IMG/VR virus record: IMGVR_UViG_3300017767_000001
Coordinates: 30,591-94,590 of that record
Origin: a virus
DNA: 64,000 nucleotides
Strand: one strand, 5' to 3'
The number at the start of each line of letters is the position of its first letter. Positions within the stretch are counted from its first letter, which is position 1. Below are positions 1 through 64,000 of this stretch, piece after piece. The position numbers and the translations under genes were made by a program. The notes under the pieces are model-generated. The model was not told the DNA's origin. It saw only the letters and a program-made list of their open reading frames with translations, and did no database searches.

Positions 1-2
1 AG

Positions 3-1280
3 TCAGGCACTGAGAAGCTCGCAGAAGATCTGCGTAAAGAATTCCAAGCGGAGCAAGCTAACACCGCAGAAATTCTTGAAAAGTATAAAGCTGAGCTGGA
101 AGAAAAGTCAGTTGAACTTGAAGCTATGCATAACAGCAAGCGTCAGTTCTCTGATCGTTCTCAGCCGGGCGACCTTTCAGCAGGTGGCCGCGAAATCCTT
201 GAAGCAAAAATTCTTGGTAACTTGACTCGTAAGGGTTGGGAAACTGATTTTGCCCAAGGCGTAATTAACAAGTATGGTGTAGGTGTTGCTTCTGCAAGTA
301 ACATTGCTCCTCTTCTTGATATTGAAACTGCCACTCAATTTGAGCGGGAGCTTCTTCTTGAGTTGAAGGTTGCTAGTGCTTTCCGTGAAATTGCAGTAAA
401 TAGCACTAAGACTGTACTGCCCTTGATGCCTGACTCTGTAACAGCTACCTTCGGTAGTGGTTCTGAGGCAGATGAAACTAACTCTCCTGCAACCCTCCAG
501 GGTAATGCAAATGGTACTGCACAAGGTGGAGCTACTTTCAATGCGCTGCAGAAGACTATTACTGCTGCTCGTATGACTTCTACGTCATACATCACGAATG
601 ATACCGAAGAAAGCACTCTTGTTGCCCTTCTTCCTATGATTCGTGAAGGCATGGTTCGTGCACACGCTCGTGCTATGGACAAGATGTGTATTTCTGGTCA
701 CTCAGGTGCTGCAGGTCAAGCTGGTACTGGTTTGATTGGTGCATTTGGTACTTTCAGTAACTCACTGCTTGTTACTGGTACTGCTACTGCTGGTCTCACT
801 CAATCTGGTGCTGGTGCAGACTCACTGATTGGTCAAGACATTCTTCGTATGCGTTCAACTATGAAGAAGTATGGCTTGAACCCTGCAGATCTTATGCTCG
901 TTGTTTCTTACACTGCATACAATGATCTGCTCTCAGACATCAACTTCCAAGACGTAACGGAAGTTGGCAGCGATCTCGCTATCAAGCGAACTGGTGTTGT
1001 AGGTTCAATCTTTGCAATTCCAGTAGTCGTAGCTGATGATGCAGCTCTTGCAGTCGATAAGACTGTGAACCCTGCAACTGAGCCTTGCGCAATCCTTGTA
1101 AATGTTCCCAACTACATTATTCCTCGAATGAAGGGCGTAAGCCTGGAAACCGAGTACCAAGTTGGTAACCAGCGTACAGCAATCGTTGCTAGCCAATCTG
1201 TTGGCTTCGAAGAGCTCTTCGCAGGTGATGCCGCCACTGTCGGTCTGCCTGTCGCAATGTGCCGATACGCTAACAGCTAA
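3..1280 (+). CDS. Major capsid protein, HK97 fold (5' end outside window)
   Basis: The frame is open from the window edge, so the gene starts upstream; 425 residues are visible. The first 45 or so are charged and rich in Glu, Lys and Gln, as expected of the coiled-coil delta (scaffolding) domain that HK97-type capsid proteins carry before the maturation protease cut. The rest follows the phage_capsid family: an N-arm, then a long beta-rich body with the typical stretch in which Thr/Ser-rich strands lead into a helix with Glu, Arg and Met (about nt 560-690). The first ATG (126) lies inside the coiled coil and is not the start. It is followed by a hairpin terminator and then by connector genes, the usual head-gene order. 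The protease cut site cannot be placed by eye. Confidence 0.9.
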   Translation, partial: SGTEKLAEDLRKEFQAEQANTAEILEKYKAELEEKSVELEAMHNSKRQFSDRSQPGDLSAGGREILEAKILGNLTRKGWETDFAQGVINKYGVGVASASNIAPLLDIETATQFERELLLELKVASAFREIAVNSTKTVLPLMPDSVTATFGSGSEADETNSPATLQGNANGTAQGGATFNALQKTITAARMTSTSYITNDTEESTLVALLPMIREGMVRAHARAMDKMCISGHSGAAGQAGTGLIGAFGTFSNSLLVTGTATAGLTQSGAGADSLIGQDILRMRSTMKKYGLNPADLMLVVSYTAYNDLLSDINFQDVTEVGSDLAIKRTGVVGSIFAIPVVVADDAALAVDKTVNPATEPCAILVNVPNYIIPRMKGVSLETEYQVGNQRTAIVASQSVGFEELFAGDAATVGLPVAMCRYANS

Positions 1281-1295
1281 TAGCTAAGCTATTAA

Positions 1296-1324
1296 ACTGG
1301 GGTGGTTCGCCACCCCAAGTTTTT
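1296..1324 (+). terminator. Rho-independent terminator after the capsid gene
   Basis: A GGGGTGG / CCACCCC stem with a TTCG tetraloop, extended by ACT/AGT pairs with one bulged base, is followed by five T residues. It lies directly after the capsid stop codon and before the connector gene. No promoter is visible between it and the next gene. It probably acts as a partial terminator, keeping capsid mRNA more abundant than the downstream connector mRNA. Confidence 0.85.
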
Positions 1325-1336
1325 ACTAATTGACTT

Positions 1337-1909
1337 ATGGCAAATCTTATAACTTTAAAGCAGTTTAAAGACGCAGAAGGCATCCAAAGCCCAAAGGATG
1401 ACTATAAGATTACTCGCATTATTGATTCTGTGAGTGAATTAGTAAAAACTTATTGTGCAAACACTTTTGTAGACTTCTACTCTACAAATAAAGTAGAAGT
1501 TTTTAGCATGAATTGGGACAGTTATATTGTTCAATTAACAGAAAGCCCTGTGAATACTATTGTTTCTGTAGAAACTAGAGATCAACCAACTTTTGCATAT
1601 ACTATTTTGCCCACTGATAAGTGGTACTTAGAAACAGCAACAGATTCTGTAGTTTCTATTAATGGTACTGCTTTTTCTAATTGGCCTCGAGGAGTTGGAT
1701 CGGTAAAAATTACATATACTGCTGGGTATTCTTCCACTCCGTTAGATTTACAAATAGCAGTTATTGATTTAATTAACTACTATTTCAAAGATGAACATAA
1801 GACACGACGAACACTCTCCGGAGCAACAATGGAAAATGCTCCTAGTGGAGAAGGCAGAGGATTCCCCGATCATATTAAGAGAGTCTTGGATATGTACAAA
1901 AATTTCTAA
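1337..1909 (+). CDS. Head-tail connector (adaptor), gp6-like
   Basis: The 190-residue product resembles the phage gp6-like head-tail connector family (HK97 gp6 / SPP1 gp15 type). It is a mostly helical small protein that starts with a short helix after MANLITLKQF, and has a mid-protein Asp/Thr-rich region and a C-terminal helix with a LINYYF motif. These adaptors form a ring below the portal. Its position directly after the capsid gene fits. It ends in TAATG, overlapping the next start by one base, so the two are translationally coupled. No strong Shine-Dalgarno sequence precedes its ATG, which sits 13 bases after the upstream terminator's T-run. Identification rests on pattern and synteny. 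Confidence 0.75.
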   Translation: MANLITLKQFKDAEGIQSPKDDYKITRIIDSVSELVKTYCANTFVDFYSTNKVEVFSMNWDSYIVQLTESPVNTIVSVETRDQPTFAYTILPTDKWYLETATDSVVSINGTAFSNWPRGVGSVKITYTAGYSSTPLDLQIAVIDLINYYFKDEHKTRRTLSGATMENAPSGEGRGFPDHIKRVLDMYKNF

Positions 1910-3324
1910 TGGCAAAAAAAGATTTAGAAAAGTTAGCTGATGAACTCTTAGATCAACTTAAAAAAGATAATAGAGCATTCAGAGAACAAGTATCAGATAC
2001 TAGAACTCACTATCTCGCCTGCAGTGTGAAAAGCGTAAACAGACAAGTTATTCGCCAGTTAAAGAAAAGAACTTTTATTAAAGAAAAAATACCTGAAAGT
2101 ATAAAAAAGATTATAAGAGAAGAAGTTCCTAAATTAGTTACAGAGCTTCACTCTACTTTAACAGATACCCCCTCAATTAAAGTAACTTTTCAAGCAGCAT
2201 CAACTTCTGTGGATTTTGTTGCAATAATTGAACAAAGGAATACCGGAGGCTCCGTCTCAATTTATAACTATTTAAAGAAAAAGAAAGGAGATGCGCAAAA
2301 GCCTCTAGCGGAAGCACTAGATAAAGAGATTAAAAATTTAAATAGTCCCGATAAAGAAAGAGAAGGAACTTTTTCAAAGCCAAAGCCCGGAAAAGCAGGT
2401 AGAAAGGATAAGCCGTATAAATTTAATCCAAAAGCAGTATTATTAGATGTAGGACACATGGAAGGCGGAGCAATCGCAGAAGAAAGAGCTCGAGCTTTTA
2501 ATGATGTTCTTTTTCAATTTGATAATCAAAAGGCCGATAGTTTTGCAAGAGTTCATTTAAAGAAAATATTAAAAAAATACGGTATTAAAATAGTAAAGAT
2601 ACCGGTTGAAAACGAAAAAGGCGATCTAATTCATGAAGTTCGAGTAGAATTAGAAGCAACAAGTGTAAACGCATCAAAAGCAACGCTAGAAAAATCAGGT
2701 AGCATACAAAAAGCACTAGAGGAAATTGTAGATAGAACAGACTGGCCAAATCAAGAAGGATCAGACTCTCCTATAGAAATTGTAGCTAAAAAGTCACTAA
2801 ACTTATTTGCTCCAGAAGACGGAAAAACACGAAAATCTACTCGATCTAATTTTAAAAGACAAAAAATTAAAAATAAACCAGTTACTGCAAGAAGCAGAAC
2901 TCGTGAAAGAAAAATTAATAACGTAAAACCTTTTGTGGATAAATCAACAGTAGCAATGGGAGCAAAAAGCTCTCAAGGTGCACGAAGAAGAGCCGGAGTC
3001 AAAAGTTCAAGTGTACACTTACAAAAGCTTTTAGGTGTTTTAAATTCTCAGCTTCCTTCAATAGTAGCAGGGAACATGGGGCCGCCAAGACTATCAAATG
3101 TATCTGGTCGTTTTTCAAGATCCGTAAGAGCAACAGAGATTACGAGAACTCAAGGTGGCTTTCCTAGTATTGGGTATACTTATCAAAAAAGACCCTACGA
3201 CACATTTGAGGTTGGAGGTACACAAGGCTCGCCGGACTATGATCCTAGAAAATTGATAGATATGTCAATCCGGGAAGTAGCAGCAAGTTTTGCAATAGGA
3301 AGATTCTATACTAGGAGAGTATAA
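1909..3324 (+). CDS. Putative neck / head-tail joining protein
   Basis: The 471-residue product is very rich in Lys and Arg and I do not recognise it by family. It has a helical N-terminal part, a low-complexity basic middle (around residues 300-360) and a C-terminal segment of about 100 residues with Gly/Pro/Ser-rich loops that looks separately folded. The position between the gp6-like connector and the tail terminator is where siphophages encode the stopper or HK97 gp10-like neck protein, so a joining role is likely. It is much longer than those proteins (usually 100-180 residues), so it may be a fusion of a stopper domain with an extra basic domain. It shares TAATG junctions with both neighbours. 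Confidence 0.5.
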   Translation: MAKKDLEKLADELLDQLKKDNRAFREQVSDTRTHYLACSVKSVNRQVIRQLKKRTFIKEKIPESIKKIIREEVPKLVTELHSTLTDTPSIKVTFQAASTSVDFVAIIEQRNTGGSVSIYNYLKKKKGDAQKPLAEALDKEIKNLNSPDKEREGTFSKPKPGKAGRKDKPYKFNPKAVLLDVGHMEGGAIAEERARAFNDVLFQFDNQKADSFARVHLKKILKKYGIKIVKIPVENEKGDLIHEVRVELEATSVNASKATLEKSGSIQKALEEIVDRTDWPNQEGSDSPIEIVAKKSLNLFAPEDGKTRKSTRSNFKRQKIKNKPVTARSRTRERKINNVKPFVDKSTVAMGAKSSQGARRRAGVKSSSVHLQKLLGVLNSQLPSIVAGNMGPPRLSNVSGRFSRSVRATEITRTQGGFPSIGYTYQKRPYDTFEVGGTQGSPDYDPRKLIDMSIREVAASFAIGRFYTRRV

Positions 3325-3776
3325 TGGCGGCAAGAACATATACAACACGTAGGTCCGCTATCGTAGATGCACTAGTTGTAGAATTAAAGAAAATAAATCA
3401 AACCGGAGCATTTTTAAGTGATGTATATGATAATGTACATCCGCGCTTAAAGTTCTGGGATGAAGTAGATACTTTTCCTGCAATACACTTAAATGCAGGA
3501 TCAGAAACAAGAGAATATCAAGGTGGTGGATACAAAGATAGGTTTTTAAACATTACTATCCGCTGTTATGTAAAAGAAACGGATGCTGTTACTGCTTTAG
3601 ACCAGCTTTTGGAAGATGTAGAAACTGTGGTAGAGAGCAATGGCAGATTAGCTTATATTGATAGGCAAGGAGTAACACAAACAACTCACGATATTATTAT
3701 TCTCAGTATTGATACTGATGAAGGAGTTCTTGAACCTTTTGGTGTAGCGGAGATGCAGCTTCAGGTTCAATACTAG
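3324..3776 (+). CDS. Tail terminator protein
   Basis: The 150-residue product has the size and layout of siphophage tail terminators (lambda gpU / HK97 gp10-neighbour type). It has an N-terminal helix with a VDALVVELKK pattern, a central beta region with FPAIHLNAGSE, a helix with ALDQLLEDVETVV, and a final strand ending in LQVQY. Such proteins cap the tail tube as a hexamer and bind the head connector. It lies between the neck gene and the tube gene as expected and overlaps the previous stop by one base. A 60-base gap follows. Confidence 0.7.
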   Translation: MAARTYTTRRSAIVDALVVELKKINQTGAFLSDVYDNVHPRLKFWDEVDTFPAIHLNAGSETREYQGGGYKDRFLNITIRCYVKETDAVTALDQLLEDVETVVESNGRLAYIDRQGVTQTTHDIIILSIDTDEGVLEPFGVAEMQLQVQY

Positions 3777-3836
3777 AAACGGCAGGCAGGAGCAAAGGCT
3801 CACGTCCTAGCCCTTTCAATCTCTAGGAGACATGCT

Positions 3837-5507
3837 ATGGCAGAACAATTATATTTTAGCAGAGACTCGAAACTTTACATCGAATTTGATGATCAATTAT
3901 GGGAAATTCCCGTACTAGATGGTTTCAGTTTCTCACAGTCTACCAATCAGTCGGAAATTTCTCTTTCAGAAATGCAAGGTTTCGACGGATTGAGCCGACG
4001 AGGTAATAGGGTATTTACAGACTCTCTGGCACCCGCAGAGTGGTCCTTTAGTACTTATGTTCGACCTTATACGAACAACACAACTAACGAACACCATGCA
4101 GTAGAAGAAGCTCTCTGGGCAGTAATGGCTGGAGCAGATAAGCATATTATTTCTAGCGCAGGCGGTGGTTTAGTCGAAGGTGCAGGAGGCAGCAATACTA
4201 CTGTCGCTGCAGCTTCAAGCATCAGTGGAGCTACTGCAGGCACCTATACTATTAATAGCGGTATGGCAGGCCTTACATATAGTGGAGGCTCTGCCCCCAA
4301 TCCTCAAGGTTGGGAAGTAGATATTGTAATGACCGCAAGTGCTGTAGGAGCAGTTACAGTAATTTCTGGCGGCGCAAGCTGGACAGCAAATGAAACCGTT
4401 ACTATTCCGTCCGCTCTTATTGGTGGAGGAGGTAATGTAGTTCTTACCGCAGATGCAGTAACTAACACAGCAGGTGCAAGTTTTTATAGAAGTGTAAACT
4501 CAGATAAAAACTCTACTTTTGGTCCTGCAGTAATGGAACCTTCTTCTACTACAGTTGGATCTCTTATTAACTTTGGCCAGTCTAACCGAGCGGTACTTGC
4601 AACTTGTAATCTTTACTTTGTAATGGAAACAAGTACTTCAAACCCAATGGTTTATAAGCTCGAAGCAGCAGCATTTAACGAAGCCTCCATTGATTTTGAG
4701 GTAGATGGTATTGCAACTATTAACTGGTCTGGGTTTGCAAAGCAGGTTATTGACCTTCAGTCAAAAGGTTTTGTACAAGTAGTAAATACAAGTACAAAAA
4801 CTGCTTCAGGCGTATTCGGAGCGGCTACTGCTCTCAAGCATAAGGGAGTAGCTCTAAACTCTGCGGACGGCTTTCGGCTATATCTAGGAAACGATGGAGA
4901 TGGCGGTGAAGTTGCTGCACCCGCATCTGGCGCTACAGCAGCGACAGAAGCAGTAGAGTCTTTTGACAAGGGTGTAACTGCAACAACTACCTTTATTCGA
5001 AATCGTTTGACTCAGCTTCTTTGTGTTACTGCTGACACAAATGAATTCCCTTCTGGCTCTTACAATCTTACGTTGACAGGTGGAAATGTTACTATTTCAA
5101 ATAATATTTCATACTTGGTGCCAGAAGAGCTAGGTTCTGTAAACGTTCCAATTGAGCACGTAACAGGTGGTCGTACAGCGAATGGAAGCTTTACTTGTTA
5201 CTTGACCCTCGATACCGATTCAGGTAATAATGGAACTTCTGTAGAACTGTTTAATGATATGACAACTACAGGTGGCGGCTTGGATAAAGTTGTAAACGAC
5301 TTTGATGTAACTTTCCAAATTGGTGGTAATGTTGCAGGAACTCCAAGACTTGATGTTAAAATTCCTAAGTGTCACATTGACGTACCAACTCACTCTATTG
5401 AAGATGTTATTTCAGTTGAGACTAACTTTGGTGCATATACTACGGACTTTAACGTGGCTAATGAAGTTCAGTTGGCTTACCATGGAGACACCGCTAATAA
5501 GCTGTAA
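3837..5507 (+). CDS. Major tail tube protein with an inserted beta-rich domain
   Basis: The 556-residue product sits between the tail terminator and the tail chaperone, the conserved place for the tube protein. The first 100 residues (Ser/Gln-rich strands, then a helix near HHAVEEALWAVM) look like the tube N-terminal core. Core-like sequence resumes after about residue 215 and continues to the C terminus. Residues 118-215 form a Gly/Ala/Thr-rich segment with repeated strand patterns such as GAVTVISGGASWTANETV. This looks like an inserted or decorating domain, since tube proteins are usually much shorter. A clear AGGAG precedes the ATG. A terminator follows 15 bases after the stop. Confidence 0.75.
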   Translation: MAEQLYFSRDSKLYIEFDDQLWEIPVLDGFSFSQSTNQSEISLSEMQGFDGLSRRGNRVFTDSLAPAEWSFSTYVRPYTNNTTNEHHAVEEALWAVMAGADKHIISSAGGGLVEGAGGSNTTVAAASSISGATAGTYTINSGMAGLTYSGGSAPNPQGWEVDIVMTASAVGAVTVISGGASWTANETVTIPSALIGGGGNVVLTADAVTNTAGASFYRSVNSDKNSTFGPAVMEPSSTTVGSLINFGQSNRAVLATCNLYFVMETSTSNPMVYKLEAAAFNEASIDFEVDGIATINWSGFAKQVIDLQSKGFVQVVNTSTKTASGVFGAATALKHKGVALNSADGFRLYLGNDGDGGEVAAPASGATAATEAVESFDKGVTATTTFIRNRLTQLLCVTADTNEFPSGSYNLTLTGGNVTISNNISYLVPEELGSVNVPIEHVTGGRTANGSFTCYLTLDTDSGNNGTSVELFNDMTTTGGGLDKVVNDFDVTFQIGGNVAGTPRLDVKIPKCHIDVPTHSIEDVISVETNFGAYTTDFNVANEVQLAYHGDTANKL

Positions 5508-5522
5508 AGTTATACTTTTGAC

Positions 5523-5550
5523 AAAAACCCGCTTCGGCGGGTTTTTCTTT
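5523..5550 (+). terminator. Rho-independent terminator after the tail tube gene
   Basis: AAAAACCCGC and GCGGGTTTTT form a perfect stem around a TTCG tetraloop, followed by a C and further T residues. It ends the head/connector/tube transcription unit just upstream of a new promoter. Confidence 0.95.
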
Positions 5551-5570
5551 TATCCTTTCAAAAAAAGTTC

Positions 5571-5599
5571 TTGACTTTTTAGCTCTCCTCCCTTATAAT
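5571..5599 (+). promoter_or_regulatory. Sigma70-type promoter for the tail module
   Basis: TTGACT (5571-5576) and TATAAT (5594-5599) are separated by exactly 17 bases. The site lies between a terminator and the tail chaperone start (5636). An AAGGA ribosome-binding site follows at 5623-5627. Confidence 0.88.
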
Positions 5600-5635
5600 T
5601 ACAAAATATAAATTTATTTAAAAAGGAACCAAAAA

Positions 5636-6067
5636 ATGTCCGATTCACCAGTATCGCTCGCCAGTCTTATGACTGCAAGTAAAACCGTAGCTATTGATTT
5701 TCCTGGCTATAATGGCACACAAGTCTCTCTCTGCTATCTAGCTAGAGAAGAGCTGCTAAAACTTCGAAAACGTTGTGTTACCACAAAGTTTGACAAGAAA
5801 ACTCGCCAGCCAGAAGAATCTTTAGACGAAGAAAAATTTATTGTAGAATACTGTAAAGCTGTTATTAAAGGATGGTCAGGCTTAAAATATCGTTACCTAG
5901 AAGAGCTTCTTTTGGTAGATGTAGGAGACCTTGACCCCGAGGACACGCTTCCATATACACAAGACAATGCCGAGCTTTTGATGAAAAACTCAAATGTATT
6001 TGACAGTTGGGTTACGGAGGCCGTAGGAGATCTTGAAAATTTTACTGGGAACAAATCGCCCGAATAG
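5636..6067 (+). CDS. Tail assembly chaperone, short (G-type) product
   Basis: The 143-residue acidic product is encoded immediately upstream of the tape measure gene, where siphophages encode the G / G-T chaperones that coat the tape measure during tube assembly. It has an AAGGA site 8 bases before the ATG and its own promoter. Near its 3' end, codons AAT TTT preceded by A form a -1 slippery heptamer (6037-6043). Ribosomes that do not slip end at the TAG at 6065. Typical G proteins are about 130-150 residues. Family sequence identity is low across phages, so the call rests on position plus the frameshift arrangement. Confidence 0.85.
   Translation: MSDSPVSLASLMTASKTVAIDFPGYNGTQVSLCYLAREELLKLRKRCVTTKFDKKTRQPEESLDEEKFIVEYCKAVIKGWSGLKYRYLEELLLVDVGDLDPEDTLPYTQDNAELLMKNSNVFDSWVTEAVGDLENFTGNKSPE
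6037..6043 (+). other. Programmed -1 ribosomal frameshift site, A_AAT_TTT
   Basis: In the chaperone frame the codons read GAA AAT TTT. The heptamer A AAT TTT fits X_XXY_YYZ exactly, so both tRNAs can re-pair one base back as AAA and TTT. The -1 frame has a stop at 6034-6036 directly before the heptamer and is then open to 6471. The zero frame ends at 6065-6067. The only window where a productive shift is possible is therefore about 30 bases long and contains this heptamer. No strong downstream hairpin is obvious by eye. Confidence 0.9.
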
Positions 6068-6471
6068 AGTCTTTACTAGAAAGATTTATTCGGGAAGCAG
6101 ATTCTAAACTAGATGTTGAAAAATATTTAGCTGTCTGTGAACAATTAGGGCAAGAACCTGATCCCTCCAAAATGCCGCTCAACCCTTCTGATTTTCCAGA
6201 AGAGGTTCAAGTGGCATTTTTTATGTTTAGCCTTCTCCCGGAACACTGGGAAGGAATGAGTGGAACATATATGGGAAAGTATTGGGACGGAATAGAATAC
6301 TTTTTTAACTTGTATGAAGTAGACGATAGAAAAACAATACTTTATATAATGAAACTTTACGAAAGTAAACTAGTAAACTACAGAGCAGAACAAGCAGAAA
6401 TAAAACGTAAAAACGAAGCACGAAAAGCAAAAAGCGGTGGAAAACATTACACCCATAATGTAAAAGGCTAA
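6043..6471 (+). CDS. Tail assembly chaperone, frameshift extension (T-type domain)
   Basis: This is the -1 frame continuation of the upstream chaperone. It has no start of its own at its beginning. Reading from the shift point gives YWEQIARIESLLERF and onward through the first internal ATG (6172) to a TAA at 6469-6471, adding 142 residues for a fusion of about 278. It is rich in aromatic and charged residues, with a basic C terminus. In lambda the G-T fusion binds the tape measure through the T domain, while G-type product is in excess. The TAA overlaps the tape measure ATG by one base. An ATG at 6172 would give a 99-residue protein, but the conserved-looking sequence extends well upstream of it. 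Confidence 0.87.
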   Translation, partial: YWEQIARIESLLERFIREADSKLDVEKYLAVCEQLGQEPDPSKMPLNPSDFPEEVQVAFFMFSLLPEHWEGMSGTYMGKYWDGIEYFFNLYEVDDRKTILYIMKLYESKLVNYRAEQAEIKRKNEARKAKSGGKHYTHNVKG

Positions 6472-9400
6472 TGGCGAAAAAAATTCAAATTGATATTGAA
6501 GTCAACGGCAAAATGCAGAAAGTTACAATGTCTGCAAAAAAGCTACGCAAACAGTTAGATGCAATAGATAATGCACAAACTGATGTATCTAAATCATCTC
6601 GTGATACTAGTCGAAACATGCAGGGACTAAGTAAGCGAACTTCAAATACTACAAAAGAATTTTCAAAAATGCAACAAGGAATGGGAGGCATTGTAGGTGT
6701 ATATGCTACAATTGCTGCCCAGGTCTTTGCTGTATCTGCCGCTTTTCAATTCTTAAAAGATGCAAGTGACGTATCGAATCTAATTGCTGGTCAAAAAGCT
6801 CTTGGCGCTGTAACAGGCGTAGCTTATCAAACTATAACACAATCTGTAAGAGATGCAACATTGGGGCAGCTTTCATTTGCAGAAGCATCTAGAGCTACTG
6901 CAATTGGTATGGCTTCTGGTCTAAGTCCAACACAGCTCGAAGGATTGGCAAAAGCAGCAAAAAATGCTTCAATAACTTTGGGACGAGATCTTACAGACTC
7001 CTTTAACCGTTTGGTGCGAGGTACTACAAAAGCAGAGCCAGAACTGCTGGATGAATTAGGTATTGTTCTTAGATTGGACACTGCTTTAGGCAAATACGCA
7101 GACTCAATAGGCGTAGCTGTAAACGAGCTGTCTGCCTTCCAAAGAAGCCAAGCTGTAGCAAATGAAGTATTGTCACAGGCAGAAGATAAGTTTGGCGCCG
7201 TCGAAGAAATATTAGATCCTTCGGTTGCTTCCTTGAATAGATTTATAAATAGTTTTGACAATCTTATTAATACACTAAAAGTAGGTCTTATTGATAATTT
7301 AAGACCTGTTTTCGATTTTTTATCTGAGAATACTGCAGCTCTTGTAGGTGCTTTGACTCTTTTTGCATTGCCTATATTAAGAACAATACTTCCAAACTTT
7401 AAAGCATGGGAAGAGACAGCTACAAAAACATTTGATAACCAGCAAAAGGGATTAAAAGAATTAAATGATCAAATAAAATCATATGAAATTGATCTGAAAA
7501 AAGCATCAAAGACCCAACAAGATTTCGAAAGAGAAACCGCTGCAGCAGCAACAAGAGCAGTTAAAGAGTCTAAAACCAAAATGACTAGAGGCGAGCAAAG
7601 CGGTATGATGTTCCTTACTGGCCAAGGAAAACAAGACCGAGTAGCTGCTGCAAATGCAAAGAAAATTCTTGATAATGCAGAGGCACAACTCAAGTTAAGT
7701 GCGGATAAAAGAACAAGTATTTTAAGAAAGATGAATGCTCAGCAGCTTACTGACATGAGGGCTTCTTATAACTTAAGAATGGCCATCATAGAAGAGCAAA
7801 ATATTGGACTACTTACTGAAGCAGAAAAAATAGAACTGATGGAGAAGAAAAAAGAAGCAGAGACTAAAGCAAGATCTGGGCGCATGGGTAGGTTTATGAC
7901 TACCGCAGCAAAAAATATTGCCAGAGGAATAAATGCTGCATTTATGGCGGCAGGTATCCTGGGTCTTATCTCAATGGTTTTTTCACTTGGACAAGAGCTT
8001 TATAATGCTCTTTTTCCTGCTTCAGAGGAAATGAAAAGATTGCAATCTGAGCTCGACTCGACAACAGATAAGTTTGAAACTTTAGCGTCTGAAATTGATC
8101 GTATGGGGGATGCTCTGCGTTCTGACAAAGTCAATTTAATAGATAAAGTTGTAATATTAGGTAATGCTGCAAATTCTGCAGACTTAAAAGCTTTGATAGA
8201 CGATTTCACAATGCTAGAGGCTGCCAGTAAAGGTACCGATGCAAATACGGCAGCAACAACAGAAGCATTTAACTCTTTGCTAAGTGAAATATCTGAACTA
8301 TCTCCTGAGTTGGGAAGATTATCAAAAGCATATGCAGAAGGAGGGGACACTCAAGAAGAGGCAGGTAAAAAACTAAAAAATTATACCGAAAAGTTAATTG
8401 AGTCAGGTCAAGCAGTAAAAACACTTCCAGCAGCAACAGAAGCGGTAACACGAGAAATCACTAAACTTGCAGAAGCTACTCAAGAGGTAACTTCAATATC
8501 TGCTCTTGGAAGAGCTACACAAGCTCAAGCAGAAAAAAGTGCAGCCATTGTAGCAGGTGCAGAAGCAGCCCTCGGGATAGAAAAAGAACTACTAACTGCA
8601 GACCGAGAAAGATTAGCTGTTTTGCAGAAAAAAGCGAAAGCAGGACAAGTAGGAAGAAGGGGCCAGCAGCAGCGTAGGGGCGCTAAAGCTGCCTCTGCGG
8701 CTTTACAGACAGAAATTGCAGCTCTCGAAGCTGCAATTAAAAAAGATGGCAGACGTTTAGAGGCGCAACAAGCCAGGAATGACGAAATACAAGCGTTTAA
8801 TACATTAATTCAAGAATCTATTGCAACTGAGAAAGAAGCATTTGATAAGGCAAATACAAAACAATTAAAATCGAATTCGTTAAGAAATGCAGGTTTAACT
8901 TTACAAGGTAAGCTAAACAATGTTACTGCAGGCGTACTGGCATCAGAAGTAAAAAGAGACAAAATACTTGCTTCACAGAGAGTAACACAAGAAGCCTTAA
9001 ACCGAGCCGTAGCAGATACCGAGAACGATTTAGCACAGCAATCAATACCAAGATTACAACGACAGTTAGAGTTAGATAAACTTGCAACTTCAGAAGCAAA
9101 CACTCAATTAAAAATTGAACAAGATAACGCTGCTTTACAACGAGCACTCTTGCCTATTCAAGAAAAGCAGTTTGCACTGTCTGCTGATACAGCATTAGTC
9201 AGTGCACAACAACAAATTAATAAGCAGCTTCAAGATGAAATAAAAGCGCGATCGCAAATCTTAGATCTCGTACTAGATCAAGAAAAGAAATCTTTTGAAT
9301 TAGAAGCAAGAATAAAAAAGCAAGAAAATCCCTTCTTTAACGAAGAAAGATTTTTAGCAGAAAAAAATCTTGCATTTGCACAAAAAATGGCAGTAGAAAA

Positions 9401-10979
9401 AGGAAAAATTCTTGATCAAGAAAAAAACGCACAGCTTGCTGCCATTGATCTAGAAGAAGAAATGTTAAAGATGCAACGAGAAGGAGTAGCGCTTCAGCTA
9501 GAGCTATTAGCTGCTCAAATAGAATTTGCGAATGAAAATGGTAAGTATGACGATTTGCTAGGAAGAGTAAGTGATCAAATAGGAAAAACTAGAGCATCAG
9601 CCGCAAACATTTCACTAGATTTTAAAAGAGACTTAGTCGAAGCAAAAACTGCAGCAGAACAAACTAATTTACAAAATGCAATAACAGATGCAGAACTAAC
9701 CCTAAAAGCATTAGACCCAATACAACAAGTAATGGAAGCATCTGCGGACGCATTTAGAACCGGACTTACTGACGGCATAAATGGAGCTTTCACTGCTTTG
9801 GCAGACGGCACAAAAACTGTTGGAGAAGCTCTTAAAGATGCAGCAAAGTCTATGTTGCAAACAATTCAAAAAGAAATTACACAGAGAATGATAGTAGATC
9901 CATTAATTGATGGATTGCTTGGGGAAGATAAGAATGGCCCAACTGCCGTTGCAGCCGCTCATACAAATGGAGCTACAGCAATTGCAAGTGCTATTAGCAC
10001 AGCCAGTTCTACAGCTACTAGTAATCAAAAGCAGGCACTAAATACTGCGAACAATAATATGAAAACTACTTTCTCTACAGGGGCAACTCAGCTTAAAACT
10101 GCTATAATAGAAGCATTAAATAGTGGAATACATTTAAAGTGCTGCGGTGATGAGTCTACTCCGCCTCCTCCCGATCCTACTTCTATAGCAGAAAATCCAA
10201 GCCAAGCAGTAAATGAAGCTTTAGGAGGAGGTGTTGGCGCTCAAGGCCCCGGTGCTGTAACAACTGAAAGCTCTGGAGGAGGTGCTCAAATTGTAAAGGC
10301 ATCTGATCCTGCAGGCCCAATGGAAGAAGTAGTTGTAAGAGCTCCTGCTATAAAAGGATTGAAAGGTTCGTTTAATAATTTTCTTGGCTCTTTTGGAGAT
10401 ATATTTGATAAGAATGCTGAGGGCGGATTTATGGAAAAATTAGGTATTGCATTTGAAAGCGGAGGAGGTTTATTCTCGTCTTTATTTGACTCTTTACCAA
10501 ATATGTTTTCAAATATCTTTGGAGCTCTTACAGGAGGAGGAGGAGGCGGCTTCGGTGGCATGCTCGGCTCCGCAATTGGTAGTATGTTTGGCCCTATTGG
10601 GGGTGCAGTAGGAGGAGCCCTGGGCGGACTATTAGGTTTTGCAGATGGAGGATACACGAAAAAGATTAGCGGATATTCTGCAGGAGGAATAGCAAAAGGA
10701 CCGCGAAGCGGATACCCTGCGATGCTGCATGGAAATGAAGCTGTAGTTCCTTTGCCTGATGGAAAAACTATACCGGTTGCTATGCAGGGCGGCGGTGGAC
10801 AACAAAATAATGTTACTGTAAATGTAAGTATTGATAATCAAGGAAATGCTCAATCTAGTACTTCAGCTAGTTCTCAAGAGGGGGCTAATGTTGGTAATCT
10901 CGTCGCAGCCGCAGTACAAAAAGAATTACAAAATCAAAAAAGATCGGGCGGAATACTTAATCCGTACGGAGTAGCATAA
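6471..10979 (+). CDS. Tape measure protein
   Basis: The 1502-residue product follows the chaperone pair and precedes the M-type minor tail gene, the fixed place of the tape measure. It is largely helical, with long Ala/Gln/Glu/Lys-rich stretches. Hydrophobic segments at about residues 72-92, 286-306 and 483-508 could become the membrane-inserting parts on DNA ejection. The last 250 residues are Gly-rich and end with the pattern typical of tape measure C termini: a GG-rich helix-breaking segment, an FADGGY loop and an Asn/Gln/Ser-rich tail. No lysozyme or peptidase motif is visible. At about 0.15 nm per residue the length predicts a tail of roughly 220 nm. The start overlaps the chaperone stop (TAATG), and the stop overlaps the next gene in the same way. 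Confidence 0.93.
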   Translation: MAKKIQIDIEVNGKMQKVTMSAKKLRKQLDAIDNAQTDVSKSSRDTSRNMQGLSKRTSNTTKEFSKMQQGMGGIVGVYATIAAQVFAVSAAFQFLKDASDVSNLIAGQKALGAVTGVAYQTITQSVRDATLGQLSFAEASRATAIGMASGLSPTQLEGLAKAAKNASITLGRDLTDSFNRLVRGTTKAEPELLDELGIVLRLDTALGKYADSIGVAVNELSAFQRSQAVANEVLSQAEDKFGAVEEILDPSVASLNRFINSFDNLINTLKVGLIDNLRPVFDFLSENTAALVGALTLFALPILRTILPNFKAWEETATKTFDNQQKGLKELNDQIKSYEIDLKKASKTQQDFERETAAAATRAVKESKTKMTRGEQSGMMFLTGQGKQDRVAAANAKKILDNAEAQLKLSADKRTSILRKMNAQQLTDMRASYNLRMAIIEEQNIGLLTEAEKIELMEKKKEAETKARSGRMGRFMTTAAKNIARGINAAFMAAGILGLISMVFSLGQELYNALFPASEEMKRLQSELDSTTDKFETLASEIDRMGDALRSDKVNLIDKVVILGNAANSADLKALIDDFTMLEAASKGTDANTAATTEAFNSLLSEISELSPELGRLSKAYAEGGDTQEEAGKKLKNYTEKLIESGQAVKTLPAATEAVTREITKLAEATQEVTSISALGRATQAQAEKSAAIVAGAEAALGIEKELLTADRERLAVLQKKAKAGQVGRRGQQQRRGAKAASAALQTEIAALEAAIKKDGRRLEAQQARNDEIQAFNTLIQESIATEKEAFDKANTKQLKSNSLRNAGLTLQGKLNNVTAGVLASEVKRDKILASQRVTQEALNRAVADTENDLAQQSIPRLQRQLELDKLATSEANTQLKIEQDNAALQRALLPIQEKQFALSADTALVSAQQQINKQLQDEIKARSQILDLVLDQEKKSFELEARIKKQENPFFNEERFLAEKNLAFAQKMAVEKGKILDQEKNAQLAAIDLEEEMLKMQREGVALQLELLAAQIEFANENGKYDDLLGRVSDQIGKTRASAANISLDFKRDLVEAKTAAEQTNLQNAITDAELTLKALDPIQQVMEASADAFRTGLTDGINGAFTALADGTKTVGEALKDAAKSMLQTIQKEITQRMIVDPLIDGLLGEDKNGPTAVAAAHTNGATAIASAISTASSTATSNQKQALNTANNNMKTTFSTGATQLKTAIIEALNSGIHLKCCGDESTPPPPDPTSIAENPSQAVNEALGGGVGAQGPGAVTTESSGGGAQIVKASDPAGPMEEVVVRAPAIKGLKGSFNNFLGSFGDIFDKNAEGGFMEKLGIAFESGGGLFSSLFDSLPNMFSNIFGALTGGGGGGFGGMLGSAIGSMFGPIGGAVGGALGGLLGFADGGYTKKISGYSAGGIAKGPRSGYPAMLHGNEAVVPLPDGKTIPVAMQGGGGQQNNVTVNVSIDNQGNAQSSTSASSQEGANVGNLVAAAVQKELQNQKRSGGILNPYGVA

Positions 10980-11470
10980 TGTCAAGAGCATTTGGATTTA
11001 ACATAGATAAGCCTCAAGGAACTGTAGGGATTCCAGGAAGACTTCTTACAGACTTGACAGCAAAATACCCTCAGCTGGATACGAGTACCCCGGATTCCGA
11101 AGGGTATCATACTATACTGGAAAAGCTATATCCCAGCGGTATCTCTAGTCGAGAAATAACTTTTGACAGAGGATTTTCAAGAGAATCAACTCATAGAGTT
11201 CTTACTGCAAGTTTTGGAGATGGCTATCAGCAAAGAGTTAGAGACGGTATAAACACAAAAGTTGATAAGTTTAGCGTAACTTTATCAAATAGAATTTGGC
11301 AAGAAATTGCATTAATTTCTTCATTTTTTGATGTAATTCATCCTCAAAGCTTTCAAATAAATATGGAAAGAGAAAACTTTAAAGTTGTACTTGACACCTA
11401 TTCTGTAATGGTTGGCCACGATGATGTACAGTCAATTAGTGCAGACCTCTCAAGAGTATATGAAGCATGA
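10979..11470 (+). CDS. Minor tail protein, lambda gpM-like
   Basis: The 163-residue product contains the family signature ASFGDGYQQRVRDG near its middle, shared by the lambda minor tail protein M family (Phage_min_tail). In lambda, M joins the tail tip to the distal tube. It is the first of five genes in the lambda order M-L-K-I-J. The start overlaps the tape measure stop as TAATG and the stop overlaps the next start as ATGA. The first 60 residues, before the family core, appear to be an extra N-terminal extension. Confidence 0.85.
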   Translation: MSRAFGFNIDKPQGTVGIPGRLLTDLTAKYPQLDTSTPDSEGYHTILEKLYPSGISSREITFDRGFSRESTHRVLTASFGDGYQQRVRDGINTKVDKFSVTLSNRIWQEIALISSFFDVIHPQSFQINMERENFKVVLDTYSVMVGHDDVQSISADLSRVYEA

Positions 11471-12690
11471 GCCAGAATATAATTGCAAAAGAAGCACAAG
11501 CATTACAACTTGCCTCTGACGAGGCTATTGTAAGTTTATTTGAGTTTTCTGGATTTGGTACTGTTTTATATTTTCATGCAGAAAATACGCATGAAGATAT
11601 TTATTGGAATACTAATGCATATGAAGCTTTTCCTATGATCGTAGAGGGCATTGAAAAACACGCAGATGGAGCCTCTGCTAGGCCCACATTAATAATGCCA
11701 AATGTTGAAAGTTTATTTAAGTCAGGTTCAAAATTTGATACAGATGGAGTAGCAAATCAAAATTCTTTTCTCGCAGAAGATTTATTAGGTAAAAGAATAA
11801 CAATTAGAAAAACACTTTCTAAATATGTTAGCCAAGGAACAAATACGAATCAAAGTCCTTTTGAATTTCCAAAAGCCGAATATGTAATTGATAGAATTGC
11901 ACAAAAGACTGCGCTTTCTTTGACATTAGAACTAGCAAGCCCATTTGAATTAGTAAATGTTAAAGTTCCTAGTAGAGTTGTAACTGGAAAATATTGCCCT
12001 TGGGTGTATAAAGGATGGACTCTTGGGAATACTGATGTAAGAAGTGCATGCCACTGGAGTACGAAAGTAAGTGGATTAGATGTAAATGGGAATGAAGTAA
12101 CAGATATACACTTATTTTTTACAATAGACGACGAACCTTTGGTGCATGAAAATGTAATATCTTCTACAAATTTGTCTGCTTGGAATGCAAACACCACATA
12201 CTCACTAGATTCAGTTATTACTCATGATAATCTTAAATGGCAGTCTTTTTCTGATGACAATGTAGGTAATACGCCGAGTGACAACAGCGCTCACTGGAGA
12301 GTTGTAAGAACATATAGAACGTATAATGTTGCAACTCCTTATGAGACAAATTCTACAGATGGAAGAAAAAGTGATTATGCAGTAGAATTAATAAATAATA
12401 ATGTTCCTGTTGTTTTTCGATGTGTAAGAGATCACACTAATAAACAACCTTCACAAAATCCCGGGTTCTGGGTACAAGCAGATGTTTGTGGAAAGCTATT
12501 GTCTTCTTGTAAAGCTCGTTACCAAGCTACAAATATTTCTAGTGGAGGAGGTAACAACGGAGCTAGTATTCTAGCGTTTACTACTATAGGAACGAGCCCA
12601 GGTATAAAACACGGAATGGCTACAGCAAAATTTAATACAGCAATAACTTTACCTTTTGGAGGGTTCCCTGGAACTCGAAGCTTTAGATGA
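11467..12690 (+). CDS. Minor tail protein, lambda gpL-like, with carbohydrate-binding insertion
   Basis: The 407-residue product has the N-terminal beta domain and Cys-containing C-terminal domain of gpL, which forms part of the tail-tip ring and holds a [4Fe-4S] cluster. Four candidate ligands are C177 (KYCPW), C195 (SACHW), C341 (DVCGK) and C348 (SSCKAR). The last pair keeps the 7-residue spacing of lambda. Between C195 and C341 lie about 145 residues, far more than in lambda. This insertion contains two tandem units of the type W..NTTYSLDSVITHDNLKW...N.P...S.HW, a pattern of type 5/12 carbohydrate-binding (chitin-binding-like) modules; the second, less perfect unit ends in NPGFWVQ. Overlaps with both neighbours are of the ATGA type. 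Confidence 0.85.
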   Translation: MSQNIIAKEAQALQLASDEAIVSLFEFSGFGTVLYFHAENTHEDIYWNTNAYEAFPMIVEGIEKHADGASARPTLIMPNVESLFKSGSKFDTDGVANQNSFLAEDLLGKRITIRKTLSKYVSQGTNTNQSPFEFPKAEYVIDRIAQKTALSLTLELASPFELVNVKVPSRVVTGKYCPWVYKGWTLGNTDVRSACHWSTKVSGLDVNGNEVTDIHLFFTIDDEPLVHENVISSTNLSAWNANTTYSLDSVITHDNLKWQSFSDDNVGNTPSDNSAHWRVVRTYRTYNVATPYETNSTDGRKSDYAVELINNNVPVVFRCVRDHTNKQPSQNPGFWVQADVCGKLLSSCKARYQATNISSGGGNNGASILAFTTIGTSPGIKHGMATAKFNTAITLPFGGFPGTRSFR

Positions 12691-13391
12691 TTCAAGACTT
12701 TATACATGAAATAGAATCTCATTTTTTTAGAGAATACCCAAAAGAAGCTTGTGGAGTTTTAGCAGTACAAAAAGGAAAAGCTAAATGGATTCCTTGTACA
12801 AATATAGCTGAAGACGATGATGATTTTTTATTTGACTCAAAAGAGTATCTTAAAATTTCTTTAACTTCCGATATTATAGGAATTGTACATAATCACCCAG
12901 ATGCGAGTCCAGAGCCAAGTGATTTTGATATTAAAAACTGCAATGCGCTAGGAGTACCTTACTATATATTTTCTTACCCAGAAATGGATCTTAATGTTCT
13001 TACCCCCGAAAAGAATGTAACAGAGCTATATGGTAGGGAGTATTCTTTTGGAGTTGCAGATTGTTTTGAAGCAATGAGGGATTATTTAAAAACACAAAAT
13101 ATAGAAATTCCTGCTAGAATTCCTTTTGAAGATAATTGGTTTAATAAAGATTTAGATTACTTTTGTCCTGATGTAATAAAAGAATGGGGAGGACAAGAAA
13201 TTTCTTTAGACGAACTACAAAAAAATGATGTTCTTACGTTCTGTGTGCAATCAAATGTTGCAAATCATTGCGGAGTATATTTAGGGGCAGAATCTTTTTA
13301 TCACCATGCAGTAGGACGACTCTCCTGCAGAGAAAATTTATATCCTTTCTGGATAAAGTATATAGACAGAGCATATAGATATGTTGCGTAA
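12687..13391 (+). CDS. Tail tip protein, lambda gpK-like: JAMM peptidase plus NlpC/P60 domain
   Basis: The 234-residue product has two recognisable domains. The N-terminal half is a JAB1/MPN metallopeptidase: E20, then H68-x-H70-P with S78 and D81, the complete JAMM zinc motif. The C-terminal half is an NlpC/P60 cysteine peptidase with C126 (in VADCFEAMRDY), H194 (NHCGVYLG) and a nearby His at 206 or 207 as likely third residue. This matches lambda gpK, a tail-tip component thought to process tail or cell-wall substrates. All catalytic residues are present, so both activities are plausible. The start overlaps L as ATGA, and the stop lies 11 bases inside the next gene. Confidence 0.9.
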   Translation: MIQDFIHEIESHFFREYPKEACGVLAVQKGKAKWIPCTNIAEDDDDFLFDSKEYLKISLTSDIIGIVHNHPDASPEPSDFDIKNCNALGVPYYIFSYPEMDLNVLTPEKNVTELYGREYSFGVADCFEAMRDYLKTQNIEIPARIPFEDNWFNKDLDYFCPDVIKEWGGQEISLDELQKNDVLTFCVQSNVANHCGVYLGAESFYHHAVGRLSCRENLYPFWIKYIDRAYRYVA

Positions 13392-14139
13392 CGCTTACTT
13401 ACACGGAGAACTCGGGGATAAGTTTGTACCTCACTTTGAAATTGACTGTGATACTCCTGCGGACGTATTCAAGTGCTTAAAAGCAAATTATCCTGATTTT
13501 ACAGACTACTTTATGCAAAAAGCAGATGAAGGTGTAGGATACCATATAGAAGTAGCAGGAGTAGAGCTAGAGTACGCTGAAGAATTATTGATGGATATAA
13601 AAGAAGGAGATATAATTATAACTCCTGTCCCAGCAGGCTCTAAAGGTGTAGGAAAAATTTTAGCCGCTATTGCTATTGTAGCTATTGCTATTTATGCTCC
13701 TTATTTATACTATGGAGGTACTGCAGGGCTTAGTGCAGCAATCTCTGCAACAGCAGCAGGAAATTTTGCAGCTGTAGCAAGTTTGGGCATGGCATTAGGT
13801 GGCACTTATACAATGATGGCAATTGGTTTTGCAGCTAATCTAGCAATAGCGGGTGTACAAGAAATGATGGCACCAGACCCCTCTGTAGATACACAATCAA
13901 ACGATGAAGCCTACCTTTTTAATGGGGCACAACAAAATATTCAATCTGGAGATCCTGTCCCAGTGCTTTATGGTAGACTAAAAGTACCCGGACAGCCAAT
14001 AAGTTTTGAAATAATTGGAGAGTCAGCGACTCAAGGATACGGAATAATGGGAGCGGACGGAGAAAGTGTCGGTGGCGCTACATATAGCGTTCTAAAAACT
14101 TCTAAAGACTTTAATTTTGTAAGATTTTCGGAGACATAA
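13381..14139 (+). CDS. Tail assembly protein, lambda gpI-like
   Basis: The 252-residue product starts with the family pattern of a short strand (NAYLHGELGDKF), then a helix that reads VFKCLKANYPDF, as in lambda tail assembly protein I. Residues about 90-160 contain two hydrophobic Ala/Ile-rich segments flanking a Tyr-rich turn, also typical of the family and possibly membrane-active. The C-terminal part reads VPVLYGRLKVPGQPIS, a conserved motif. In lambda, I is needed for tip assembly but its role is unclear. It lies between K and J as expected. Confidence 0.87.
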   Translation: MLRNAYLHGELGDKFVPHFEIDCDTPADVFKCLKANYPDFTDYFMQKADEGVGYHIEVAGVELEYAEELLMDIKEGDIIITPVPAGSKGVGKILAAIAIVAIAIYAPYLYYGGTAGLSAAISATAAGNFAAVASLGMALGGTYTMMAIGFAANLAIAGVQEMMAPDPSVDTQSNDEAYLFNGAQQNIQSGDPVPVLYGRLKVPGQPISFEIIGESATQGYGIMGADGESVGGATYSVLKTSKDFNFVRFSET

Positions 14140-14140
14140 A

Positions 14141-17100
14141 ATGGTAATGCCTTCAATAGATTGGAAGGGCCCTAACTGGGTAGCTCAAGGTAGTATAGAA
14201 GGAGCTTCCAGTACTGAGCAAGTAATTGGTATTACGGATATAATTTCAGAAGGGCCCATTGCAGGACTTGCAAAGGGAGGGGGGAGTATTTACTTAAATA
14301 ATGACTCTCTATTTACTGATGAAGAAACTGTATTTGCGTCAACCGTAGGACTTACCGCTAGTTCTGACCATGCTTCTGGATCTGGGCCTAATATAGTTAT
14401 AAATGATTTTGAGAAACAAAGTTTTAACTGGAGCCCTTCGCAAGACGAGTTAAATACTTTAACAAGATTTATTTGCATTCATAATTTTCGAGAGTTTGGT
14501 GATGGAGTCACCGGAGTCGGGGCCACAAATAGCACATTTAGTATTAACTCAAGCAGTGCTGCTGTAGGAGGCCACCAAGCATGGCAGCAACCTGCAGGAT
14601 TTAATATAATAATTGACGGGGATTTTTCTTTATTTCCTGACGGAGCTATAGTAGACAAACATCATTTTACATTACAAAATATTCAGAATAATGATGGTCT
14701 TGTAACAATTAAAGATCCTTCTTCAGACAGAAAATTAACTGGATATGCTACTAATATTAATGGTAATAAAGATCAATTAACTGTTAAAGTATTGCTTCCA
14801 AATTTAGACAACCATCAATGGCTTAACGAAACAGATGCAAATGGAAACAATAAAATAATAATAAGTCTTTCTGTTTTTGTTAAAATTAGTTCAATTAATG
14901 GGAATGAGATTACTTTAACAGGACAAATTGGAATTTTTGAAAAATGTCGATTTAGTTTTACTAAGCCTCAGTATAAAGATGGTTCCTCTGCAAATTCTTA
15001 TAATCGTAAAGTACGATCCTCTACCTTTCAATTTGTTCCCGGAACAAAAGACCAACAGCCTTTAAAAACTCTAGCGGATAGCCCGGGGTCAAGTACTGTA
15101 GCGCTTCCAGGACTGCCATCGCTAGAACTAGGAGTAGTGCAAACTATAACACATACCGGAGCTCAAGCGGGAGAAATCGACGAAATACAGCTTCTCTTTA
15201 GGTATAATAGCGGATTATACACAATAAATACTGAAAGCGGAGATAAAGAAAATGCAGGCGCAGGATATGTAATTAAACTAGAAACTCAGGGCTCTGTTAA
15301 TGCTCAGGGGGTTATTTCTTGGGACGATCAAGGATTCCTTGATGGCAATATGACAATGACCACAGGAGAGTATAGTTTAGCAAATCAATTAATAAATGGG
15401 TATGATGGGGTTAGCGGAGGAGACTCAGGCTCTCCTGTGACTTTAGGAGGGCCTGAAAATTCAAGTTCAGGAGTAAAATTTGATGGCCCATCAGGACCAA
15501 ATACAAATTTGTTACTAGAAGGTACTCCTATTTTTGGACATGGAGGAAAACATGTTGGCCCTGTAAGTTTTACACATACAATAAATTTAGAGCCCTTTCA
15601 GCCTTTTAGCGGTTTTAGACTAAAAGTTTGCAGAATTACAGCGAGTCAAAATACTACAGACGATGCTTTTGGTCGTGCACATACTTGGGGAAATCGAGAC
15701 TCAAGAACAAAGCTAGGATATAGAGGCTCAGACGTAGATAAGTGGCAGGCTATTCAAGCAGGTGGAATTAGTGGTGCTTTTGGAATCATAAAAGAAAAAC
15801 TTAATTTTCCTTATACGGCTTTAGCAAATGTAACTTTTAGTAGCAGACAGTTTGATAGTGTTCCTACTCGAATGTATGACTGTTTTGGCATGCTCGTAAA
15901 AGTGCCGTCAAATTATACCACACGAGAAGAAACTGGATTGGTAGTAACTCCTGCTCCAGGAACTTTAGAAAAAGTTGGAAGTCTACCTTCGCCTCATAGA
16001 TTATATAGCGGACTTTTTACAGGTCAATTTCGAGAAGAAAAAGTATGGACAGATAATCCTGCATGGATTTTTTACGATATTCTTACAAACAATAGATATG
16101 GAGTTGGAGAATTTGTACAAACTTCAGATATTGATATTTATTCTTTATATAAGATTGCACGGTATTGTGATGAGCTTGTTTCTGACGGAAAAGGAGGAGT
16201 AGAGCCTCGGTTTAGGGCAAACTTATATATTCAAAAAGCTACCGATGTTTACAAAGTACTAAAAGATATGGCTACCATTTTTAGAGGTATGCTTTATTGG
16301 ATGGATGGCCAACTTACTCCTGTAATTGACGAAGCAAAAGCTCCTACATATACTTTTAATAGATCCAATGTAGTAGATGGAGCTTTTAGCTATGAGCAAA
16401 CAGGTACTAAAACAAGAACAAATCAAGTTGTAGTTCAATGGAATAATCCGGAGAACGACTATAAATTAGAACCTCTATTTGTAGAAGATAGAGAAAATAT
16501 CATCAAAACAGGACAAATTGTAAAATCAGAATCTGTAGCATTTGGCTGTACCTCAGAAGGACAAGCTATTCGCTATGGGAGGTGGAAACTATGGACTGCA
16601 CTCAATCAAACAGAAATAGTTTCTTTTAAAAGCGCATTAAATGCAGCTTTTATTGCTCCTGGCGATATTGTAAATATTCAAGATAATCATGACTATGGCT
16701 TTGCTTTTGGAGGCAGAATTTCTAATGCAAGTTATTCTTCCGGAAATACCACTATAACTCTTGATCGAGATATTTCTGTAGATCCAGAGTCGGGAAGCCA
16801 TACAAATATAGGAAGTGCAGGGACTTATACTCTTGCACTTTTGGTAGCAGAAAGAAAAGTTGTTGCAGCAAAAGACTGTAAAATTTGGGATAGTAGTACT
16901 ACTCCAGCAGCATATAAAAATTTCAAGAAAGGAGACGTTGTAACTAAATGGTGGAATGGCACTACTCAAATAGAAGTCGATCAACCTAGTGGTTGGAGCA
17001 ATGATCAATTTGAACAGTATACAGCAGATTCTTGGACTGCTCCGACTAATGTACCTGCTGGCGAAGACGAGCCAGTTCCTTTACATTTAGAATACGCAGA

Positions 17101-20100
17101 CGCACATAGAATACAAGATGTAACTTGCACAGCAAATGATCCTAACGGAAATGTTTTAACAATACAAAATCCTGCTGGTGTTCCTGTATTTGGAAGCCAA
17201 GCAGAGGCAGATAGAGTTGTTCAAGGGGGTATTTGGGCTCTCAAAGATGAGAATGAAACAACAGCTTCTTATAAAACATATAAAGTTTTAAATATTGTTC
17301 ATGAAGATGACAATAGTTATGCAATTACTGCAGTAGAATATTTTGATACAAAATTTGATATAATTGAAACAAACTTTACTACTGCTGTTCCTGACCCTTT
17401 ATTCCCAGTCGAAGATCCTGATAGCGTCTTGCCCGCGCCTAGAGGTCTTCGAGTATTTCGTTCTCCTCGAGCTGCAGACCCGGGAGAAGAGCTAGTTATA
17501 AAATGGGAGCCCCCTGCGGGGGAGTATGCAGAAACTGTATCAGGATATTCTATCTCTTGTAACATTCCAGGAATATTAGAAGAAGAAACCACAGCAGAAA
17601 CCTATAAAGAATTTAGTAAAGTTCCTGATGGAAAATATACTGTTTCTATACAAGCGTATTCTGCAACAGGCAAAAAATCTCGACCTACTTCAATTACTTT
17701 TTTTGTATATGATGTATATGGAGGAACAGCAGAAAGATATAAGTACATTTTAAAAGGGGGAAAGGTTAGCGCACCCTCGGTAGTTACTAATGATCTGACA
17801 TCAACTCCCATAAATCAAAAATTTAGATTTGAACAAGATCCTTTATATATTCTCTCTAATAATGACACTTCCTCTACCGGTACCGGAAAAGAACTTAATA
17901 TAGGGGGTACTGGACTCGACTATAGTATATTAGGAAATTTTACCGGCTCCACTTGGTTCGGTGAGGCGCAGACTGACAAAACTGAAGCGTATGTATTTCT
18001 ACGTAATTATAAAACAACACCTAATCTTCGACTAATAAATTATGTGCAAGACAGTGCCTTAGGACTAGATTATTGGTATGATCAATCTTTAGCCACCCAA
18101 AAACATTATAACGATAATGAAGTTTTTAATCATTTTCCTGGTAGTCCTGATATATGGGATCAGCAAAATGGGAAAGTCACACTAGAAAGCGGGTCTCCTA
18201 AAGTTACAGGAGCAGGCACCACCTGTAATTTCTTGACTGCATACTCTCCCACAAATGTAATAAAATTCAATGATGGCATGGCGGCAAAAGTAGCCTATGT
18301 AGAAGATGATAGATGCCTATATATTGATAGAGTATTTACTTTTAAAACTCATTCAATAACTTCTGCGGAGGTTCTAACAAGTGGAAATGTCGGAAATGTT
18401 AAGTATATAGCACCGGGACATGATTTTGTTGTAGGAGATTATGTAACCATTGAAGGCATGAGCAACTCTGATTTTAACTCAGATCAGACAACTCATCATT
18501 CAAAGTTTAAAATCGTTGCAGTACAGCATAACCAATATAATGATGCAGGAAGTTTAACAACTAATGGCTACTTTGAAACGCGACCACGACTTGGTTCTAA
18601 TGGCCAGTCTCTTACTGGGTCTTCAGCAGTAAATACAGGCGCTAACGCAACTACTGCTATTGGAAATGGAAAAACTGGAAACGATGCTGTTTATTCAAAC
18701 CACTTTAAGGATGAACTAAGTGTAGATTATTCTCGAGATTTTTTAATAGGAATAATTACTAACACAGGCTCATTCACTAATTACTGTACTTTAGACCCGG
18801 ATATTGGCAGGCCAAGAGCAGTTGTTCTTGACTCTAATTTTTCTACTCTTAACTATAATACTGTAGGAGCTAGTGGAGGAACTATAACCAATGAATTGCA
18901 AAGTCCTTACACAGATCTTACTTTAACTGGTGTAGCAATTGGTTTTGAAGCCCCTCAATTTAAAGTAACAGGGAACTTTTTACCAAATTCAACGTATAGT
19001 GAAGATACTGCATTTGCTGATGTTACTAATTTTGCCACCGGACAATTTACGAAACAAATAGCAGGTGCTTCTTCAGATTCAGATGAAGTACCCGCATTTT
19101 CTTCTCTCCCTTTAGAATTTTCAGTAATTGTTCGTGAAAAATTTGATCCTGATAATGCGGCGAAGCAAGTAACTCAAACAATTAAAATTTTTGGTGTAAA
19201 GGATGGAGCTTCTGGCACAGAAGGCAGAACTGTATCTATTTTAGGAGATGATAGCTCAGTAAGATACGATAGTTCAAATGCAAATCCGGACCCAAGCTCA
19301 ATAGTATTTACTGCTACTGCTTTTAATTTTCCTGCTCCGACAACTGACGATGACGGAGCCTACATTAGATTTAAAGATCATAATGGAAATATTTTACAAG
19401 ATTGGACAGCCATAAATACTGATGGAGTAGCTACCTATACTTTAAACTCGAGCTCATCAATAGTAATTAATGGAACAGCCACAAATCTTGGATACGGAGA
19501 CGGACGACCCTCCGGCACAGATTTTAGACCAAAATATGTAGAAGCAGAAGCGTCTCTTGATATAAATCCACGAGTTGTTTCCGCAACTGATAGTACTCCT
19601 ATTCTTTACATAACAGATAATTCAACTGGGCTAAATGTAAACTTTCCAAATAATACTTACCCAATCGACTCTGCAAGTGATGGGACTATTTCAACCTCTA
19701 CTCTTTCCGGCTCTGGTGGTACAATGGAAGTATTCATAGGAAACCAAGTAGGAAAGTATGTAGGTACAAATGATGGTACAGCAAATAAAAATAATAGTGC
19801 TATTAATTTAAATCCTGGTGAGTGGTATATTTCGAACGTACAATCTTCTGATTCCGATTTAACAGCAGGTAATATTTCATATGGGGGAGGAACAAATGGT
19901 AATCAAATTATTACTATTGCTGATGCTAGTTTTAATACTGGTGGAAATGGTCTTAACAATTCCGAAACAATCACTTGGACCATAACCGGCGCGGATTCTG
20001 CCTCAACGACTCTCACTACTAACGTTCAACAATCTTTGTTCAAAAACAAACCCGGAATAAATGCTACCCCAGCTTCGCCCGGAGAGGATGCTTATAATGT

Positions 20101-21679
20101 AGCAGGCACAAATTCTTCTCATTTATTTATTGCAAATGAAAATGGAATTGTTAGCAGTAATAATAATAATTTTTCAACTGGTTTTTCTGTAACTAAAGGA
20201 GGCACCTCTTATACTTATGCTACAACTGGAGGCGCTAACGATACGAAATTTTCTATAACTCTTACTAATCCTGTGAACTGTGTGGGATCAGTTAGTAGTA
20301 CAGGAATAGTTACTATTAGCAGTACTAGTTCTACAATTCTTACTTCTGCTTCTGTGACTACGGCTTCCTTAACGGTAGAAATTAGAGACTTAGGGGATAA
20401 TGACTCATTAATTGAAACTCATATTTTAAGATTTTCAAAAGTTAAACAATCAGTTCGAGACGGAGCAACCTTTACTTTCGGCTCAGTAGGAACAACAACT
20501 GCATCGGCTTGGGCAGGAACTTTAACAGCCTCCGCGGCTCAAGCTGCTGCAGGATTGGTAATTGGTAGCTCCACAGATGGGCACATTTCTCCTAACGATA
20601 GAGTCACACTAAGCTCCCCGCCTTACGCAGCAACACGAGTTTATACAGGCTCCAGAACAAATAATAGTGGCACTAATGGCCCCGTGAGCGCCTCTAGTTT
20701 CAGTTCGGTAGTAACTGAGTTTATTGATGGAAGTGCAATTGTAACTGGTACCCTTTCTGCTAATACGCTAGCTGCGAATACAACTATTAGTAATGCGATA
20801 AGAGCAGGAGAAAGAATAACTGTTGGAACTTCATCATCTCCTGCATCTGGAAAAATAAACAGTATAAATAAAACTAGTTTTAGTGATAATGATGCTGGTT
20901 TTTATATGGATGGCTCAGGCGATTTTGTAGTTGGAAACAGTACTAATTACTTTAAATTTGATGCCAGCGCAGGAACAATCTCACTTGTAGCTCCAAGTAT
21001 TCAGCTTACTGGACCTCCGGGCAATGATGGTACTGATGGTACTGATGGTAACGATGGTAACGATGGTAACGATGGTAACGATGGTAACGATGGTCAGGAT
21101 GGTAACGATGGTCAGAATGGTCAGGATGGTCAGAATGGTCAGGATGGTCAGGATGGTCAGGATGGTCAGGATGGTCAGGATGGGGCAACAGGACCTGCAG
21201 GACAAGATGGTGTACCGGGAAGTCCGGGAACACCAGGAGCTATGGGACCTCCGGGACAGTCAGGCCCTCCAGGTAGTACGGGGCCTCAAGGACCCCCGGG
21301 ATCTGCTGGAACTCAAGGAGCAGACGGCGCAGGCGGGTTCTTATACATAGTTCAAAGTAATAGTAGTACTCCTGCTTCTAGTACAATTCCTACAGGAACA
21401 TATGTGGACGGAGCTGTTGCAATTGTTCAAAATAATAATAATGAACAAAGAGCTTTTAGATTTAATGGTTCTTCTTCGCAATGGATTGGCCAGTCTTTAA
21501 TTAATGCAGATGTATTATTTGCAAATGCAATCGGTGCCACTCAGCTACAAATTTCCGCAGACAATTCGAATACTGCAAGTTCTATTTTTATGGACGGCAG
21601 TTCAGGACCTAGCGGAACAGGGCCTCGAATACTTATAAGAGATTCGAGTAGGATTCGTGTAATACTTGGAAGACTTTAA
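14141..21679 (+). CDS. Host specificity / central tail tip protein, lambda gpJ-like, with collagen-like stalk
   Basis: The 2512-residue product is over twice the length of lambda J (1132). The first 1090 or so residues form the J core: tip-ring domains, including a region with WIFYDILTNNRYGVGEF near residue 650, a strong J-family motif. A fibronectin type III-like domain follows at about 1095-1190. The middle (about 1200-2200) is a chain of Thr/Asn/Ser-rich beta domains. Residues 2291-2398 are 36 uninterrupted Gly-X-Y triplets. The last 110 residues form a beta-rich cap ending in RILIRDSSRIRVILGRL, a motif seen at J C termini. The collagen part probably forms a trimeric stalk. The ATG at 14141 comes one base after the I stop; a second ATG at 14147 is possible. 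Confidence 0.88.
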   Translation: MVMPSIDWKGPNWVAQGSIEGASSTEQVIGITDIISEGPIAGLAKGGGSIYLNNDSLFTDEETVFASTVGLTASSDHASGSGPNIVINDFEKQSFNWSPSQDELNTLTRFICIHNFREFGDGVTGVGATNSTFSINSSSAAVGGHQAWQQPAGFNIIIDGDFSLFPDGAIVDKHHFTLQNIQNNDGLVTIKDPSSDRKLTGYATNINGNKDQLTVKVLLPNLDNHQWLNETDANGNNKIIISLSVFVKISSINGNEITLTGQIGIFEKCRFSFTKPQYKDGSSANSYNRKVRSSTFQFVPGTKDQQPLKTLADSPGSSTVALPGLPSLELGVVQTITHTGAQAGEIDEIQLLFRYNSGLYTINTESGDKENAGAGYVIKLETQGSVNAQGVISWDDQGFLDGNMTMTTGEYSLANQLINGYDGVSGGDSGSPVTLGGPENSSSGVKFDGPSGPNTNLLLEGTPIFGHGGKHVGPVSFTHTINLEPFQPFSGFRLKVCRITASQNTTDDAFGRAHTWGNRDSRTKLGYRGSDVDKWQAIQAGGISGAFGIIKEKLNFPYTALANVTFSSRQFDSVPTRMYDCFGMLVKVPSNYTTREETGLVVTPAPGTLEKVGSLPSPHRLYSGLFTGQFREEKVWTDNPAWIFYDILTNNRYGVGEFVQTSDIDIYSLYKIARYCDELVSDGKGGVEPRFRANLYIQKATDVYKVLKDMATIFRGMLYWMDGQLTPVIDEAKAPTYTFNRSNVVDGAFSYEQTGTKTRTNQVVVQWNNPENDYKLEPLFVEDRENIIKTGQIVKSESVAFGCTSEGQAIRYGRWKLWTALNQTEIVSFKSALNAAFIAPGDIVNIQDNHDYGFAFGGRISNASYSSGNTTITLDRDISVDPESGSHTNIGSAGTYTLALLVAERKVVAAKDCKIWDSSTTPAAYKNFKKGDVVTKWWNGTTQIEVDQPSGWSNDQFEQYTADSWTAPTNVPAGEDEPVPLHLEYADAHRIQDVTCTANDPNGNVLTIQNPAGVPVFGSQAEADRVVQGGIWALKDENETTASYKTYKVLNIVHEDDNSYAITAVEYFDTKFDIIETNFTTAVPDPLFPVEDPDSVLPAPRGLRVFRSPRAADPGEELVIKWEPPAGEYAETVSGYSISCNIPGILEEETTAETYKEFSKVPDGKYTVSIQAYSATGKKSRPTSITFFVYDVYGGTAERYKYILKGGKVSAPSVVTNDLTSTPINQKFRFEQDPLYILSNNDTSSTGTGKELNIGGTGLDYSILGNFTGSTWFGEAQTDKTEAYVFLRNYKTTPNLRLINYVQDSALGLDYWYDQSLATQKHYNDNEVFNHFPGSPDIWDQQNGKVTLESGSPKVTGAGTTCNFLTAYSPTNVIKFNDGMAAKVAYVEDDRCLYIDRVFTFKTHSITSAEVLTSGNVGNVKYIAPGHDFVVGDYVTIEGMSNSDFNSDQTTHHSKFKIVAVQHNQYNDAGSLTTNGYFETRPRLGSNGQSLTGSSAVNTGANATTAIGNGKTGNDAVYSNHFKDELSVDYSRDFLIGIITNTGSFTNYCTLDPDIGRPRAVVLDSNFSTLNYNTVGASGGTITNELQSPYTDLTLTGVAIGFEAPQFKVTGNFLPNSTYSEDTAFADVTNFATGQFTKQIAGASSDSDEVPAFSSLPLEFSVIVREKFDPDNAAKQVTQTIKIFGVKDGASGTEGRTVSILGDDSSVRYDSSNANPDPSSIVFTATAFNFPAPTTDDDGAYIRFKDHNGNILQDWTAINTDGVATYTLNSSSSIVINGTATNLGYGDGRPSGTDFRPKYVEAEASLDINPRVVSATDSTPILYITDNSTGLNVNFPNNTYPIDSASDGTISTSTLSGSGGTMEVFIGNQVGKYVGTNDGTANKNNSAINLNPGEWYISNVQSSDSDLTAGNISYGGGTNGNQIITIADASFNTGGNGLNNSETITWTITGADSASTTLTTNVQQSLFKNKPGINATPASPGEDAYNVAGTNSSHLFIANENGIVSSNNNNFSTGFSVTKGGTSYTYATTGGANDTKFSITLTNPVNCVGSVSSTGIVTISSTSSTILTSASVTTASLTVEIRDLGDNDSLIETHILRFSKVKQSVRDGATFTFGSVGTTTASAWAGTLTASAAQAAAGLVIGSSTDGHISPNDRVTLSSPPYAATRVYTGSRTNNSGTNGPVSASSFSSVVTEFIDGSAIVTGTLSANTLAANTTISNAIRAGERITVGTSSSPASGKINSINKTSFSDNDAGFYMDGSGDFVVGNSTNYFKFDASAGTISLVAPSIQLTGPPGNDGTDGTDGNDGNDGNDGNDGNDGQDGNDGQNGQDGQNGQDGQDGQDGQDGQDGATGPAGQDGVPGSPGTPGAMGPPGQSGPPGSTGPQGPPGSAGTQGADGAGGFLYIVQSNSSTPASSTIPTGTYVDGAVAIVQNNNNEQRAFRFNGSSSQWIGQSLINADVLFANAIGATQLQISADNSNTASSIFMDGSSGPSGTGPRILIRDSSRIRVILGRL
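21011..21334 (+). repeat. Collagen-like Gly-X-Y repeat with 9-bp tandem DNA repeat
   Basis: There are 36 consecutive Gly-X-Y triplets. The first half is almost only GND, GTD and GQD, encoded by about 17 near-identical 9-bp units (GATGGTAAC / GATGGTCAG) between 21026 and about 21180. The second half is Pro-containing, with seven prolines in the Y position (GPP four times, GVP, GSP, GTP). The two halves differ in both composition and DNA repetitiveness. Confidence 0.95.
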
Positions 21680-21682
21680 TTA

Positions 21683-22252
21683 ATGAAACAATTAATAAAT
21701 ACTCCCTTCTCTTTATGGGAAGGAGAGTTATCTTTAGATATTTGTAATGCAATTATAACTGAAGGTCTGGCCCAGACTAAAACACAAGGAACGATAAATA
21801 ACAATGAAACTATAGATGAAAACATGAGAAAGGGAAATATTGCTTGGTTAGCTAAAAATGGCTGGATAGATAATCTTTTATTTAATTATGTATATAGAGC
21901 AAATATGTTAAATAATTGGTTTTTTCAATTAACAAGTAGAGAGGCCCCTCAGTTTACTATCTACGAAAAAGATGAACATTACGACTGGCACAGAGATTGT
22001 GATGCAGCGCACTCCCTTCAGAGAAAACTTTCTGTTACTGTTCAACTTTCTGATCCTACTTCTTATGAAGGAGGAAATTTTCATATTAGAGACTACTGGA
22101 ATGAAAATGAAATTTTTAGCTGGCACTCTGGAGCAAAAGTACAAGGCACAATAATAGTTTTTGGGTCTTCACTAAAACATAAAGTATTTACAGTTACAAA
22201 AGGTGTTAGATACTCTTTAGTACAATGGTACTCCGGTCCAGATTTCATATAA
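21683..22252 (+). CDS. 2-oxoglutarate/Fe(II)-dependent dioxygenase, PKHD/prolyl-hydroxylase type
   Basis: The 189-residue product carries the complete double-stranded beta-helix motif: H103-x-D105 (YDWHRDCD), distal H166 (GSSLKHKVFTVTKG) and R176 for the 2-oxoglutarate carboxylate. The order YEGG.FHI, then G.IIVFGS, then KH.V..VTKG.RYS.VQW is that of the PKHD-type hydroxylases (YbiX-like), a branch of the prolyl 4-hydroxylase superfamily. It starts 3 bases after the stop of the collagen-bearing J gene, in the same operon and before the next promoter. A post-translational target in the tail is therefore plausible, but the substrate is not shown. Enzyme class is sure; substrate is inference. 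Confidence 0.9.
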   Translation: MKQLINTPFSLWEGELSLDICNAIITEGLAQTKTQGTINNNETIDENMRKGNIAWLAKNGWIDNLLFNYVYRANMLNNWFFQLTSREAPQFTIYEKDEHYDWHRDCDAAHSLQRKLSVTVQLSDPTSYEGGNFHIRDYWNENEIFSWHSGAKVQGTIIVFGSSLKHKVFTVTKGVRYSLVQWYSGPDFI

Positions 22253-22269
22253 CCACTAAAAAATAACTC

Positions 22270-22298
22270 TTGACATTTCATGTGAGGATTGATATAAT
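22270..22298 (+). promoter_or_regulatory. Perfect-consensus sigma70-type promoter for the fibre module
   Basis: TTGACA (22270-22275) and TATAAT (22293-22298) are separated by exactly 17 bases. It lies in the 93-base gap after the dioxygenase gene, one of the few intergenic gaps in the late region. The next start is at 22346, with AGGAG at 22328-22332. Confidence 0.92.
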
Positions 22299-22345
22299 CA
22301 TTTTAACTTGTAATAAAAGCCTCCTCTAGGAGTACGTTAAAGTAA

Positions 22346-22693
22346 ATGGATATAATTCAAGTAGTAAAAGGAGATACAGGACCGCAGCTAAAGGCGACTG
22401 TAACTCGATCAGATACTGGAGAGGCTTTCGTAGGGTCTGGCACCATAAATTTACGTATCCGTAAAAAAGCTACGACTTCAATACTAGCAACTATTCCTTT
22501 AGATACCGTTACTTCTAATCTAGCAGCAGGACTTTTGGTCTTTCCTCTTTCTAGTTTCTTGGCGCCCTCGAGCGGCACGGGGCCAGAAGAAGGGTTTTAT
22601 GAAGCAGAAATTGAATTTACTCTTGCAAATGGAGAGGTAATGAGTGTTTTTGAGTTAATTGATATAAAAGTCAGAGACGATTTTGGATCGTGA
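22346..22693 (+). CDS. Putative baseplate/tail-tip beta-sandwich protein (BppU-N-like)
   Basis: The 115-residue product has the pattern of the N-terminal domain of baseplate upper proteins: an opening VVKGDTGP, strands with TINLRIRKK, and a late EGFYEAEIEF followed by a final strand. It is probably a small virion protein that links fibres to the tip. It is the first gene after the fibre-module promoter. The stop overlaps the next start (GTGA). Similarity was judged by eye only. Confidence 0.5.
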   Translation: MDIIQVVKGDTGPQLKATVTRSDTGEAFVGSGTINLRIRKKATTSILATIPLDTVTSNLAAGLLVFPLSSFLAPSSGTGPEEGFYEAEIEFTLANGEVMSVFELIDIKVRDDFGS

Positions 22694-22872
22694 AAAAGAA
22701 TTTAATACTGTTTGGAGCAAATGCAGGAAATACTCCTGTACTGAAAAAAACAACTTTAACAACTCCAGACTTAGCAACTCGAAAAACTAATACTGCGGTA
22801 TTCTTTTCTTTGATAGAAGATTCTCCTAAACTAAAAGAGGTGGGGTCCAATCAAATAAATATAGTGATCTAA
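22690..22872 (+). CDS. Small hypothetical protein
   Basis: This is a 60-residue product starting at a GTG that overlaps the previous stop (GTGA) and ending immediately before the next ATG. It is rich in Thr, Lys and Asn, with no motif. The tight fit between its neighbours and the coupled GTG start support it being translated. Function unknown. Confidence 0.6.
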   Translation: MKKNLILFGANAGNTPVLKKTTLTTPDLATRKTNTAVFFSLIEDSPKLKEVGSNQINIVI

Positions 22873-25758
22873 ATGGCTGATTTCGATATAAAAGTATTAT
22901 TGGCGGAAGCAAAAGACGATCCTAGATTTCAAAAAATTACTACAAATGGTTTGAGAATGGGTTCCACAGCCCTATCAAATGATCCGATAGTTTCAGGAGT
23001 AGATGGAGGCAAAGCGCCTCTTTTATTTAATGTACAGTCAAATACTCCAAGTTTATTTGATATTGCAATAGATATTTTTATAATTCTTCAAGAAGAAATT
23101 GCAAATACCGTAACTCTAGCAGATGTTGTAGATATATTACACTCAAAAAGACTAGTAAATTTTGTAAGTATAAAAGACTTATTAGATACAAAGCTTTCTA
23201 CTCTTAGACAAGAATCAATAGAGGCTATTTCAAGGTTTACAATCGAACAAGAAAAAGCAATAGCAGATATATTTAAAATTAGTGATAATGTAGACGATGT
23301 TATATATTTGCAAAATAGAAACTTTAAAGAGATTATAAATGCAATTAACCATGTTGCTAAAGAACAAAAGTTAATTATGCATAGAGGGACAGGGGGAATC
23401 GTACGATACCCTTTAGCAGACATAGCAATTGCAATGTCTCACCCAGTAACTCAGGGAGGCGTAAATAATTTACAACAAGGATTGAAACCAAGAGGTGATT
23501 TTGGTACTGGATATACAGCGAATACTTGGCCTTTAAATGATACAAAATGGAAGTACTGGGAATATCAATATAGAAGTAATGGAACTTTTAGCTCAAGCGG
23601 CCCATATGGAAATAACTATTTTTCTTTAGGCCCTTATTTTGTTCCTGCTGGAAGGTCTGTTAACAACTTTTATACGCCCAGTACTCAAGGAAACTATTTA
23701 ACTCCAAGGTGGTCAAATTTTACAAACGACTGGTATGATTGGGATAAGTACATGCCAGAATTAAAGTACCAGCTTGAAAATTTTTACCCCAGCGGCCAGC
23801 TTGGTATAACAGGTTCTTATGTTTATTGGTGGATGCCGGGGTACTATAAAGTATTTGCTGCGCAAAATTTCCCAATTTTTACCGGTTCTTTTGGTGCTTA
23901 TAGAGGCCCTTTAATATATGCAGCAAGTCCTTTAGAGTATAGTAAAGACACGGGCACTCCCTTAGACGATATTAATGTAGGCGCTATAAAATTTTTAGAA
24001 GTTTTTGATTCAGGAAGTCTTAATTTGCCTAAAGGCCCTGGAAGTACTCTACAAACCGGAGGATTTTGGTTTAATCAAAACTTAAATGCCCCTTTATATA
24101 CATTTACAGCAGAAAATACTCCGGTTTTAGCAAATATAGAAAATGCAAAAACAGAAGATTTTAAAGGAGCACTAGTAAAAATAGTTTCTGAAATAAAAGA
24201 AATAAAGAAACGGTCTTTCCAAAGGCCCAAAGAATTATTAAATGTTTTGTCAGAGGCTCTTATTCCAAAAGGAAAATTTCTACCAACAGAAAAAGTAGAC
24301 TTCGAAGAAGTAATAACTTTTGCCCAGTCTATAACATTAAGCCCCCAAACATTTAAAGTAGCTGATGAAAAGCACCCTGATAAAATAGGAAAAGGGCTAT
24401 TAGAACTACTAGTACAAAAAGAACACGTACTTACCCCAAAAGTAATTTTTTTACTTACAAAATTCTTTAGTTCTGACAGGCAAAAATTGAAAATAACTAC
24501 TGCACTATCGAATCAAAAAGTAAAACTTTTAGACAGGCATAGTAAAGATATAGGAGTAGGAAAAAGGTCCGAAAATATTGAAAGCTTTAGTCATCTTATT
24601 GATTCTCCTGCAGAAACAATTATTAAAGGTGAGCGAGTATCGACTAGCACAGAAAAACAAAAGAAAGTTGTAAAACCTCTGCGTGAGGGTATTGATCTTT
24701 CTGACATAGAGTTTTTCAATATGAATAGGGCTTTATTTGAAATATTTGATTTAAAAGATCCTGTACTTACTTCAGCTAAATCTAGGGTAGAATCAGATAG
24801 AGTACTGTTACAAAGTACAGAAGCAAAAGATGTAACTAAACCTTTATTTGAGGGTGTAGATCTTTCTCATAGAGAAACTTTTGATTCAATAAAATCTTTA
24901 TTTACTGATAACGGAGCCTTTAGAATAAATACTGTAAACCCTACAAAAGCACGAGTAGAAAGCGATAAAGTTTTATTAAAAAGTTTTACAGATATAATTA
25001 GACAGTTTGAACTGCTAGACAAGGCAGATTTTGATGCTCGCAGACTTAATAAAGATATTGAAAAAATTATACATCATGCATCAAAAAGTAGTACACAAGA
25101 TATAACATTAGTAACTGCAAACTCTTTAATTCATGGAGAAGTACTGGGTATAATAAGCAGAGATAGAGACGCGGGAGGAAGTGGCGATGTATTTTTTACT
25201 TTTAAGCCCGCTTTTAGAAAAGACAAAATAGATGTAGACGATGAAGAAGTTGTAAAAGATGTAACTAAACCTTTATCAATAGATTCTGCCGCAACAAAAG
25301 AAGTTTTAATGCAAAGAGCAAGAGCAAAAATTATAGGAAATAAAGCATTTGTAGATGATATTATTTTTGCATTTAAAATGGGAAAAGGTATTAAAAACGA
25401 TAAAATAGCCGTAGATGATGAAGAAGTTATAAAAGATTTAGAAAAGCCTTTAAAAACAATTGGAGATTTAAAAGATTTCTTTTTAACTGCTCCTGCAAGT
25501 ATTGCTATAAAAAGGTCTACTTTTACAACAAATGATGATTTTAACCCTTGGGTCATGAATAAAATTATACATGAACTAGGTTTGACCGCACAAGATTTAG
25601 TGCGAAAAAAATACCTCCCAAGAAGAAGTATTGATAACGTTCTTCAATCCTCTGAAAAAGGAGTCGCCTTTATTAGAGATGAAGAATATACAAAAGGCCC
25701 ATATTTTTTACAACCGTATGTTGCCGCAATACCCCCTGGCAGGTCACGCCAATTTTAA
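22873..25758 (+). CDS. Virion structural protein with repeated C-terminal fibre segments
   Basis: The 961-residue product has a globular N-terminal part with coiled-coil-like stretches (to about 180). An aromatic-rich middle follows (about 215-400, many Tyr, Trp, Phe and Gly). The C-terminal half is made of degenerate repeats such as KDVTKPLFEGVDLSHRETFD and VDDEEVVKDVTKPL. Such KPL/D-V-x-K repeats occur in large tail-fibre or baseplate proteins of marine phages. It lies at the start of the fibre operon. I cannot name a family. ATG follows the previous stop directly. Confidence 0.6.
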   Translation: MADFDIKVLLAEAKDDPRFQKITTNGLRMGSTALSNDPIVSGVDGGKAPLLFNVQSNTPSLFDIAIDIFIILQEEIANTVTLADVVDILHSKRLVNFVSIKDLLDTKLSTLRQESIEAISRFTIEQEKAIADIFKISDNVDDVIYLQNRNFKEIINAINHVAKEQKLIMHRGTGGIVRYPLADIAIAMSHPVTQGGVNNLQQGLKPRGDFGTGYTANTWPLNDTKWKYWEYQYRSNGTFSSSGPYGNNYFSLGPYFVPAGRSVNNFYTPSTQGNYLTPRWSNFTNDWYDWDKYMPELKYQLENFYPSGQLGITGSYVYWWMPGYYKVFAAQNFPIFTGSFGAYRGPLIYAASPLEYSKDTGTPLDDINVGAIKFLEVFDSGSLNLPKGPGSTLQTGGFWFNQNLNAPLYTFTAENTPVLANIENAKTEDFKGALVKIVSEIKEIKKRSFQRPKELLNVLSEALIPKGKFLPTEKVDFEEVITFAQSITLSPQTFKVADEKHPDKIGKGLLELLVQKEHVLTPKVIFLLTKFFSSDRQKLKITTALSNQKVKLLDRHSKDIGVGKRSENIESFSHLIDSPAETIIKGERVSTSTEKQKKVVKPLREGIDLSDIEFFNMNRALFEIFDLKDPVLTSAKSRVESDRVLLQSTEAKDVTKPLFEGVDLSHRETFDSIKSLFTDNGAFRINTVNPTKARVESDKVLLKSFTDIIRQFELLDKADFDARRLNKDIEKIIHHASKSSTQDITLVTANSLIHGEVLGIISRDRDAGGSGDVFFTFKPAFRKDKIDVDDEEVVKDVTKPLSIDSAATKEVLMQRARAKIIGNKAFVDDIIFAFKMGKGIKNDKIAVDDEEVIKDLEKPLKTIGDLKDFFLTAPASIAIKRSTFTTNDDFNPWVMNKIIHELGLTAQDLVRKKYLPRRSIDNVLQSSEKGVAFIRDEEYTKGPYFLQPYVAAIPPGRSRQF

Positions 25759-25770
25759 AGGAGAAATTAA

Positions 25771-27819
25771 ATGTATTTAGACGATTGTCGATTAAAAGGT
25801 GTTGTGAACCTAGTCCTTCGTGATGCAGACGGAAAGGTAAAGCAACATAAAACCATACGAAATAAAGTAACTCGTGCAGGTATCGCTCATATTATCGGTC
25901 GAATGATTGATGATGGGCAAGATCGTGGAGGTTTACATAAGATGCCCCGAATGATGAGCCACATGGCAATCGGAATCGGAGCCGCCGCACGAAACGATCA
26001 AAATACTTACGAAGCATTAGATTTTGATTCTTTGCCGAACAATATTCCCGGAGTAACAGATACTGGTTTCAATGTTAGTACTGCTCCTACAGTGTCTTCT
26101 CGAAAAAGAGCAGCGATTCCCGCATCTTATGATAAAATGCTTCAAGATGAAAGAGGGTTTCGAGTTCAACTAATGAAAGACACTACTCTTGCCACTGATT
26201 ATGCTACTTTACAAAATCAAGCACTAGCACAAGCAACTGATGCAAATAGTGCCGCAGTTCCTATGCATGCAACAGAAAACGGAAAAAGTGTTATTCGATT
26301 CGAAACAGGAAGCGGAGGAAACCCAAGTACTTTAAGTAAGCTTCGTGTAGGCCTACAAATTAGTGGTATTGCTGCTACAAGTGATGGGTCTACTCCTAAC
26401 TCTAATGCTACTTCGGCTCAGCTTGCTAGTCCCTTAAAGATTGAAGCAATTGAAACAGGTATTACAGAAAGCTCTTCAGCGAGTAAAATTACTTTGAACG
26501 GAGCACTTCCTGGTAGTCATACTCCTGCAAGTAATTCTACAAAAGTTAATCTTGATATAGACTATGTAGATCGTATTTCTTTGACTACTTATAGCACCAA
26601 TTCTTTAATGCCAAATCATCCCACAACTGAGAGTGTGAAGTCAGTTTTTCAACCTAATGGAACTACTACTACAACCAATCCGGGTATTATGGGGCCTTTT
26701 GGAGCAGCTCAAGCACGAGGTAATACTTTTACCTCAACAAGTCCTTATAAAGAAAATGGAAAAGGACTGCTTGGTATTACTCGCGGTCAGATTGGTGCTT
26801 TTTATGAAAGAGAAATCGAGTATAATATCGAATTACTTAATACAGATGGTAACGGACTTCCACTAACTACTGGTTTTGGAACTTCCGGTATCGTGACTAC
26901 TGTAGATGAAGCAGCCTTTGCAGTTTTAGATGGAACTACTTCAGCTGACTCAACTTCTATAGCAAGATTTCCTTTCTTAGGAGCTGAGGAGGACAAGCCT
27001 TCAGGAACGACCGGAGTTATTGGAGCAACATCTACAACAAATAATCCAACTAAACGAGGAACAGAGTTTGTTCAATTTGGAACAGCAGTAGACGGTATCT
27101 TCCAAGGAGCCTTAATAGGTTCTAGCATTATTGCAGACGGCAAAAACACACTACCAGAAGGGTACCCCGAAGAAGAAAATGATTATGGTCAAATTGGGGG
27201 TCTAACAGTAACTGGAACAGGAGGTGAAGCTATTGCTAGATATAATACTGCAGTAAAAGATTTTGTAAAGTATAATCCTGTAGCTTCTTATGCGCCCAAT
27301 GCTGTTGCTGGTGCAAAGAAAAATGGTGACAGAATTGTATATGTTGCTACTTTTAAAGAGAATAACCCTCGCCCAGAAGTAGACTATAAAAAGATTCATC
27401 AAACTTCAAATGATGTAACGAGAGCTCCTCAAAATCGAGTTTATCCGATTACTGAGGCAGGAATCTTTAATAAGCATAGAGCAGACCTAGGTATTTTTGA
27501 TGTTGCCGACCGCGCGTACACTACTCCAACTGATTCAGTTATAAATGAACTGGCTCATATTGATTCTAGAACTGCATTAGTATCTCCCACTAGCGGAACT
27601 CAACTTACTCTTACTGCAAATGGAGATACTAATATTGGTCCTGTAGAGGGAGTTTTGACTTCTCAAGGTAAAAGCATTTCAGCACACGCGTACGGTTTTA
27701 CTCAAGGGCCTATTACGCAAACTATGCTTTGCCGTACAACTTTTGACCCTGTAAACAAAGCAACAGCAGATACTCTGCAAATTACTTGGTCTGTACAGCT
27801 ACAGGACAGTACTATATAA
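25771..27819 (+). CDS. Tail fibre / baseplate structural protein
   Basis: The 682-residue product begins with a compact domain containing LVLRDADGKVKQHKTIRNKV. It ends with a region holding ITEAGIFN and CRTTFDPVNKATADTLQITW. That combination is familiar from structural proteins of marine myo- and siphophages, where it forms an attachment domain that ends in a beta strand. The middle is Ser/Thr/Asn-rich. A good AAGGAG precedes the ATG by 8 bases. It is likely a baseplate-proximal fibre or its hub. Confidence 0.65.
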   Translation: MYLDDCRLKGVVNLVLRDADGKVKQHKTIRNKVTRAGIAHIIGRMIDDGQDRGGLHKMPRMMSHMAIGIGAAARNDQNTYEALDFDSLPNNIPGVTDTGFNVSTAPTVSSRKRAAIPASYDKMLQDERGFRVQLMKDTTLATDYATLQNQALAQATDANSAAVPMHATENGKSVIRFETGSGGNPSTLSKLRVGLQISGIAATSDGSTPNSNATSAQLASPLKIEAIETGITESSSASKITLNGALPGSHTPASNSTKVNLDIDYVDRISLTTYSTNSLMPNHPTTESVKSVFQPNGTTTTTNPGIMGPFGAAQARGNTFTSTSPYKENGKGLLGITRGQIGAFYEREIEYNIELLNTDGNGLPLTTGFGTSGIVTTVDEAAFAVLDGTTSADSTSIARFPFLGAEEDKPSGTTGVIGATSTTNNPTKRGTEFVQFGTAVDGIFQGALIGSSIIADGKNTLPEGYPEEENDYGQIGGLTVTGTGGEAIARYNTAVKDFVKYNPVASYAPNAVAGAKKNGDRIVYVATFKENNPRPEVDYKKIHQTSNDVTRAPQNRVYPITEAGIFNKHRADLGIFDVADRAYTTPTDSVINELAHIDSRTALVSPTSGTQLTLTANGDTNIGPVEGVLTSQGKSISAHAYGFTQGPITQTMLCRTTFDPVNKATADTLQITWSVQLQDSTI

Positions 27820-27824
27820 TTTAG

Positions 27825-29681
27825 ATGGCTCATTCTCGTACATCTCCCTCATTGCCAGTACCTGCTTACGCAGATCCTGCTGATCAATACTCCATTCCGG
27901 TCCTCCGGAATGGAATTCAGTATATCTATGATAAACAGGGCGGGGCATTTGGTACGGGCGAGTGGGAGGCACAAGTTAGTAAAAATGTAACTGTTGTTAC
28001 AAAAGTTACTGACCAGTCGTACGAGCATGAAAATAATCAAACTACAGCAGTTCCTCATAAACCGAACGAAGAACTGCTTACAATACCTGAAATTGATACA
28101 AATTTTACTTCTCTTAAGAAAGGTCTTGTAGGTCTTGAAAAAGAGCTAAAATATTTTGCACACGACTTAGATGTAAAGATAGGAACTGCTCAAGGAGCTG
28201 CAAATGCTGCTGGCACTACAGCAAATAGTGCAGTTGCTAGTAAAATGTCAATATCGGGGGGTACTTTTTTAGGCCCTATACAGTTAAGTGGAGGAGTAGC
28301 TATCCCCTTAGGGGATAATAGCCAGTATTTTGTACACAGTAATTGGGTACAGACAGAGCTACAAAGTTTGAGTGTAGATTTAGCTCCACGCACTGGTCTC
28401 ACAAAAAATTTAGGAAGTAGTTCCAATGCTTGGAATAATTTGCATATTAAAGGTGATATTCTTCCTGTAGGAACTATAAGTAGTACTTTTAAAGATGATA
28501 ATGATAACACAATTAGTGTTCGTCCAGCAAATCTTGGAAGCCAAAATCAAGCATTCGATAAATTATTTGTAAAAGATGCAGTATTTTCTGGTAATACAAT
28601 CACAATTGGAGAAGCTTCTTTATCTTCAACTTCTGGGGGCGGAGTTCTTTTACCCTTAAATAGTTCCGTAGGAACAGAAGATAATGAAATTCCTGCAAAC
28701 TTTGCTAACACTCTTATAGAGGAAAGATTTGCTGAAAATGCTACAGAGGTTTTAAGAAAAAATTTCCAAGTATCCGGGCAAGTTTCTTTCTTGGACCCAG
28801 TAAAATTATTTTCAAATGGAACAGTAGGAATTGTAAATGCTACAAACGGAACTGAAGGTTTTGTAGGATTTGCTGCGGCAGGAGCAACTGCTCCTAACAG
28901 TGTTCCAGTAGCTATACACGGACTTGTAAATGGTTTTTCAAATCTTACCTCTGGCAGTCTTGTATACTTAAATAATTCTGGTGGAGTTACTCAAACAAAA
29001 AGTAGTACAACCATAAAAATAGGTGTAGCAACTTCTACTACTGAAATATTTTTATTTAGTAGCTCTTCTATAGATACTTATGTATTAAATGAGTTAAAAA
29101 TAGATAGATCAGATTTGTCTGTTATTAACTCCACCCCTTCAGGAAATGGCGTTCTAAACTATAATAGTTTTACTGGGGTTTTCTCTATGACATTTCCTGA
29201 CTTGAGCACTTTTGCTACTCAAACTTTTGTTAATAATCAAATAAATACTTTAGTAGATGGAGCTCCAGGAACTTTAGATACTTTAAATGAGCTAGCAGCT
29301 GCACTTAATGATAATGAAAATTTTGCAAGTTCTATAACTCAAAGTTTGGTATTGAAGGCTCCTTTGTCTAACCCTGCTTTTACAGGGGTCCCCACTGCAC
29401 CTACCCCTGCTACAACAAGTAATGATACTACAGTAGCAACAACTGCGTTTGTTAAACAGCAAGCAGGTTCTCAAACTTTAGGCGGACTAACAGATGTAAC
29501 AATAACTAGCCCACAGCAAAATCAAGTAATCGCATATGATAGTTCTACTAACGCTTTTCGTAACGTAAATCAATCAGGAGTTGGTGGTGCTGGAGGTACT
29601 GTAAATTTTGTAGTTGATGGGGGTACTGCTACAAGCGTATCTAGTGATGTAATAATATTTCTTGATGGGGGCTCTGCATAA
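27825..29681 (+). CDS. Tail fibre protein with LNELAAALNDN fibre module
   Basis: The 618-residue product has a unique N-terminal domain of about 90 residues, then a helical segment rich in Ala and Lys, then beta-rich fibre sequence. Near its end it carries the module LDTLNELAAALNDN plus TTVATTAFVKQ, which recurs in the two large fibres at 29681 and 34430. Its last codon overlaps the next ATG by one base (TAATG). Probably one of several fibre subunits that assemble together. Confidence 0.7.
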   Translation: MAHSRTSPSLPVPAYADPADQYSIPVLRNGIQYIYDKQGGAFGTGEWEAQVSKNVTVVTKVTDQSYEHENNQTTAVPHKPNEELLTIPEIDTNFTSLKKGLVGLEKELKYFAHDLDVKIGTAQGAANAAGTTANSAVASKMSISGGTFLGPIQLSGGVAIPLGDNSQYFVHSNWVQTELQSLSVDLAPRTGLTKNLGSSSNAWNNLHIKGDILPVGTISSTFKDDNDNTISVRPANLGSQNQAFDKLFVKDAVFSGNTITIGEASLSSTSGGGVLLPLNSSVGTEDNEIPANFANTLIEERFAENATEVLRKNFQVSGQVSFLDPVKLFSNGTVGIVNATNGTEGFVGFAAAGATAPNSVPVAIHGLVNGFSNLTSGSLVYLNNSGGVTQTKSSTTIKIGVATSTTEIFLFSSSSIDTYVLNELKIDRSDLSVINSTPSGNGVLNYNSFTGVFSMTFPDLSTFATQTFVNNQINTLVDGAPGTLDTLNELAAALNDNENFASSITQSLVLKAPLSNPAFTGVPTAPTPATTSNDTTVATTAFVKQQAGSQTLGGLTDVTITSPQQNQVIAYDSSTNAFRNVNQSGVGGAGGTVNFVVDGGTATSVSSDVIIFLDGGSA

Positions 29682-32578
29682 TGGTAGCACGAATACAAAT
29701 AAGACGGGACACTTCAGCAGACTGGACTAGTACTAACCCTACTTTGAGCCAAGGCGAGCTAGGGTATGAAACTAATACTGATAAGTTTAAAATAGGTGAT
29801 GGAGCAACTACTTGGAATAATTTAGGGTATGTAATTTATACTCCCTCTTTTTCAGATATATTAAATAAACCTACCACGGTAGCCGGGTATGGTATTACAG
29901 ATGCTCTTACAAGCGTAGCTTTTAATCAACTTACAGCAAAACCTACAACGGTAGCCGGGTATGGTATTACAGATGCTCTTACAAGCGTAGCTTTTAGTGA
30001 CTTAACTTCTACTCCTAATACCCTATCTGGTTATGGTATTGTTGATGCTTTTAGCGGGGCTTTTTCTGCTTTAACAAATAAACCTAATACTATAGCAGGA
30101 TATGGTATTACAGATGCTTTTAATGGAACTTTTAGCGCTCTTACAGGTAAGCCAACAACGGTAGCTGGATATGGTATTACAGATGCTTTTGATGGAGCAT
30201 TTAGTTCACTTACAAATAAGCCAACTACAATAATTGGATATGGTATTACAGATGCTTTTAATGGAACCTTTAGTGCTCTTACAGGTACGCCAACAACAAT
30301 TGCAGGGTATGGTATTACAGATGCTTTTAATGGAACCTTTAGTGCTCTTACAGGAAAACCCACCACTCTAGCAGGATACTCTATTTCAGATGCTGCTCCT
30401 ATTGCTTCCCCTAGTTTTACAGGAGTTCCTGCAGCGCCTACTCCCGCACTTGCAACAAATACTACTCAGCTTGCAACCACAGCATTTGTAACTAGTAAAG
30501 TACAAGAAGCAGTAGGAACGTCTCAAAAAATATATTTTCAAGATAATGCTCCTACTTCTTTCTCCGCATTTGATGAAATTTGGATAGATACTAATTCCGG
30601 AGCATTATACAAACAGGTAGCAGGAACAACAATAGCTCCCTTAGATAGTAGATTTGTTTCAAATTCTTCTAGTAGTATTACAATTCCTGCTCAAGGAGCT
30701 TCAGATACCAGATTAGTTCTTTCTACAGGACTGCCAACGGGAACTGTAGATATAGACCCTCCTTTATTTTTAGAAGCATTTAGTAGTACAGGAGTAAACG
30801 TCCCAACAATTGGAGTAGTTACCTACCACGATAATACTACACAATCGGTAAATCAAAATTCTTTTACACGTTCATCCGGTAACGCATTTGATAAGAAAGT
30901 AAAAAGTTTTACATATACATCAGAAGGAACTTCAAACTCTAGTACTTCTCATATTACTTTGACTGTTTCGGGGGTTCCTGAGTGGCAAATACAAGAGTCT
31001 CATGTACAAGCAAAAATAGATGCAATAATTGACTCTGCTCCCGGAGCTCTCGATACTCTAAATGAATTAGCCGCAGCAATAAATGATGATGCTAGTTTTG
31101 CTTCAACAGTTACTAATAATCTTTCTTTAAAAGCACCTCTAGCATCCCCAGCACTCACAGGAACACCAACAGCCCCTACAGCAACAGCAGGTACAAATAG
31201 TACTCAAATTGCAACAACTGCTTTTGTAAATAATAAAATTGAATTAACTGATTTAAGTGTTACACAAAACTCATCCTCTGGAACAGGGGCTTTAAGTTAT
31301 AACAATTCTACAGGTGTATTTTCGTACACTCCCCCTGCAAGCGTAAATTTTGCAAACCTTACAGGTAAACCTACTACAGTATCAGGGTACGGTATTACTG
31401 ATGCACTTACTACAGGTGCAGATGCAGATATTGGTAGTAATGATTTTATTACTACAGGCAAAGTTTATTTTGCAAATATGTTTTCACAGGTTGCAAATCT
31501 TCCTAGTGCTACTACATATCATGGTATGTTTGCTCATGTACATGCTACAGGTGCTGCTTATTTTGCTCATGGAGGTAATTGGGTACGGCTAGCAAATCAA
31601 TCAGAAGTATTTAGTGGTGCATTTAGCTCACTTACAGGCAGGCCGACTACTCTTACAGGGTATGGTATTACAGATGCTGCACCTTTAGCTAGTCCAACTT
31701 TTACAGGAACGCCTTCAGGGCCTACAGCTACTAGCGGTACAAACACAACTCAGTTTGCAACAACAGCTTTTGTTCAATCAGCAATATCAGGATTTAGTGC
31801 TGGAGCAAATGTATCTGTATCTGGTAGCGCTCCTAGTAGTCCTTCTGCAGGAGATTTATGGTTTGATGACGATGCTCTTGTACTTTATGTTTATTATGCG
31901 GATGGAAGCTCAAACCAGTGGGTACAAACTAACCCAAGTTCTGTAGACCCAAGTGGTTTTGATGGGGCATTTAGTAGTTTATCGGGCAAGCCCACTACTC
32001 TTACAGGGTATGGTATTACAGATGCAGCAGCGGCAAACTCTCCTACGTTTACAGGAACACCCGTTGCTCCCACAGCAAGCAGTGGAACAAATACTACTCA
32101 GCTTGCAACTACAGCATTTGTACAACAAGAAGTATCTTCAGCAGGAGGGTATAATAATGCAAATGTAGATACTCACCTAAATAGAGGTACAGCAAACACA
32201 GGAGAGATATTAAGTTATAATGGTAGTGATTATGACTGGATAGCACAACAAACACAAGAATTTATTAAAGCATATCGCTTTAATGATACTTTAGCAACGA
32301 ATACTGGGACTAAAAGATTATATCTACAAAAGGGATATAGCTTGAAAAAAGTTCATGCTTATGTTGACACTGCCCCAGCAGGTTCAAATGTAAATTTAAC
32401 TATAAAAAAGAATGGATCAAATTTACAAAATATAAGTGTTTTAGCGGGACAAACAACTGCTAGCTTAACTTCTTTGTCTCATTCGATTACTGCAAATGAC
32501 TATTTAACAATTGATATAACTCAGGTAGGCTCTTCAACAGCGGGCGAAAATTTATACCTAGTGTTTACATTTAACTAA
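29681..32578 (+). CDS. Long tail fibre with GYGITDA repeats
   Basis: The 965-residue product starts with MVARIQIRRDTSADW and GELGYETNTDKFKIGDG, the N-terminal module common in phage fibre and tropism proteins. Then come eight tandem repeats of 23 residues of the type F..LTGKPTT.AGYGITDA (nt 29865-30400) and three more single copies further on. This is the phage fibre repeat of lambda Stf and T4 gp37 relatives. It also has LNELAAAINDD and TNTTQ.ATTAFV modules, and a PSATTYHGMFAHVHATGAAY module shared with the protein at 34430. The last 100 residues form a globular beta domain. It is likely a trimeric fibre. Confidence 0.85.
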   Translation: MVARIQIRRDTSADWTSTNPTLSQGELGYETNTDKFKIGDGATTWNNLGYVIYTPSFSDILNKPTTVAGYGITDALTSVAFNQLTAKPTTVAGYGITDALTSVAFSDLTSTPNTLSGYGIVDAFSGAFSALTNKPNTIAGYGITDAFNGTFSALTGKPTTVAGYGITDAFDGAFSSLTNKPTTIIGYGITDAFNGTFSALTGTPTTIAGYGITDAFNGTFSALTGKPTTLAGYSISDAAPIASPSFTGVPAAPTPALATNTTQLATTAFVTSKVQEAVGTSQKIYFQDNAPTSFSAFDEIWIDTNSGALYKQVAGTTIAPLDSRFVSNSSSSITIPAQGASDTRLVLSTGLPTGTVDIDPPLFLEAFSSTGVNVPTIGVVTYHDNTTQSVNQNSFTRSSGNAFDKKVKSFTYTSEGTSNSSTSHITLTVSGVPEWQIQESHVQAKIDAIIDSAPGALDTLNELAAAINDDASFASTVTNNLSLKAPLASPALTGTPTAPTATAGTNSTQIATTAFVNNKIELTDLSVTQNSSSGTGALSYNNSTGVFSYTPPASVNFANLTGKPTTVSGYGITDALTTGADADIGSNDFITTGKVYFANMFSQVANLPSATTYHGMFAHVHATGAAYFAHGGNWVRLANQSEVFSGAFSSLTGRPTTLTGYGITDAAPLASPTFTGTPSGPTATSGTNTTQFATTAFVQSAISGFSAGANVSVSGSAPSSPSAGDLWFDDDALVLYVYYADGSSNQWVQTNPSSVDPSGFDGAFSSLSGKPTTLTGYGITDAAAANSPTFTGTPVAPTASSGTNTTQLATTAFVQQEVSSAGGYNNANVDTHLNRGTANTGEILSYNGSDYDWIAQQTQEFIKAYRFNDTLATNTGTKRLYLQKGYSLKKVHAYVDTAPAGSNVNLTIKKNGSNLQNISVLAGQTTASLTSLSHSITANDYLTIDITQVGSSTAGENLYLVFTFN
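29865..30400 (+). repeat. Tandem 69-bp fibre repeats
   Basis: Eight in-frame units of about 69 bp each encode GYGITDA-type fibre repeats (one is GYGIVDA and one GYSISDA). Blocks such as GGTATTACAGATGCTTTTAATGG are nearly identical between units, so the DNA is prone to unequal recombination. Confidence 0.9.
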
Positions 32579-32589
32579 GGAGAAAATAT

Positions 32590-33843
32590 ATGTATGCTAA
32601 ATTAGTATTCCCCGGCGACACCAAAACAGGGGAGCAGGTTAGGGACATTGTAAGGCTAATTACAAGCTCTACATCAAGTACTGCAAGCCTTTCAGGACTT
32701 GAGTTTATTACAACCGCACAATCTACAGTATCAGGCGGAAATAGCGGATGGAGTTTACACTCTAGTTCGCCTTCTATTCCAAGTTCGGGGACCGCTGTAA
32801 GTGCAGCAGACTCAAACTTTACACTAGAAGCTCCGTGTGTAACGAGTGGAAAGACAAAGTACTGCAGTATTCATGTAAATGGAAGCTGGACTCATGCGGC
32901 TGCAACTCATACTGGAGATGACTTTGCATTTACAGTGGCAAGTATTATAGATCCTGGTGCTGCTACCGAATTGATCAGTAATGGCTATAGTGGTACGAGT
33001 TCTAGTTATGGCGAAAACTATGGAATCTGCGGAAATACAGAGCATTCAGATCAAGGAATTCACATCTTTGCAGATAACCGAAGAATTATTATTCATGGAA
33101 AAGATGGAAAAAACCATACTGTAACATTAATTAATGGAGAATTTGCTGAAACCGATACCACAACTCGATATACTCTTGTTCCTCAAGCTCAAATGTGTTT
33201 AAGTAGTATGTATCATATTTCAGATCTAAGAAATGTTAGTTATCGAGGAGATACTTATACTCCTTGGGACGGCTTTAGCTATACAGTTCCTTTTATTAGC
33301 TTTTTAGAGTCAATGTACTCTTATCAAAGTGGTTGGACTGGAAAAATAAGATTTACAGGGTGGCATCAATACAACGATAGAGCTAGCTACGGTGGAAAAT
33401 GCCGTTATCGTAGCCGTATTGACGATGGAACTCAATATGGAGATTCAACTTTAGAGTCCTCTAGTGGCTACGGAAGAGCACATATGGGGTATGAAATGCT
33501 TGATTGGCCTCAAATTTATATGTTCGGACCAAATCAATATAACCAAGGATGGAATGATAACTCTAATTATGATAGTAGATTTGGAAGAGCTGCCTCAGGT
33601 GCTGTAGAGTATGATTCAAGTGGAAATGCAGGACTTGCTTTGTACAAAATGTGGTGGTCATCCCCTTCTTGCTGGAATTCAGATAAACAAGTTTTTTCTG
33701 ATCTTTGTAATATTTGGAGATGTGCAGGCGGTCTAGGATCAGATGGGGATACTGTAACTATTGGTAGCGATACTTATGTTTACTTACAGCAAAATACTGC
33801 AACTCCTGATACTCTCGGCGGATTTTTAATTAAAAGGACTTAA
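32590..33843 (+). CDS. Putative virion protein of unknown family
   Basis: The 417-residue product has a short N-terminal segment (MYAKLVFPGDTKTGEQVRDI) that looks like an attachment domain. A Ser/Thr-rich linker and a large globular domain follow, rich in Tyr, Trp, Gly and Asp, with six or more Cys residues. The domain composition resembles receptor-binding or sugar-binding heads, but I recognise no family. AAGGAG precedes the ATG by 6 bases. It lies within the fibre operon, so a virion role is likely. Confidence 0.55.
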   Translation: MYAKLVFPGDTKTGEQVRDIVRLITSSTSSTASLSGLEFITTAQSTVSGGNSGWSLHSSSPSIPSSGTAVSAADSNFTLEAPCVTSGKTKYCSIHVNGSWTHAAATHTGDDFAFTVASIIDPGAATELISNGYSGTSSSYGENYGICGNTEHSDQGIHIFADNRRIIIHGKDGKNHTVTLINGEFAETDTTTRYTLVPQAQMCLSSMYHISDLRNVSYRGDTYTPWDGFSYTVPFISFLESMYSYQSGWTGKIRFTGWHQYNDRASYGGKCRYRSRIDDGTQYGDSTLESSSGYGRAHMGYEMLDWPQIYMFGPNQYNQGWNDNSNYDSRFGRAASGAVEYDSSGNAGLALYKMWWSSPSCWNSDKQVFSDLCNIWRCAGGLGSDGDTVTIGSDTYVYLQQNTATPDTLGGFLIKRT

Positions 33844-33845
33844 TT

Positions 33846-34169
33846 ATGGCTGCTTTACAAATTACTTACGGAGGATCTTCATATAATGTCACACGACTAG
33901 ACGTGCAAGATACTACTACGCCCTCTCAGGTTCTTTTACAGGGGGCGCAAAATTTATTTACAAATAATACTGCGCGGCTAGATGTACAAGATACAGTTTC
34001 TCCTTCTCCAACTTTTGCACAAAATGCACAAAAATTATTTGAAAACAATACTACACGATTAGATATTCAAGAACCTATAAGCCCTAATCGTGTGTTTATT
34101 CAAGGAGGGGTTGCGAGTCCTAATGCACAGACAACAGGGGCTCCAGCATCAAAAGAAAGCTGGGAGTAA
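33846..34169 (+). CDS. Small protein made of three 27-residue repeats
   Basis: After 16 residues the 107-residue product consists of three imperfect repeats of RLDVQDT..P....Q.AQ.LF.NNT (period 27), the last ending in a short Ser/Ala/Thr tail. The function is unknown. Its place among fibre genes suggests a small virion or fibre-associated protein, perhaps one that binds repeats or trimers. Confidence 0.6.
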   Translation: MAALQITYGGSSYNVTRLDVQDTTTPSQVLLQGAQNLFTNNTARLDVQDTVSPSPTFAQNAQKLFENNTTRLDIQEPISPNRVFIQGGVASPNAQTTGAPASKESWE

Positions 34170-34171
34170 TC

Positions 34172-34420
34172 ATGAACTTGACAAAAACATATACAAATTC
34201 TGACGACAAAATAACTCATGTAGAGATAACTCTTTCTCACATAGAAGATGAAGTAACAACATCAGTATCGGATATATTTGAATTAAGGGAGCCTTTAGAT
34301 TCAATTACTGAGACTGAAGCAATAATGGGTGTGGGAATCTGGTGGGCACAATTACGTGCTTTACAAAAAGCACTACAAACAAAATTAAGTCTTGTATCCC
34401 ACACGGAGACGGTAGTTTAG
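34172..34420 (+). CDS. Small hypothetical protein
   Basis: This is an 82-residue product starting 2 bases after the previous stop. It is acidic and Thr-rich at the start, with a helix containing VGIWWAQLRALQKALQTK near the end. No family is recognised. Tight spacing on both sides (9 bases to the next ATG, with AGGAG) supports it. Confidence 0.6.
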   Translation: MNLTKTYTNSDDKITHVEITLSHIEDEVTTSVSDIFELREPLDSITETEAIMGVGIWWAQLRALQKALQTKLSLVSHTETVV

Positions 34421-34429
34421 GAGTAGATA

Positions 34430-37210
34430 ATGGCCTATAATTTTCCAAACAGTCCAAGCAATGGAGATACCGTTACAGTAAACGGTGTTGTCTATACTTA
34501 TATTTCAGCAGACAATGCTTGGAAAACGGGCACTGGTTTAAGTCCTGCTATACTTAGCAATGGAACTGTTCCTAGTCTCGGTACTGGTATTACTGCAGCA
34601 GAAGTAAGAACTCTTATTGGAGCAGGGACTAGTAGTGTAGATATAAGCTCTATTGGCGGAGATATAATTCCAGACGGAAATGAAACTCGAGACTTGGGCT
34701 CAAGTACAAATAAATTTAAAGATCTACACTTAAGTGGTACAAGTATAAATCTTGGCAACCAAACTATCTCCGCGGATAGTAGTAATATAATTGTAGGTCA
34801 ATTAAAAATTGGTAGTGGAAATAATCAAGTAACTCTTAGTGGCGGTACAAATAATACTTTACAGATTGGAAATACTGCCGCCTTTAGTGGCGCATTTAGT
34901 GATCTCAGCGGTAAGCCAACAACTATATCAGGATACGGAATTACAGATGCATTTGATGGAGTTTTTGCTTCTCTTTCTAGCAAACCAACAACTATATCAG
35001 GATACGGAATTACAGATGCGCTTACTTTAGGAACATCATCTACAACTGCACTTGCAGGTAACACTGCTTTATTTAGTGGTGCATTTAGCGCTCTTACAGG
35101 TAAACCTAATACTATTGCAGGATATGGTATTACCGATGCATTTAACGGCGCATTTAGTGCTCTTACAGGTAAACCCACTACTATAGCAGGATATGGTATT
35201 ACCGATGCCGCATCTACAAGTGCAGATATTGATATTGGTAGTAATGATTTTATTACAACAGGTAAAGTTTTATTTGCAAATATGTATTCAGCGCTTTCCA
35301 ATTTACCTAGCGCTACAACTTATCACGGTATGTTTGCACACGTACATGCTACAGGGGCTGCATACTTTGCACACGGCGGAAACTGGATAGAACTCGCAAA
35401 CAAAAGTTATGTAGATACTCAAGTTTCTGCTCTTGTAGACTCTGCACCTGCAACTTTAAATACTTTGAATGAGCTTGCAGCTGCATTAAATGATGATGCT
35501 AGTTTTTCTACAACAGTTACAAATAGTTTAGCTGTAAAAGCACCTCTTGCAAGTCCTGCACTTAGTGGTATACCGAGCGCCCCAACAGCATCGAGCGGTA
35601 CAAATACTACTCAAATAGCTACTACTGCATTTGTAACAGCAGCAGTAGCGGGAGCTTCTGGAACATATAATAACGCAGCAGTAGATACTCATTTAAATAC
35701 AGGCACTGCTTCTACAAATGAAGTACTCTCTTGGACTGGCAGTGATTATGACTGGGTAGCACAGTCTGGTGGCGGTGGTGGTGCTTCGGTGAGCACTTCT
35801 GATGCGGCACCAAGTAGTCCGAGTGCAGGAGATCTGTGGTACAATACAAGTGCTGGTGGATTATTTGTGTATTATCAAGATGCAAACTCCTCTCAATGGG
35901 TGGAAATTGTAGGTAAAACAGGTGCTACAGGTGCTACAGGTGCTACAGGTGCTGCGGGGTCTAGTGCTGCAATAACTCGTTATGCTAATGTTGCAGGCTT
36001 TCCAGGAAGTCCTACTGCCGCTGATTTAGCTTATGCAAATGATACAAATACTTTATATTTATATAATGGGTCTGCATGGGAAATAGTAGCCTCTGGAAAT
36101 GACGAAAGTCCTGTAATTCTTACAGAACCTCCTACAAGCACTCAAAGTTTGACTGGGGGAGCTACGTCAACAGTAACAATGGTAGCACAAGATCCAGAAG
36201 GTTTTGATATTCAATATGGTATTGCTTACAAAACTACAGGCAATGCACGGCCTACTCAATTATCAGCAGATACAACTATAAATCAAACTACCGGAGTATT
36301 TACTCTCACTGCTAGTAGTAATTCCTCTCACGCAGGAAGTTTCAAAGCACGATTAAGTGCATCTGATGGAGCAAGAACTACAACTCGTTTTGTTGATTTT
36401 GACTTATCTTTTTATGACTTTACTATATCGCCTGCTGTTAGCGGACAATCAACCTGGACCTTAGCAAGTGGAGCTTTAACTTTAGATACTGCACAAGTTT
36501 ACACAATTACTCCTACTTCAAACATGAATATAAATGCAAAAATGTGGGGAGCTGGCGGATCAACTACAGGTACTAGTGCGGGAGGGGCTGGAGGTTACGC
36601 AAGCGGTACGATTGCTCTTACTGGAGGTACAAGCTATAAAATTCGAGTCGGGTCCCAAACTGGAGGGGGCACGGGAGGTTCAGGTACCGGTGGCGGCTAT
36701 TCTGGTATTTTTGTAACGAGCGAAACTCACGCAAATTCTGTAATTATTGCTGGTGGCGGGGGTGGTGGAATTACTCAATACAGTGTTACTCAACAAGCTG
36801 CTGCGGGGGGAGGTGCTTCTGGTCAAACAGGAGGTGTTAGTGGTTCTGGTGCTGGGGGCGGGGGTACTCAAAGTGCAGGGGGTGCGGGCGCTTCTGAAGG
36901 AGCTACTCGGGGAGGTACCGCAGGTAGTGCTCTTACAGGCGGTGTAGGTAATTCTGCTGGTAGTTATGGCGGAGGCGGTGGTGGCTCCGGTTACTATGGT
37001 GGAGGCGGTGGTGCCTCCCGTATAGGGGGTGACGGAGGAAACAATGGAATGGGCGGTGGTGGCTCTGGTTATATTGGACACTCAAGTGTATCTAACGGAG
37101 TGAATACTGCTGGAAATTTAGGAACCCCAGGAAACAGTTCGGATAGTGCAAGAGGCACTGCAGGTAATCCAGCAGTCGCTGGAAAAGTAGTAATTTCTGC
37201 AAGTTCATAG
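34430..37210 (+). CDS. Adhesin array member 1: fibre repeats, Ig-like domain, glycine-rich tip
   Basis: The 926-residue product opens with the array N-terminal tag (YNFPNSPSNGDTVTVNGVVY.Y). It then has five GYGITDA fibre repeats, the PSATTYHGMFAHVHATGAAY module, an LNELAAALNDD module, an SPSAGDLWY module and a short GATGATGATG run. Next comes an Ig/cadherin-like domain (about 560-660, with DPEG and SSHAGSFKARLSASDG). The C-terminal domain of about 220 residues is very glycine-rich, with runs such as AGGGGGG and GGYSGG. Such domains occur at the tips of T-even gp38-like adhesins. It combines features of both the long fibre at 29681 and the array proteins downstream. Confidence 0.8.
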   Translation: MAYNFPNSPSNGDTVTVNGVVYTYISADNAWKTGTGLSPAILSNGTVPSLGTGITAAEVRTLIGAGTSSVDISSIGGDIIPDGNETRDLGSSTNKFKDLHLSGTSINLGNQTISADSSNIIVGQLKIGSGNNQVTLSGGTNNTLQIGNTAAFSGAFSDLSGKPTTISGYGITDAFDGVFASLSSKPTTISGYGITDALTLGTSSTTALAGNTALFSGAFSALTGKPNTIAGYGITDAFNGAFSALTGKPTTIAGYGITDAASTSADIDIGSNDFITTGKVLFANMYSALSNLPSATTYHGMFAHVHATGAAYFAHGGNWIELANKSYVDTQVSALVDSAPATLNTLNELAAALNDDASFSTTVTNSLAVKAPLASPALSGIPSAPTASSGTNTTQIATTAFVTAAVAGASGTYNNAAVDTHLNTGTASTNEVLSWTGSDYDWVAQSGGGGGASVSTSDAAPSSPSAGDLWYNTSAGGLFVYYQDANSSQWVEIVGKTGATGATGATGAAGSSAAITRYANVAGFPGSPTAADLAYANDTNTLYLYNGSAWEIVASGNDESPVILTEPPTSTQSLTGGATSTVTMVAQDPEGFDIQYGIAYKTTGNARPTQLSADTTINQTTGVFTLTASSNSSHAGSFKARLSASDGARTTTRFVDFDLSFYDFTISPAVSGQSTWTLASGALTLDTAQVYTITPTSNMNINAKMWGAGGSTTGTSAGGAGGYASGTIALTGGTSYKIRVGSQTGGGTGGSGTGGGYSGIFVTSETHANSVIIAGGGGGGITQYSVTQQAAAGGGASGQTGGVSGSGAGGGGTQSAGGAGASEGATRGGTAGSALTGGVGNSAGSYGGGGGGSGYYGGGGGASRIGGDGGNNGMGGGGSGYIGHSSVSNGVNTAGNLGTPGNSSDSARGTAGNPAVAGKVVISASS

Positions 37211-37219
37211 GAGTAAACA

Positions 37220-38743
37220 ATGGCAACAGATTTTCCAAATAGCCCCGCAAACGGAGCAACTCATACTTTCGGAGGCACTACATATACTTATGATTCCTCT
37301 GTAGGTGCTTGGACTGCTGGAACTTCTGCGGGCGGAGCATCTGTAACTGTATCAGAAACAGCTCCTTCTAATCCTGCTGAAGGGGATTTGTGGTTTGATC
37401 CGAGTGTACTTAAAACGTTTGTATACTATAACGATGGAACAGCAAATCAATGGGTACAGAATAACCCGACGGGAGGCGGAGGAAGCTCCGGCGGAGGTGC
37501 TTCTGTAACAGCATCTGACACGGCCCCAACTTCTCCAAGTGCAGGAGACCTGTGGTATAAGTCAGATACAAATGCACTGTATGTATACTATAATGATGGA
37601 GACTCTAGTCAATGGGTAGGTGTATCCGGCCCTGCAGGAGCTGCAGGAGCTGCAGGAGCCGCAGGAGCCGCAGGAGCAAATGCGGCACCAGTAAGCTATA
37701 CGGCACAGGGGAATCTTCCTAGTTCTGGAAATACTGTAGGCTCTTTTGCTTGGCTTACAAGCACAGATCAACTTGCGGTAGCACAATCTGCACAGCATTG
37801 GAGTATATTTACCAGAGATGCTACTACGGCTTTTACTGCAACTGGAGGTACAATTACAACTTATACTGGTGATGGTACTAATGGAACAAATGGTACTAGC
37901 TATAAAGTGCATACTTTTACTTCTTCTGGAAACTTTGTAACAACTGGATCAAAAAGTTATGATTATATTGTAGTCGCAGGTGGAGGATCAGGAGGGCCAA
38001 GACACGCTGGCGGAGGCGGTGCCGGAGGATATATCGCACAAACAGGAGTAACGATTGCGGCAGGAACTCATGCAATTGTGATCGGAGCAGGTGGAGCAGG
38101 TATCTCATCAGGAACAGGAACAAGCGGAAATAATGGTAGTAATACAACTTTTAATAGCCATACCGCGATAGGAGGCGGTGGAGGTGGATACTCTAGTTCT
38201 GCAGCAGGTAGCGGAGGTTCCGGGGGCGGAGGATCTAGTTGGAATGCATATACTGGGGGTGCTGGTACATCAGGACAAGGATATTCAGGTAGAGATGGAC
38301 ATTGGACCTCTTCTGGAGACCACAGAATTTCTGGTGGGGGAGGAGGTGCTGGAAGTCAAGGGCCCGTACCTACACAGAGCCCTCAGCAAGCGGGAGATGG
38401 TGGTGTAGGAGTACAAAACTATATAAATGGAACAGGCCATTACTGGGCTGGTGGAGGTGGTGGTGGTACGTGGAATTCTGGGGGAAGTCGAGGAGGAAAT
38501 GGTGGTAACGGTGGAGGCGGCGGTGGAACCCATACGGGTACCGGTACTTTAACTGGAGGAACTGGCGGCTCTGGTTTAAATGCTGGAGGCGCTGGAGGAA
38601 CAGGAACGACTAACCTGCCAGGAGCAGGCGGGCAAAATACCGGAGGTGGCTCAGGCGGCGCAGGGCAAGACGTTCATGCAAGCCATGTTGGTGGTTCTCA
38701 AAGCGGAGGCTCTGGCATTGTAATTATAAGGTATGAGGCATAA
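37220..38743 (+). CDS. Adhesin array member 2: glycine-rich tip protein
   Basis: The 507-residue product starts with the tag TDFPNSPANGATHTFGGTTY, followed by two copies of the SxTAPxSPSAGDLWxx...QWV module (residues about 40-140) and a GAAGAAGAAGA run. Then comes a short domain containing GNTVGSFAWLTSTDQLAVAQ that is shared with the protein at 39061. The last 250 residues form a glycine-rich domain starting VVAGGGSGGPRHAGGGG and ending GSGIVIIRYEA. AGGAG lies 8 bases upstream. Confidence 0.8.
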   Translation: MATDFPNSPANGATHTFGGTTYTYDSSVGAWTAGTSAGGASVTVSETAPSNPAEGDLWFDPSVLKTFVYYNDGTANQWVQNNPTGGGGSSGGGASVTASDTAPTSPSAGDLWYKSDTNALYVYYNDGDSSQWVGVSGPAGAAGAAGAAGAAGANAAPVSYTAQGNLPSSGNTVGSFAWLTSTDQLAVAQSAQHWSIFTRDATTAFTATGGTITTYTGDGTNGTNGTSYKVHTFTSSGNFVTTGSKSYDYIVVAGGGSGGPRHAGGGGAGGYIAQTGVTIAAGTHAIVIGAGGAGISSGTGTSGNNGSNTTFNSHTAIGGGGGGYSSSAAGSGGSGGGGSSWNAYTGGAGTSGQGYSGRDGHWTSSGDHRISGGGGGAGSQGPVPTQSPQQAGDGGVGVQNYINGTGHYWAGGGGGGTWNSGGSRGGNGGNGGGGGGTHTGTGTLTGGTGGSGLNAGGAGGTGTTNLPGAGGQNTGGGSGGAGQDVHASHVGGSQSGGSGIVIIRYEA

Positions 38744-38745
38744 AA

Positions 38746-39057
38746 ATGGCACATTACGCAAAAGTAAAAAATGGAATAGTAGAAAATGTAATTGTAGCAG
38801 AAGCAGAGTTTTTTGAAACTTTTGTTGATGATTCTCCAGGTGAGTGGATTCAAACATCCTATAATACACAGGGAGGAGTACATTATGACCCTACAACTGG
38901 AGAGCCTAGCGAAGACCAAAGCAAGGCTCTTCGAAAAAATTACGCGACCCCGGGCGGAAACTACAACGAAGAGGCGGATGCGTTTTATCATCCCCAGCCC
39001 GGAGCAGACTGGACACTGAATACTACTACGTATTTGTGGGAAGCACCAGAGGAGTAA
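38746..39057 (+). CDS. Small conserved fibre-locus protein
   Basis: The 103-residue product begins MAHYAKVKNGIVENVIVAE and has WIQTSYNTQGGVHYD and a C-terminal WTLNTTTYLWEAP. Small proteins of this pattern are common in marine phage tail loci, but I know of no proven function. It sits inside the adhesin array, between members 2 and 3, and is the only gene there without the N-terminal tag. It starts 2 bases after the previous stop and 3 bases separate it from the next ATG. A role in fibre attachment or folding is only a guess. Confidence 0.7.
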   Translation: MAHYAKVKNGIVENVIVAEAEFFETFVDDSPGEWIQTSYNTQGGVHYDPTTGEPSEDQSKALRKNYATPGGNYNEEADAFYHPQPGADWTLNTTTYLWEAPEE

Positions 39058-39100
39058 AGAATGGCAATTAATTTTCCAAATAGTCCATCAAACGGGGCAA
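39051..39100 (+). repeat. Array junction repeat, copy at member 3
   Basis: GGAGTAAAGAATGGCAATTA and the following bases (ribosome-binding site, start codon and first tag codons) recur almost unchanged at 44297 and 45693. Confidence 0.85.
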
Positions 39101-40350
39101 CTCATACAGCAGCAGGCCAGACATTTACATATGATGGTACTGTATGGAATCCTCAAGAAGGTACTCCTGTATCTACCGGCACAAGTGCACCTTCTAGTCC
39201 CTCTCCTGGCGATCTTTGGTTTGATACGGCCTCTGGTACTTTATATTTTTATTATGCTGATGGCTCCTCGAACCAATGGGTTGGTGTAAGCGGTCCTGCT
39301 GGAGCCGCTGGGGCCGCTGGAGCAACAGGAGCCGCTGGAGCAAATGCGGTCCCTGTAACTTACGCTGGAGTAGCAAATCTTCCAACTTCTGGAAATACAA
39401 TTGGCAGTTTTGCATATATTACAGGCACAGACCAACTTGCGGTAGCAAAATCAACAAACCACTGGGTTCTTTTTAGTAAGGATAGTTCAACGGATCTACC
39501 CACAGTTACGGGAGGAGGGGCTTTAGGCACTTTCACAGCTGGAGGTACAACTTATAACTATGCAAAGTTTACTTCCGACGGAACATTTGTAGTTACTGGA
39601 ACTATGACTGCAGATATAATGATCGTTGCAGGAGGGGGTGGAGGTGCTGGTACTGGTGGAAATGGCGGAGGTGGAGGAGGTGCTGGTGGCCTTGTATATG
39701 CTTCAAGTCAGTCTTTTAGTGCAGGAACATATAATGCAGTAATAGGGGCGGGAGGAGCTTTAGGACAAAATGGATCAAACTCTACATTTACAGGCCAAAC
39801 TGCCGCAGTAGGCGGGGGCGCTGGAGGAGCATTTCAATCGGCAGGAGCTGCTGGAGGCTCTGGAGGGGGTAGCGGGCGAGATGGAGGTACCCCAACTCCA
39901 GCAGCAGGAACCGCAAATCAAGGTTATGCGGGGGGTGCCGGAGGCGGAACTTCTTGTGCTTCGGCTGGAGGCGGCGGCGGAGCCGGAGGGGTCGGAGCTA
40001 ACGGAGGAACTGACTGTGGGTCCTATACTAGTGGAATGTCTGATGGGGGCGTAGGTGCTTCTACGTACTCTGATTGGCTTGAAGGAGCTTCTGCTGGTGA
40101 AGAAGTCGGAGGCACTCGGTATATTGCAGGTGGCGGAGGCGGTGCTATGGAAACAGGTTTTGTTGCAGGAAGAGGTGTAGGCGGTCATGGGGGCGGGGGC
40201 GATGGAGCTCACAGTATGAGTACATATGCTGACGGTACGGCAGGAGCAGCAAATACCGGAGGCGGGGGTGGCGGAGGCCAACTTCGAAGTGGTACACAAC
40301 GTGCAGCAGGCGCAGGAGGCTCCGGTCTAATATTATTGAGGTGGACGTAA
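39061..40350 (+). CDS. Adhesin array member 3: glycine-rich tip protein
   Basis: The 429-residue product is built like member 2 but shorter: tag INFPNSPSNGATHTAAGQTF, one SPSPGDLWF module, a GAAGAAGATGAAG run, and a domain with GNTIGSFAYITGTDQLAVAK. A glycine-rich C-terminal domain of about 230 residues ends GGSGLILLRWT. The glycine runs alternate with Ala, Ser and Asn, and contain two close Cys (ASCAS / TDCGS region). GGAGTAAAGA precedes the ATG directly. Confidence 0.8.
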   Translation: MAINFPNSPSNGATHTAAGQTFTYDGTVWNPQEGTPVSTGTSAPSSPSPGDLWFDTASGTLYFYYADGSSNQWVGVSGPAGAAGAAGATGAAGANAVPVTYAGVANLPTSGNTIGSFAYITGTDQLAVAKSTNHWVLFSKDSSTDLPTVTGGGALGTFTAGGTTYNYAKFTSDGTFVVTGTMTADIMIVAGGGGGAGTGGNGGGGGGAGGLVYASSQSFSAGTYNAVIGAGGALGQNGSNSTFTGQTAAVGGGAGGAFQSAGAAGGSGGGSGRDGGTPTPAAGTANQGYAGGAGGGTSCASAGGGGGAGGVGANGGTDCGSYTSGMSDGGVGASTYSDWLEGASAGEEVGGTRYIAGGGGGAMETGFVAGRGVGGHGGGGDGAHSMSTYADGTAGAANTGGGGGGGQLRSGTQRAAGAGGSGLILLRWT

Positions 40351-42855
40351 ATGACAGCATTAAATTTTCCAGATAGTCCGAGCAATGGTGATACGTACCA
40401 GGGCTATACGTACAATAGTACAAAAGGCACTTGGGCGAAACCAGATTCTCCGGATCCTGATGCAAGAACTGCAGTATACGCAAACATTGCAGCATTGCCT
40501 ACAAGTGGCACTGCTGGTGATATGGCGTATGTAACTGCCACAAATCGTTTATATATTTGGACAGGCACTGGATGGTACAATATTGCATTAATTAATACAA
40601 ATCCTACTATTTCCGGAGTCAGTTCAAGTTATGCTCTTGAAATTGATGGTTCAGCAACTACAGTAACGATTACAGCTACAGATCCAGAAGGAATACCAAT
40701 TACTTACAGTATTGCATCAGATACTTCCGGAAATATTGCTACGGTAGCACAAGGTACCGGTGGAAATACAAATGTATTTACAATTACTCCTTCAACAAAT
40801 ACTGCACACGCAGGAACTTTTTCGCTTACTTTCCGAGCTTCCGATGGTGTAAATATTGCTTCTGCAGCAGCTAGCTTTACACTACAATTTAAAGTACAAA
40901 ATTCTAAATATACAACTGCCTTGATTACTTCAGTGGGTGCAAATAATGCTGTAAATTCTTCGTTTGATGATAAATCCACTTCGGATCATACAATCACAGC
41001 AAATGGAGATGCTCATCAAACTACATTTAGTCCTTATCGACATGGAGGATACTCTGTATATTGTGACGGAAATGACGCTGTAAAATTCAATGAAACTGGT
41101 GCAGATGAGTTTACGTTCGGCACTGGAGATTTTACTATGGAAGGCTGGTTTTGGATTGATCTTGCTTCTATTGCAGCCAGCGGAGAGCATACATTAATTG
41201 GTAACAATGGTACAGATGGTGAAATGTGGTTTAGTGTCATTGGTTCCACATGGGGCGGTCCAAAGTACAATCTACAAACAGGTACAGGAAGCGGCTGGGC
41301 TAATACGATATCCTCAGGAGCAAATACAGTTAAACTTAAACAGTGGGTACATTTAGCGGTTGTCAGAATTAGCGGTACTGTTAATATATATGAGAATGGC
41401 GTCTCTGTTGCAAATGGAAGTAACACAGTAAATATTCCAAACTCTAATAATATGCTTTCATTTATGGGACGGCCACAAACATACGGCCAATATGCAACAG
41501 GATATATTCATGATGTTCGTATAACTAAAGGCACAGGGGTATATACTTCAGGTTTTACTCCTCCCACGGAAAAAATGGAAGCAGTTACTAATACTAAGTT
41601 ACTTGCACTTCGTAAACCTTATATTGTTGATGAATCCGCTAGTCCTCTATCTGTAACAGTAGATACAGGCGATCCGAGTACAAAACCCTTTGCTCCATAC
41701 GACTATTCATCGTATGCAGCAGAAAATGGTGGTTCAATAGCTTGTGATGGCTCTGGTGATAGTATACAAATTACTGGAGGCTCTGACTTTACATTTACAG
41801 GTGATTTTACTGCAGAGTGCTGGGTTTATTGCAATGCACATACAAATGATTATGCTGGAATTTTCGGTTTTTCTCATGACAGCCAAAGTACAGGATGGAA
41901 TATTCTTGGCAGGTCAAACGGTAAACTACATTTTAATGTAGGAATGACTTATACGGATGCAACTGGATCTTTGCCTTTAAATCAATGGGTTCATTTAGCA
42001 CTAGTTAGAAATGGAAGCAGCTCAGGAAACTGTAAATTATATATAAATGGTGTAGCAGATGCGACAACAGTTACAAAAACAGGAACTGTAACTCAGCCAA
42101 CATTTATACAAATTGGACAGTACCCTGGAATTGCCGCACGAGCATTTAATGGAAATATAGCAGATGTTCGTGTAGTAAATGGTACTGCAGTTTATACTTC
42201 TAATTTTACTCCTACTACTGCGCCTCTTACAGCAATTACAAATACAAAACTACTTGTACAGAGTACAGATGCAGGTATCATTGATAAGGCTCAAACTCCC
42301 CGATTTGTTAAACTTTTAGGAAATACAAAGTCGTCTACAACTCAAACAAAGTTTCTTTCAAGCTCTATGTACTTTGATGGTACTGGAGATTATATCGAGG
42401 CAGACGACCAAGATATAGGAAATTTTGGTAGTGGAGATTTTACAGCAGAAGGATGGTTCTATCTTACAGCATCTCCTTCAAATTATATTACTATCGCAGA
42501 AACACGAGGTAGCGGAGGATCGACAACTGGCTGGGTTATGGCAATAAGTGCAGGAGACTTTTATGTTTATTCCGGAGCATTTATCGGAGCAAAAGGAAGT
42601 GCTATTTCTTCAAATACATGGTATCACTGGGCTTTTACAAGAAGCGGCACAGATCAAAAAGTATTTTTAAATGGAACTCAAACAGGAAGCACCTATACAA
42701 CGGCCAGAAACTACACAGATAATAATTTTACAATAGGAGCTAAACACGATGCATCTGAATTTTTTACAGGCTACCAGAGCGATGTTCGTATAACCAAAGA
42801 TTTAGCAAGATACACAGCGAATTTTACGCCACCAACGGCAGCTTTAGAGGGATAA
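40351..42855 (+). CDS. Adhesin array member 4: Ig-like domain plus three LamG-like lectin domains
   Basis: The 834-residue product starts with the tag LNFPDSPSNGDTYQGYTY. A short domain with NRLYIWTGTGWYNIALI follows, then an Ig/cadherin-like domain (about 90-190, DPEGIPITYSIASDTSG). Three LamG/concanavalin-type jelly rolls follow at about 215-415, 440-635 and 655-834. Each has the markers GD.FT.E.W, then WVHLA.VR or WYHWAFTR, then DVR..KG..VYT..F.PPT. LamG-like domains in phage fibres typically bind sugars or proteins. The start lies one base from the previous stop (TAAATG), without a good ribosome-binding site, unlike other members. Confidence 0.82.
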   Translation: MTALNFPDSPSNGDTYQGYTYNSTKGTWAKPDSPDPDARTAVYANIAALPTSGTAGDMAYVTATNRLYIWTGTGWYNIALINTNPTISGVSSSYALEIDGSATTVTITATDPEGIPITYSIASDTSGNIATVAQGTGGNTNVFTITPSTNTAHAGTFSLTFRASDGVNIASAAASFTLQFKVQNSKYTTALITSVGANNAVNSSFDDKSTSDHTITANGDAHQTTFSPYRHGGYSVYCDGNDAVKFNETGADEFTFGTGDFTMEGWFWIDLASIAASGEHTLIGNNGTDGEMWFSVIGSTWGGPKYNLQTGTGSGWANTISSGANTVKLKQWVHLAVVRISGTVNIYENGVSVANGSNTVNIPNSNNMLSFMGRPQTYGQYATGYIHDVRITKGTGVYTSGFTPPTEKMEAVTNTKLLALRKPYIVDESASPLSVTVDTGDPSTKPFAPYDYSSYAAENGGSIACDGSGDSIQITGGSDFTFTGDFTAECWVYCNAHTNDYAGIFGFSHDSQSTGWNILGRSNGKLHFNVGMTYTDATGSLPLNQWVHLALVRNGSSSGNCKLYINGVADATTVTKTGTVTQPTFIQIGQYPGIAARAFNGNIADVRVVNGTAVYTSNFTPTTAPLTAITNTKLLVQSTDAGIIDKAQTPRFVKLLGNTKSSTTQTKFLSSSMYFDGTGDYIEADDQDIGNFGSGDFTAEGWFYLTASPSNYITIAETRGSGGSTTGWVMAISAGDFYVYSGAFIGAKGSAISSNTWYHWAFTRSGTDQKVFLNGTQTGSTYTTARNYTDNNFTIGAKHDASEFFTGYQSDVRITKDLARYTANFTPPTAALEG

Positions 42856-42859
42856 TACA

Positions 42860-44296
42860 ATGGCAGCAGTAAATTTACCAGATAATCCAGCCAACGGCAC
42901 TACACAAACTGTTGGTGGAATTACTTATACTTATAATTCGAGTAAGGGCTACTGGACAGCAGCCGCAAGTTCCGGCGGAGGCGGGGGAGGCGGCGCTTCG
43001 GTGAGCACTTCTGATGCTGCCCCAGGTTCTCCAAGTGATGGCGATCTTTGGTACGATACTGATGATGGCGGTATGTTTGTATACTATCAAGATACTGATT
43101 CTAGTCAATGGGTTGAAGTAATTGGCTCTGCTGGAGCCACTGGAGCCGCAGGAGCCGCAGGAGCTGCTGCTACTGGATATGGACAAGTTCCGATTGTTTA
43201 TACCGAGCCTTCTACTACGCACAGTTTAAATAAGGATGGCAGTACTAGTACAGTACAGATGCAGGCAGTTGATCCTGAAGGAACTGCAATTACATATGGA
43301 ATTGCGTATGCAAATGCTACAAATGCGCGACCAAATCAACTTGCAACAGATACAACTATTAATCAAAGTACTGGTACTTTTACTTTTGACCCCTCTACAA
43401 ATAGTTCTCATGCAGGTACTTTTAAAGCACGTTTAAGTGCTTCAGATGGAATTACACACGCTACTCGTTTTGTAGATTTTAGTTTAGCTTTTACCGTAGA
43501 TGTAGACTACTTGGTTATTGCTGGCGGTGGTGGGGGTGCTGCCGGTTCGGCAGGTGGTGGTGGTGGAGGTGCTGGTGGTTATCGTACTGGTACTGGCCTT
43601 TCTTTAACACCTGGCACAACTTACTCTATTACTGTAGGTGCAGGGGGTACAGGTAATCCAACATCTGATGGTATTAGTGCCTCTTCAACAGACGGGGCCA
43701 ACTCTGTATTTTCTACCATAACAGCAACTGGTGGAGGAGGGGGTCAAGGTGGACACGCTTCATCTCCTTGGGCGGGCCCTGGACGAGATGGTGGATCAGG
43801 TGGTGGCGGTCGTTACGGGGGTGCTGGAGGAGCAGGTACTTCTGGTCAAGGTAATGATGGTGGAGCATCCACCTCGGCCGGTAGTAGAGGTGGTGGTGGA
43901 GGCGGTGGTGCTGGAGGTGCGGGCGCAGATGGTACATCAGGCGCTGGAGGTGCTGGGGGTGCTGGTTTGGCTTCTTCGATAACAGGTTCTTCTGTAGTAC
44001 GAGCTAGTGGAGGAGCAGGCGGTAATACTGGTTCAAATACTGTTGCTGCTACTACTGGAGGCGGGGGAGCTGGGGGCACTTCTGCAAATTCAACGGCAGG
44101 TACCGCAAATACTGGCGGCGGTGGCGGTGGTAATGGTAGTAGCGCGGGCGCAAAAGACGGTGGCTCGGGCGTAGTAATTATCGCAGCGCAGGAGGCAGCA
44201 GCAACTGTAGCAGGAACTTATACTGTAGACACTAGCGGCAGATCCGGATGGCATGTTTATACATTTACAGCAGGCACCGGTAGTATAACTTTTTAA
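42860..44296 (+). CDS. Adhesin array member 5: Ig-like domain plus glycine-rich tip
   Basis: The 478-residue product starts with the tag VNLPDNPANGTTQTVGGITYTY, then a glycine linker, an SPSDGDLWYD module and a GATGAAGAAG run. An Ig-like domain follows (about 115-215) that is nearly identical to the one in member 6 (SLNKDGSTSTVQMQAVDPEG). The glycine-rich domain begins DYLVIAGGGGGAAGSAGGGG and is followed by a short C-terminal segment ending in FTAGTGSITF. The stop is followed by AAGGAGTAAAGA and the next ATG. Confidence 0.8.
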   Translation: MAAVNLPDNPANGTTQTVGGITYTYNSSKGYWTAAASSGGGGGGGASVSTSDAAPGSPSDGDLWYDTDDGGMFVYYQDTDSSQWVEVIGSAGATGAAGAAGAAATGYGQVPIVYTEPSTTHSLNKDGSTSTVQMQAVDPEGTAITYGIAYANATNARPNQLATDTTINQSTGTFTFDPSTNSSHAGTFKARLSASDGITHATRFVDFSLAFTVDVDYLVIAGGGGGAAGSAGGGGGGAGGYRTGTGLSLTPGTTYSITVGAGGTGNPTSDGISASSTDGANSVFSTITATGGGGGQGGHASSPWAGPGRDGGSGGGGRYGGAGGAGTSGQGNDGGASTSAGSRGGGGGGGAGGAGADGTSGAGGAGGAGLASSITGSSVVRASGGAGGNTGSNTVAATTGGGGAGGTSANSTAGTANTGGGGGGNGSSAGAKDGGSGVVIIAAQEAAATVAGTYTVDTSGRSGWHVYTFTAGTGSITF

Positions 44297-44330
44297 GGAG
44301 TAAAGAATGGCAACTAACTTTCCAAATAGT
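44281..44330 (+). repeat. Array junction repeat, copy between members 5 and 6
   Basis: The block running from the last codons of member 5 through AAGGAGTAAAGA to the first codons of member 6 matches the block at 45677 with only a few differences. It includes the end of the SITF-stop coding sequence. Confidence 0.85.
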
Positions 44331-45692
44331 CCATCGAATGGAGCCACACATACATTTGGCGGAACTACGTACACTTATAATTCTTCAAAAGCTGTGTGGA
44401 AGGCGAGTGCTGATGCTGTTGCTGTAGGAGATAATCCTCCCTCAAATCCGGAAACAGGTGCATTATGGTTCGATTCAAGCGTAGCAAAAACGTATATTTA
44501 CTACAATGATGGCTCTTCTGCACAGTGGGTACAGCTAAATCCTTCTGGTGGATCAGATGGTGCAGACGCGACAGGTGACGGTGAAAGTCCAATAATTTAT
44601 ACAGAACCACCTACGAGTCATTCTTTAAATAAGGATGGCAGCACTAGCACAGTACAAATGCAGGCAGTAGATCCTGAAGGTACTGCAATTACTTATGGTA
44701 TTGCTTATGCAAACTCTACAAATACTCGACCCACGCAGCTTGCAGCAGATACAACTATTAATCAAAGTACTGGTACTTTTACTTTTGATCCTTCTACAAC
44801 CTCGAGTCATGCAGGGTCTTTTAAAGCAAGATTAAGTGCCTCTGATGGCATACAGACTTCTACTCGTTTTGTGGACTTTAATCTTAGCTTTAATCCTGAT
44901 ATTACATACTTAGTTGTAGCTGGCGGAGGTGGCGGAGGTACACAGTCTGGTGGTGGTGGAGGTGCTGGAGGACTTCTTACCGGAAGTAGTACTCTTGCTA
45001 TAGGAACAACATACACAGTTACAGTTGGAGCCGGAGGAAATGGCTCTGCAACAGGTCCTGGAGCTGCTTCAGATGGAGCAAATAGTGTAATATCTGGTAG
45101 TGGATTTACTACTCTTACAGCGATTGGAGGAGGTAAAGGAGGAATATATAATGGCGGTGCAGGAGGCACTGGAGGTTCTGGTGGTGGAGGTGCTGTAAAT
45201 AACGGTGCTGGCGGATCAGCTACCTCTGGCCAAGGAAATGCAGGCGCAGCCGCTGGAGCAGATAATAGTAGTGCTACTGACTTCGGTGGTGGCGGTGGTG
45301 GTGCTGGCGAAGCTGGAAACACTGATGGGCCAGGACATGGTGGTGATGGTATAGAGTCAAGCATAACAGGAACAGCTACTTACTATGCTGGTGGCGGTGC
45401 CGGTGCTCACCATCCTGCAAGTCAGTCTCCTGCTAGCGGAGGCCAAGGTGGTGGTGGTGCTGGAGTGAACTCATCCACGAATGGTGGTAACGGCTACCCC
45501 GGTACGGCAAATACTGGCGGCGGTGGAGGCGCGGGCTCAGAGCACAATAATACTGGAGGTGCAGGGGGCTCTGGAGTTGTTATTATCAGAACTACTTCAA
45601 CGGCCGCATCAACTACTGGATCCCCGACTCTAACTACTGACGGATCTTTTAATGTATACAAGTTTACTGCAAGCGGTAGCATAACTTTCTAA
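44307..45692 (+). CDS. Adhesin array member 6: Ig-like domain plus glycine-rich tip
   Basis: The 461-residue product starts with the tag TNFPNSPSNGATHTFGGTTY. It has a DLW-type module in the variant ETGALWFDSS, then the Ig-like domain (about 90-195) shared with member 5, then a glycine-rich domain beginning TYLVVAGGGGGG. Its short C-terminal segment ends in FTASGSITF, as in member 5. Members 5 and 6 look like a recent duplication with divergence in the glycine-rich part. Confidence 0.8.
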   Translation: MATNFPNSPSNGATHTFGGTTYTYNSSKAVWKASADAVAVGDNPPSNPETGALWFDSSVAKTYIYYNDGSSAQWVQLNPSGGSDGADATGDGESPIIYTEPPTSHSLNKDGSTSTVQMQAVDPEGTAITYGIAYANSTNTRPTQLAADTTINQSTGTFTFDPSTTSSHAGSFKARLSASDGIQTSTRFVDFNLSFNPDITYLVVAGGGGGGTQSGGGGGAGGLLTGSSTLAIGTTYTVTVGAGGNGSATGPGAASDGANSVISGSGFTTLTAIGGGKGGIYNGGAGGTGGSGGGGAVNNGAGGSATSGQGNAGAAAGADNSSATDFGGGGGGAGEAGNTDGPGHGGDGIESSITGTATYYAGGGAGAHHPASQSPASGGQGGGGAGVNSSTNGGNGYPGTANTGGGGGAGSEHNNTGGAGGSGVVIIRTTSTAASTTGSPTLTTDGSFNVYKFTASGSITF

Positions 45693-45726
45693 GGAGTAAA
45701 GAATGGCAATTAATTTTACAGACAGT
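45677..45726 (+). repeat. Array junction repeat, copy between members 6 and 7
   Basis: This is the same block as at 44281: the gene 3' end (SITF-stop), AAGGAGTAAAGA, and ATGGCAA plus further tag codons. Here it joins a glycine-rich member to a LamG member, showing that the junction is shared between different downstream types. Confidence 0.85.
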
Positions 45727-48234
45727 CCATCAAATGGAGCTACGCAAACAATCAGTGGGCGTACGTATACATACAATAGTGCAAAAAATAAGTGGGATAC
45801 TACTGCTACAGAGGTAGCAGGCCCAACTGCAACTGTATATGCAAATGTTGCTGCCCTGCCTACTTCTGGAAATATTACTGGCAACCAGGCTTTTGTAAGT
45901 GCTACAAATCGGTTATACATATGGAATGGTACTGGTTGGTATAATATTGCACTTATTAATACAAATCCAACTATTAGTGGTGTAGCTTCGAGTTATGCTT
46001 TAGCAATTGATGGTACTGCTACGACTGTAACGATTACAGCTTCTGACCCCGAAGGCATACCAATTACTTACAGTATTGCTTCGGATACTTCTGGAAATTC
46101 TGCAACAGTAGCTCAAGGAACGGGTTCAAATACAAACGTATTTACGATTACTCCTTCTACAAATACAGCTCACGCAGGAACTTTCAGTCTTACTTTCCGT
46201 GCAAGTGATGGTGTAAATCTGGCAACTGCTGTATCTTCCTTTACATTACAGTTTAAGGTTCAGAATCAAAAGTATACTACAGCACTCATTACTTCAGTAG
46301 GGGCAAACAATGCTGTTAACACTTCTTTTGACGATAAGTCTACAAACGACCATACAATTACTGTAGCAGGAGACGCACATCAAACTACATTTAGTCCTTA
46401 TCGACATGGAGGATATTCAACTTATTTTGATGGCACAACAGATTATTTAAAAGTAACAGACTCAGCCGAACATGACTTTGGAACAGGTGATTTCAGTATG
46501 GAATTTTTCTGGTGGCCTGAAACGGTAACTGGAAATAGTGGAAACATACATATAATGATTTCTGCTCCAAATAATAGTCATAATCAGTTTATCTACCATG
46601 AGTCCAACTATTGGTATTATCAAAGTGGAGGTGGGGGCGCTACAGTAATACCAAGTTCTACAGGGGCCGCCACTGCTAAGACATGGAATCATGTGGTTCT
46701 TTGTAGATCTGGAACTACAATGAGTATATTTAGTAATGGTAGTCGAACTGCAACAGTGCAGTCAAGTGCAGCAGTTGATTTTTCTCATGCAACTATTGGT
46801 CGATATGATAGTGGAGGCTATGAAGTAGACGGATATATTCGAGATATGAGATGGTTAAAAGGAAGCTCTGCCTACGATGCTACACAAACATCTATAACAG
46901 TTCCGACCGAGCCTCTTACAGCAGTAACAAACACTACTTTCCTTGCTTGTCACTTACCTTATATTGCTGATGGTTCTACTACAGGCCATAGTATAGCTGT
47001 AAATGGCAATACTAAAACACTACCATTTGCACCTTATGACGAACAAGAGTACTCTGCCAGTAGTCATGGAGGTTCTGCGCATTTTGATGGTACTGGTGAT
47101 TATTTAAGTATTGCGGATCACGCAGATTTAGATATGGGTAGTTCGGATTTTACAATAGAAGGTTGGTATTATCCAGTTGTAACTCCGGGCGGAATGAATG
47201 GATTACTTTCAAAACGAGCAAATAGTAGTGAAGCAAACGGAATTTTAATATATTTTGGAGGCACTAGCACGGGCGAACCCTCCCTTTTAGTTGCACAGTC
47301 TGGTTCTTGGGCAATCAACACAGCTTCAAGTATAACTTTTAAAACTGGCCAGTGGAATCATTTTGCAATTGTAAGAAATGGAACTAGTTTTAAACTTTAC
47401 ATTAATGGAAAAGCAGGAGTATCAGTTACTAGTTCTATTACTGTAACTGATAATGGACATGCATTTATAATAGGAGCAATGGGAGCTGACGGTAGTAATC
47501 CCTTAGCAGAATCTAATATATGTGATTTTCGTGTAGTAAAAGGAACAGCACTTTATACTGCGGATTTTACTCCTCCAACTGCTCCTCTTACAGCAGTTAC
47601 AAACACAAAACTACTTGTACAAAGTACAGACGCAGGCATCATTGATAAGGCTCAAGTTGCTCAACAAATAAAGTTAGTAGGAGATGTAAAATCCTCTACT
47701 ACTCAAAATAAGTTTTTAACATCTTCAATAAAATTTGATGACAATGGTGATTATATTATTGTAAAACCTGGTCGAGAGTGGGCTTTTGGAACGGGCGATT
47801 TTACAGTAGAATATTGGATTTATTATAATGCGATAGGAAGCTATGATTATGTATATGATGGCAGAAATAGTAGTCAAACTACAGGCGCTTGGAGTGTAGC
47901 TCATGGTTACGGGGGAGGAAATGCCACAATACTTCAGTGGGCAAGTGGAGGTAGCGTAATTCTTACTGCTGCGAGTAATCCATCTACAAGTCAATGGGTC
48001 CATGTTGCATTCTGCAGAAGTGGCTCAACCTTAAAACTATTCTATGATGGGACTGAAAATCAAAGTGCTACAGATAATACAAACTACTCTACAAATCTTA
48101 CTCATTCTTACTTTGGATGTAGACACAGTATCGAACATTATTTAAATGCATACCTAAGCGATTTTCGTGTAACAAAAGGTTTAGCTAGATACACTTCAAA
48201 CTTCACTGCGCCGACAGCAGCTTTACAAGGGTAA
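45703..48234 (+). CDS. Adhesin array member 7: Ig-like domain plus three LamG-like lectin domains
   Basis: The 843-residue product is a full-length paralogue of member 4: tag INFTDSPSNGATQTISGRTY, an NRLYIWNGTGWYNIALI segment, and an Ig-like domain (about 85-190) almost identical to that of member 4. Three LamG-like domains follow at about 215-410, 440-640 and 655-843. The LamG parts, above all their loops, diverge far more than the tag and Ig-like domain. It is the last gene before the convergent terminator. Confidence 0.82.
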   Translation: MAINFTDSPSNGATQTISGRTYTYNSAKNKWDTTATEVAGPTATVYANVAALPTSGNITGNQAFVSATNRLYIWNGTGWYNIALINTNPTISGVASSYALAIDGTATTVTITASDPEGIPITYSIASDTSGNSATVAQGTGSNTNVFTITPSTNTAHAGTFSLTFRASDGVNLATAVSSFTLQFKVQNQKYTTALITSVGANNAVNTSFDDKSTNDHTITVAGDAHQTTFSPYRHGGYSTYFDGTTDYLKVTDSAEHDFGTGDFSMEFFWWPETVTGNSGNIHIMISAPNNSHNQFIYHESNYWYYQSGGGGATVIPSSTGAATAKTWNHVVLCRSGTTMSIFSNGSRTATVQSSAAVDFSHATIGRYDSGGYEVDGYIRDMRWLKGSSAYDATQTSITVPTEPLTAVTNTTFLACHLPYIADGSTTGHSIAVNGNTKTLPFAPYDEQEYSASSHGGSAHFDGTGDYLSIADHADLDMGSSDFTIEGWYYPVVTPGGMNGLLSKRANSSEANGILIYFGGTSTGEPSLLVAQSGSWAINTASSITFKTGQWNHFAIVRNGTSFKLYINGKAGVSVTSSITVTDNGHAFIIGAMGADGSNPLAESNICDFRVVKGTALYTADFTPPTAPLTAVTNTKLLVQSTDAGIIDKAQVAQQIKLVGDVKSSTTQNKFLTSSIKFDDNGDYIIVKPGREWAFGTGDFTVEYWIYYNAIGSYDYVYDGRNSSQTTGAWSVAHGYGGGNATILQWASGGSVILTAASNPSTSQWVHVAFCRSGSTLKLFYDGTENQSATDNTNYSTNLTHSYFGCRHSIEHYLNAYLSDFRVTKGLARYTSNFTAPTAALQG

Positions 48235-48235
48235 T

Positions 48236-48263
48236 AAAAAAGGGGCTTAGAGCCCCTTTATTT
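48236..48263. terminator. Bidirectional terminator between the two converging operons
   Basis: GGGGCT and AGCCCC form a stem around a TAG loop, flanked by six A residues on the left and TTTA TTT on the right. Read on the minus strand the hairpin is followed by six U residues, so it is strongest for the replication operon. It also serves the fibre operon. The TAA stop of the last minus-strand gene (48249-48247) lies inside the hairpin. Confidence 0.88.
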
Positions 48264-48504
48264 CTTCTTGAAGTGCCATTGTGAATCCACGTATTGCCAT
48301 TTCAAGTCGTTCAACTTTTAACTTCTCTTGCTCTAATTGTTCTTGTAAATCTTGAATTTGAGCAAGATATGAGATAGCTTTATCTGATAAGTCAGAAGCA
48401 GGAGTAGGGTCGGGAGCTCCCTCTCCCTCGTTTTCCCACTCCGACTCCGGACGAAGCTCTATAGAATCAGTCGCTGCTGACTTCGTCTCCAGTTCCTTCT
48501 TCAT
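48247..48504 (-). CDS. Small coiled-coil protein, paralogue of its upstream neighbour
   Basis: This is an 85-residue product if started at the ATG at 48504, which has AAGGATGGAG just upstream; ATGs at 48513 and 48540 are also in frame. The C-terminal half (YLAQIQDLQEQLEQEKL..., then GF.MALQEEI) matches the pattern of the upstream gene: Y..Q.QDL, a short helix, then A..GF...L..EI. The N-terminal half is acidic and Pro/Glu-rich and has no match there. The two genes overlap by 38 bases in different frames. Function unknown. Confidence 0.65.
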   Translation of the reverse strand: MKKELETKSAATDSIELRPESEWENEGEGAPDPTPASDLSDKAISYLAQIQDLQEQLEQEKLKVERLEMAIRGFTMALQEEIKGL

Positions 48505-48736
48505 TTTCTCCATCCTTAAACACTTTATTTTGTGCTTCAATCTCTGATGCCAATAGACTTACAAATCCTGCTCGAGCTACTTCACATTGGTGTAGTTTTG
48601 CTTTAATTTGTAGCATTTGTGTATTAAGATCCTGTACCTGATCAATATAGTACTTTGAGGTCTCATTAAGTTTTTCAATCTCATGCTCTTCTCCCCCGAG
48701 AACAAGCGTCGGATTGTCTTCGTTGATAATTTTCAT
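48467..48736 (-). CDS. Small protein, DUF6447-like
   Basis: The 89-residue product begins with a short beta pattern (NPTLVLGGEEHEIEKLNE). A helix pair follows: YYIDQVQDLNTQMLQIKAKL, then CEVARAGFVSLLASEIE. This order resembles small phage proteins of the DUF6447 type, which are common in marine phages and have no known function. It lies 8 bases after the nrdB stop. The same helix pair recurs in the next gene. Confidence 0.65.
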   Translation of the reverse strand: MKIINEDNPTLVLGGEEHEIEKLNETSKYYIDQVQDLNTQMLQIKAKLHQCEVARAGFVSLLASEIEAQNKVFKDGENEEGTGDEVSSD

Positions 48737-48744
48737 CTATTCTC

Positions 48745-49710
48745 CTATTTAAATATGTCTTGCCAGTTACCTGTGGTGCTAGCACGAGCATATTCGGTAG
48801 CACGATTTTCAAAAAAGTTTGTATGTTCTACTGCATTCAGCATATAGTCTAACCACGGCAAAGGATTATTCTCACTATGAAAAATCTTTTTCATGCCGAG
48901 ACCCAGCAATCTTCGATCTGCAATGTATCTAATATACTCCTTTACTTCTTCTGCTGTAAGATCAGGAACATCAGCATCTTCAAAACAAAGATCAATAAAA
49001 GCATCTTCTAATTCTACTGTACGCTCTGCTGCACAATAAATTTGATACTTTAGATCATCATTCCAAAGTTCTGGATTTTCTGCAATGAAGGTTCGGAATA
49101 ACTGAGACATTCCTTCTACATGCAGACTCTCGTCTCGAATACTCCAAGTTACAATCTGTCCCATGCCTTTCATAAGATTGTGACGAGGAAAGTTCAATAG
49201 AATTGCAAAACTACTAAATAGCTGCACTCCTTCCGTAAACCCGGAATAAATAGCCATAGTTTTTGCAATATTCATCGGAGTATCCATACCAAAGTTAGAT
49301 AGATGTTCATGCTTATCCATCATGGCTTTATGCTCCATGAATTTTTGGTACTCGTCGTCTCCAAACCCTAGAGTTTCTAAAAGCAAAGAATATGCTTCTT
49401 GATGTACTGCTTCCATTGCGGCAAATGCAGAAAGCATCATTCTTATTTCAGGCTGCTTAAATGTTGGTAGATAATGTGTAGCATAGCCACAGCAAACATC
49501 TACGTCTGCCTGAGTAAAGAAACGAAAGATTTGATTAATCAGTTTCTTATTTCCAGGTGTTAGTTTCTCCCGATAATCCTTTAAATCGTCAGCAAGATTG
49601 ACTTCATCAGGAAGCCAATGCATGTGCTGTTGATTTTTGTAATGCTCATAAGCCCAAGGATAGTTAAAAGGCTTGTAATACTCTCTTTCTGCTAATAAAT
49701 TCATATTCAC
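48745..49710 (-). CDS. nrdB: Ribonucleotide reductase small subunit, class Ia (R2)
   Basis: The 321-residue product provides the tyrosyl radical for ribonucleotide reduction. Iron ligands D69, E100 and H103 and the radical Y107 (MEAVHQEAY) match E. coli D84, E115, H118 and Y122 in spacing. The second ligand set is in FTEGVQLF and WSIRDESLHVEGM. The C-terminal peptide NWQDIFK would bind the large subunit. The retained Tyr argues for class Ia rather than the Phe-type class Ic. The start overlaps the nrdA stop (ATGA), so both are co-translated. The enzyme supplies dNTPs for phage DNA synthesis. Confidence 0.95.
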   Translation of the reverse strand: MNMNLLAEREYYKPFNYPWAYEHYKNQQHMHWLPDEVNLADDLKDYREKLTPGNKKLINQIFRFFTQADVDVCCGYATHYLPTFKQPEIRMMLSAFAAMEAVHQEAYSLLLETLGFGDDEYQKFMEHKAMMDKHEHLSNFGMDTPMNIAKTMAIYSGFTEGVQLFSSFAILLNFPRHNLMKGMGQIVTWSIRDESLHVEGMSQLFRTFIAENPELWNDDLKYQIYCAAERTVELEDAFIDLCFEDADVPDLTAEEVKEYIRYIADRRLLGLGMKKIFHSENNPLPWLDYMLNAVEHTNFFENRATEYARASTTGNWQDIFK

Positions 49711-51482
49711 CCTTCACACGCTACGCAAGCGTCTTCGTCCATCGACTCAAATATTCTTTGTCGTAGAACTTCATCTGATACATTTTCTGCTCTTTTATGT
49801 GCTTCACTACGCAAGTAGTAAAGTGTTTTTACTTTTTTCTTCCATGCCATCATATGTATTGAGTGCAGCTCTTGTTTTGATACATCCGAAGGAAAGAATA
49901 TATTTAGAGACTGACTTTGACAAATTTGTTTTTGTCGGTCTGCCGCCATATCTACTACCCACCTCTGATCTATTTCTACAGCGGTTTTAAATACATATTT
50001 TGTCCATTCATCTAAAAATTCTAGATGTTGAACAGAGCCTCCATTTGTTACAATATCTTTCCATACTTCTTCTGTATCCATTTCTATTTCTTGTAATACA
50101 GCTTGTAGATACTCATTTTTTTGTAAGCTAGATCCGCTTTTAGTTTTTTGAGTAAACGCATTAGCTCTATATGGCTCAATACTAGGGCTAGTATTGCCAC
50201 AGATAATAGAACTACTAGCGTTAGGAGCAATGGCAAGAAGATGTACATTACGACGACCAGTCCCGATAGCATCAGGAGCTTCGCCGCGCTCTTGAGCAAG
50301 TTTTTCGCTTGCCGCTTCTGCACAGGATTTGATGTGCCAGAACATTGCCATGTTTCTGTTTTTTGCTTGGAATGATTCGAAAGGTATACTATGTCTTTGT
50401 AAATAGGCATGAAATCCCATTGCTCCTAAGCCAATGCTTCTTTCTCGTTCTGCACTATACTTAGCTTTTGCTAGTTCATTAGGTGCATTCTCGATAAAAT
50501 AAGTGAGTACATTATCTAACATACGAACAAGATCAGGAATAAACTGAGGATCGTTACTCCACTCATCGTATTCTTCCAAGTTTACACTTGAGAGACAACA
50601 TACTGCGGTACGATTTTCGTCTGTAGGAAGTGTAATTTCACTACATAAATTGGACTGATTTACTTTTAATCCAAGATCTTTTTGGCACTCTGGAAGTGCC
50701 TCCTGCACTGTATCGCCAAACATAATGTAAGGCTCTCCGGTCTCCACTCGATTCTGAATAAGTTTTACCCAAAGAGTCTTAGCTGATACTACTTTTGTTG
50801 TAATACCGCTATTTGGATCAATCAAGGGCCAACTATCATCAAATCCTTCTTCTTTTGTAGCCCCTTCTATAAGCTGCATGAAATCGTCAGGAATAATAAC
50901 ACCATGGTGCAAGTTAGTAGACTTACGATTAATATCACCTCCAGTCGGCTTTCGCATATCCAAGTATTCTTCAATTTCTGGATGAGACATTGGTAAGTAC
51001 GAAGCATAGCTCCCTCTCCTAGTTACGCCTTGCGAGAATGCAAGCATCTCTGCATCTACGACTTTAAGAAATGGTATAACGCCTGTAGACTCAGATCCAT
51101 TACTGGTTTTCGAACCCACTGAACGTATATCACCCCAATAACCACCAATGCCGCCACCGACTGAACTGAGAAACGCATTCTCTGTATAGTGGTCGGTGAT
51201 ACCAGTTCTACTATCATCCACGTAATTAAGAAAGCAAGAGATAGGAAGGCCCCGCTTAGTGCCTCCATTGCTAAGGATGGGAGTAGAGAACATGAACCAG
51301 AGTTTACTAGCGTAATCATACAATCGCTGGGCATGTTCTTCATCATCTGCAAATGCCTCCGCTGCTCGTGCAAATGCCTGTTGAGGAGACCCTTCTCCAT
51401 CAACTAAGTATCTATCTTGTAGTGTTCTTATACTAAATTGCGAGAGATAACGATCTCTACGAAAATCAATTTCTATATTCAT
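49707..51482 (-). CDS. nrdA: Ribonucleotide reductase large subunit, class I (R1)
   Basis: The 591-residue product has the catalytic residues N278, C280 and E282 (NQSNLCSEI), the redox Cys pair C83 and C295 or C296, a Tyr-Tyr pair in KTLYYLRSE, and the C-terminal CVACEG tail used for re-reduction. It is about 170 residues shorter than E. coli NrdA, and the N-terminal ATP-cone is missing: the conserved body begins almost at once. Loss of the cone would remove dATP feedback inhibition, as expected for a phage enzyme. No intein or intron interrupts it. The start lies 17 bases inside the upstream exonuclease gene. Confidence 0.95.
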   Translation of the reverse strand: MNIEIDFRRDRYLSQFSIRTLQDRYLVDGEGSPQQAFARAAEAFADDEEHAQRLYDYASKLWFMFSTPILSNGGTKRGLPISCFLNYVDDSRTGITDHYTENAFLSSVGGGIGGYWGDIRSVGSKTSNGSESTGVIPFLKVVDAEMLAFSQGVTRRGSYASYLPMSHPEIEEYLDMRKPTGGDINRKSTNLHHGVIIPDDFMQLIEGATKEEGFDDSWPLIDPNSGITTKVVSAKTLWVKLIQNRVETGEPYIMFGDTVQEALPECQKDLGLKVNQSNLCSEITLPTDENRTAVCCLSSVNLEEYDEWSNDPQFIPDLVRMLDNVLTYFIENAPNELAKAKYSAERERSIGLGAMGFHAYLQRHSIPFESFQAKNRNMAMFWHIKSCAEAASEKLAQERGEAPDAIGTGRRNVHLLAIAPNASSSIICGNTSPSIEPYRANAFTQKTKSGSSLQKNEYLQAVLQEIEMDTEEVWKDIVTNGGSVQHLEFLDEWTKYVFKTAVEIDQRWVVDMAADRQKQICQSQSLNIFFPSDVSKQELHSIHMMAWKKKVKTLYYLRSEAHKRAENVSDEVLRQRIFESMDEDACVACEG

Positions 51483-52305
51483 TTATTTTACTCTCAATAT
51501 CTACTATATTAGCCTTACCTATTGCATCATCGCAAAAAGTTATTAAATCCATAAGTTCATAGTTCGCTAAGATTTGATCCGCATTTTCATTAAGAGTTTG
51601 TATATACTTATACTTACTATTAATAGGTATTGCTTCATAAATACTAAAAGCATTTCCATATTGCTCTATAAGTTGCTGAGCTCGTTTCGGTCCTATGCCA
51701 GGAATTCCTGGAACATTATCCCCTTTATCTCCTGTTAAACATTTTAAAGAAATATATTCTTCTGGTTTTACGTCATAGTGTTGTGACCAGTTTTCTAGCG
51801 TGACTTCCTTCCTCGTCACATAAGAAAATCTACTTACAGTATCTTGAATAAGTAAGTCCCAGTCTCGGTCACTTGATACTAGCCATATATTCTCTAAATC
51901 ATAAACATTTTTATGCTTTACTAGATGTGCAGCAACATCATCTGCTTCTACTCCTTTGTATCGAAGTAGTATATAATCTTCTGCAAGCACTTCAAGTGTT
52001 GCTTCAAACTCCTCAAAGAACTCTTCAAACGCAATTCTTTCTTCTTCACTTTGTTCTGCAAACTTTTCTTTTCTATTCTGTTTGTAGTCAGGGTACAGTT
52101 CTTTTCTGTATGAAGAAGATCCCCAGTCTGCTGCTATAATTATTTCACTGCACCCATAAGAGGACGCAAGAGATTGTACTGTTTTTTGATAGTCATATCT
52201 AAAGTCTGTTCTTCCTTGATGTTTCCATCGAAATGCAAGATTTAGTGCATCTACTATCAGTGTTGTTTTTGTATCTGATATTCTATCCTCAAAACTAAAT
52301 GCCAT
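51466..52305 (-). CDS. 5'-3' exonuclease / flap endonuclease (FEN family)
   Basis: The 279-residue product has the FEN/5'-3' exonuclease layout. It has acidic residues in LIVDALNLAFRW, an IIIAADWGSSSYRKELYPDYK block, a GVEADDVAAHL motif and a VSSDRDWDLLIQ motif. A helix-hairpin-helix with VPGIPGIGPKRAQQLI and the metal-binding GDKGDN before it follow. It resembles the 5' nuclease domain of bacterial PolI and T5/T4 RNase H types, and would remove RNA primers and flaps; the family A polymerase here has no 5' nuclease domain. Stop overlaps nrdA. Confidence 0.92.
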   Translation of the reverse strand: MAFSFEDRISDTKTTLIVDALNLAFRWKHQGRTDFRYDYQKTVQSLASSYGCSEIIIAADWGSSSYRKELYPDYKQNRKEKFAEQSEEERIAFEEFFEEFEATLEVLAEDYILLRYKGVEADDVAAHLVKHKNVYDLENIWLVSSDRDWDLLIQDTVSRFSYVTRKEVTLENWSQHYDVKPEEYISLKCLTGDKGDNVPGIPGIGPKRAQQLIEQYGNAFSIYEAIPINSKYKYIQTLNENADQILANYELMDLITFCDDAIGKANIVDIESKINEYRN

Positions 52306-52741
52306 TTAAAAACTCCGGTTGTTCTTTTTCTAGCCATTCGTTAGCAAGTAATACAAAGCACTGCAAAAAGCATATGAACATATACTCTTTTGTTTTTTCA
52401 GGAGGCGTATCTGTAACTACAAATATAGGAGAGCGATTATATTTAAAAAACAAGAGAGGCTCCTGGTTACCGCCTGCGGCTTGTTTTAACAACTTAACCC
52501 ACCACCGAATAAGATTATTTGTTCTAGGCGCAGTAAAAATTTTATCAGTAAGAGGAGACTCAGAATAGTTTTTTACTTCTATACAATACTTATTTTTTTC
52601 ATGCGGAACATACAAATCTCCCTTCAAATACTCAAGAGCCCCGGAACTCGGGACTCTTTCAAACTGAAGGCCGGTATGTTCTCTTAATAAATCTCTTACT
52701 AGATACTCTCCTCGAGCGCCCTTTGCTCTGCTGTCTACCAC
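52295..52741 (-). CDS. Hjc-like Holliday junction resolvase / PD-(D/E)xK nuclease
   Basis: The 148-residue product starts with SRAKGARGEYLVRDLL, then RVPSSGA, KGDLYV and YCIEVKNY. This is the order and spacing of archaeal Hjc-type resolvases (catalytic E, D, then E-V-K). Such enzymes cut four-way junctions in recombining DNA. It is encoded between an SbcC-like and a FEN-like nuclease, in keeping with DNA processing. The C-terminal part contains a hydrophobic helix and is less conserved. It overlaps both neighbours by a few bases. Confidence 0.82.
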   Translation of the reverse strand: MVDSRAKGARGEYLVRDLLREHTGLQFERVPSSGALEYLKGDLYVPHEKNKYCIEVKNYSESPLTDKIFTAPRTNNLIRWWVKLLKQAAGGNQEPLLFFKYNRSPIFVVTDTPPEKTKEYMFICFLQCFVLLANEWLEKEQPEFLNGI

Positions 52742-52971
52742 AAGCTCCTCTCTATCTGTCGAAGTACATCTAATTTTTCTTTATACTCTGCGAGCTTTTC
52801 TAGCTCTGTCTCAATAGCTCCAAGAATATCTGGATGTTCTCCGATACCAACAGGATTTAAAAAGTAAACTTTAACATTTGTTTCGTGGTATTTACACTTA
52901 CCAAGCAAATACTCCTTCATATTTTCTATCATAAGATGCCCCGTAGTAAGTGTCATTTCTTCATTTGTCAT
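52735..52971 (-). CDS. Small hypothetical protein in the nuclease operon
   Basis: This is a 78-residue product between the SbcC-like gene (ATGA overlap) and the resolvase gene (7-base overlap). It has two helical ends and a short strand pair with VKVYFLNPVGIGEHPDI. No family is recognised. Tight coupling suggests a role with its neighbours, but nothing more can be said. Confidence 0.65.
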   Translation of the reverse strand: MTNEEMTLTTGHLMIENMKEYLLGKCKYHETNVKVYFLNPVGIGEHPDILGAIETELEKLAEYKEKLDVLRQIERSLW

Positions 52972-54770
52972 TCTAACCTCGATATATTTCCTGATTTAAC
53001 AACTTCTACTTTTTCAAGTAGAGGATGTGTCCATCCGTGACTAACAACATAAGTATTTAGATCTTCTTCTAATAATACTTCCACTAATTTTTCTCGCCCT
53101 GCATCGTCCAAAACTGCGATAACTTCATCTAAGAATAATATATTTATCTTAGACTTTGATATACTACTCATTAGTTTGCGAATAGCAATAAGAGTAGCCG
53201 TATTTACCCTAGCAAGCTCGCCACTAGATAAAGCCAAGATATCGACAATATTCCCATTGTCAGTAATTTGAACGTTAAGCTTATCGTTTGAAACAACGAA
53301 CTCCAATGTGAATCTTCCATCTGATAGTTCCGCCAAATAATGATTTGTAAGTTCTTCTAGATCTTTTACAAGATTTTCGATTTTATATGCAATCAATCCA
53401 TTTGTACTAAATGCTTTCTTTAGAACTTCTAAATTATTTGCAGTTTCTTTGTAGCTTTCAAACTGTGCCTGTTGCTCCTCAAGCTGGGCTAAAAAGTTGT
53501 CTGTCTGTTCTTGGATTACTTGAATTCTTGTGTTATGTCTTGTGATCTTTTCGTTACCTCTTGTGATCTTTTCCAAAGACTCTTGTGCTTGAACCAAGTC
53601 AGCTCGTATTCTTCCCAAGCGGCTTTCAAGCTCTCCTTTGTCCAAGAGGGCCACTGGTAAAGTTCGGTCAATACTTCGATAAATTTCTTGCCATTCTCTT
53701 TCAATTTTTCTGGCATTGTCATACTCGGCATTGTCTCGCTTAATTTCTGATATTCTTCCTTCAATTTCATATTCTTCCCTTCTATTTTCTGCAATCTTTT
53801 TTGTTTCTGTATCTATTAGCGACTGTTTGAACTCGGGATCTACTCCTTGCTCACAAGTAGGGCAATGATCTCCTAGTTTCTCTAGCTTTGCCAGTAGTTT
53901 CTTTGACCCCGCTACGACCCCGCGAAGATTTCCTAAGTCCGATTGCAATCTATCATACGATTGTTTTTCTGCTACAGTACAAGATTGTGCTTTTTGTAGA
54001 TCAATCTCACCCAGCATTTCTTTATATGTATTGTTCTGATTAATTTTTTTATTTTTTTCAGAAATATTTTTAATTTCTAATGAGAGTTCAGCGTATTCCT
54101 TTTCGTCTTTTGATGTGTCGATTGAAATTTCTTCCAGTGGCAGTATGGTTGTATCGGTCAATTTATTATCTTGCAACCATTTTTCTATCGTTGCTATCTT
54201 TGATTCTACGCTTGCAAGATTAACAGTCTGCTTCCTAGACTCTTCTTTGAACAACTCAAATAACCTAACATAGTGCTCTAAATGTAGTAAATCAATTAAG
54301 AATTTTTTTCTATTCGTATCGGTCGCTGTGAGAAATTGTAAGCTGCTGCTAGTGTTTTGATATACCAATTGGGTGAATGTTTTGAAATCAATACCGATAA
54401 TATCTTGCAGTGTCTTATAGGTATTGGTTGCGGTATGTGAGGATATATCCTCGCCATTTTCGAGGAGTCGAAGTTTAATACTGGACTTTCGGTCGATGAG
54501 AACCTCATATTGTTTAGTATCCTTAGTAAAGGTTAAGTGTATACTATAACCTTGATTAACATATCGATTTGGTATGTCTGCTTTTTTGATGCCTTTGGAG
54601 TTCTTATTGTAAAGGGCTTCCTCTATAATTAACGGGATGGAGGACTTCCCCATCCCGTTAGTACCAACAAGTTGAGTAACAGTATTACTGCTTAAATCTA
54701 ACTCATTGTTTTCTCCATAACTAAAGCAGTTACTCCATCGTAATTTTTGCAGAGTAATCATTAAATACAC
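52968..54770 (-). CDS. SbcC/Rad50-like ATPase subunit of a recombination nuclease (T4 gp46-like)
   Basis: The 600-residue product has a Walker A motif in VGTNGMGKSS near the N terminus, and long coiled-coil arms broken by a CPTC zinc hook near the middle. It ends with an ABC signature LALSSGELARVN, a Walker B LFLDEVIAVLD and a late conserved His (VVSHG). Together with the SbcD-like protein it would form a nuclease that trims DNA ends for recombination-dependent replication, as gp46/gp47 do in T4. The start overlaps sbcD by 41 bases; an ATG 9 bases further on (54761) is equally possible. Confidence 0.92.
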   Translation of the reverse strand: MYLMITLQKLRWSNCFSYGENNELDLSSNTVTQLVGTNGMGKSSIPLIIEEALYNKNSKGIKKADIPNRYVNQGYSIHLTFTKDTKQYEVLIDRKSSIKLRLLENGEDISSHTATNTYKTLQDIIGIDFKTFTQLVYQNTSSSLQFLTATDTNRKKFLIDLLHLEHYVRLFELFKEESRKQTVNLASVESKIATIEKWLQDNKLTDTTILPLEEISIDTSKDEKEYAELSLEIKNISEKNKKINQNNTYKEMLGEIDLQKAQSCTVAEKQSYDRLQSDLGNLRGVVAGSKKLLAKLEKLGDHCPTCEQGVDPEFKQSLIDTETKKIAENRREEYEIEGRISEIKRDNAEYDNARKIEREWQEIYRSIDRTLPVALLDKGELESRLGRIRADLVQAQESLEKITRGNEKITRHNTRIQVIQEQTDNFLAQLEEQQAQFESYKETANNLEVLKKAFSTNGLIAYKIENLVKDLEELTNHYLAELSDGRFTLEFVVSNDKLNVQITDNGNIVDILALSSGELARVNTATLIAIRKLMSSISKSKINILFLDEVIAVLDDAGREKLVEVLLEEDLNTYVVSHGWTHPLLEKVEVVKSGNISRLE

Positions 54771-55689
54771 CTATTATGTTTGGTATTTGCGCTTCTGAGA
54801 TTTCTAGTATATATGTTAAATATTCAACTAACTCTTCTTCAAGAGTCATTTCATTATCTATAATTAAAGTTGCTTCTGTATTTCTCTTTACTACTTTTTT
54901 GTCTAAGAGATCATTATTTTTTACATTGGCAAGCTCTTGCATATCTCCTTCAATCTCATAAATCGTATGGTGATAGTTGGTAGGAACCATTTCACTTGGA
55001 TCTGATACAGTTTTTCGTATCAATTGCGGAAGATCAAAAGGCTCCCATATCCAAGACCAATCGTTTGGATTTATAAGCAAATATCCTGTTTTAACTTCTG
55101 TTCTATGAAAAGAAGTTGTCATAGGAGACCCGGGGTACACAATATTTCTTTGAGTATTACTATGTGCATGTAGATCTCCTGCAAATACTATGGGAAAATC
55201 CTCGAACCTGTCTAAGTCCACCTCTGGCTTGACGTGTGGAGGTATTTCTCCTCGTACATGAGTAAAGAGTGGTGCTGTTGATATAAATTTTTCAATGCTT
55301 CCTTCTCTGTGGAGATCGGCGTAAGGAAGAATACTAAAACCAAGATCGGAATCATAATATGAAATATCCGCTATTTTTACAAGAGGGTTTATATCTCTAG
55401 TTACTTGTTTAAGTTGAGTAAAGAAGGTTTTATTTTTCTTTGTAGCTTCATGATTACCGTCATAGATAAGAGTTGGAATCCCTACTTCCCGAATAAACGA
55501 GAAGTAGAGTTCCAGTTCCTCCATGTTAGGCAGACGGTCAAAAAGATCACCACCAATAATATGCATTTCGCATTGCTTTTCGAGACTATGTATTTGCTCG
55601 AAGAATAATCCGTAGCGGTTAAGTGCCCACTCTTTGGGCACATTCTTCTGACCTAGCTTTATGTGCCAGTCTGCCGTAAATAAAATCAT
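54730..55689 (-). CDS. SbcD/Mre11-like nuclease subunit (T4 gp47-like)
   Basis: The 319-residue product has all calcineurin-like phosphoesterase motifs in order: D-x-H (ADWH), GGDLFD, DGNHE, TH (LFTHVRGE) and GDLHAHS. The C-terminal 100 residues are the capping or partner-binding part. It forms a complex with the SbcC-like protein encoded next. The start overlaps the SSB stop as ATGA. Confidence 0.92.
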   Translation of the reverse strand: MILFTADWHIKLGQKNVPKEWALNRYGLFFEQIHSLEKQCEMHIIGGDLFDRLPNMEELELYFSFIREVGIPTLIYDGNHEATKKNKTFFTQLKQVTRDINPLVKIADISYYDSDLGFSILPYADLHREGSIEKFISTAPLFTHVRGEIPPHVKPEVDLDRFEDFPIVFAGDLHAHSNTQRNIVYPGSPMTTSFHRTEVKTGYLLINPNDWSWIWEPFDLPQLIRKTVSDPSEMVPTNYHHTIYEIEGDMQELANVKNNDLLDKKVVKRNTEATLIIDNEMTLEEELVEYLTYILEISEAQIPNIIGVFNDYSAKITME

Positions 55690-56309
55690 GTCAAGTCAAA
55701 CTCTTCACCTAGTTCTTCGTCAACATCTGCTGCCTCTTCTCGAATCTCATCGAGCAACTTCTTTTGTGCATCCGGCGTAGGACGAGGCATAACATCATCC
55801 ATTGACTTTAGCTCAGAGATAGCTGTCATCTCATCTTCACCAAGAGCTCGCTGCTTGCACTTCAAGACTTGGAGTTGATACTCTACATTGTAGGGCAGAG
55901 GTCCAGTCTTTACTCGCTTGAACTTAACATCCCATCCGCTTTCGGGATCTGTAGGATCGCCCAAGTCTTCTGCTGCTGTAAGAATAGCTTCAAAGAGCTT
56001 CTTCTTGAGATTGATAATCTTGACTTCTCCTTGGTCAAGACACTGCATAGCATAGCTCCAGCCACACTTTAGATCAGGATAGTACTCACGTACCCAATCC
56101 TTTTCCATGTTGTTGAATCGCTCTTCGTTGCGATCAAAAGAAAGACACTCAAAAGGAATGTTCTTTCCGTTCTTACCTTCTAGCCAGTAGACATACCGTG
56201 CGAGTACGTCGCCTACGAGACGAACTTCATTGTCCCCGTCACGATATGAATAAGATGTAATGCTAGACTTCTTTGCGCCGCCTGCGGCTTTGTTAAATGA
56301 TAGTGCCAT
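55686..56309 (-). CDS. Single-stranded DNA-binding protein, gp32-like
   Basis: The 207-residue product follows the gp32-like pattern of marine phages: a basic N terminus, an OB-fold core with many aromatic residues (YSYRDGDNEVRLVGD, YWLEGKNGKNIPFECLSFD), and a strongly acidic C-terminal tail (DVDEELGEEFDLT) for recruiting replication proteins. T4 gp32 has a zinc finger; the pattern is not seen here. It lies directly downstream of a promoter-driven small gene, and upstream of sbcDC, matching a role in recombination and replication. Confidence 0.87.
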   Translation of the reverse strand: MALSFNKAAGGAKKSSITSYSYRDGDNEVRLVGDVLARYVYWLEGKNGKNIPFECLSFDRNEERFNNMEKDWVREYYPDLKCGWSYAMQCLDQGEVKIINLKKKLFEAILTAAEDLGDPTDPESGWDVKFKRVKTGPLPYNVEYQLQVLKCKQRALGEDEMTAISELKSMDDVMPRPTPDAQKKLLDEIREEAADVDEELGEEFDLT

Positions 56310-56635
56310 TAGTGTAATTTCTCCTTTGGGACTTCTTCATATATAAAGTGAATTGTATCATCTTCTATACGAAGTAGACTGTTATCTTTGAAAAGTTCGT
56401 AATCTAGATCCACAAGATATGTATCCAGATCTATTTTCCCAGTTGCTGAATAGTCCGAAATTGGACGTAAAGAGCACAACGCGATATACTGGGCTATCTC
56501 GCGGTACTCGTGTTTATATGCATTGAATAAAAGAATGTCCGGGTGAAGCATAAAAGACTCCCCGTCAAAAGATTTCTTACTTAACTCGAAGATAGGGTCG
56601 TACTTGTTTTCAGGCACTAATTTTGCAGTAATCAT
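56309..56635 (-). CDS. Small protein upstream of SSB
   Basis: The frame is open from 56761, but a perfect promoter (56711-56739) would start RNA near 56704, downstream of the ATGs at 56761 and 56710. The first usable ATG is at 56635, giving 108 residues starting MITAKLVPENKYDPIF. It is acidic, with many Tyr, Leu and Ile, and has no recognised family. The stop overlaps the SSB start as TAATG. If a start further upstream were used from a read-through mRNA, a 150-residue form would result. Confidence 0.65.
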   Translation of the reverse strand: MITAKLVPENKYDPIFELSKKSFDGESFMLHPDILLFNAYKHEYREIAQYIALCSLRPISDYSATGKIDLDTYLVDLDYELFKDNSLLRIEDDTIHFIYEEVPKEKLH

Positions 56636-56710
56636 TTTAAAGATAATAAATATAGTAAAAGTATTGCCATCGGCTACTTCGAAGATTTTATTCCAATCAT
56701 ATAACAACAT

Positions 56711-56739
56711 ATTATACACACATTTGAAGTAAATGTCAA
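56711..56739 (-). promoter_or_regulatory. Perfect-consensus sigma70-type promoter inside the helicase 3' end
   Basis: On the minus strand TTGACA (56739-56734) and TATAAT (56716-56711) are separated by 17 bases. The -35 box overlaps the last bases and stop codon of the UvsW-like helicase gene. It would drive the small gene, SSB, sbcD, sbcC, nucleases and nrdAB. Confidence 0.9.
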
Positions 56740-58040
56740 GAACTATTTTTTGTGGCTCCAAGCTCTTTAATAGAATACCCTTGTTTCATATAGTATCCCA
56801 TACGATTAGAAGCTTGACGAGTTGCAGTTTTTCCTTTAAGATGAATATCAACAATTACAGGGTCTCGTTTTCCCTCTTGCTCTCGTATAACTCTTCCGAT
56901 GAGCTGGGTGAGGAGGGGTTCGTTGTTGATAGGGGTACCGAGTATAAGGACAGAGAGGGAATTGACTGAAATCCCCTCACTAAAGATCGCTTGAGTACCA
57001 AAAAGTATTTCTTTATTTCCATAATTTATCTCATCAATGAGGCTTTCGCGCTCTTCGTGGGGCACTTCCCCTGTTACACAAATTGCTTTTTCTCCTACTA
57101 AGTGTGCACAAGTCTTAAGAAAGTGCACGCGATCTGATACTACAAGTACCTTATGCCCTCGTGCTGCATAGTAGGATGCAAGTAACGAGACACTATGAAC
57201 ATATTCCTCATTGTTTGCCAGGTTGTTTACCCGATTTGCCCATGGAATATTTGCACCATCCATAAAGCGTACTTCCGAGCGATAAATATCAATGCTCGGA
57301 GTCATAAAATTTTCTTTCGGAGGTTGAAACAGTTTGCTACCAAAGTAGTCACGAAAGACTACATGCTTTCCATCTTTTCGCTCGATTGTGCCACTCAGTC
57401 CGATTTTGTACCGTGCGTGACTACTGTCAATAATTTTTGAAAACGTTGGCGAAGATACGTGATGCATTTCGTCCAAGATAATTGTTCCAAAAAGTTTTCG
57501 AATTCGATCGATGTTTCTGTAGAGTGTTTGGGTATTACCAACCACAATACAAGGATCGGTATTCCAACTACCACTACCAATAATCCCTGGAGTAATTCCA
57601 TATACTTTTTCTACCTCCTTTGCCCATTGATTTCTCAAGGGAACAGTGTGTGTAATTACTAATGTTTTTTGTCCTAGCTTTCCTGCGATTGCAAGACCTG
57701 TAAATGTTTTTCCCCAACTTACCCACGCATTGATGATACTGCTATCGTCGAGTTCGTCATAGACGGCTTGTTGAGATTCGCGGAGTACAAACTGAAACTC
57801 AGGAAAATCAACAGGAACCATAACCCTCTTGTCCACCATTTCATACGCATTTGGTATTAGATCTCCTCGTCCGATTGGTATTGATACCAGATTTTCGCGC
57901 ACCCGCTGCAGATTCTTAATAATGATCGGAGGATCATTAGGATTCTGAGGTGCTATTTTGTACGTTAATTCCTTGGATAACTTCTCACGAAGTTCCAAGT
58001 TTGCGTCCATGTAAATACGATTACTAAGTACTGCTTTCAT
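56736..58040 (-). CDS. SF2 DNA helicase, UvsW-like
   Basis: The 434-residue product has a superfamily 2 helicase core: a modified Walker A in WVSWGKTFTG, a DEMH box, an SGT motif III, and a QLIGRVIRE motif VI. About 110 residues precede the core, as in T4 UvsW, which branch-migrates recombination intermediates and unwinds R-loops. It lies between replication and recombination genes. The start (58040) overlaps the stop of a 22-residue upstream ORF as ATGA. Confidence 0.88.
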   Translation of the reverse strand: MKAVLSNRIYMDANLELREKLSKELTYKIAPQNPNDPPIIIKNLQRVRENLVSIPIGRGDLIPNAYEMVDKRVMVPVDFPEFQFVLRESQQAVYDELDDSSIINAWVSWGKTFTGLAIAGKLGQKTLVITHTVPLRNQWAKEVEKVYGITPGIIGSGSWNTDPCIVVGNTQTLYRNIDRIRKLFGTIILDEMHHVSSPTFSKIIDSSHARYKIGLSGTIERKDGKHVVFRDYFGSKLFQPPKENFMTPSIDIYRSEVRFMDGANIPWANRVNNLANNEEYVHSVSLLASYYAARGHKVLVVSDRVHFLKTCAHLVGEKAICVTGEVPHEERESLIDEINYGNKEILFGTQAIFSEGISVNSLSVLILGTPINNEPLLTQLIGRVIREQEGKRDPVIVDIHLKGKTATRQASNRMGYYMKQGYSIKELGATKNSS

Positions 58041-58105
58041 ATAATAAGTACATACAATATTAATAGTACTATAACTACTATGTCTAGTCTTTGACTAAGT
58101 TTCAT
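58037..58105 (-). CDS. 22-residue predicted membrane microprotein
   Basis: An ORF of 22 codons starts at 58105 and encodes a short polar N terminus (MKLSQRLD), then 14 almost uninterrupted hydrophobic residues (IVVIVLLILYVLII). Its ATG overlaps the stop of the preceding 164-residue gene (ATGA at 58105-58102), and its TGA overlaps the helicase ATG (ATGA at 58040-58037). The same coupling joins other gene pairs in this operon. It fills the only visible gap between the two flanking genes. The peptide could be a single-pass membrane protein. Expression is not proven. Confidence 0.6.
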   Translation of the reverse strand: MKLSQRLDIVVIVLLILYVLII

Positions 58106-58596
58106 ACTTTTCTTCTTGTATCTTTTAGTTTAGTTTCTGAATAATCATATAGAAGCCAAGGTCTGGCTCCGTTATGCAAAACTCCTGCATACTGTATTTC
58201 TGAAGGAGGAGGCCGGGGTACGATAAAAGGTTTTTTAATTCCATGTAAGTGTAGTCTTGACACTTTTGTTAAGTTTTCTATTCTTTCTATTTTGTAGTAA
58301 GATAGCTTTAAGAAGTTAGTTTTTTCGTATTCAAAAATAGCTCCCATACTATCTATAAAATGCTTCTTACTTGACTTTATTATACCCGTTAAATCTGTTA
58401 TTTTGTATTTTATAGGAAATAAATTTGTATGAGGAGTTTGTAATCTTCTTATGCCTAAGCTGGCTCCTTTCATATTTTTATCATCCAATATTTTATCATC
58501 CAAAAACAATAATCCATCCTGCCCATACCAATTACCTGAAGGCAGAGCATAGGCAGGAAAAGTAACTAAACGTATATCTCTATATGTGATCGCCAT
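58102..58596 (-). CDS. Hypothetical protein downstream of DNA polymerase
   Basis: The 164-residue product is basic and Tyr/Leu/Lys-rich, with a Pro-rich segment (FIVPRPPPSEIQYAGVL) near the end. Its start lies 17 bases inside the polymerase gene. No family is recognised. Coupling to the polymerase suggests a replication-linked role. Confidence 0.65.
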   Translation of the reverse strand: MAITYRDIRLVTFPAYALPSGNWYGQDGLLFLDDKILDDKNMKGASLGIRRLQTPHTNLFPIKYKITDLTGIIKSSKKHFIDSMGAIFEYEKTNFLKLSYYKIERIENLTKVSRLHLHGIKKPFIVPRPPPSEIQYAGVLHNGARPWLLYDYSETKLKDTRRKV

Positions 58597-60847
58597 AAAG
58601 TTTACTAAACTTACCCATCGAGTAATCTTCCCCTATTTCAAAGTCACAGCCGACAGGAGCTCCTGTAATATATACACCCCTGTCCATTTGAACAAATCTA
58701 CGAAGATGCTCTGAGTAGAAATCAATTTCATCTTCTGGCACTTCCGCAAGAATCGAGTCATGGACTAAAGCAAAGATTTTAGACTTCATTTTTTGCCCTT
58801 TTATAAACTCTCCCATATCAATAGCTCCGAGTAAGTTAATATCACTAGCAGCAGACTGAACCAAGAAATTAAGACCAGACCTAACGCTATGACCTCGTAT
58901 GCCTTGATCGGTACTTTTAACATTTGGTAATCTCCTCTTGCGCCCAAAATGACTGTAAGTGAAGCCATTTGTTAAAATAAATTTTTGATTTTTTTCTATC
59001 CATGCTTTTAGCCTATGAAACGCAGCAAAGTAATCATTAATAACTTCTGCTGCTTCGTTCTTGGAGAAGAATTTTCCACTATCTTTTGTGACTTGTTCGC
59101 TAATCTTGGCGGGCCCTGCACCATACATAATACCAAAGGTAACAGCCTTTGCTGCTTGTCTTCGATCCGCATATAGTTCTGCTACTTCTTCTACAGCGCA
59201 GGGCAGTCTAAATACTTTATGTGCAATTGTACTGTGAAAGTTTCCTCCACTACGAAATACATCCATTAGAGCTTCGTCTTTTGCTAGCACTGCAGCCACG
59301 TATACTTCAGCCGTAGTCAAATCCATGGCAACTATTTTATGGCCTGCCGATGCTTTAATACATCCCTTAACAGTAGGATTATCCCTAGGCAACTGCTGCA
59401 TATTTAACTTACCAGAAGAACTGAGACGACCACTAGTAGTACCATGCAGATTAAAGCCTGTACGAAGGTGAGAATCTCTATCCAATTGAGGTATGATCTT
59501 GTCAAGATAAGTATTTTTGATTTTAGATTTTTGTCGTATGTCCAAGATAAGTTGCGGTACAGGTGATTGAAGGCTGAGTTCCTTGAGCACTTCCGCGTCA
59601 GTAGAGTCTGCGCCCGTGCCAGTCTTTTTTCCAGTCGGTTTGAGGCCCAAATAATCAAACATAAGACCACGAAGCTGAACGGTAGAGTTAGGATTAAAAG
59701 ATTTTCCATTTAATTCTTCAAACCTCCGTATTTTATCATTCTCATAAAGCGTAGAGATAGCATTATCAATGTCTGTCTGCATTGCTTCTTGGGCAAACAA
59801 CAGTCTAGTTCTATCAAATGGAACACCATTATCCTGAGTATCAATTAAGAATCTAGTTCCAGGAATTAAGATATTATCATATACACTCTTTAGTTTTTTA
59901 TTAGTTTTTACAACGAGCAACTTTTCATATAGCAAGAAAGTAACTACAGCATCCATAGCTGCATAAGTTTTCATAACTTCAAAAGGAATACTATCCCAAG
60001 TAAATTGATCCTTGAGAACTCCATGCTCTTTTCTGTACTGAGCAATCCAATCATACATTGGCTTCTCATAGTCTCCGTACTTAGTATGCTTGATTGCGAG
60101 CTGCTTTAGACCGTGACCACCTGGGTTTTCATCCACAAGATAGTGTAGTAACATAGTATCTTCAAACTGAGGAAACTTAAAGTGAAAGTGATACTCAAAG
60201 AATGCCATATCAAACTTGGCATTGTGAAATACTACGGTTTTTTGATTAAATAAAGTTTGTAAAAGTGACTCAGTGCTGTCATCAAAGCAGTCGGTATCAA
60301 TATAAGCCCCGCACTTGCCATTATAACTAAGACTAATCCCCAACATATAGCCATCTCTAGGGTATAGCCCAGTAGTCTCAGAGTCGAGAGCAACGTATCT
60401 GCATGGATCTTTGATGGCACGACGAATAAATTCATTTGCCTCCTCCGTATCTTGAATACCAAAGGCGATACTATCATCAATAACTGCATCCTCTAATTCG
60501 CCTGAGATATATCCATGAATACTTTCTACACTTTCGTCCCAAGCTTTCTTTGCTTCGGGTTTAAATGCAAGCATAGCAGGACTAATAACAGGCAGGAATT
60601 TCTTATCTACCTTTTTACCTGAGTATTCTTGAACTGAATTTACAGTAGTAAAATGTTTCACTGGCTCAGAGCCAACGAGGACTAGCCAGTCATAAGAATC
60701 TATATCTATTTCAATATCAGTATCCCGCTTTAAGATTCTTTTAATTGTCGGGTCTGAACACAACTGATATTGGTCAAAGTCAAAATCAAAGTATTGTCCA
60801 TACTTAATTTTGCTAGGTTGTTTCTCAACAATAGCTACCTTAGCCAT
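58580..60847 (-). CDS. DNA polymerase, family A, with 3'-5' exonuclease
   Basis: The 755-residue product has a proofreading domain: ExoI D155-x-E157 (ALDSETTG), ExoII N209/D213 (FHNAKFD) and ExoIII Y295/D299 (YAAMD). The polymerase domain has motif A D509...E514, motif B R563...K567...F571...Y575 (RQAAKAVTFGIMYG) and motif C H696-D697-S698 in ALVHDSILAEVPED. The position equivalent to E. coli Phe762 is Phe. The usual motif C Glu is replaced by Ser. There is no 5' nuclease domain; a separate FEN gene lies downstream. It is the replicative polymerase of this phage. It overlaps the primase stop by 8 bases. Confidence 0.95.
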   Translation of the reverse strand: MAKVAIVEKQPSKIKYGQYFDFDFDQYQLCSDPTIKRILKRDTDIEIDIDSYDWLVLVGSEPVKHFTTVNSVQEYSGKKVDKKFLPVISPAMLAFKPEAKKAWDESVESIHGYISGELEDAVIDDSIAFGIQDTEEANEFIRRAIKDPCRYVALDSETTGLYPRDGYMLGISLSYNGKCGAYIDTDCFDDSTESLLQTLFNQKTVVFHNAKFDMAFFEYHFHFKFPQFEDTMLLHYLVDENPGGHGLKQLAIKHTKYGDYEKPMYDWIAQYRKEHGVLKDQFTWDSIPFEVMKTYAAMDAVVTFLLYEKLLVVKTNKKLKSVYDNILIPGTRFLIDTQDNGVPFDRTRLLFAQEAMQTDIDNAISTLYENDKIRRFEELNGKSFNPNSTVQLRGLMFDYLGLKPTGKKTGTGADSTDAEVLKELSLQSPVPQLILDIRQKSKIKNTYLDKIIPQLDRDSHLRTGFNLHGTTSGRLSSSGKLNMQQLPRDNPTVKGCIKASAGHKIVAMDLTTAEVYVAAVLAKDEALMDVFRSGGNFHSTIAHKVFRLPCAVEEVAELYADRRQAAKAVTFGIMYGAGPAKISEQVTKDSGKFFSKNEAAEVINDYFAAFHRLKAWIEKNQKFILTNGFTYSHFGRKRRLPNVKSTDQGIRGHSVRSGLNFLVQSAASDINLLGAIDMGEFIKGQKMKSKIFALVHDSILAEVPEDEIDFYSEHLRRFVQMDRGVYITGAPVGCDFEIGEDYSMGKFSKLYGDHI

Positions 60848-61673
60848 ATAGTTTATTCCTTAATTTATCAACTTGTGTTTGTGACAACGATCCTGCATCT
60901 GCATATTTATCTCCAAAAGCAATGTTTCTTGTACTTATATCTACTTCTTCACATAGTTTTCTTATTGCTTCTGAGCCTTTCTGTCCTGCTTCATCATTGT
61001 CTAAAAATACATCTATTCTTTGTATGCCCTGTACAGATAATACTTGTAACTTTTCTGTAGTTACATTCTTTACTCCAAAGCAGCATACCGCATTTGTCAG
61101 TCCTTTGTCGTGTAAATTTATAACATCAAAGATTCCCTCTACCAGTACAATGGTGTCGTGTATTGGTTCTACTACAGGGAACAAGGGCAACTTTACCCCT
61201 GGAGGACTGAACAAATATTTTGGTGTTTGATCTGTTGTTGTTCTTGATTGAAATGCAATAACTCTACCCGATCTGTCTCGTATTGGGAAACAGATTCTAC
61301 CGTTGAAGTCTTTACCTGAATGTATAAAGGCTTCGAAATCTTTATAAGTTTCTGGACGAATGTTTCGCCAGTTTCCTACGTACGGAGCATAACCCTCTGG
61401 CATAGAGAGTCCTACTCCTTCTAATCTTTTTTCTTGTATTTTCTTTTTCAAAAGCTGCCGCCGTAATTCCATTTTATCTGCTTTTTCTCCGAAGTGCTTA
61501 AAGATGCTACCTTTATAGCCGCAGGAAAAACAGTTAAAAATGCCTGTGATTTGATCCACTCTCATACTAGGGTTGCGATCATCGTGTTCAGGGTTCAAAC
61601 AACGAACAACAAAGTCTTTCCCCTTTGGTATGAAAGGAATATCTTTAGTGCTAAGTAAATCTTCTACGTTCAT
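60840..61673 (-). CDS. DNA primase, DnaG type
   Basis: The 277-residue product has a CHC2 zinc-binding motif (C25, H30, C48, C51) followed by a TOPRIM domain with VLVEGIFDV and DVFLDNDEAGQKG. Between them is the RNA polymerase region with FQSRTTTDQTPKYLFSPPG. It is compact, as in T4 gp61-like or T7 primase domains, and carries no helicase part; the DnaB-like helicase is separate. It overlaps the 77-residue gene upstream as TAATG. Confidence 0.93.
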   Translation of the reverse strand: MNVEDLLSTKDIPFIPKGKDFVVRCLNPEHDDRNPSMRVDQITGIFNCFSCGYKGSIFKHFGEKADKMELRRQLLKKKIQEKRLEGVGLSMPEGYAPYVGNWRNIRPETYKDFEAFIHSGKDFNGRICFPIRDRSGRVIAFQSRTTTDQTPKYLFSPPGVKLPLFPVVEPIHDTIVLVEGIFDVINLHDKGLTNAVCCFGVKNVTTEKLQVLSVQGIQRIDVFLDNDEAGQKGSEAIRKLCEEVDISTRNIAFGDKYADAGSLSQTQVDKLRNKLYG

Positions 61674-61906
61674 TAACAGTCCGGATCAAAAGATGCCCAC
61701 TCATCCATTTCGGTAGGCTCGTCATAATCTTCATCAATACTACACAGCCACGGTCCGCTGTCTGGCTCGGAGTACCACCAGTCTTCTTCTAGAGCATTAG
61801 GACATCGTACAGGATTGCCATTGCTATATCCGTCCCCTTCTAAAGTTTCTCCACAGTTAGGGCAAGTATCACGAGTATTCCAATGTTCCATAAGTGCGTC
61901 GTGCAT
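61673..61906 (-). CDS. Small acidic zinc-ribbon-like protein
   Basis: The 77-residue product has a CPNC pair near the start and further Cys in RCPN and WLC, so a small zinc ribbon is possible. The C-terminal half is strongly acidic. It lies between the 98-residue gene (TAATG) and the primase (TAATG). No family name. Confidence 0.65.
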   Translation of the reverse strand: MHDALMEHWNTRDTCPNCGETLEGDGYSNGNPVRCPNALEEDWWYSEPDSGPWLCSIDEDYDEPTEMDEWASFDPDC

Positions 61907-62202
61907 TATCTTCTCATCCTCGCTAAATCTTTCATTTCTTCTTCGTTGATAATTGGTATCGCATTAGATTTATGCATGGTTCCGATACCCTTAACGAGGG
62001 TTCCCGTATATTGCAGGCTTTCCACCCTAGCGGCAACTCCAGTTGTGTCGGGAGCTGAGGGGTACTCAGGCATACACCTGCGGTAATTAACTCGTTGAGG
62101 CTCATGAATACCCCCTCTCGTGCTAACCTTAGTTTTTCGCGCATAACTACGCTTCTTTCTTCCCGTGACATCATAGCGTAACGATCCATATACCATCCCC
62201 AT
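61906..62202 (-). CDS. Small conserved phage protein
   Basis: The open frame extends to 62262, but the promoter at 62234-62262 starts RNA near 62227. The ATG at 62202 (MGMVYGSLRYDV) is therefore chosen, giving 98 residues, with GGGAG 10 bases upstream; the ATG at 62196 is a second choice. The C-terminal part (QYTGTLVKGIGTMHKSNA, then DLARMRR) resembles small proteins I recall from marine phages, with no known function. An overlapping frame (ATG 62228) was rejected. It is the first gene of the transcript that includes primase and polymerase. Confidence 0.75.
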   Translation of the reverse strand: MGMVYGSLRYDVTGRKKRSYARKTKVSTRGGIHEPQRVNYRRCMPEYPSAPDTTGVAARVESLQYTGTLVKGIGTMHKSNAIPIINEEEMKDLARMRR

Positions 62203-62233
62203 ATATAAAAAACTCCCATCAATTTCAAGATAT

Positions 62234-62262
62234 ATTATACATGAAAATGACAGGAGTGTCAA
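62234..62262 (-). promoter_or_regulatory. Perfect-consensus sigma70-type promoter for the primase-polymerase genes
   Basis: On the minus strand TTGACA (62262-62257) and TATAAT (62239-62234) are separated by 17 bases. It lies in the short gap after the helicase stop (62275) and before the start at 62202. Confidence 0.92.
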
Positions 62263-62274
62263 GGAATATTTTTA

Positions 62275-63624
62275 TCAGAGGTCGTGAATGTCTTCGTCGC
62301 TTTTCTCGGAAGCTGCATCTCGTTCTTTGGGAGTGAGTTCTGACTCAGGCCCTATCTTCAAAGTCTCCCAATTCATAGTAGAAGTAAAACTCTCCATGCT
62401 GGCAGATCTCATTTTAACACAATTAAATGTTAAACAGTTATCTTCTTGTTCCCAGCTTTCGAGAGCAAAAGCAGCATCTGCTGCATCGAGAATGCCTTTT
62501 GCGAATCTTGCCTCTCCAGTAGCATCAGTTTGATAGGGAGATACTACTGTACAATCATACTCTTGTGCCATAGACTTGAGTGCTTTACTCACTTCGATCT
62601 GTTCCGTCCAGTCGTACTGTCCACCTCGTGAAGGAAGATGTGACCTACGTACTTGGTTGATATAATCTACAATGATTACACCAGCATTAATTTTACCAAC
62701 TTTCTTATCCAACTCTGCACGAATACGGGCAAGAGTTAGACCTGGGTCATAAACTACGTCGAGCTGTTGAGTCGGGAGAAGCTCATGCTCGGTACGTAAC
62801 TTATGGTGTAAGTCGCTAAAATTACGGTGTTCTTTGTATTCTTCCAACCTTTCCAGGCCTCTATCATATCGAGCAGCCCACCATGCGCTTACTCGTTCCC
62901 ACTCATCTACGGTCAAGTTCTTTGAACGTAAACGATTTTGAGGTATGCCAGTAGCGATCCCGCAACACCGTTGCAGTATTGCACGACTGTCCATTTCAAT
63001 GGTAAAATAGATAGCTGAACGGCCAGATTCGACAACATTGTTTGCAATATTAGCACAAGTTAAGGACTTGCCTTGACCCCGCTTTCCGCCGATGAGAACC
63101 AAATCTCTTGGGCTAAAAGTAATCTCACTGTCATATGCACCGTTAAGACCAAGTGGAAGATACTTTGCAATATCTTCTTCATTCTCGAACAACTCAATAT
63201 GTTGCATACTCTCTTGTGGAGGTTCGAGATCAACCTTTTCTTCTACGTCAAGGACAATCTGATGCAGTTCATTTACAGACTCTTGTGCGTCTGCGAACAA
63301 TACTGAGTTATCAATATACTTGTCAAGAGAGTTTAATATCTCTCTCTGTGCATATTCATTCTTGAGATATTCTAATAAAGTAACTGCATCAATATCTACT
63401 GAGATATTTTCTATTGCAAATACTTTATCCCGGGTTAAGCCGTGGCGAATACTTAATTTAAGATCGTCGAACGAAGGGAAATCATGATGTTTTTCACAAT
63501 GCTTGTCAATGTGGTCATAAAGCAAATGATATTCTGTAGGCAAGTACTCTTTACGCAGGTAAGTCCACGTCTCAAAGTCGCCCACAGCAACACATTGCTT
63601 TATTAAAGCACTGGAAATATTCAA
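62275..63624 (-). CDS. Replicative DNA helicase, DnaB/gp41-like
   Basis: The 449-residue product has a RecA-type core with Walker A GGKRGQGKSL, a YFTIEM motif typical of DnaB family members, Walker B VIIVDYINQVRR and a Gln-containing sensor in VVSPYQTDATGEARFAKG. The N-terminal 150 residues are helical, as in primase-binding domains. It would unwind the replication fork with the primase encoded next to it. GGGGGA lies 4 bases before the ATG. The stop lies just before a promoter. Confidence 0.92.
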   Translation of the reverse strand: MNISSALIKQCVAVGDFETWTYLRKEYLPTEYHLLYDHIDKHCEKHHDFPSFDDLKLSIRHGLTRDKVFAIENISVDIDAVTLLEYLKNEYAQREILNSLDKYIDNSVLFADAQESVNELHQIVLDVEEKVDLEPPQESMQHIELFENEEDIAKYLPLGLNGAYDSEITFSPRDLVLIGGKRGQGKSLTCANIANNVVESGRSAIYFTIEMDSRAILQRCCGIATGIPQNRLRSKNLTVDEWERVSAWWAARYDRGLERLEEYKEHRNFSDLHHKLRTEHELLPTQQLDVVYDPGLTLARIRAELDKKVGKINAGVIIVDYINQVRRSHLPSRGGQYDWTEQIEVSKALKSMAQEYDCTVVSPYQTDATGEARFAKGILDAADAAFALESWEQEDNCLTFNCVKMRSASMESFTSTMNWETLKIGPESELTPKERDAASEKSDEDIHDL

Positions 63625-63640
63625 TCGTTCCCCCGAACAG

Positions 63641-63669
63641 AAAAAGGCCGACTCCCGAAGGAGTCAGCC
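63641..63669 (-). terminator. Rho-independent terminator upstream of the helicase gene
   Basis: On the minus strand GGCTGACTCC, a TTCG loop and GGAGTCGGCC (one U-G pair) are followed by five T residues. It lies 16 bases after the HTH-repeat gene stop and 17 bases before the helicase ATG. No promoter is visible between it and the helicase start, so the helicase depends on read-through. Confidence 0.9.
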
Positions 63670-63685
63670 GCCCACATCAAAAATT

Positions 63686-64000
63686 TTACTGAGCCTTAGC
63701 TGCCTTAGCGGCACCATCATAGTCGGCTGCAGTCAGACCGCGACGAGTAAGCATAGTCTTAACGCCACGAGCAGTCTTGCCAATCGCTTCAGCGATAGCT
63801 TCTACAGTCATAGACGCAACGTCTACGTCTGCTAGAGGATCTGCATTTGAAGCACCTTTAGTGCTCTCCTGACGGGGGATAGCATCGATATCGCCAGAGC
63901 GCAGAAGGCTCAGAGCCTTGCCACGAATGCTGTTGACCGAACGGCCAAGAGCGTCAGCGATAGCCTCTACAAAGGCACCGTCGTTAACCATAGAAACAAA
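63686..64000 (-). CDS. Tandem HTH-like repeat protein (5' end may lie outside window)
   Basis: The frame is open to the window edge. The ATG at 63991 gives 101 residues. Two similar units, VEAIADALGRSVNSIRGK and VEAIAEAIGKTARGVKTM, are separated by a 30-residue Ser/Asp-rich linker. Each has the look of a helix-turn-helix (hydrophobic helix, Gly turn, recognition helix with Arg/Lys). A DNA-binding role is likely. Because the first repeat begins very near the ATG and codons continue to the edge, the true start may be further upstream with more repeats. A strong terminator follows. Confidence 0.65.
   Translation of the reverse strand, partial: FVSMVNDGAFVEAIADALGRSVNSIRGKALSLLRSGDIDAIPRQESTKGASNADPLADVDVASMTVEAIAEAIGKTARGVKTMLTRRGLTAADYDGAAKAAKAQ

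Follow-up and report, generated by a model that had tools for sequence, protein, structure and literature searches.

Anatomy of the locus

Does a phage that builds a collagen-like stalk into its tail also encode an enzyme that modifies this stalk? The question arises in the window (the whole analysed stretch of 64,000 nucleotides, positions 30,591 to 94,590 of the IMG/VR record IMGVR_UViG_3300017767_000001), in which the gene for a J-type tail protein with Gly-X-Y repeats is followed directly by that for a 2OG-Fe(II) oxygenase (Table 1).

The upstream product matches phrog_31 (central tail fiber J, 5e-123) and Pfam Phage-tail_3 (1e-21), with the conserved J core present and 41–47% identical to that of the best-matching J proteins of isolates. 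Residues 2291–2398 form 36 unbroken Gly-X-Y triplets, and the GFL that comes next adds one more by chance; by comparison, 1000 shuffles of J gave runs of at most 6. The stalk is collagen-like, with an uninterrupted repeat beyond chance. The original prediction had J ending in 36 triplets with seven Y-position prolines (Y-Pro); both numbers are correct, but the run does not stand at the end of J, being followed by a 114-residue tip. The ending of this tip is related to other J tips (approximately 49% identity with that of the sibling locus L016 over 76 aligned columns). The first half of the stalk is Asp-rich, and Asp occupies 18 of 37 Y positions when the chance triplet is counted in.

Table 1 Features of the J–oxygenase locus, in window coordinates
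Feature	Position	Strand	Basis
Central tail fibre / host-specificity protein J, 2512 aa	14141..21679	+	phrog_31, Phage-tail_3
Stalk of J with collagen-like repeat: 36 Gly-X-Y triplets, of which 7 have Y-Pro and 6 X-Pro	21011..21334	+	Pfam Collagen 9e-16, triplet count
Tip of J, the 114 C-terminal residues behind the stalk	21335..21676	+	translation
Gap of 3 nt, J stop to oxygenase ATG	21680..21682	+	sequence
2OG-Fe(II) oxygenase, predicted P4H/PKHD fold, 189 aa	21683..22252	+	PF13640, phrog_61, invariant residues, model
Codons of oxygenase H103, D105, H166, R176	21989-21991, 21995-21997, 22178-22180, 22208-22210	+	HxD...H...R motif
Cassette without nucleotide homology in L016	20053..22249	+	blastn and blastp, window vs. 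L016
Gene for a 115-aa protein behind the oxygenase, bounding the cassette on the right	22346..22693	+	retained in L016 directly after J

As the original prediction held, only three bases separate the two reading frames, and a GGAAG at 21669–21673, inside the end of J, could be the ribosome-binding site of the oxygenase gene. The encoded protein matches Pfam 2OG-FeII_Oxy_3 (PF13640; 9e-13, 49.4 bits vs. a curated cut-off of 27) as well as phrog_61 (1e-35), and is the only PF13640 match of the 94.6-kb virus record. Its HxD...H...R motif had been called intact and of the PKHD/P4H superfamily, in agreement with these matches and with the invariance of H103, D105, H166 and R176 (the iron triad and the 2OG-binding basic residue) in 51/51 aligned phage homologues. 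Pairwise dN/dS between the enzymes of the window and of three related loci (L001, L020 and L017) is 0.14–0.25, a level of purifying selection from which we conclude that the enzyme has been retained for a function. We also considered a tail-chaperone role without catalysis, which the invariant active site makes unlikely. Megablast of J plus enzyme against the phage collection returned no match, and a search of genome contigs for the close enzyme family found no relative and no prophage or host copy.

A predicted prolyl 4-hydroxylase-type fold

An AF2 model of the oxygenase, built from 51 homologues (pLDDT 91.8), has prolyl 4-hydroxylases (P4Hs) as its best PDB fold matches (TM approximately 0.7, 14–19% identity), including P. 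putida P4H, an algal P4H with a (Ser-Pro)5 peptide (3gze) and vCPH of PBCV-1 (5c5t), with PHD2 lower down. By sequence, the nearest solved proteins are the PKHD-type PiuC and Sbal_3634, followed by the P4Hs of PBCV-1, Chlamydomonas, P. putida and B. anthracis. The model predicts a double-stranded beta-helix and places the protein in the 2OG-Fe(II) superfamily, of P4H/PKHD type. Neither the fold nor PF13640 fixes the substrate, as the solved complex of P. putida P4H with EF-Tu illustrates.

Stalk and enzyme appear to travel together

We then compared the window with L016, which has a J core of 91% identity and a different stalk region, with no Gly-X-Y runs there and no PF13640 match anywhere in its 70-kb record. 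In blastn the two share 85–91% nucleotide identity through position 20052 and 94.7% beginning at 22250, so that homology restarts within 3 nt of the end of the oxygenase stop codon (22252), while at the protein level (blastp) J homology extends to residue 2278 (approximately 20974), just ahead of the stalk. Because homology with L016 ends inside J and restarts at the enzyme stop codon, these alignments show a replaced core of collagen stalk, tip and enzyme that was swapped as one block. The 115-aa protein on the right flank, which has no Pfam or PHROG match, is kept directly behind the cassette position in L001, L016, L017 and L021.

An IMG/VR scan with the J core yielded 80 related J loci, 4 of which (L019, L020, L021 and L017) carry the enzyme, always directly at the J stop. 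J of L019, which lies on the same contig as L001, has 36 triplets with 13 Y-Pro, that of the near-identical L020 and L021 has 28 triplets with 16 Y-Pro, and the J tip of L017 is a short GPPGPPG...PGPPGG. Using the close enzymes as queries, a separate scan turned up L102/L103, in which a 59% identical enzyme sits directly behind a J with 16- and 9-triplet runs (25 triplets) and Pro at X only. All five distinct close enzymes (at least 59% identity; the window, L001/L019, L020/L021, L017 and L102/L103) are located directly behind a J with Gly-Pro repeats, compared with at least 8 triplets in 3/29 of the enzyme-free J relatives with a visible end. The association of enzyme with collagen-bearing J has Fisher p values of 0.0009 if L017 is counted as collagen and 0.014 if it is not, both of which are only indicative because the J proteins are related; the window clade is likewise small, with related members. 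Within this phage clade, enzyme and collagen-like tip thus appear, from their distribution, to be gained and lost together, and this joint gain and loss makes it probable that the phage modifies the stalk of its own J.

The original prediction also turned on whether the enzyme occurs in relatives that lack Gly-X-Y tails. At close range we found no such case; cyanophage and pelagiphage homologues, at 30–35% identity, mostly have no collagen nearby and stand beside glycine-rich or other fibres.

The pairing recurs in other phages

To look beyond this clade, we scanned viral contigs twice with collagen patterns (collagen-first), blind to enzymes and stopping at 120 loci; the scans gave 68 genuine collagen ORFs in a Y-Pro sample and 104 in an X-Pro sample. 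IMG/VR contigs are fragments, and among the loci with enough sequence the enzyme lay within 1.7 kb downstream of the collagen in 3/47 (Y-Pro) and 7/78 (X-Pro), and upstream in none of either sample, for a total of 10 downstream and 0 upstream. The other 44/47 and 71/78 collagen loci have no enzyme within 1.7 kb downstream, and with most sampled loci enzyme-free, phage collagens in general therefore do not need hydroxylation. Four loci (L151, L172, L232 and L233) carry another collagen fibre with abundant Y-Pro and then the enzyme directly; L232 and L233 were found by reading whole contigs, and their Y-Pro fibre is homologous to those of L151 and L172.

An enzyme-first scan with a diverse alignment yielded 80 loci. 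We assessed 28 clusters that have 3 kb of sequence to either side of the enzyme; some of these come from phage isolates. A collagen or glycine-rich ORF, by a glycine-rich rule set after the data had been seen, lies within 3 kb upstream of the enzyme in 18/28 clusters and downstream in 2 (sign p = 4e-4), against a background of one glycine-rich ORF in 400 random 3-kb windows of J loci.

This directional, recurrent placement right behind collagen or glycine-rich fibres in several lineages bears on the possibility that the enzyme acts elsewhere, on a host protein such as EF-Tu, in nucleic acid repair or in metabolism, and merely rides in a tail-tip recombination cassette. Such a role has precedent in the EF-Tu-binding P4H of P. 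putida and in an EF-Tu-modifying P4H of solved structure (4iw3, 5v7y), and would fit the copies away from collagen in L244 and in cyanophages, whose homologues are often beside uvsW, as well as the DNA-repair role proposed for phage 2OG oxygenases (PMC9146016). Given both the placement and the joint absence of enzyme and collagen tip in L016, we consider it very unlikely.

Several individual loci are described here in their own right. In L234, a very Y-Pro-rich collagen of 2471 aa with more than 600 Gly-X-Y triplets (5762-13174) is followed 2.2 kb downstream by a PF13640 gene (15365-16180). The isolates S-CAM9 (KU686205, L441; 3659-6525) and S-PRM1 (MH629685, L445; 4659-7525) encode a 59-triplet collagen tail fibre, with 31 or 30 X-Pro and 22 or 23 Y-Lys, and have 2OG oxygenase genes just downstream. 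Downstream of the collagen-linked enzyme, L400 (4408-5658, 417 aa) and L369 (6827-8575, 583 aa) each encode a larger protein whose C-terminus is a second oxygenase-like one.

Enzyme lineages and partner proteins

We constructed a quick tree of 65 enzyme clusters, whose deep branches are weak. The label "collagen within 1.7 kb upstream" requires 5 changes on this tree vs. 18 in shuffles, with 0/500 shuffles as low, and at least two of the changes are forced by the starred branches. Collagen-linked enzymes cluster apart from the cyanophage/pelagiphage clade, in which no collagen partner was found within 1.7 kb upstream in the tree set.

These clades also help to weigh a broader alternative, namely that marine phages use the oxygenase as a general enzyme linked to tail fibres and serving any glycine-rich adhesin, its proximity to collagen reflecting the adhesin module. 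The upstream excess among the 28 clusters is what such an enzyme would produce, particularly with 11 of the upstream partners not being collagen; the separate clades of the collagen-linked enzymes, on the other hand, suggest specialised partners, and we judge the alternative improbable. It contains stalk hydroxylation as an explanation rather than opposing it.

The 11 partners in question, all within 3 kb upstream in the enzyme-first sample (L005, L006, L009, L014, L360, L383, L385, L387, L388, L398 and L399), are glycine-rich, polyglycine-like tail proteins with scattered GP/PG. The same enzyme–adhesin logic possibly applies to the glycine-rich tips at these loci.

Which residue is the likely target?

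The original prediction singled out Y-position proline as the specific target, and the comparison does not support this part of it. Collagens of related enzymes often have Pro only at X (GPT, GPQ), and that of L369, Lys-rich and 2.3 kb upstream of the enzyme, has none at all. A general rule of Y-Pro-only specificity was likewise rejected because the X-Pro control sample held enzyme pairs too. Within the window clade Y-Pro is present in the partner collagens of the window, L001, L020 and L017, and L102 has X-Pro only, so that the clade includes both kinds of partner. X-Pro partners are compatible with a prolyl hydroxylase, since B. anthracis P4H is reported to hydroxylate collagen-like (PPG)n at both X and Y, with Y favoured (Schnicker and Dey 2016, as relayed in PMC8968730).

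Elsewhere on the tree, one clade (L151, L172, L226, L239 and L406) has Y-Pro-only partners, and another (L305, L359, L362, L365, L400, L425 and others) is paired with X-Pro GPT collagens and includes L369. A match between enzyme clade and the partner's proline position is a lead only, as common ancestry of the fibres may account for some of it.

Proline is nonetheless the sole candidate residue common to all five distinct partner stalks of the window clade. Counting against it are the window stalk itself, where Y-Pro occurs in only 7/36 triplets and Asp dominates Y, and the partner collagens elsewhere that are GQK-rich or Pro-free (S-CAM9 and L369, the latter Pro-free); moreover, the tip directly behind the stalk was exchanged along with the enzyme. 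The enzyme might accordingly hydroxylate a residue other than proline (Asp or Asn at Y, Lys, or Thr), or act mainly on the non-collagen tip. We regard this as unlikely, in view of the Gly-Pro-Pro stretch of L017, which contains no Asp, of the Pro-rich stretch of L102, which contains almost none, and of prolyl hydroxylases being the best fold matches.

Proposed mechanism

We favour, with a probability of roughly 0.6, a two-gene tail-tip cassette in which a dedicated 2OG/Fe(II) protein hydroxylase modifies the stalk of J, most likely on proline, and probably stabilises it. The oxygenase would be translated right after J and act on the newly made stalk during infection, before or while its three chains fold into the presumed triple helix. 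Prolines in Gly-Pro-Pro or Gly-X-Pro triplets would be the most likely targets, and the result would probably be a stiffer or more stable stalk carrying the receptor-binding tip. We infer J as the substrate and proline as the residue from the arrangement, exchange and recurrence described above; stabilisation is taken from animal collagen, and the effect may differ here because most triplets of the J stalk lack proline. The original suggestion that the phage modifies its own stalk is thus strengthened by joint gain and loss, by recurrence in unrelated phages and by the P4H-like model, but its specific link to Y-Pro is not supported.

More tentatively, and with somewhat less than even odds, tailed phages may widely use dedicated prolyl (or related) hydroxylases that mature collagen-like or glycine-rich tips, as exchangeable enzyme–adhesin cassettes with enzyme lineages matched to the partner's proline position (a Y-Pro clade and an X-Pro GPT clade).

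The cassette names a concrete substrate, from which a simple mass-spectrometry prediction follows, and S-CAM9 and S-PRM1, being isolates, make the pairing testable now. If the proposal is true, post-translational hydroxylation is part of building the receptor-binding tips of phages, and collagen hydroxylases of compact, single-gene form are available together with their natural substrates; a dedicated-hydroxylase role would further give many unexplained marine-phage 2OG oxygenases a main function.

Relation to known systems

Viral collagen hydroxylation (PBCV-1, mimivirus) and the action of bacterial P4H on collagen-like peptides are already known; the phage pairing and its broad genomic pattern appear to be new. 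The closest solved proteins by sequence, the PKHD-type PiuC and Sbal_3634 (9ghl, 3dkq), share the catalytic core but have 225–243 aa vs. 189 aa in the phage enzyme; PiuC is an iron uptake factor, and we know of no collagen neighbour for either protein. PBCV-1 vCPH is likewise viral, with a P4H fold and a small single domain, but belongs to an algal virus rather than a tailed phage and is 18–19% identical to the window oxygenase; to our knowledge, no dedicated collagen substrate gene adjoins it. The B. anthracis P4H (5hv0) is also a prokaryotic P4H, but is bacterial chromosomal and related to the window enzyme at the profile level only (1.6e-7). Mimivirus collagen lysyl hydroxylase/glycosyltransferase (Luther 2011, as cited in PMC8968730) offers an example of a virus modifying its own collagen, but on lysine, with a bifunctional enzyme and in an amoebal giant virus. 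PBCV-1 is credited with a viral collagen prolyl hydroxylase (Eriksson 1999, as cited in PMC9301287), the use of which in viruses has been termed cryptic (PMC9301287), and a printed claim holds that bacteria and viruses lack collagen prolyl hydroxylases, with no Y-Pro preference (PMC3368898).

In the literature that we searched, no paper was found in which an oxygenase of a phage is connected with a collagen tail protein. Marine phages have up to 24 2OG-Fe(II) oxygenases per genome (PMC10665884), and for those of cyanophages and pelagiphages the function is given as AMG, DNA repair or unknown (PMC9146016, PMC9301287), the repair role being a guess (PMC9146016); Phold notes an EGLN3-like fold of phage 2OG oxygenases and does not name a substrate (PMC12774648). 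Like the window enzyme, the cyanophage and pelagiphage enzymes belong to phrog_61, and they are present several times per genome, frequently next to tail fibres. The Synechococcus isolates S-CAM9 and S-PRM1 share with the window a collagen tail fibre and downstream oxygenases, but are T4-like, with X-Pro and Lys-rich collagen and an enzyme approximately 30% identical to that of the window.

Finally, the window oxygenase also matches phrog_3531 ("ferrochelatase"), phrog_274 and phrog_2297 ("DNA endonuclease V", "DNA endonuclease"), at 3.6e-9 to 0.006. Because of these matches, cyanophage "ferrochelatase" and "endonuclease V" genes beside 2OG oxygenases may be divergent 2OG paralogues.
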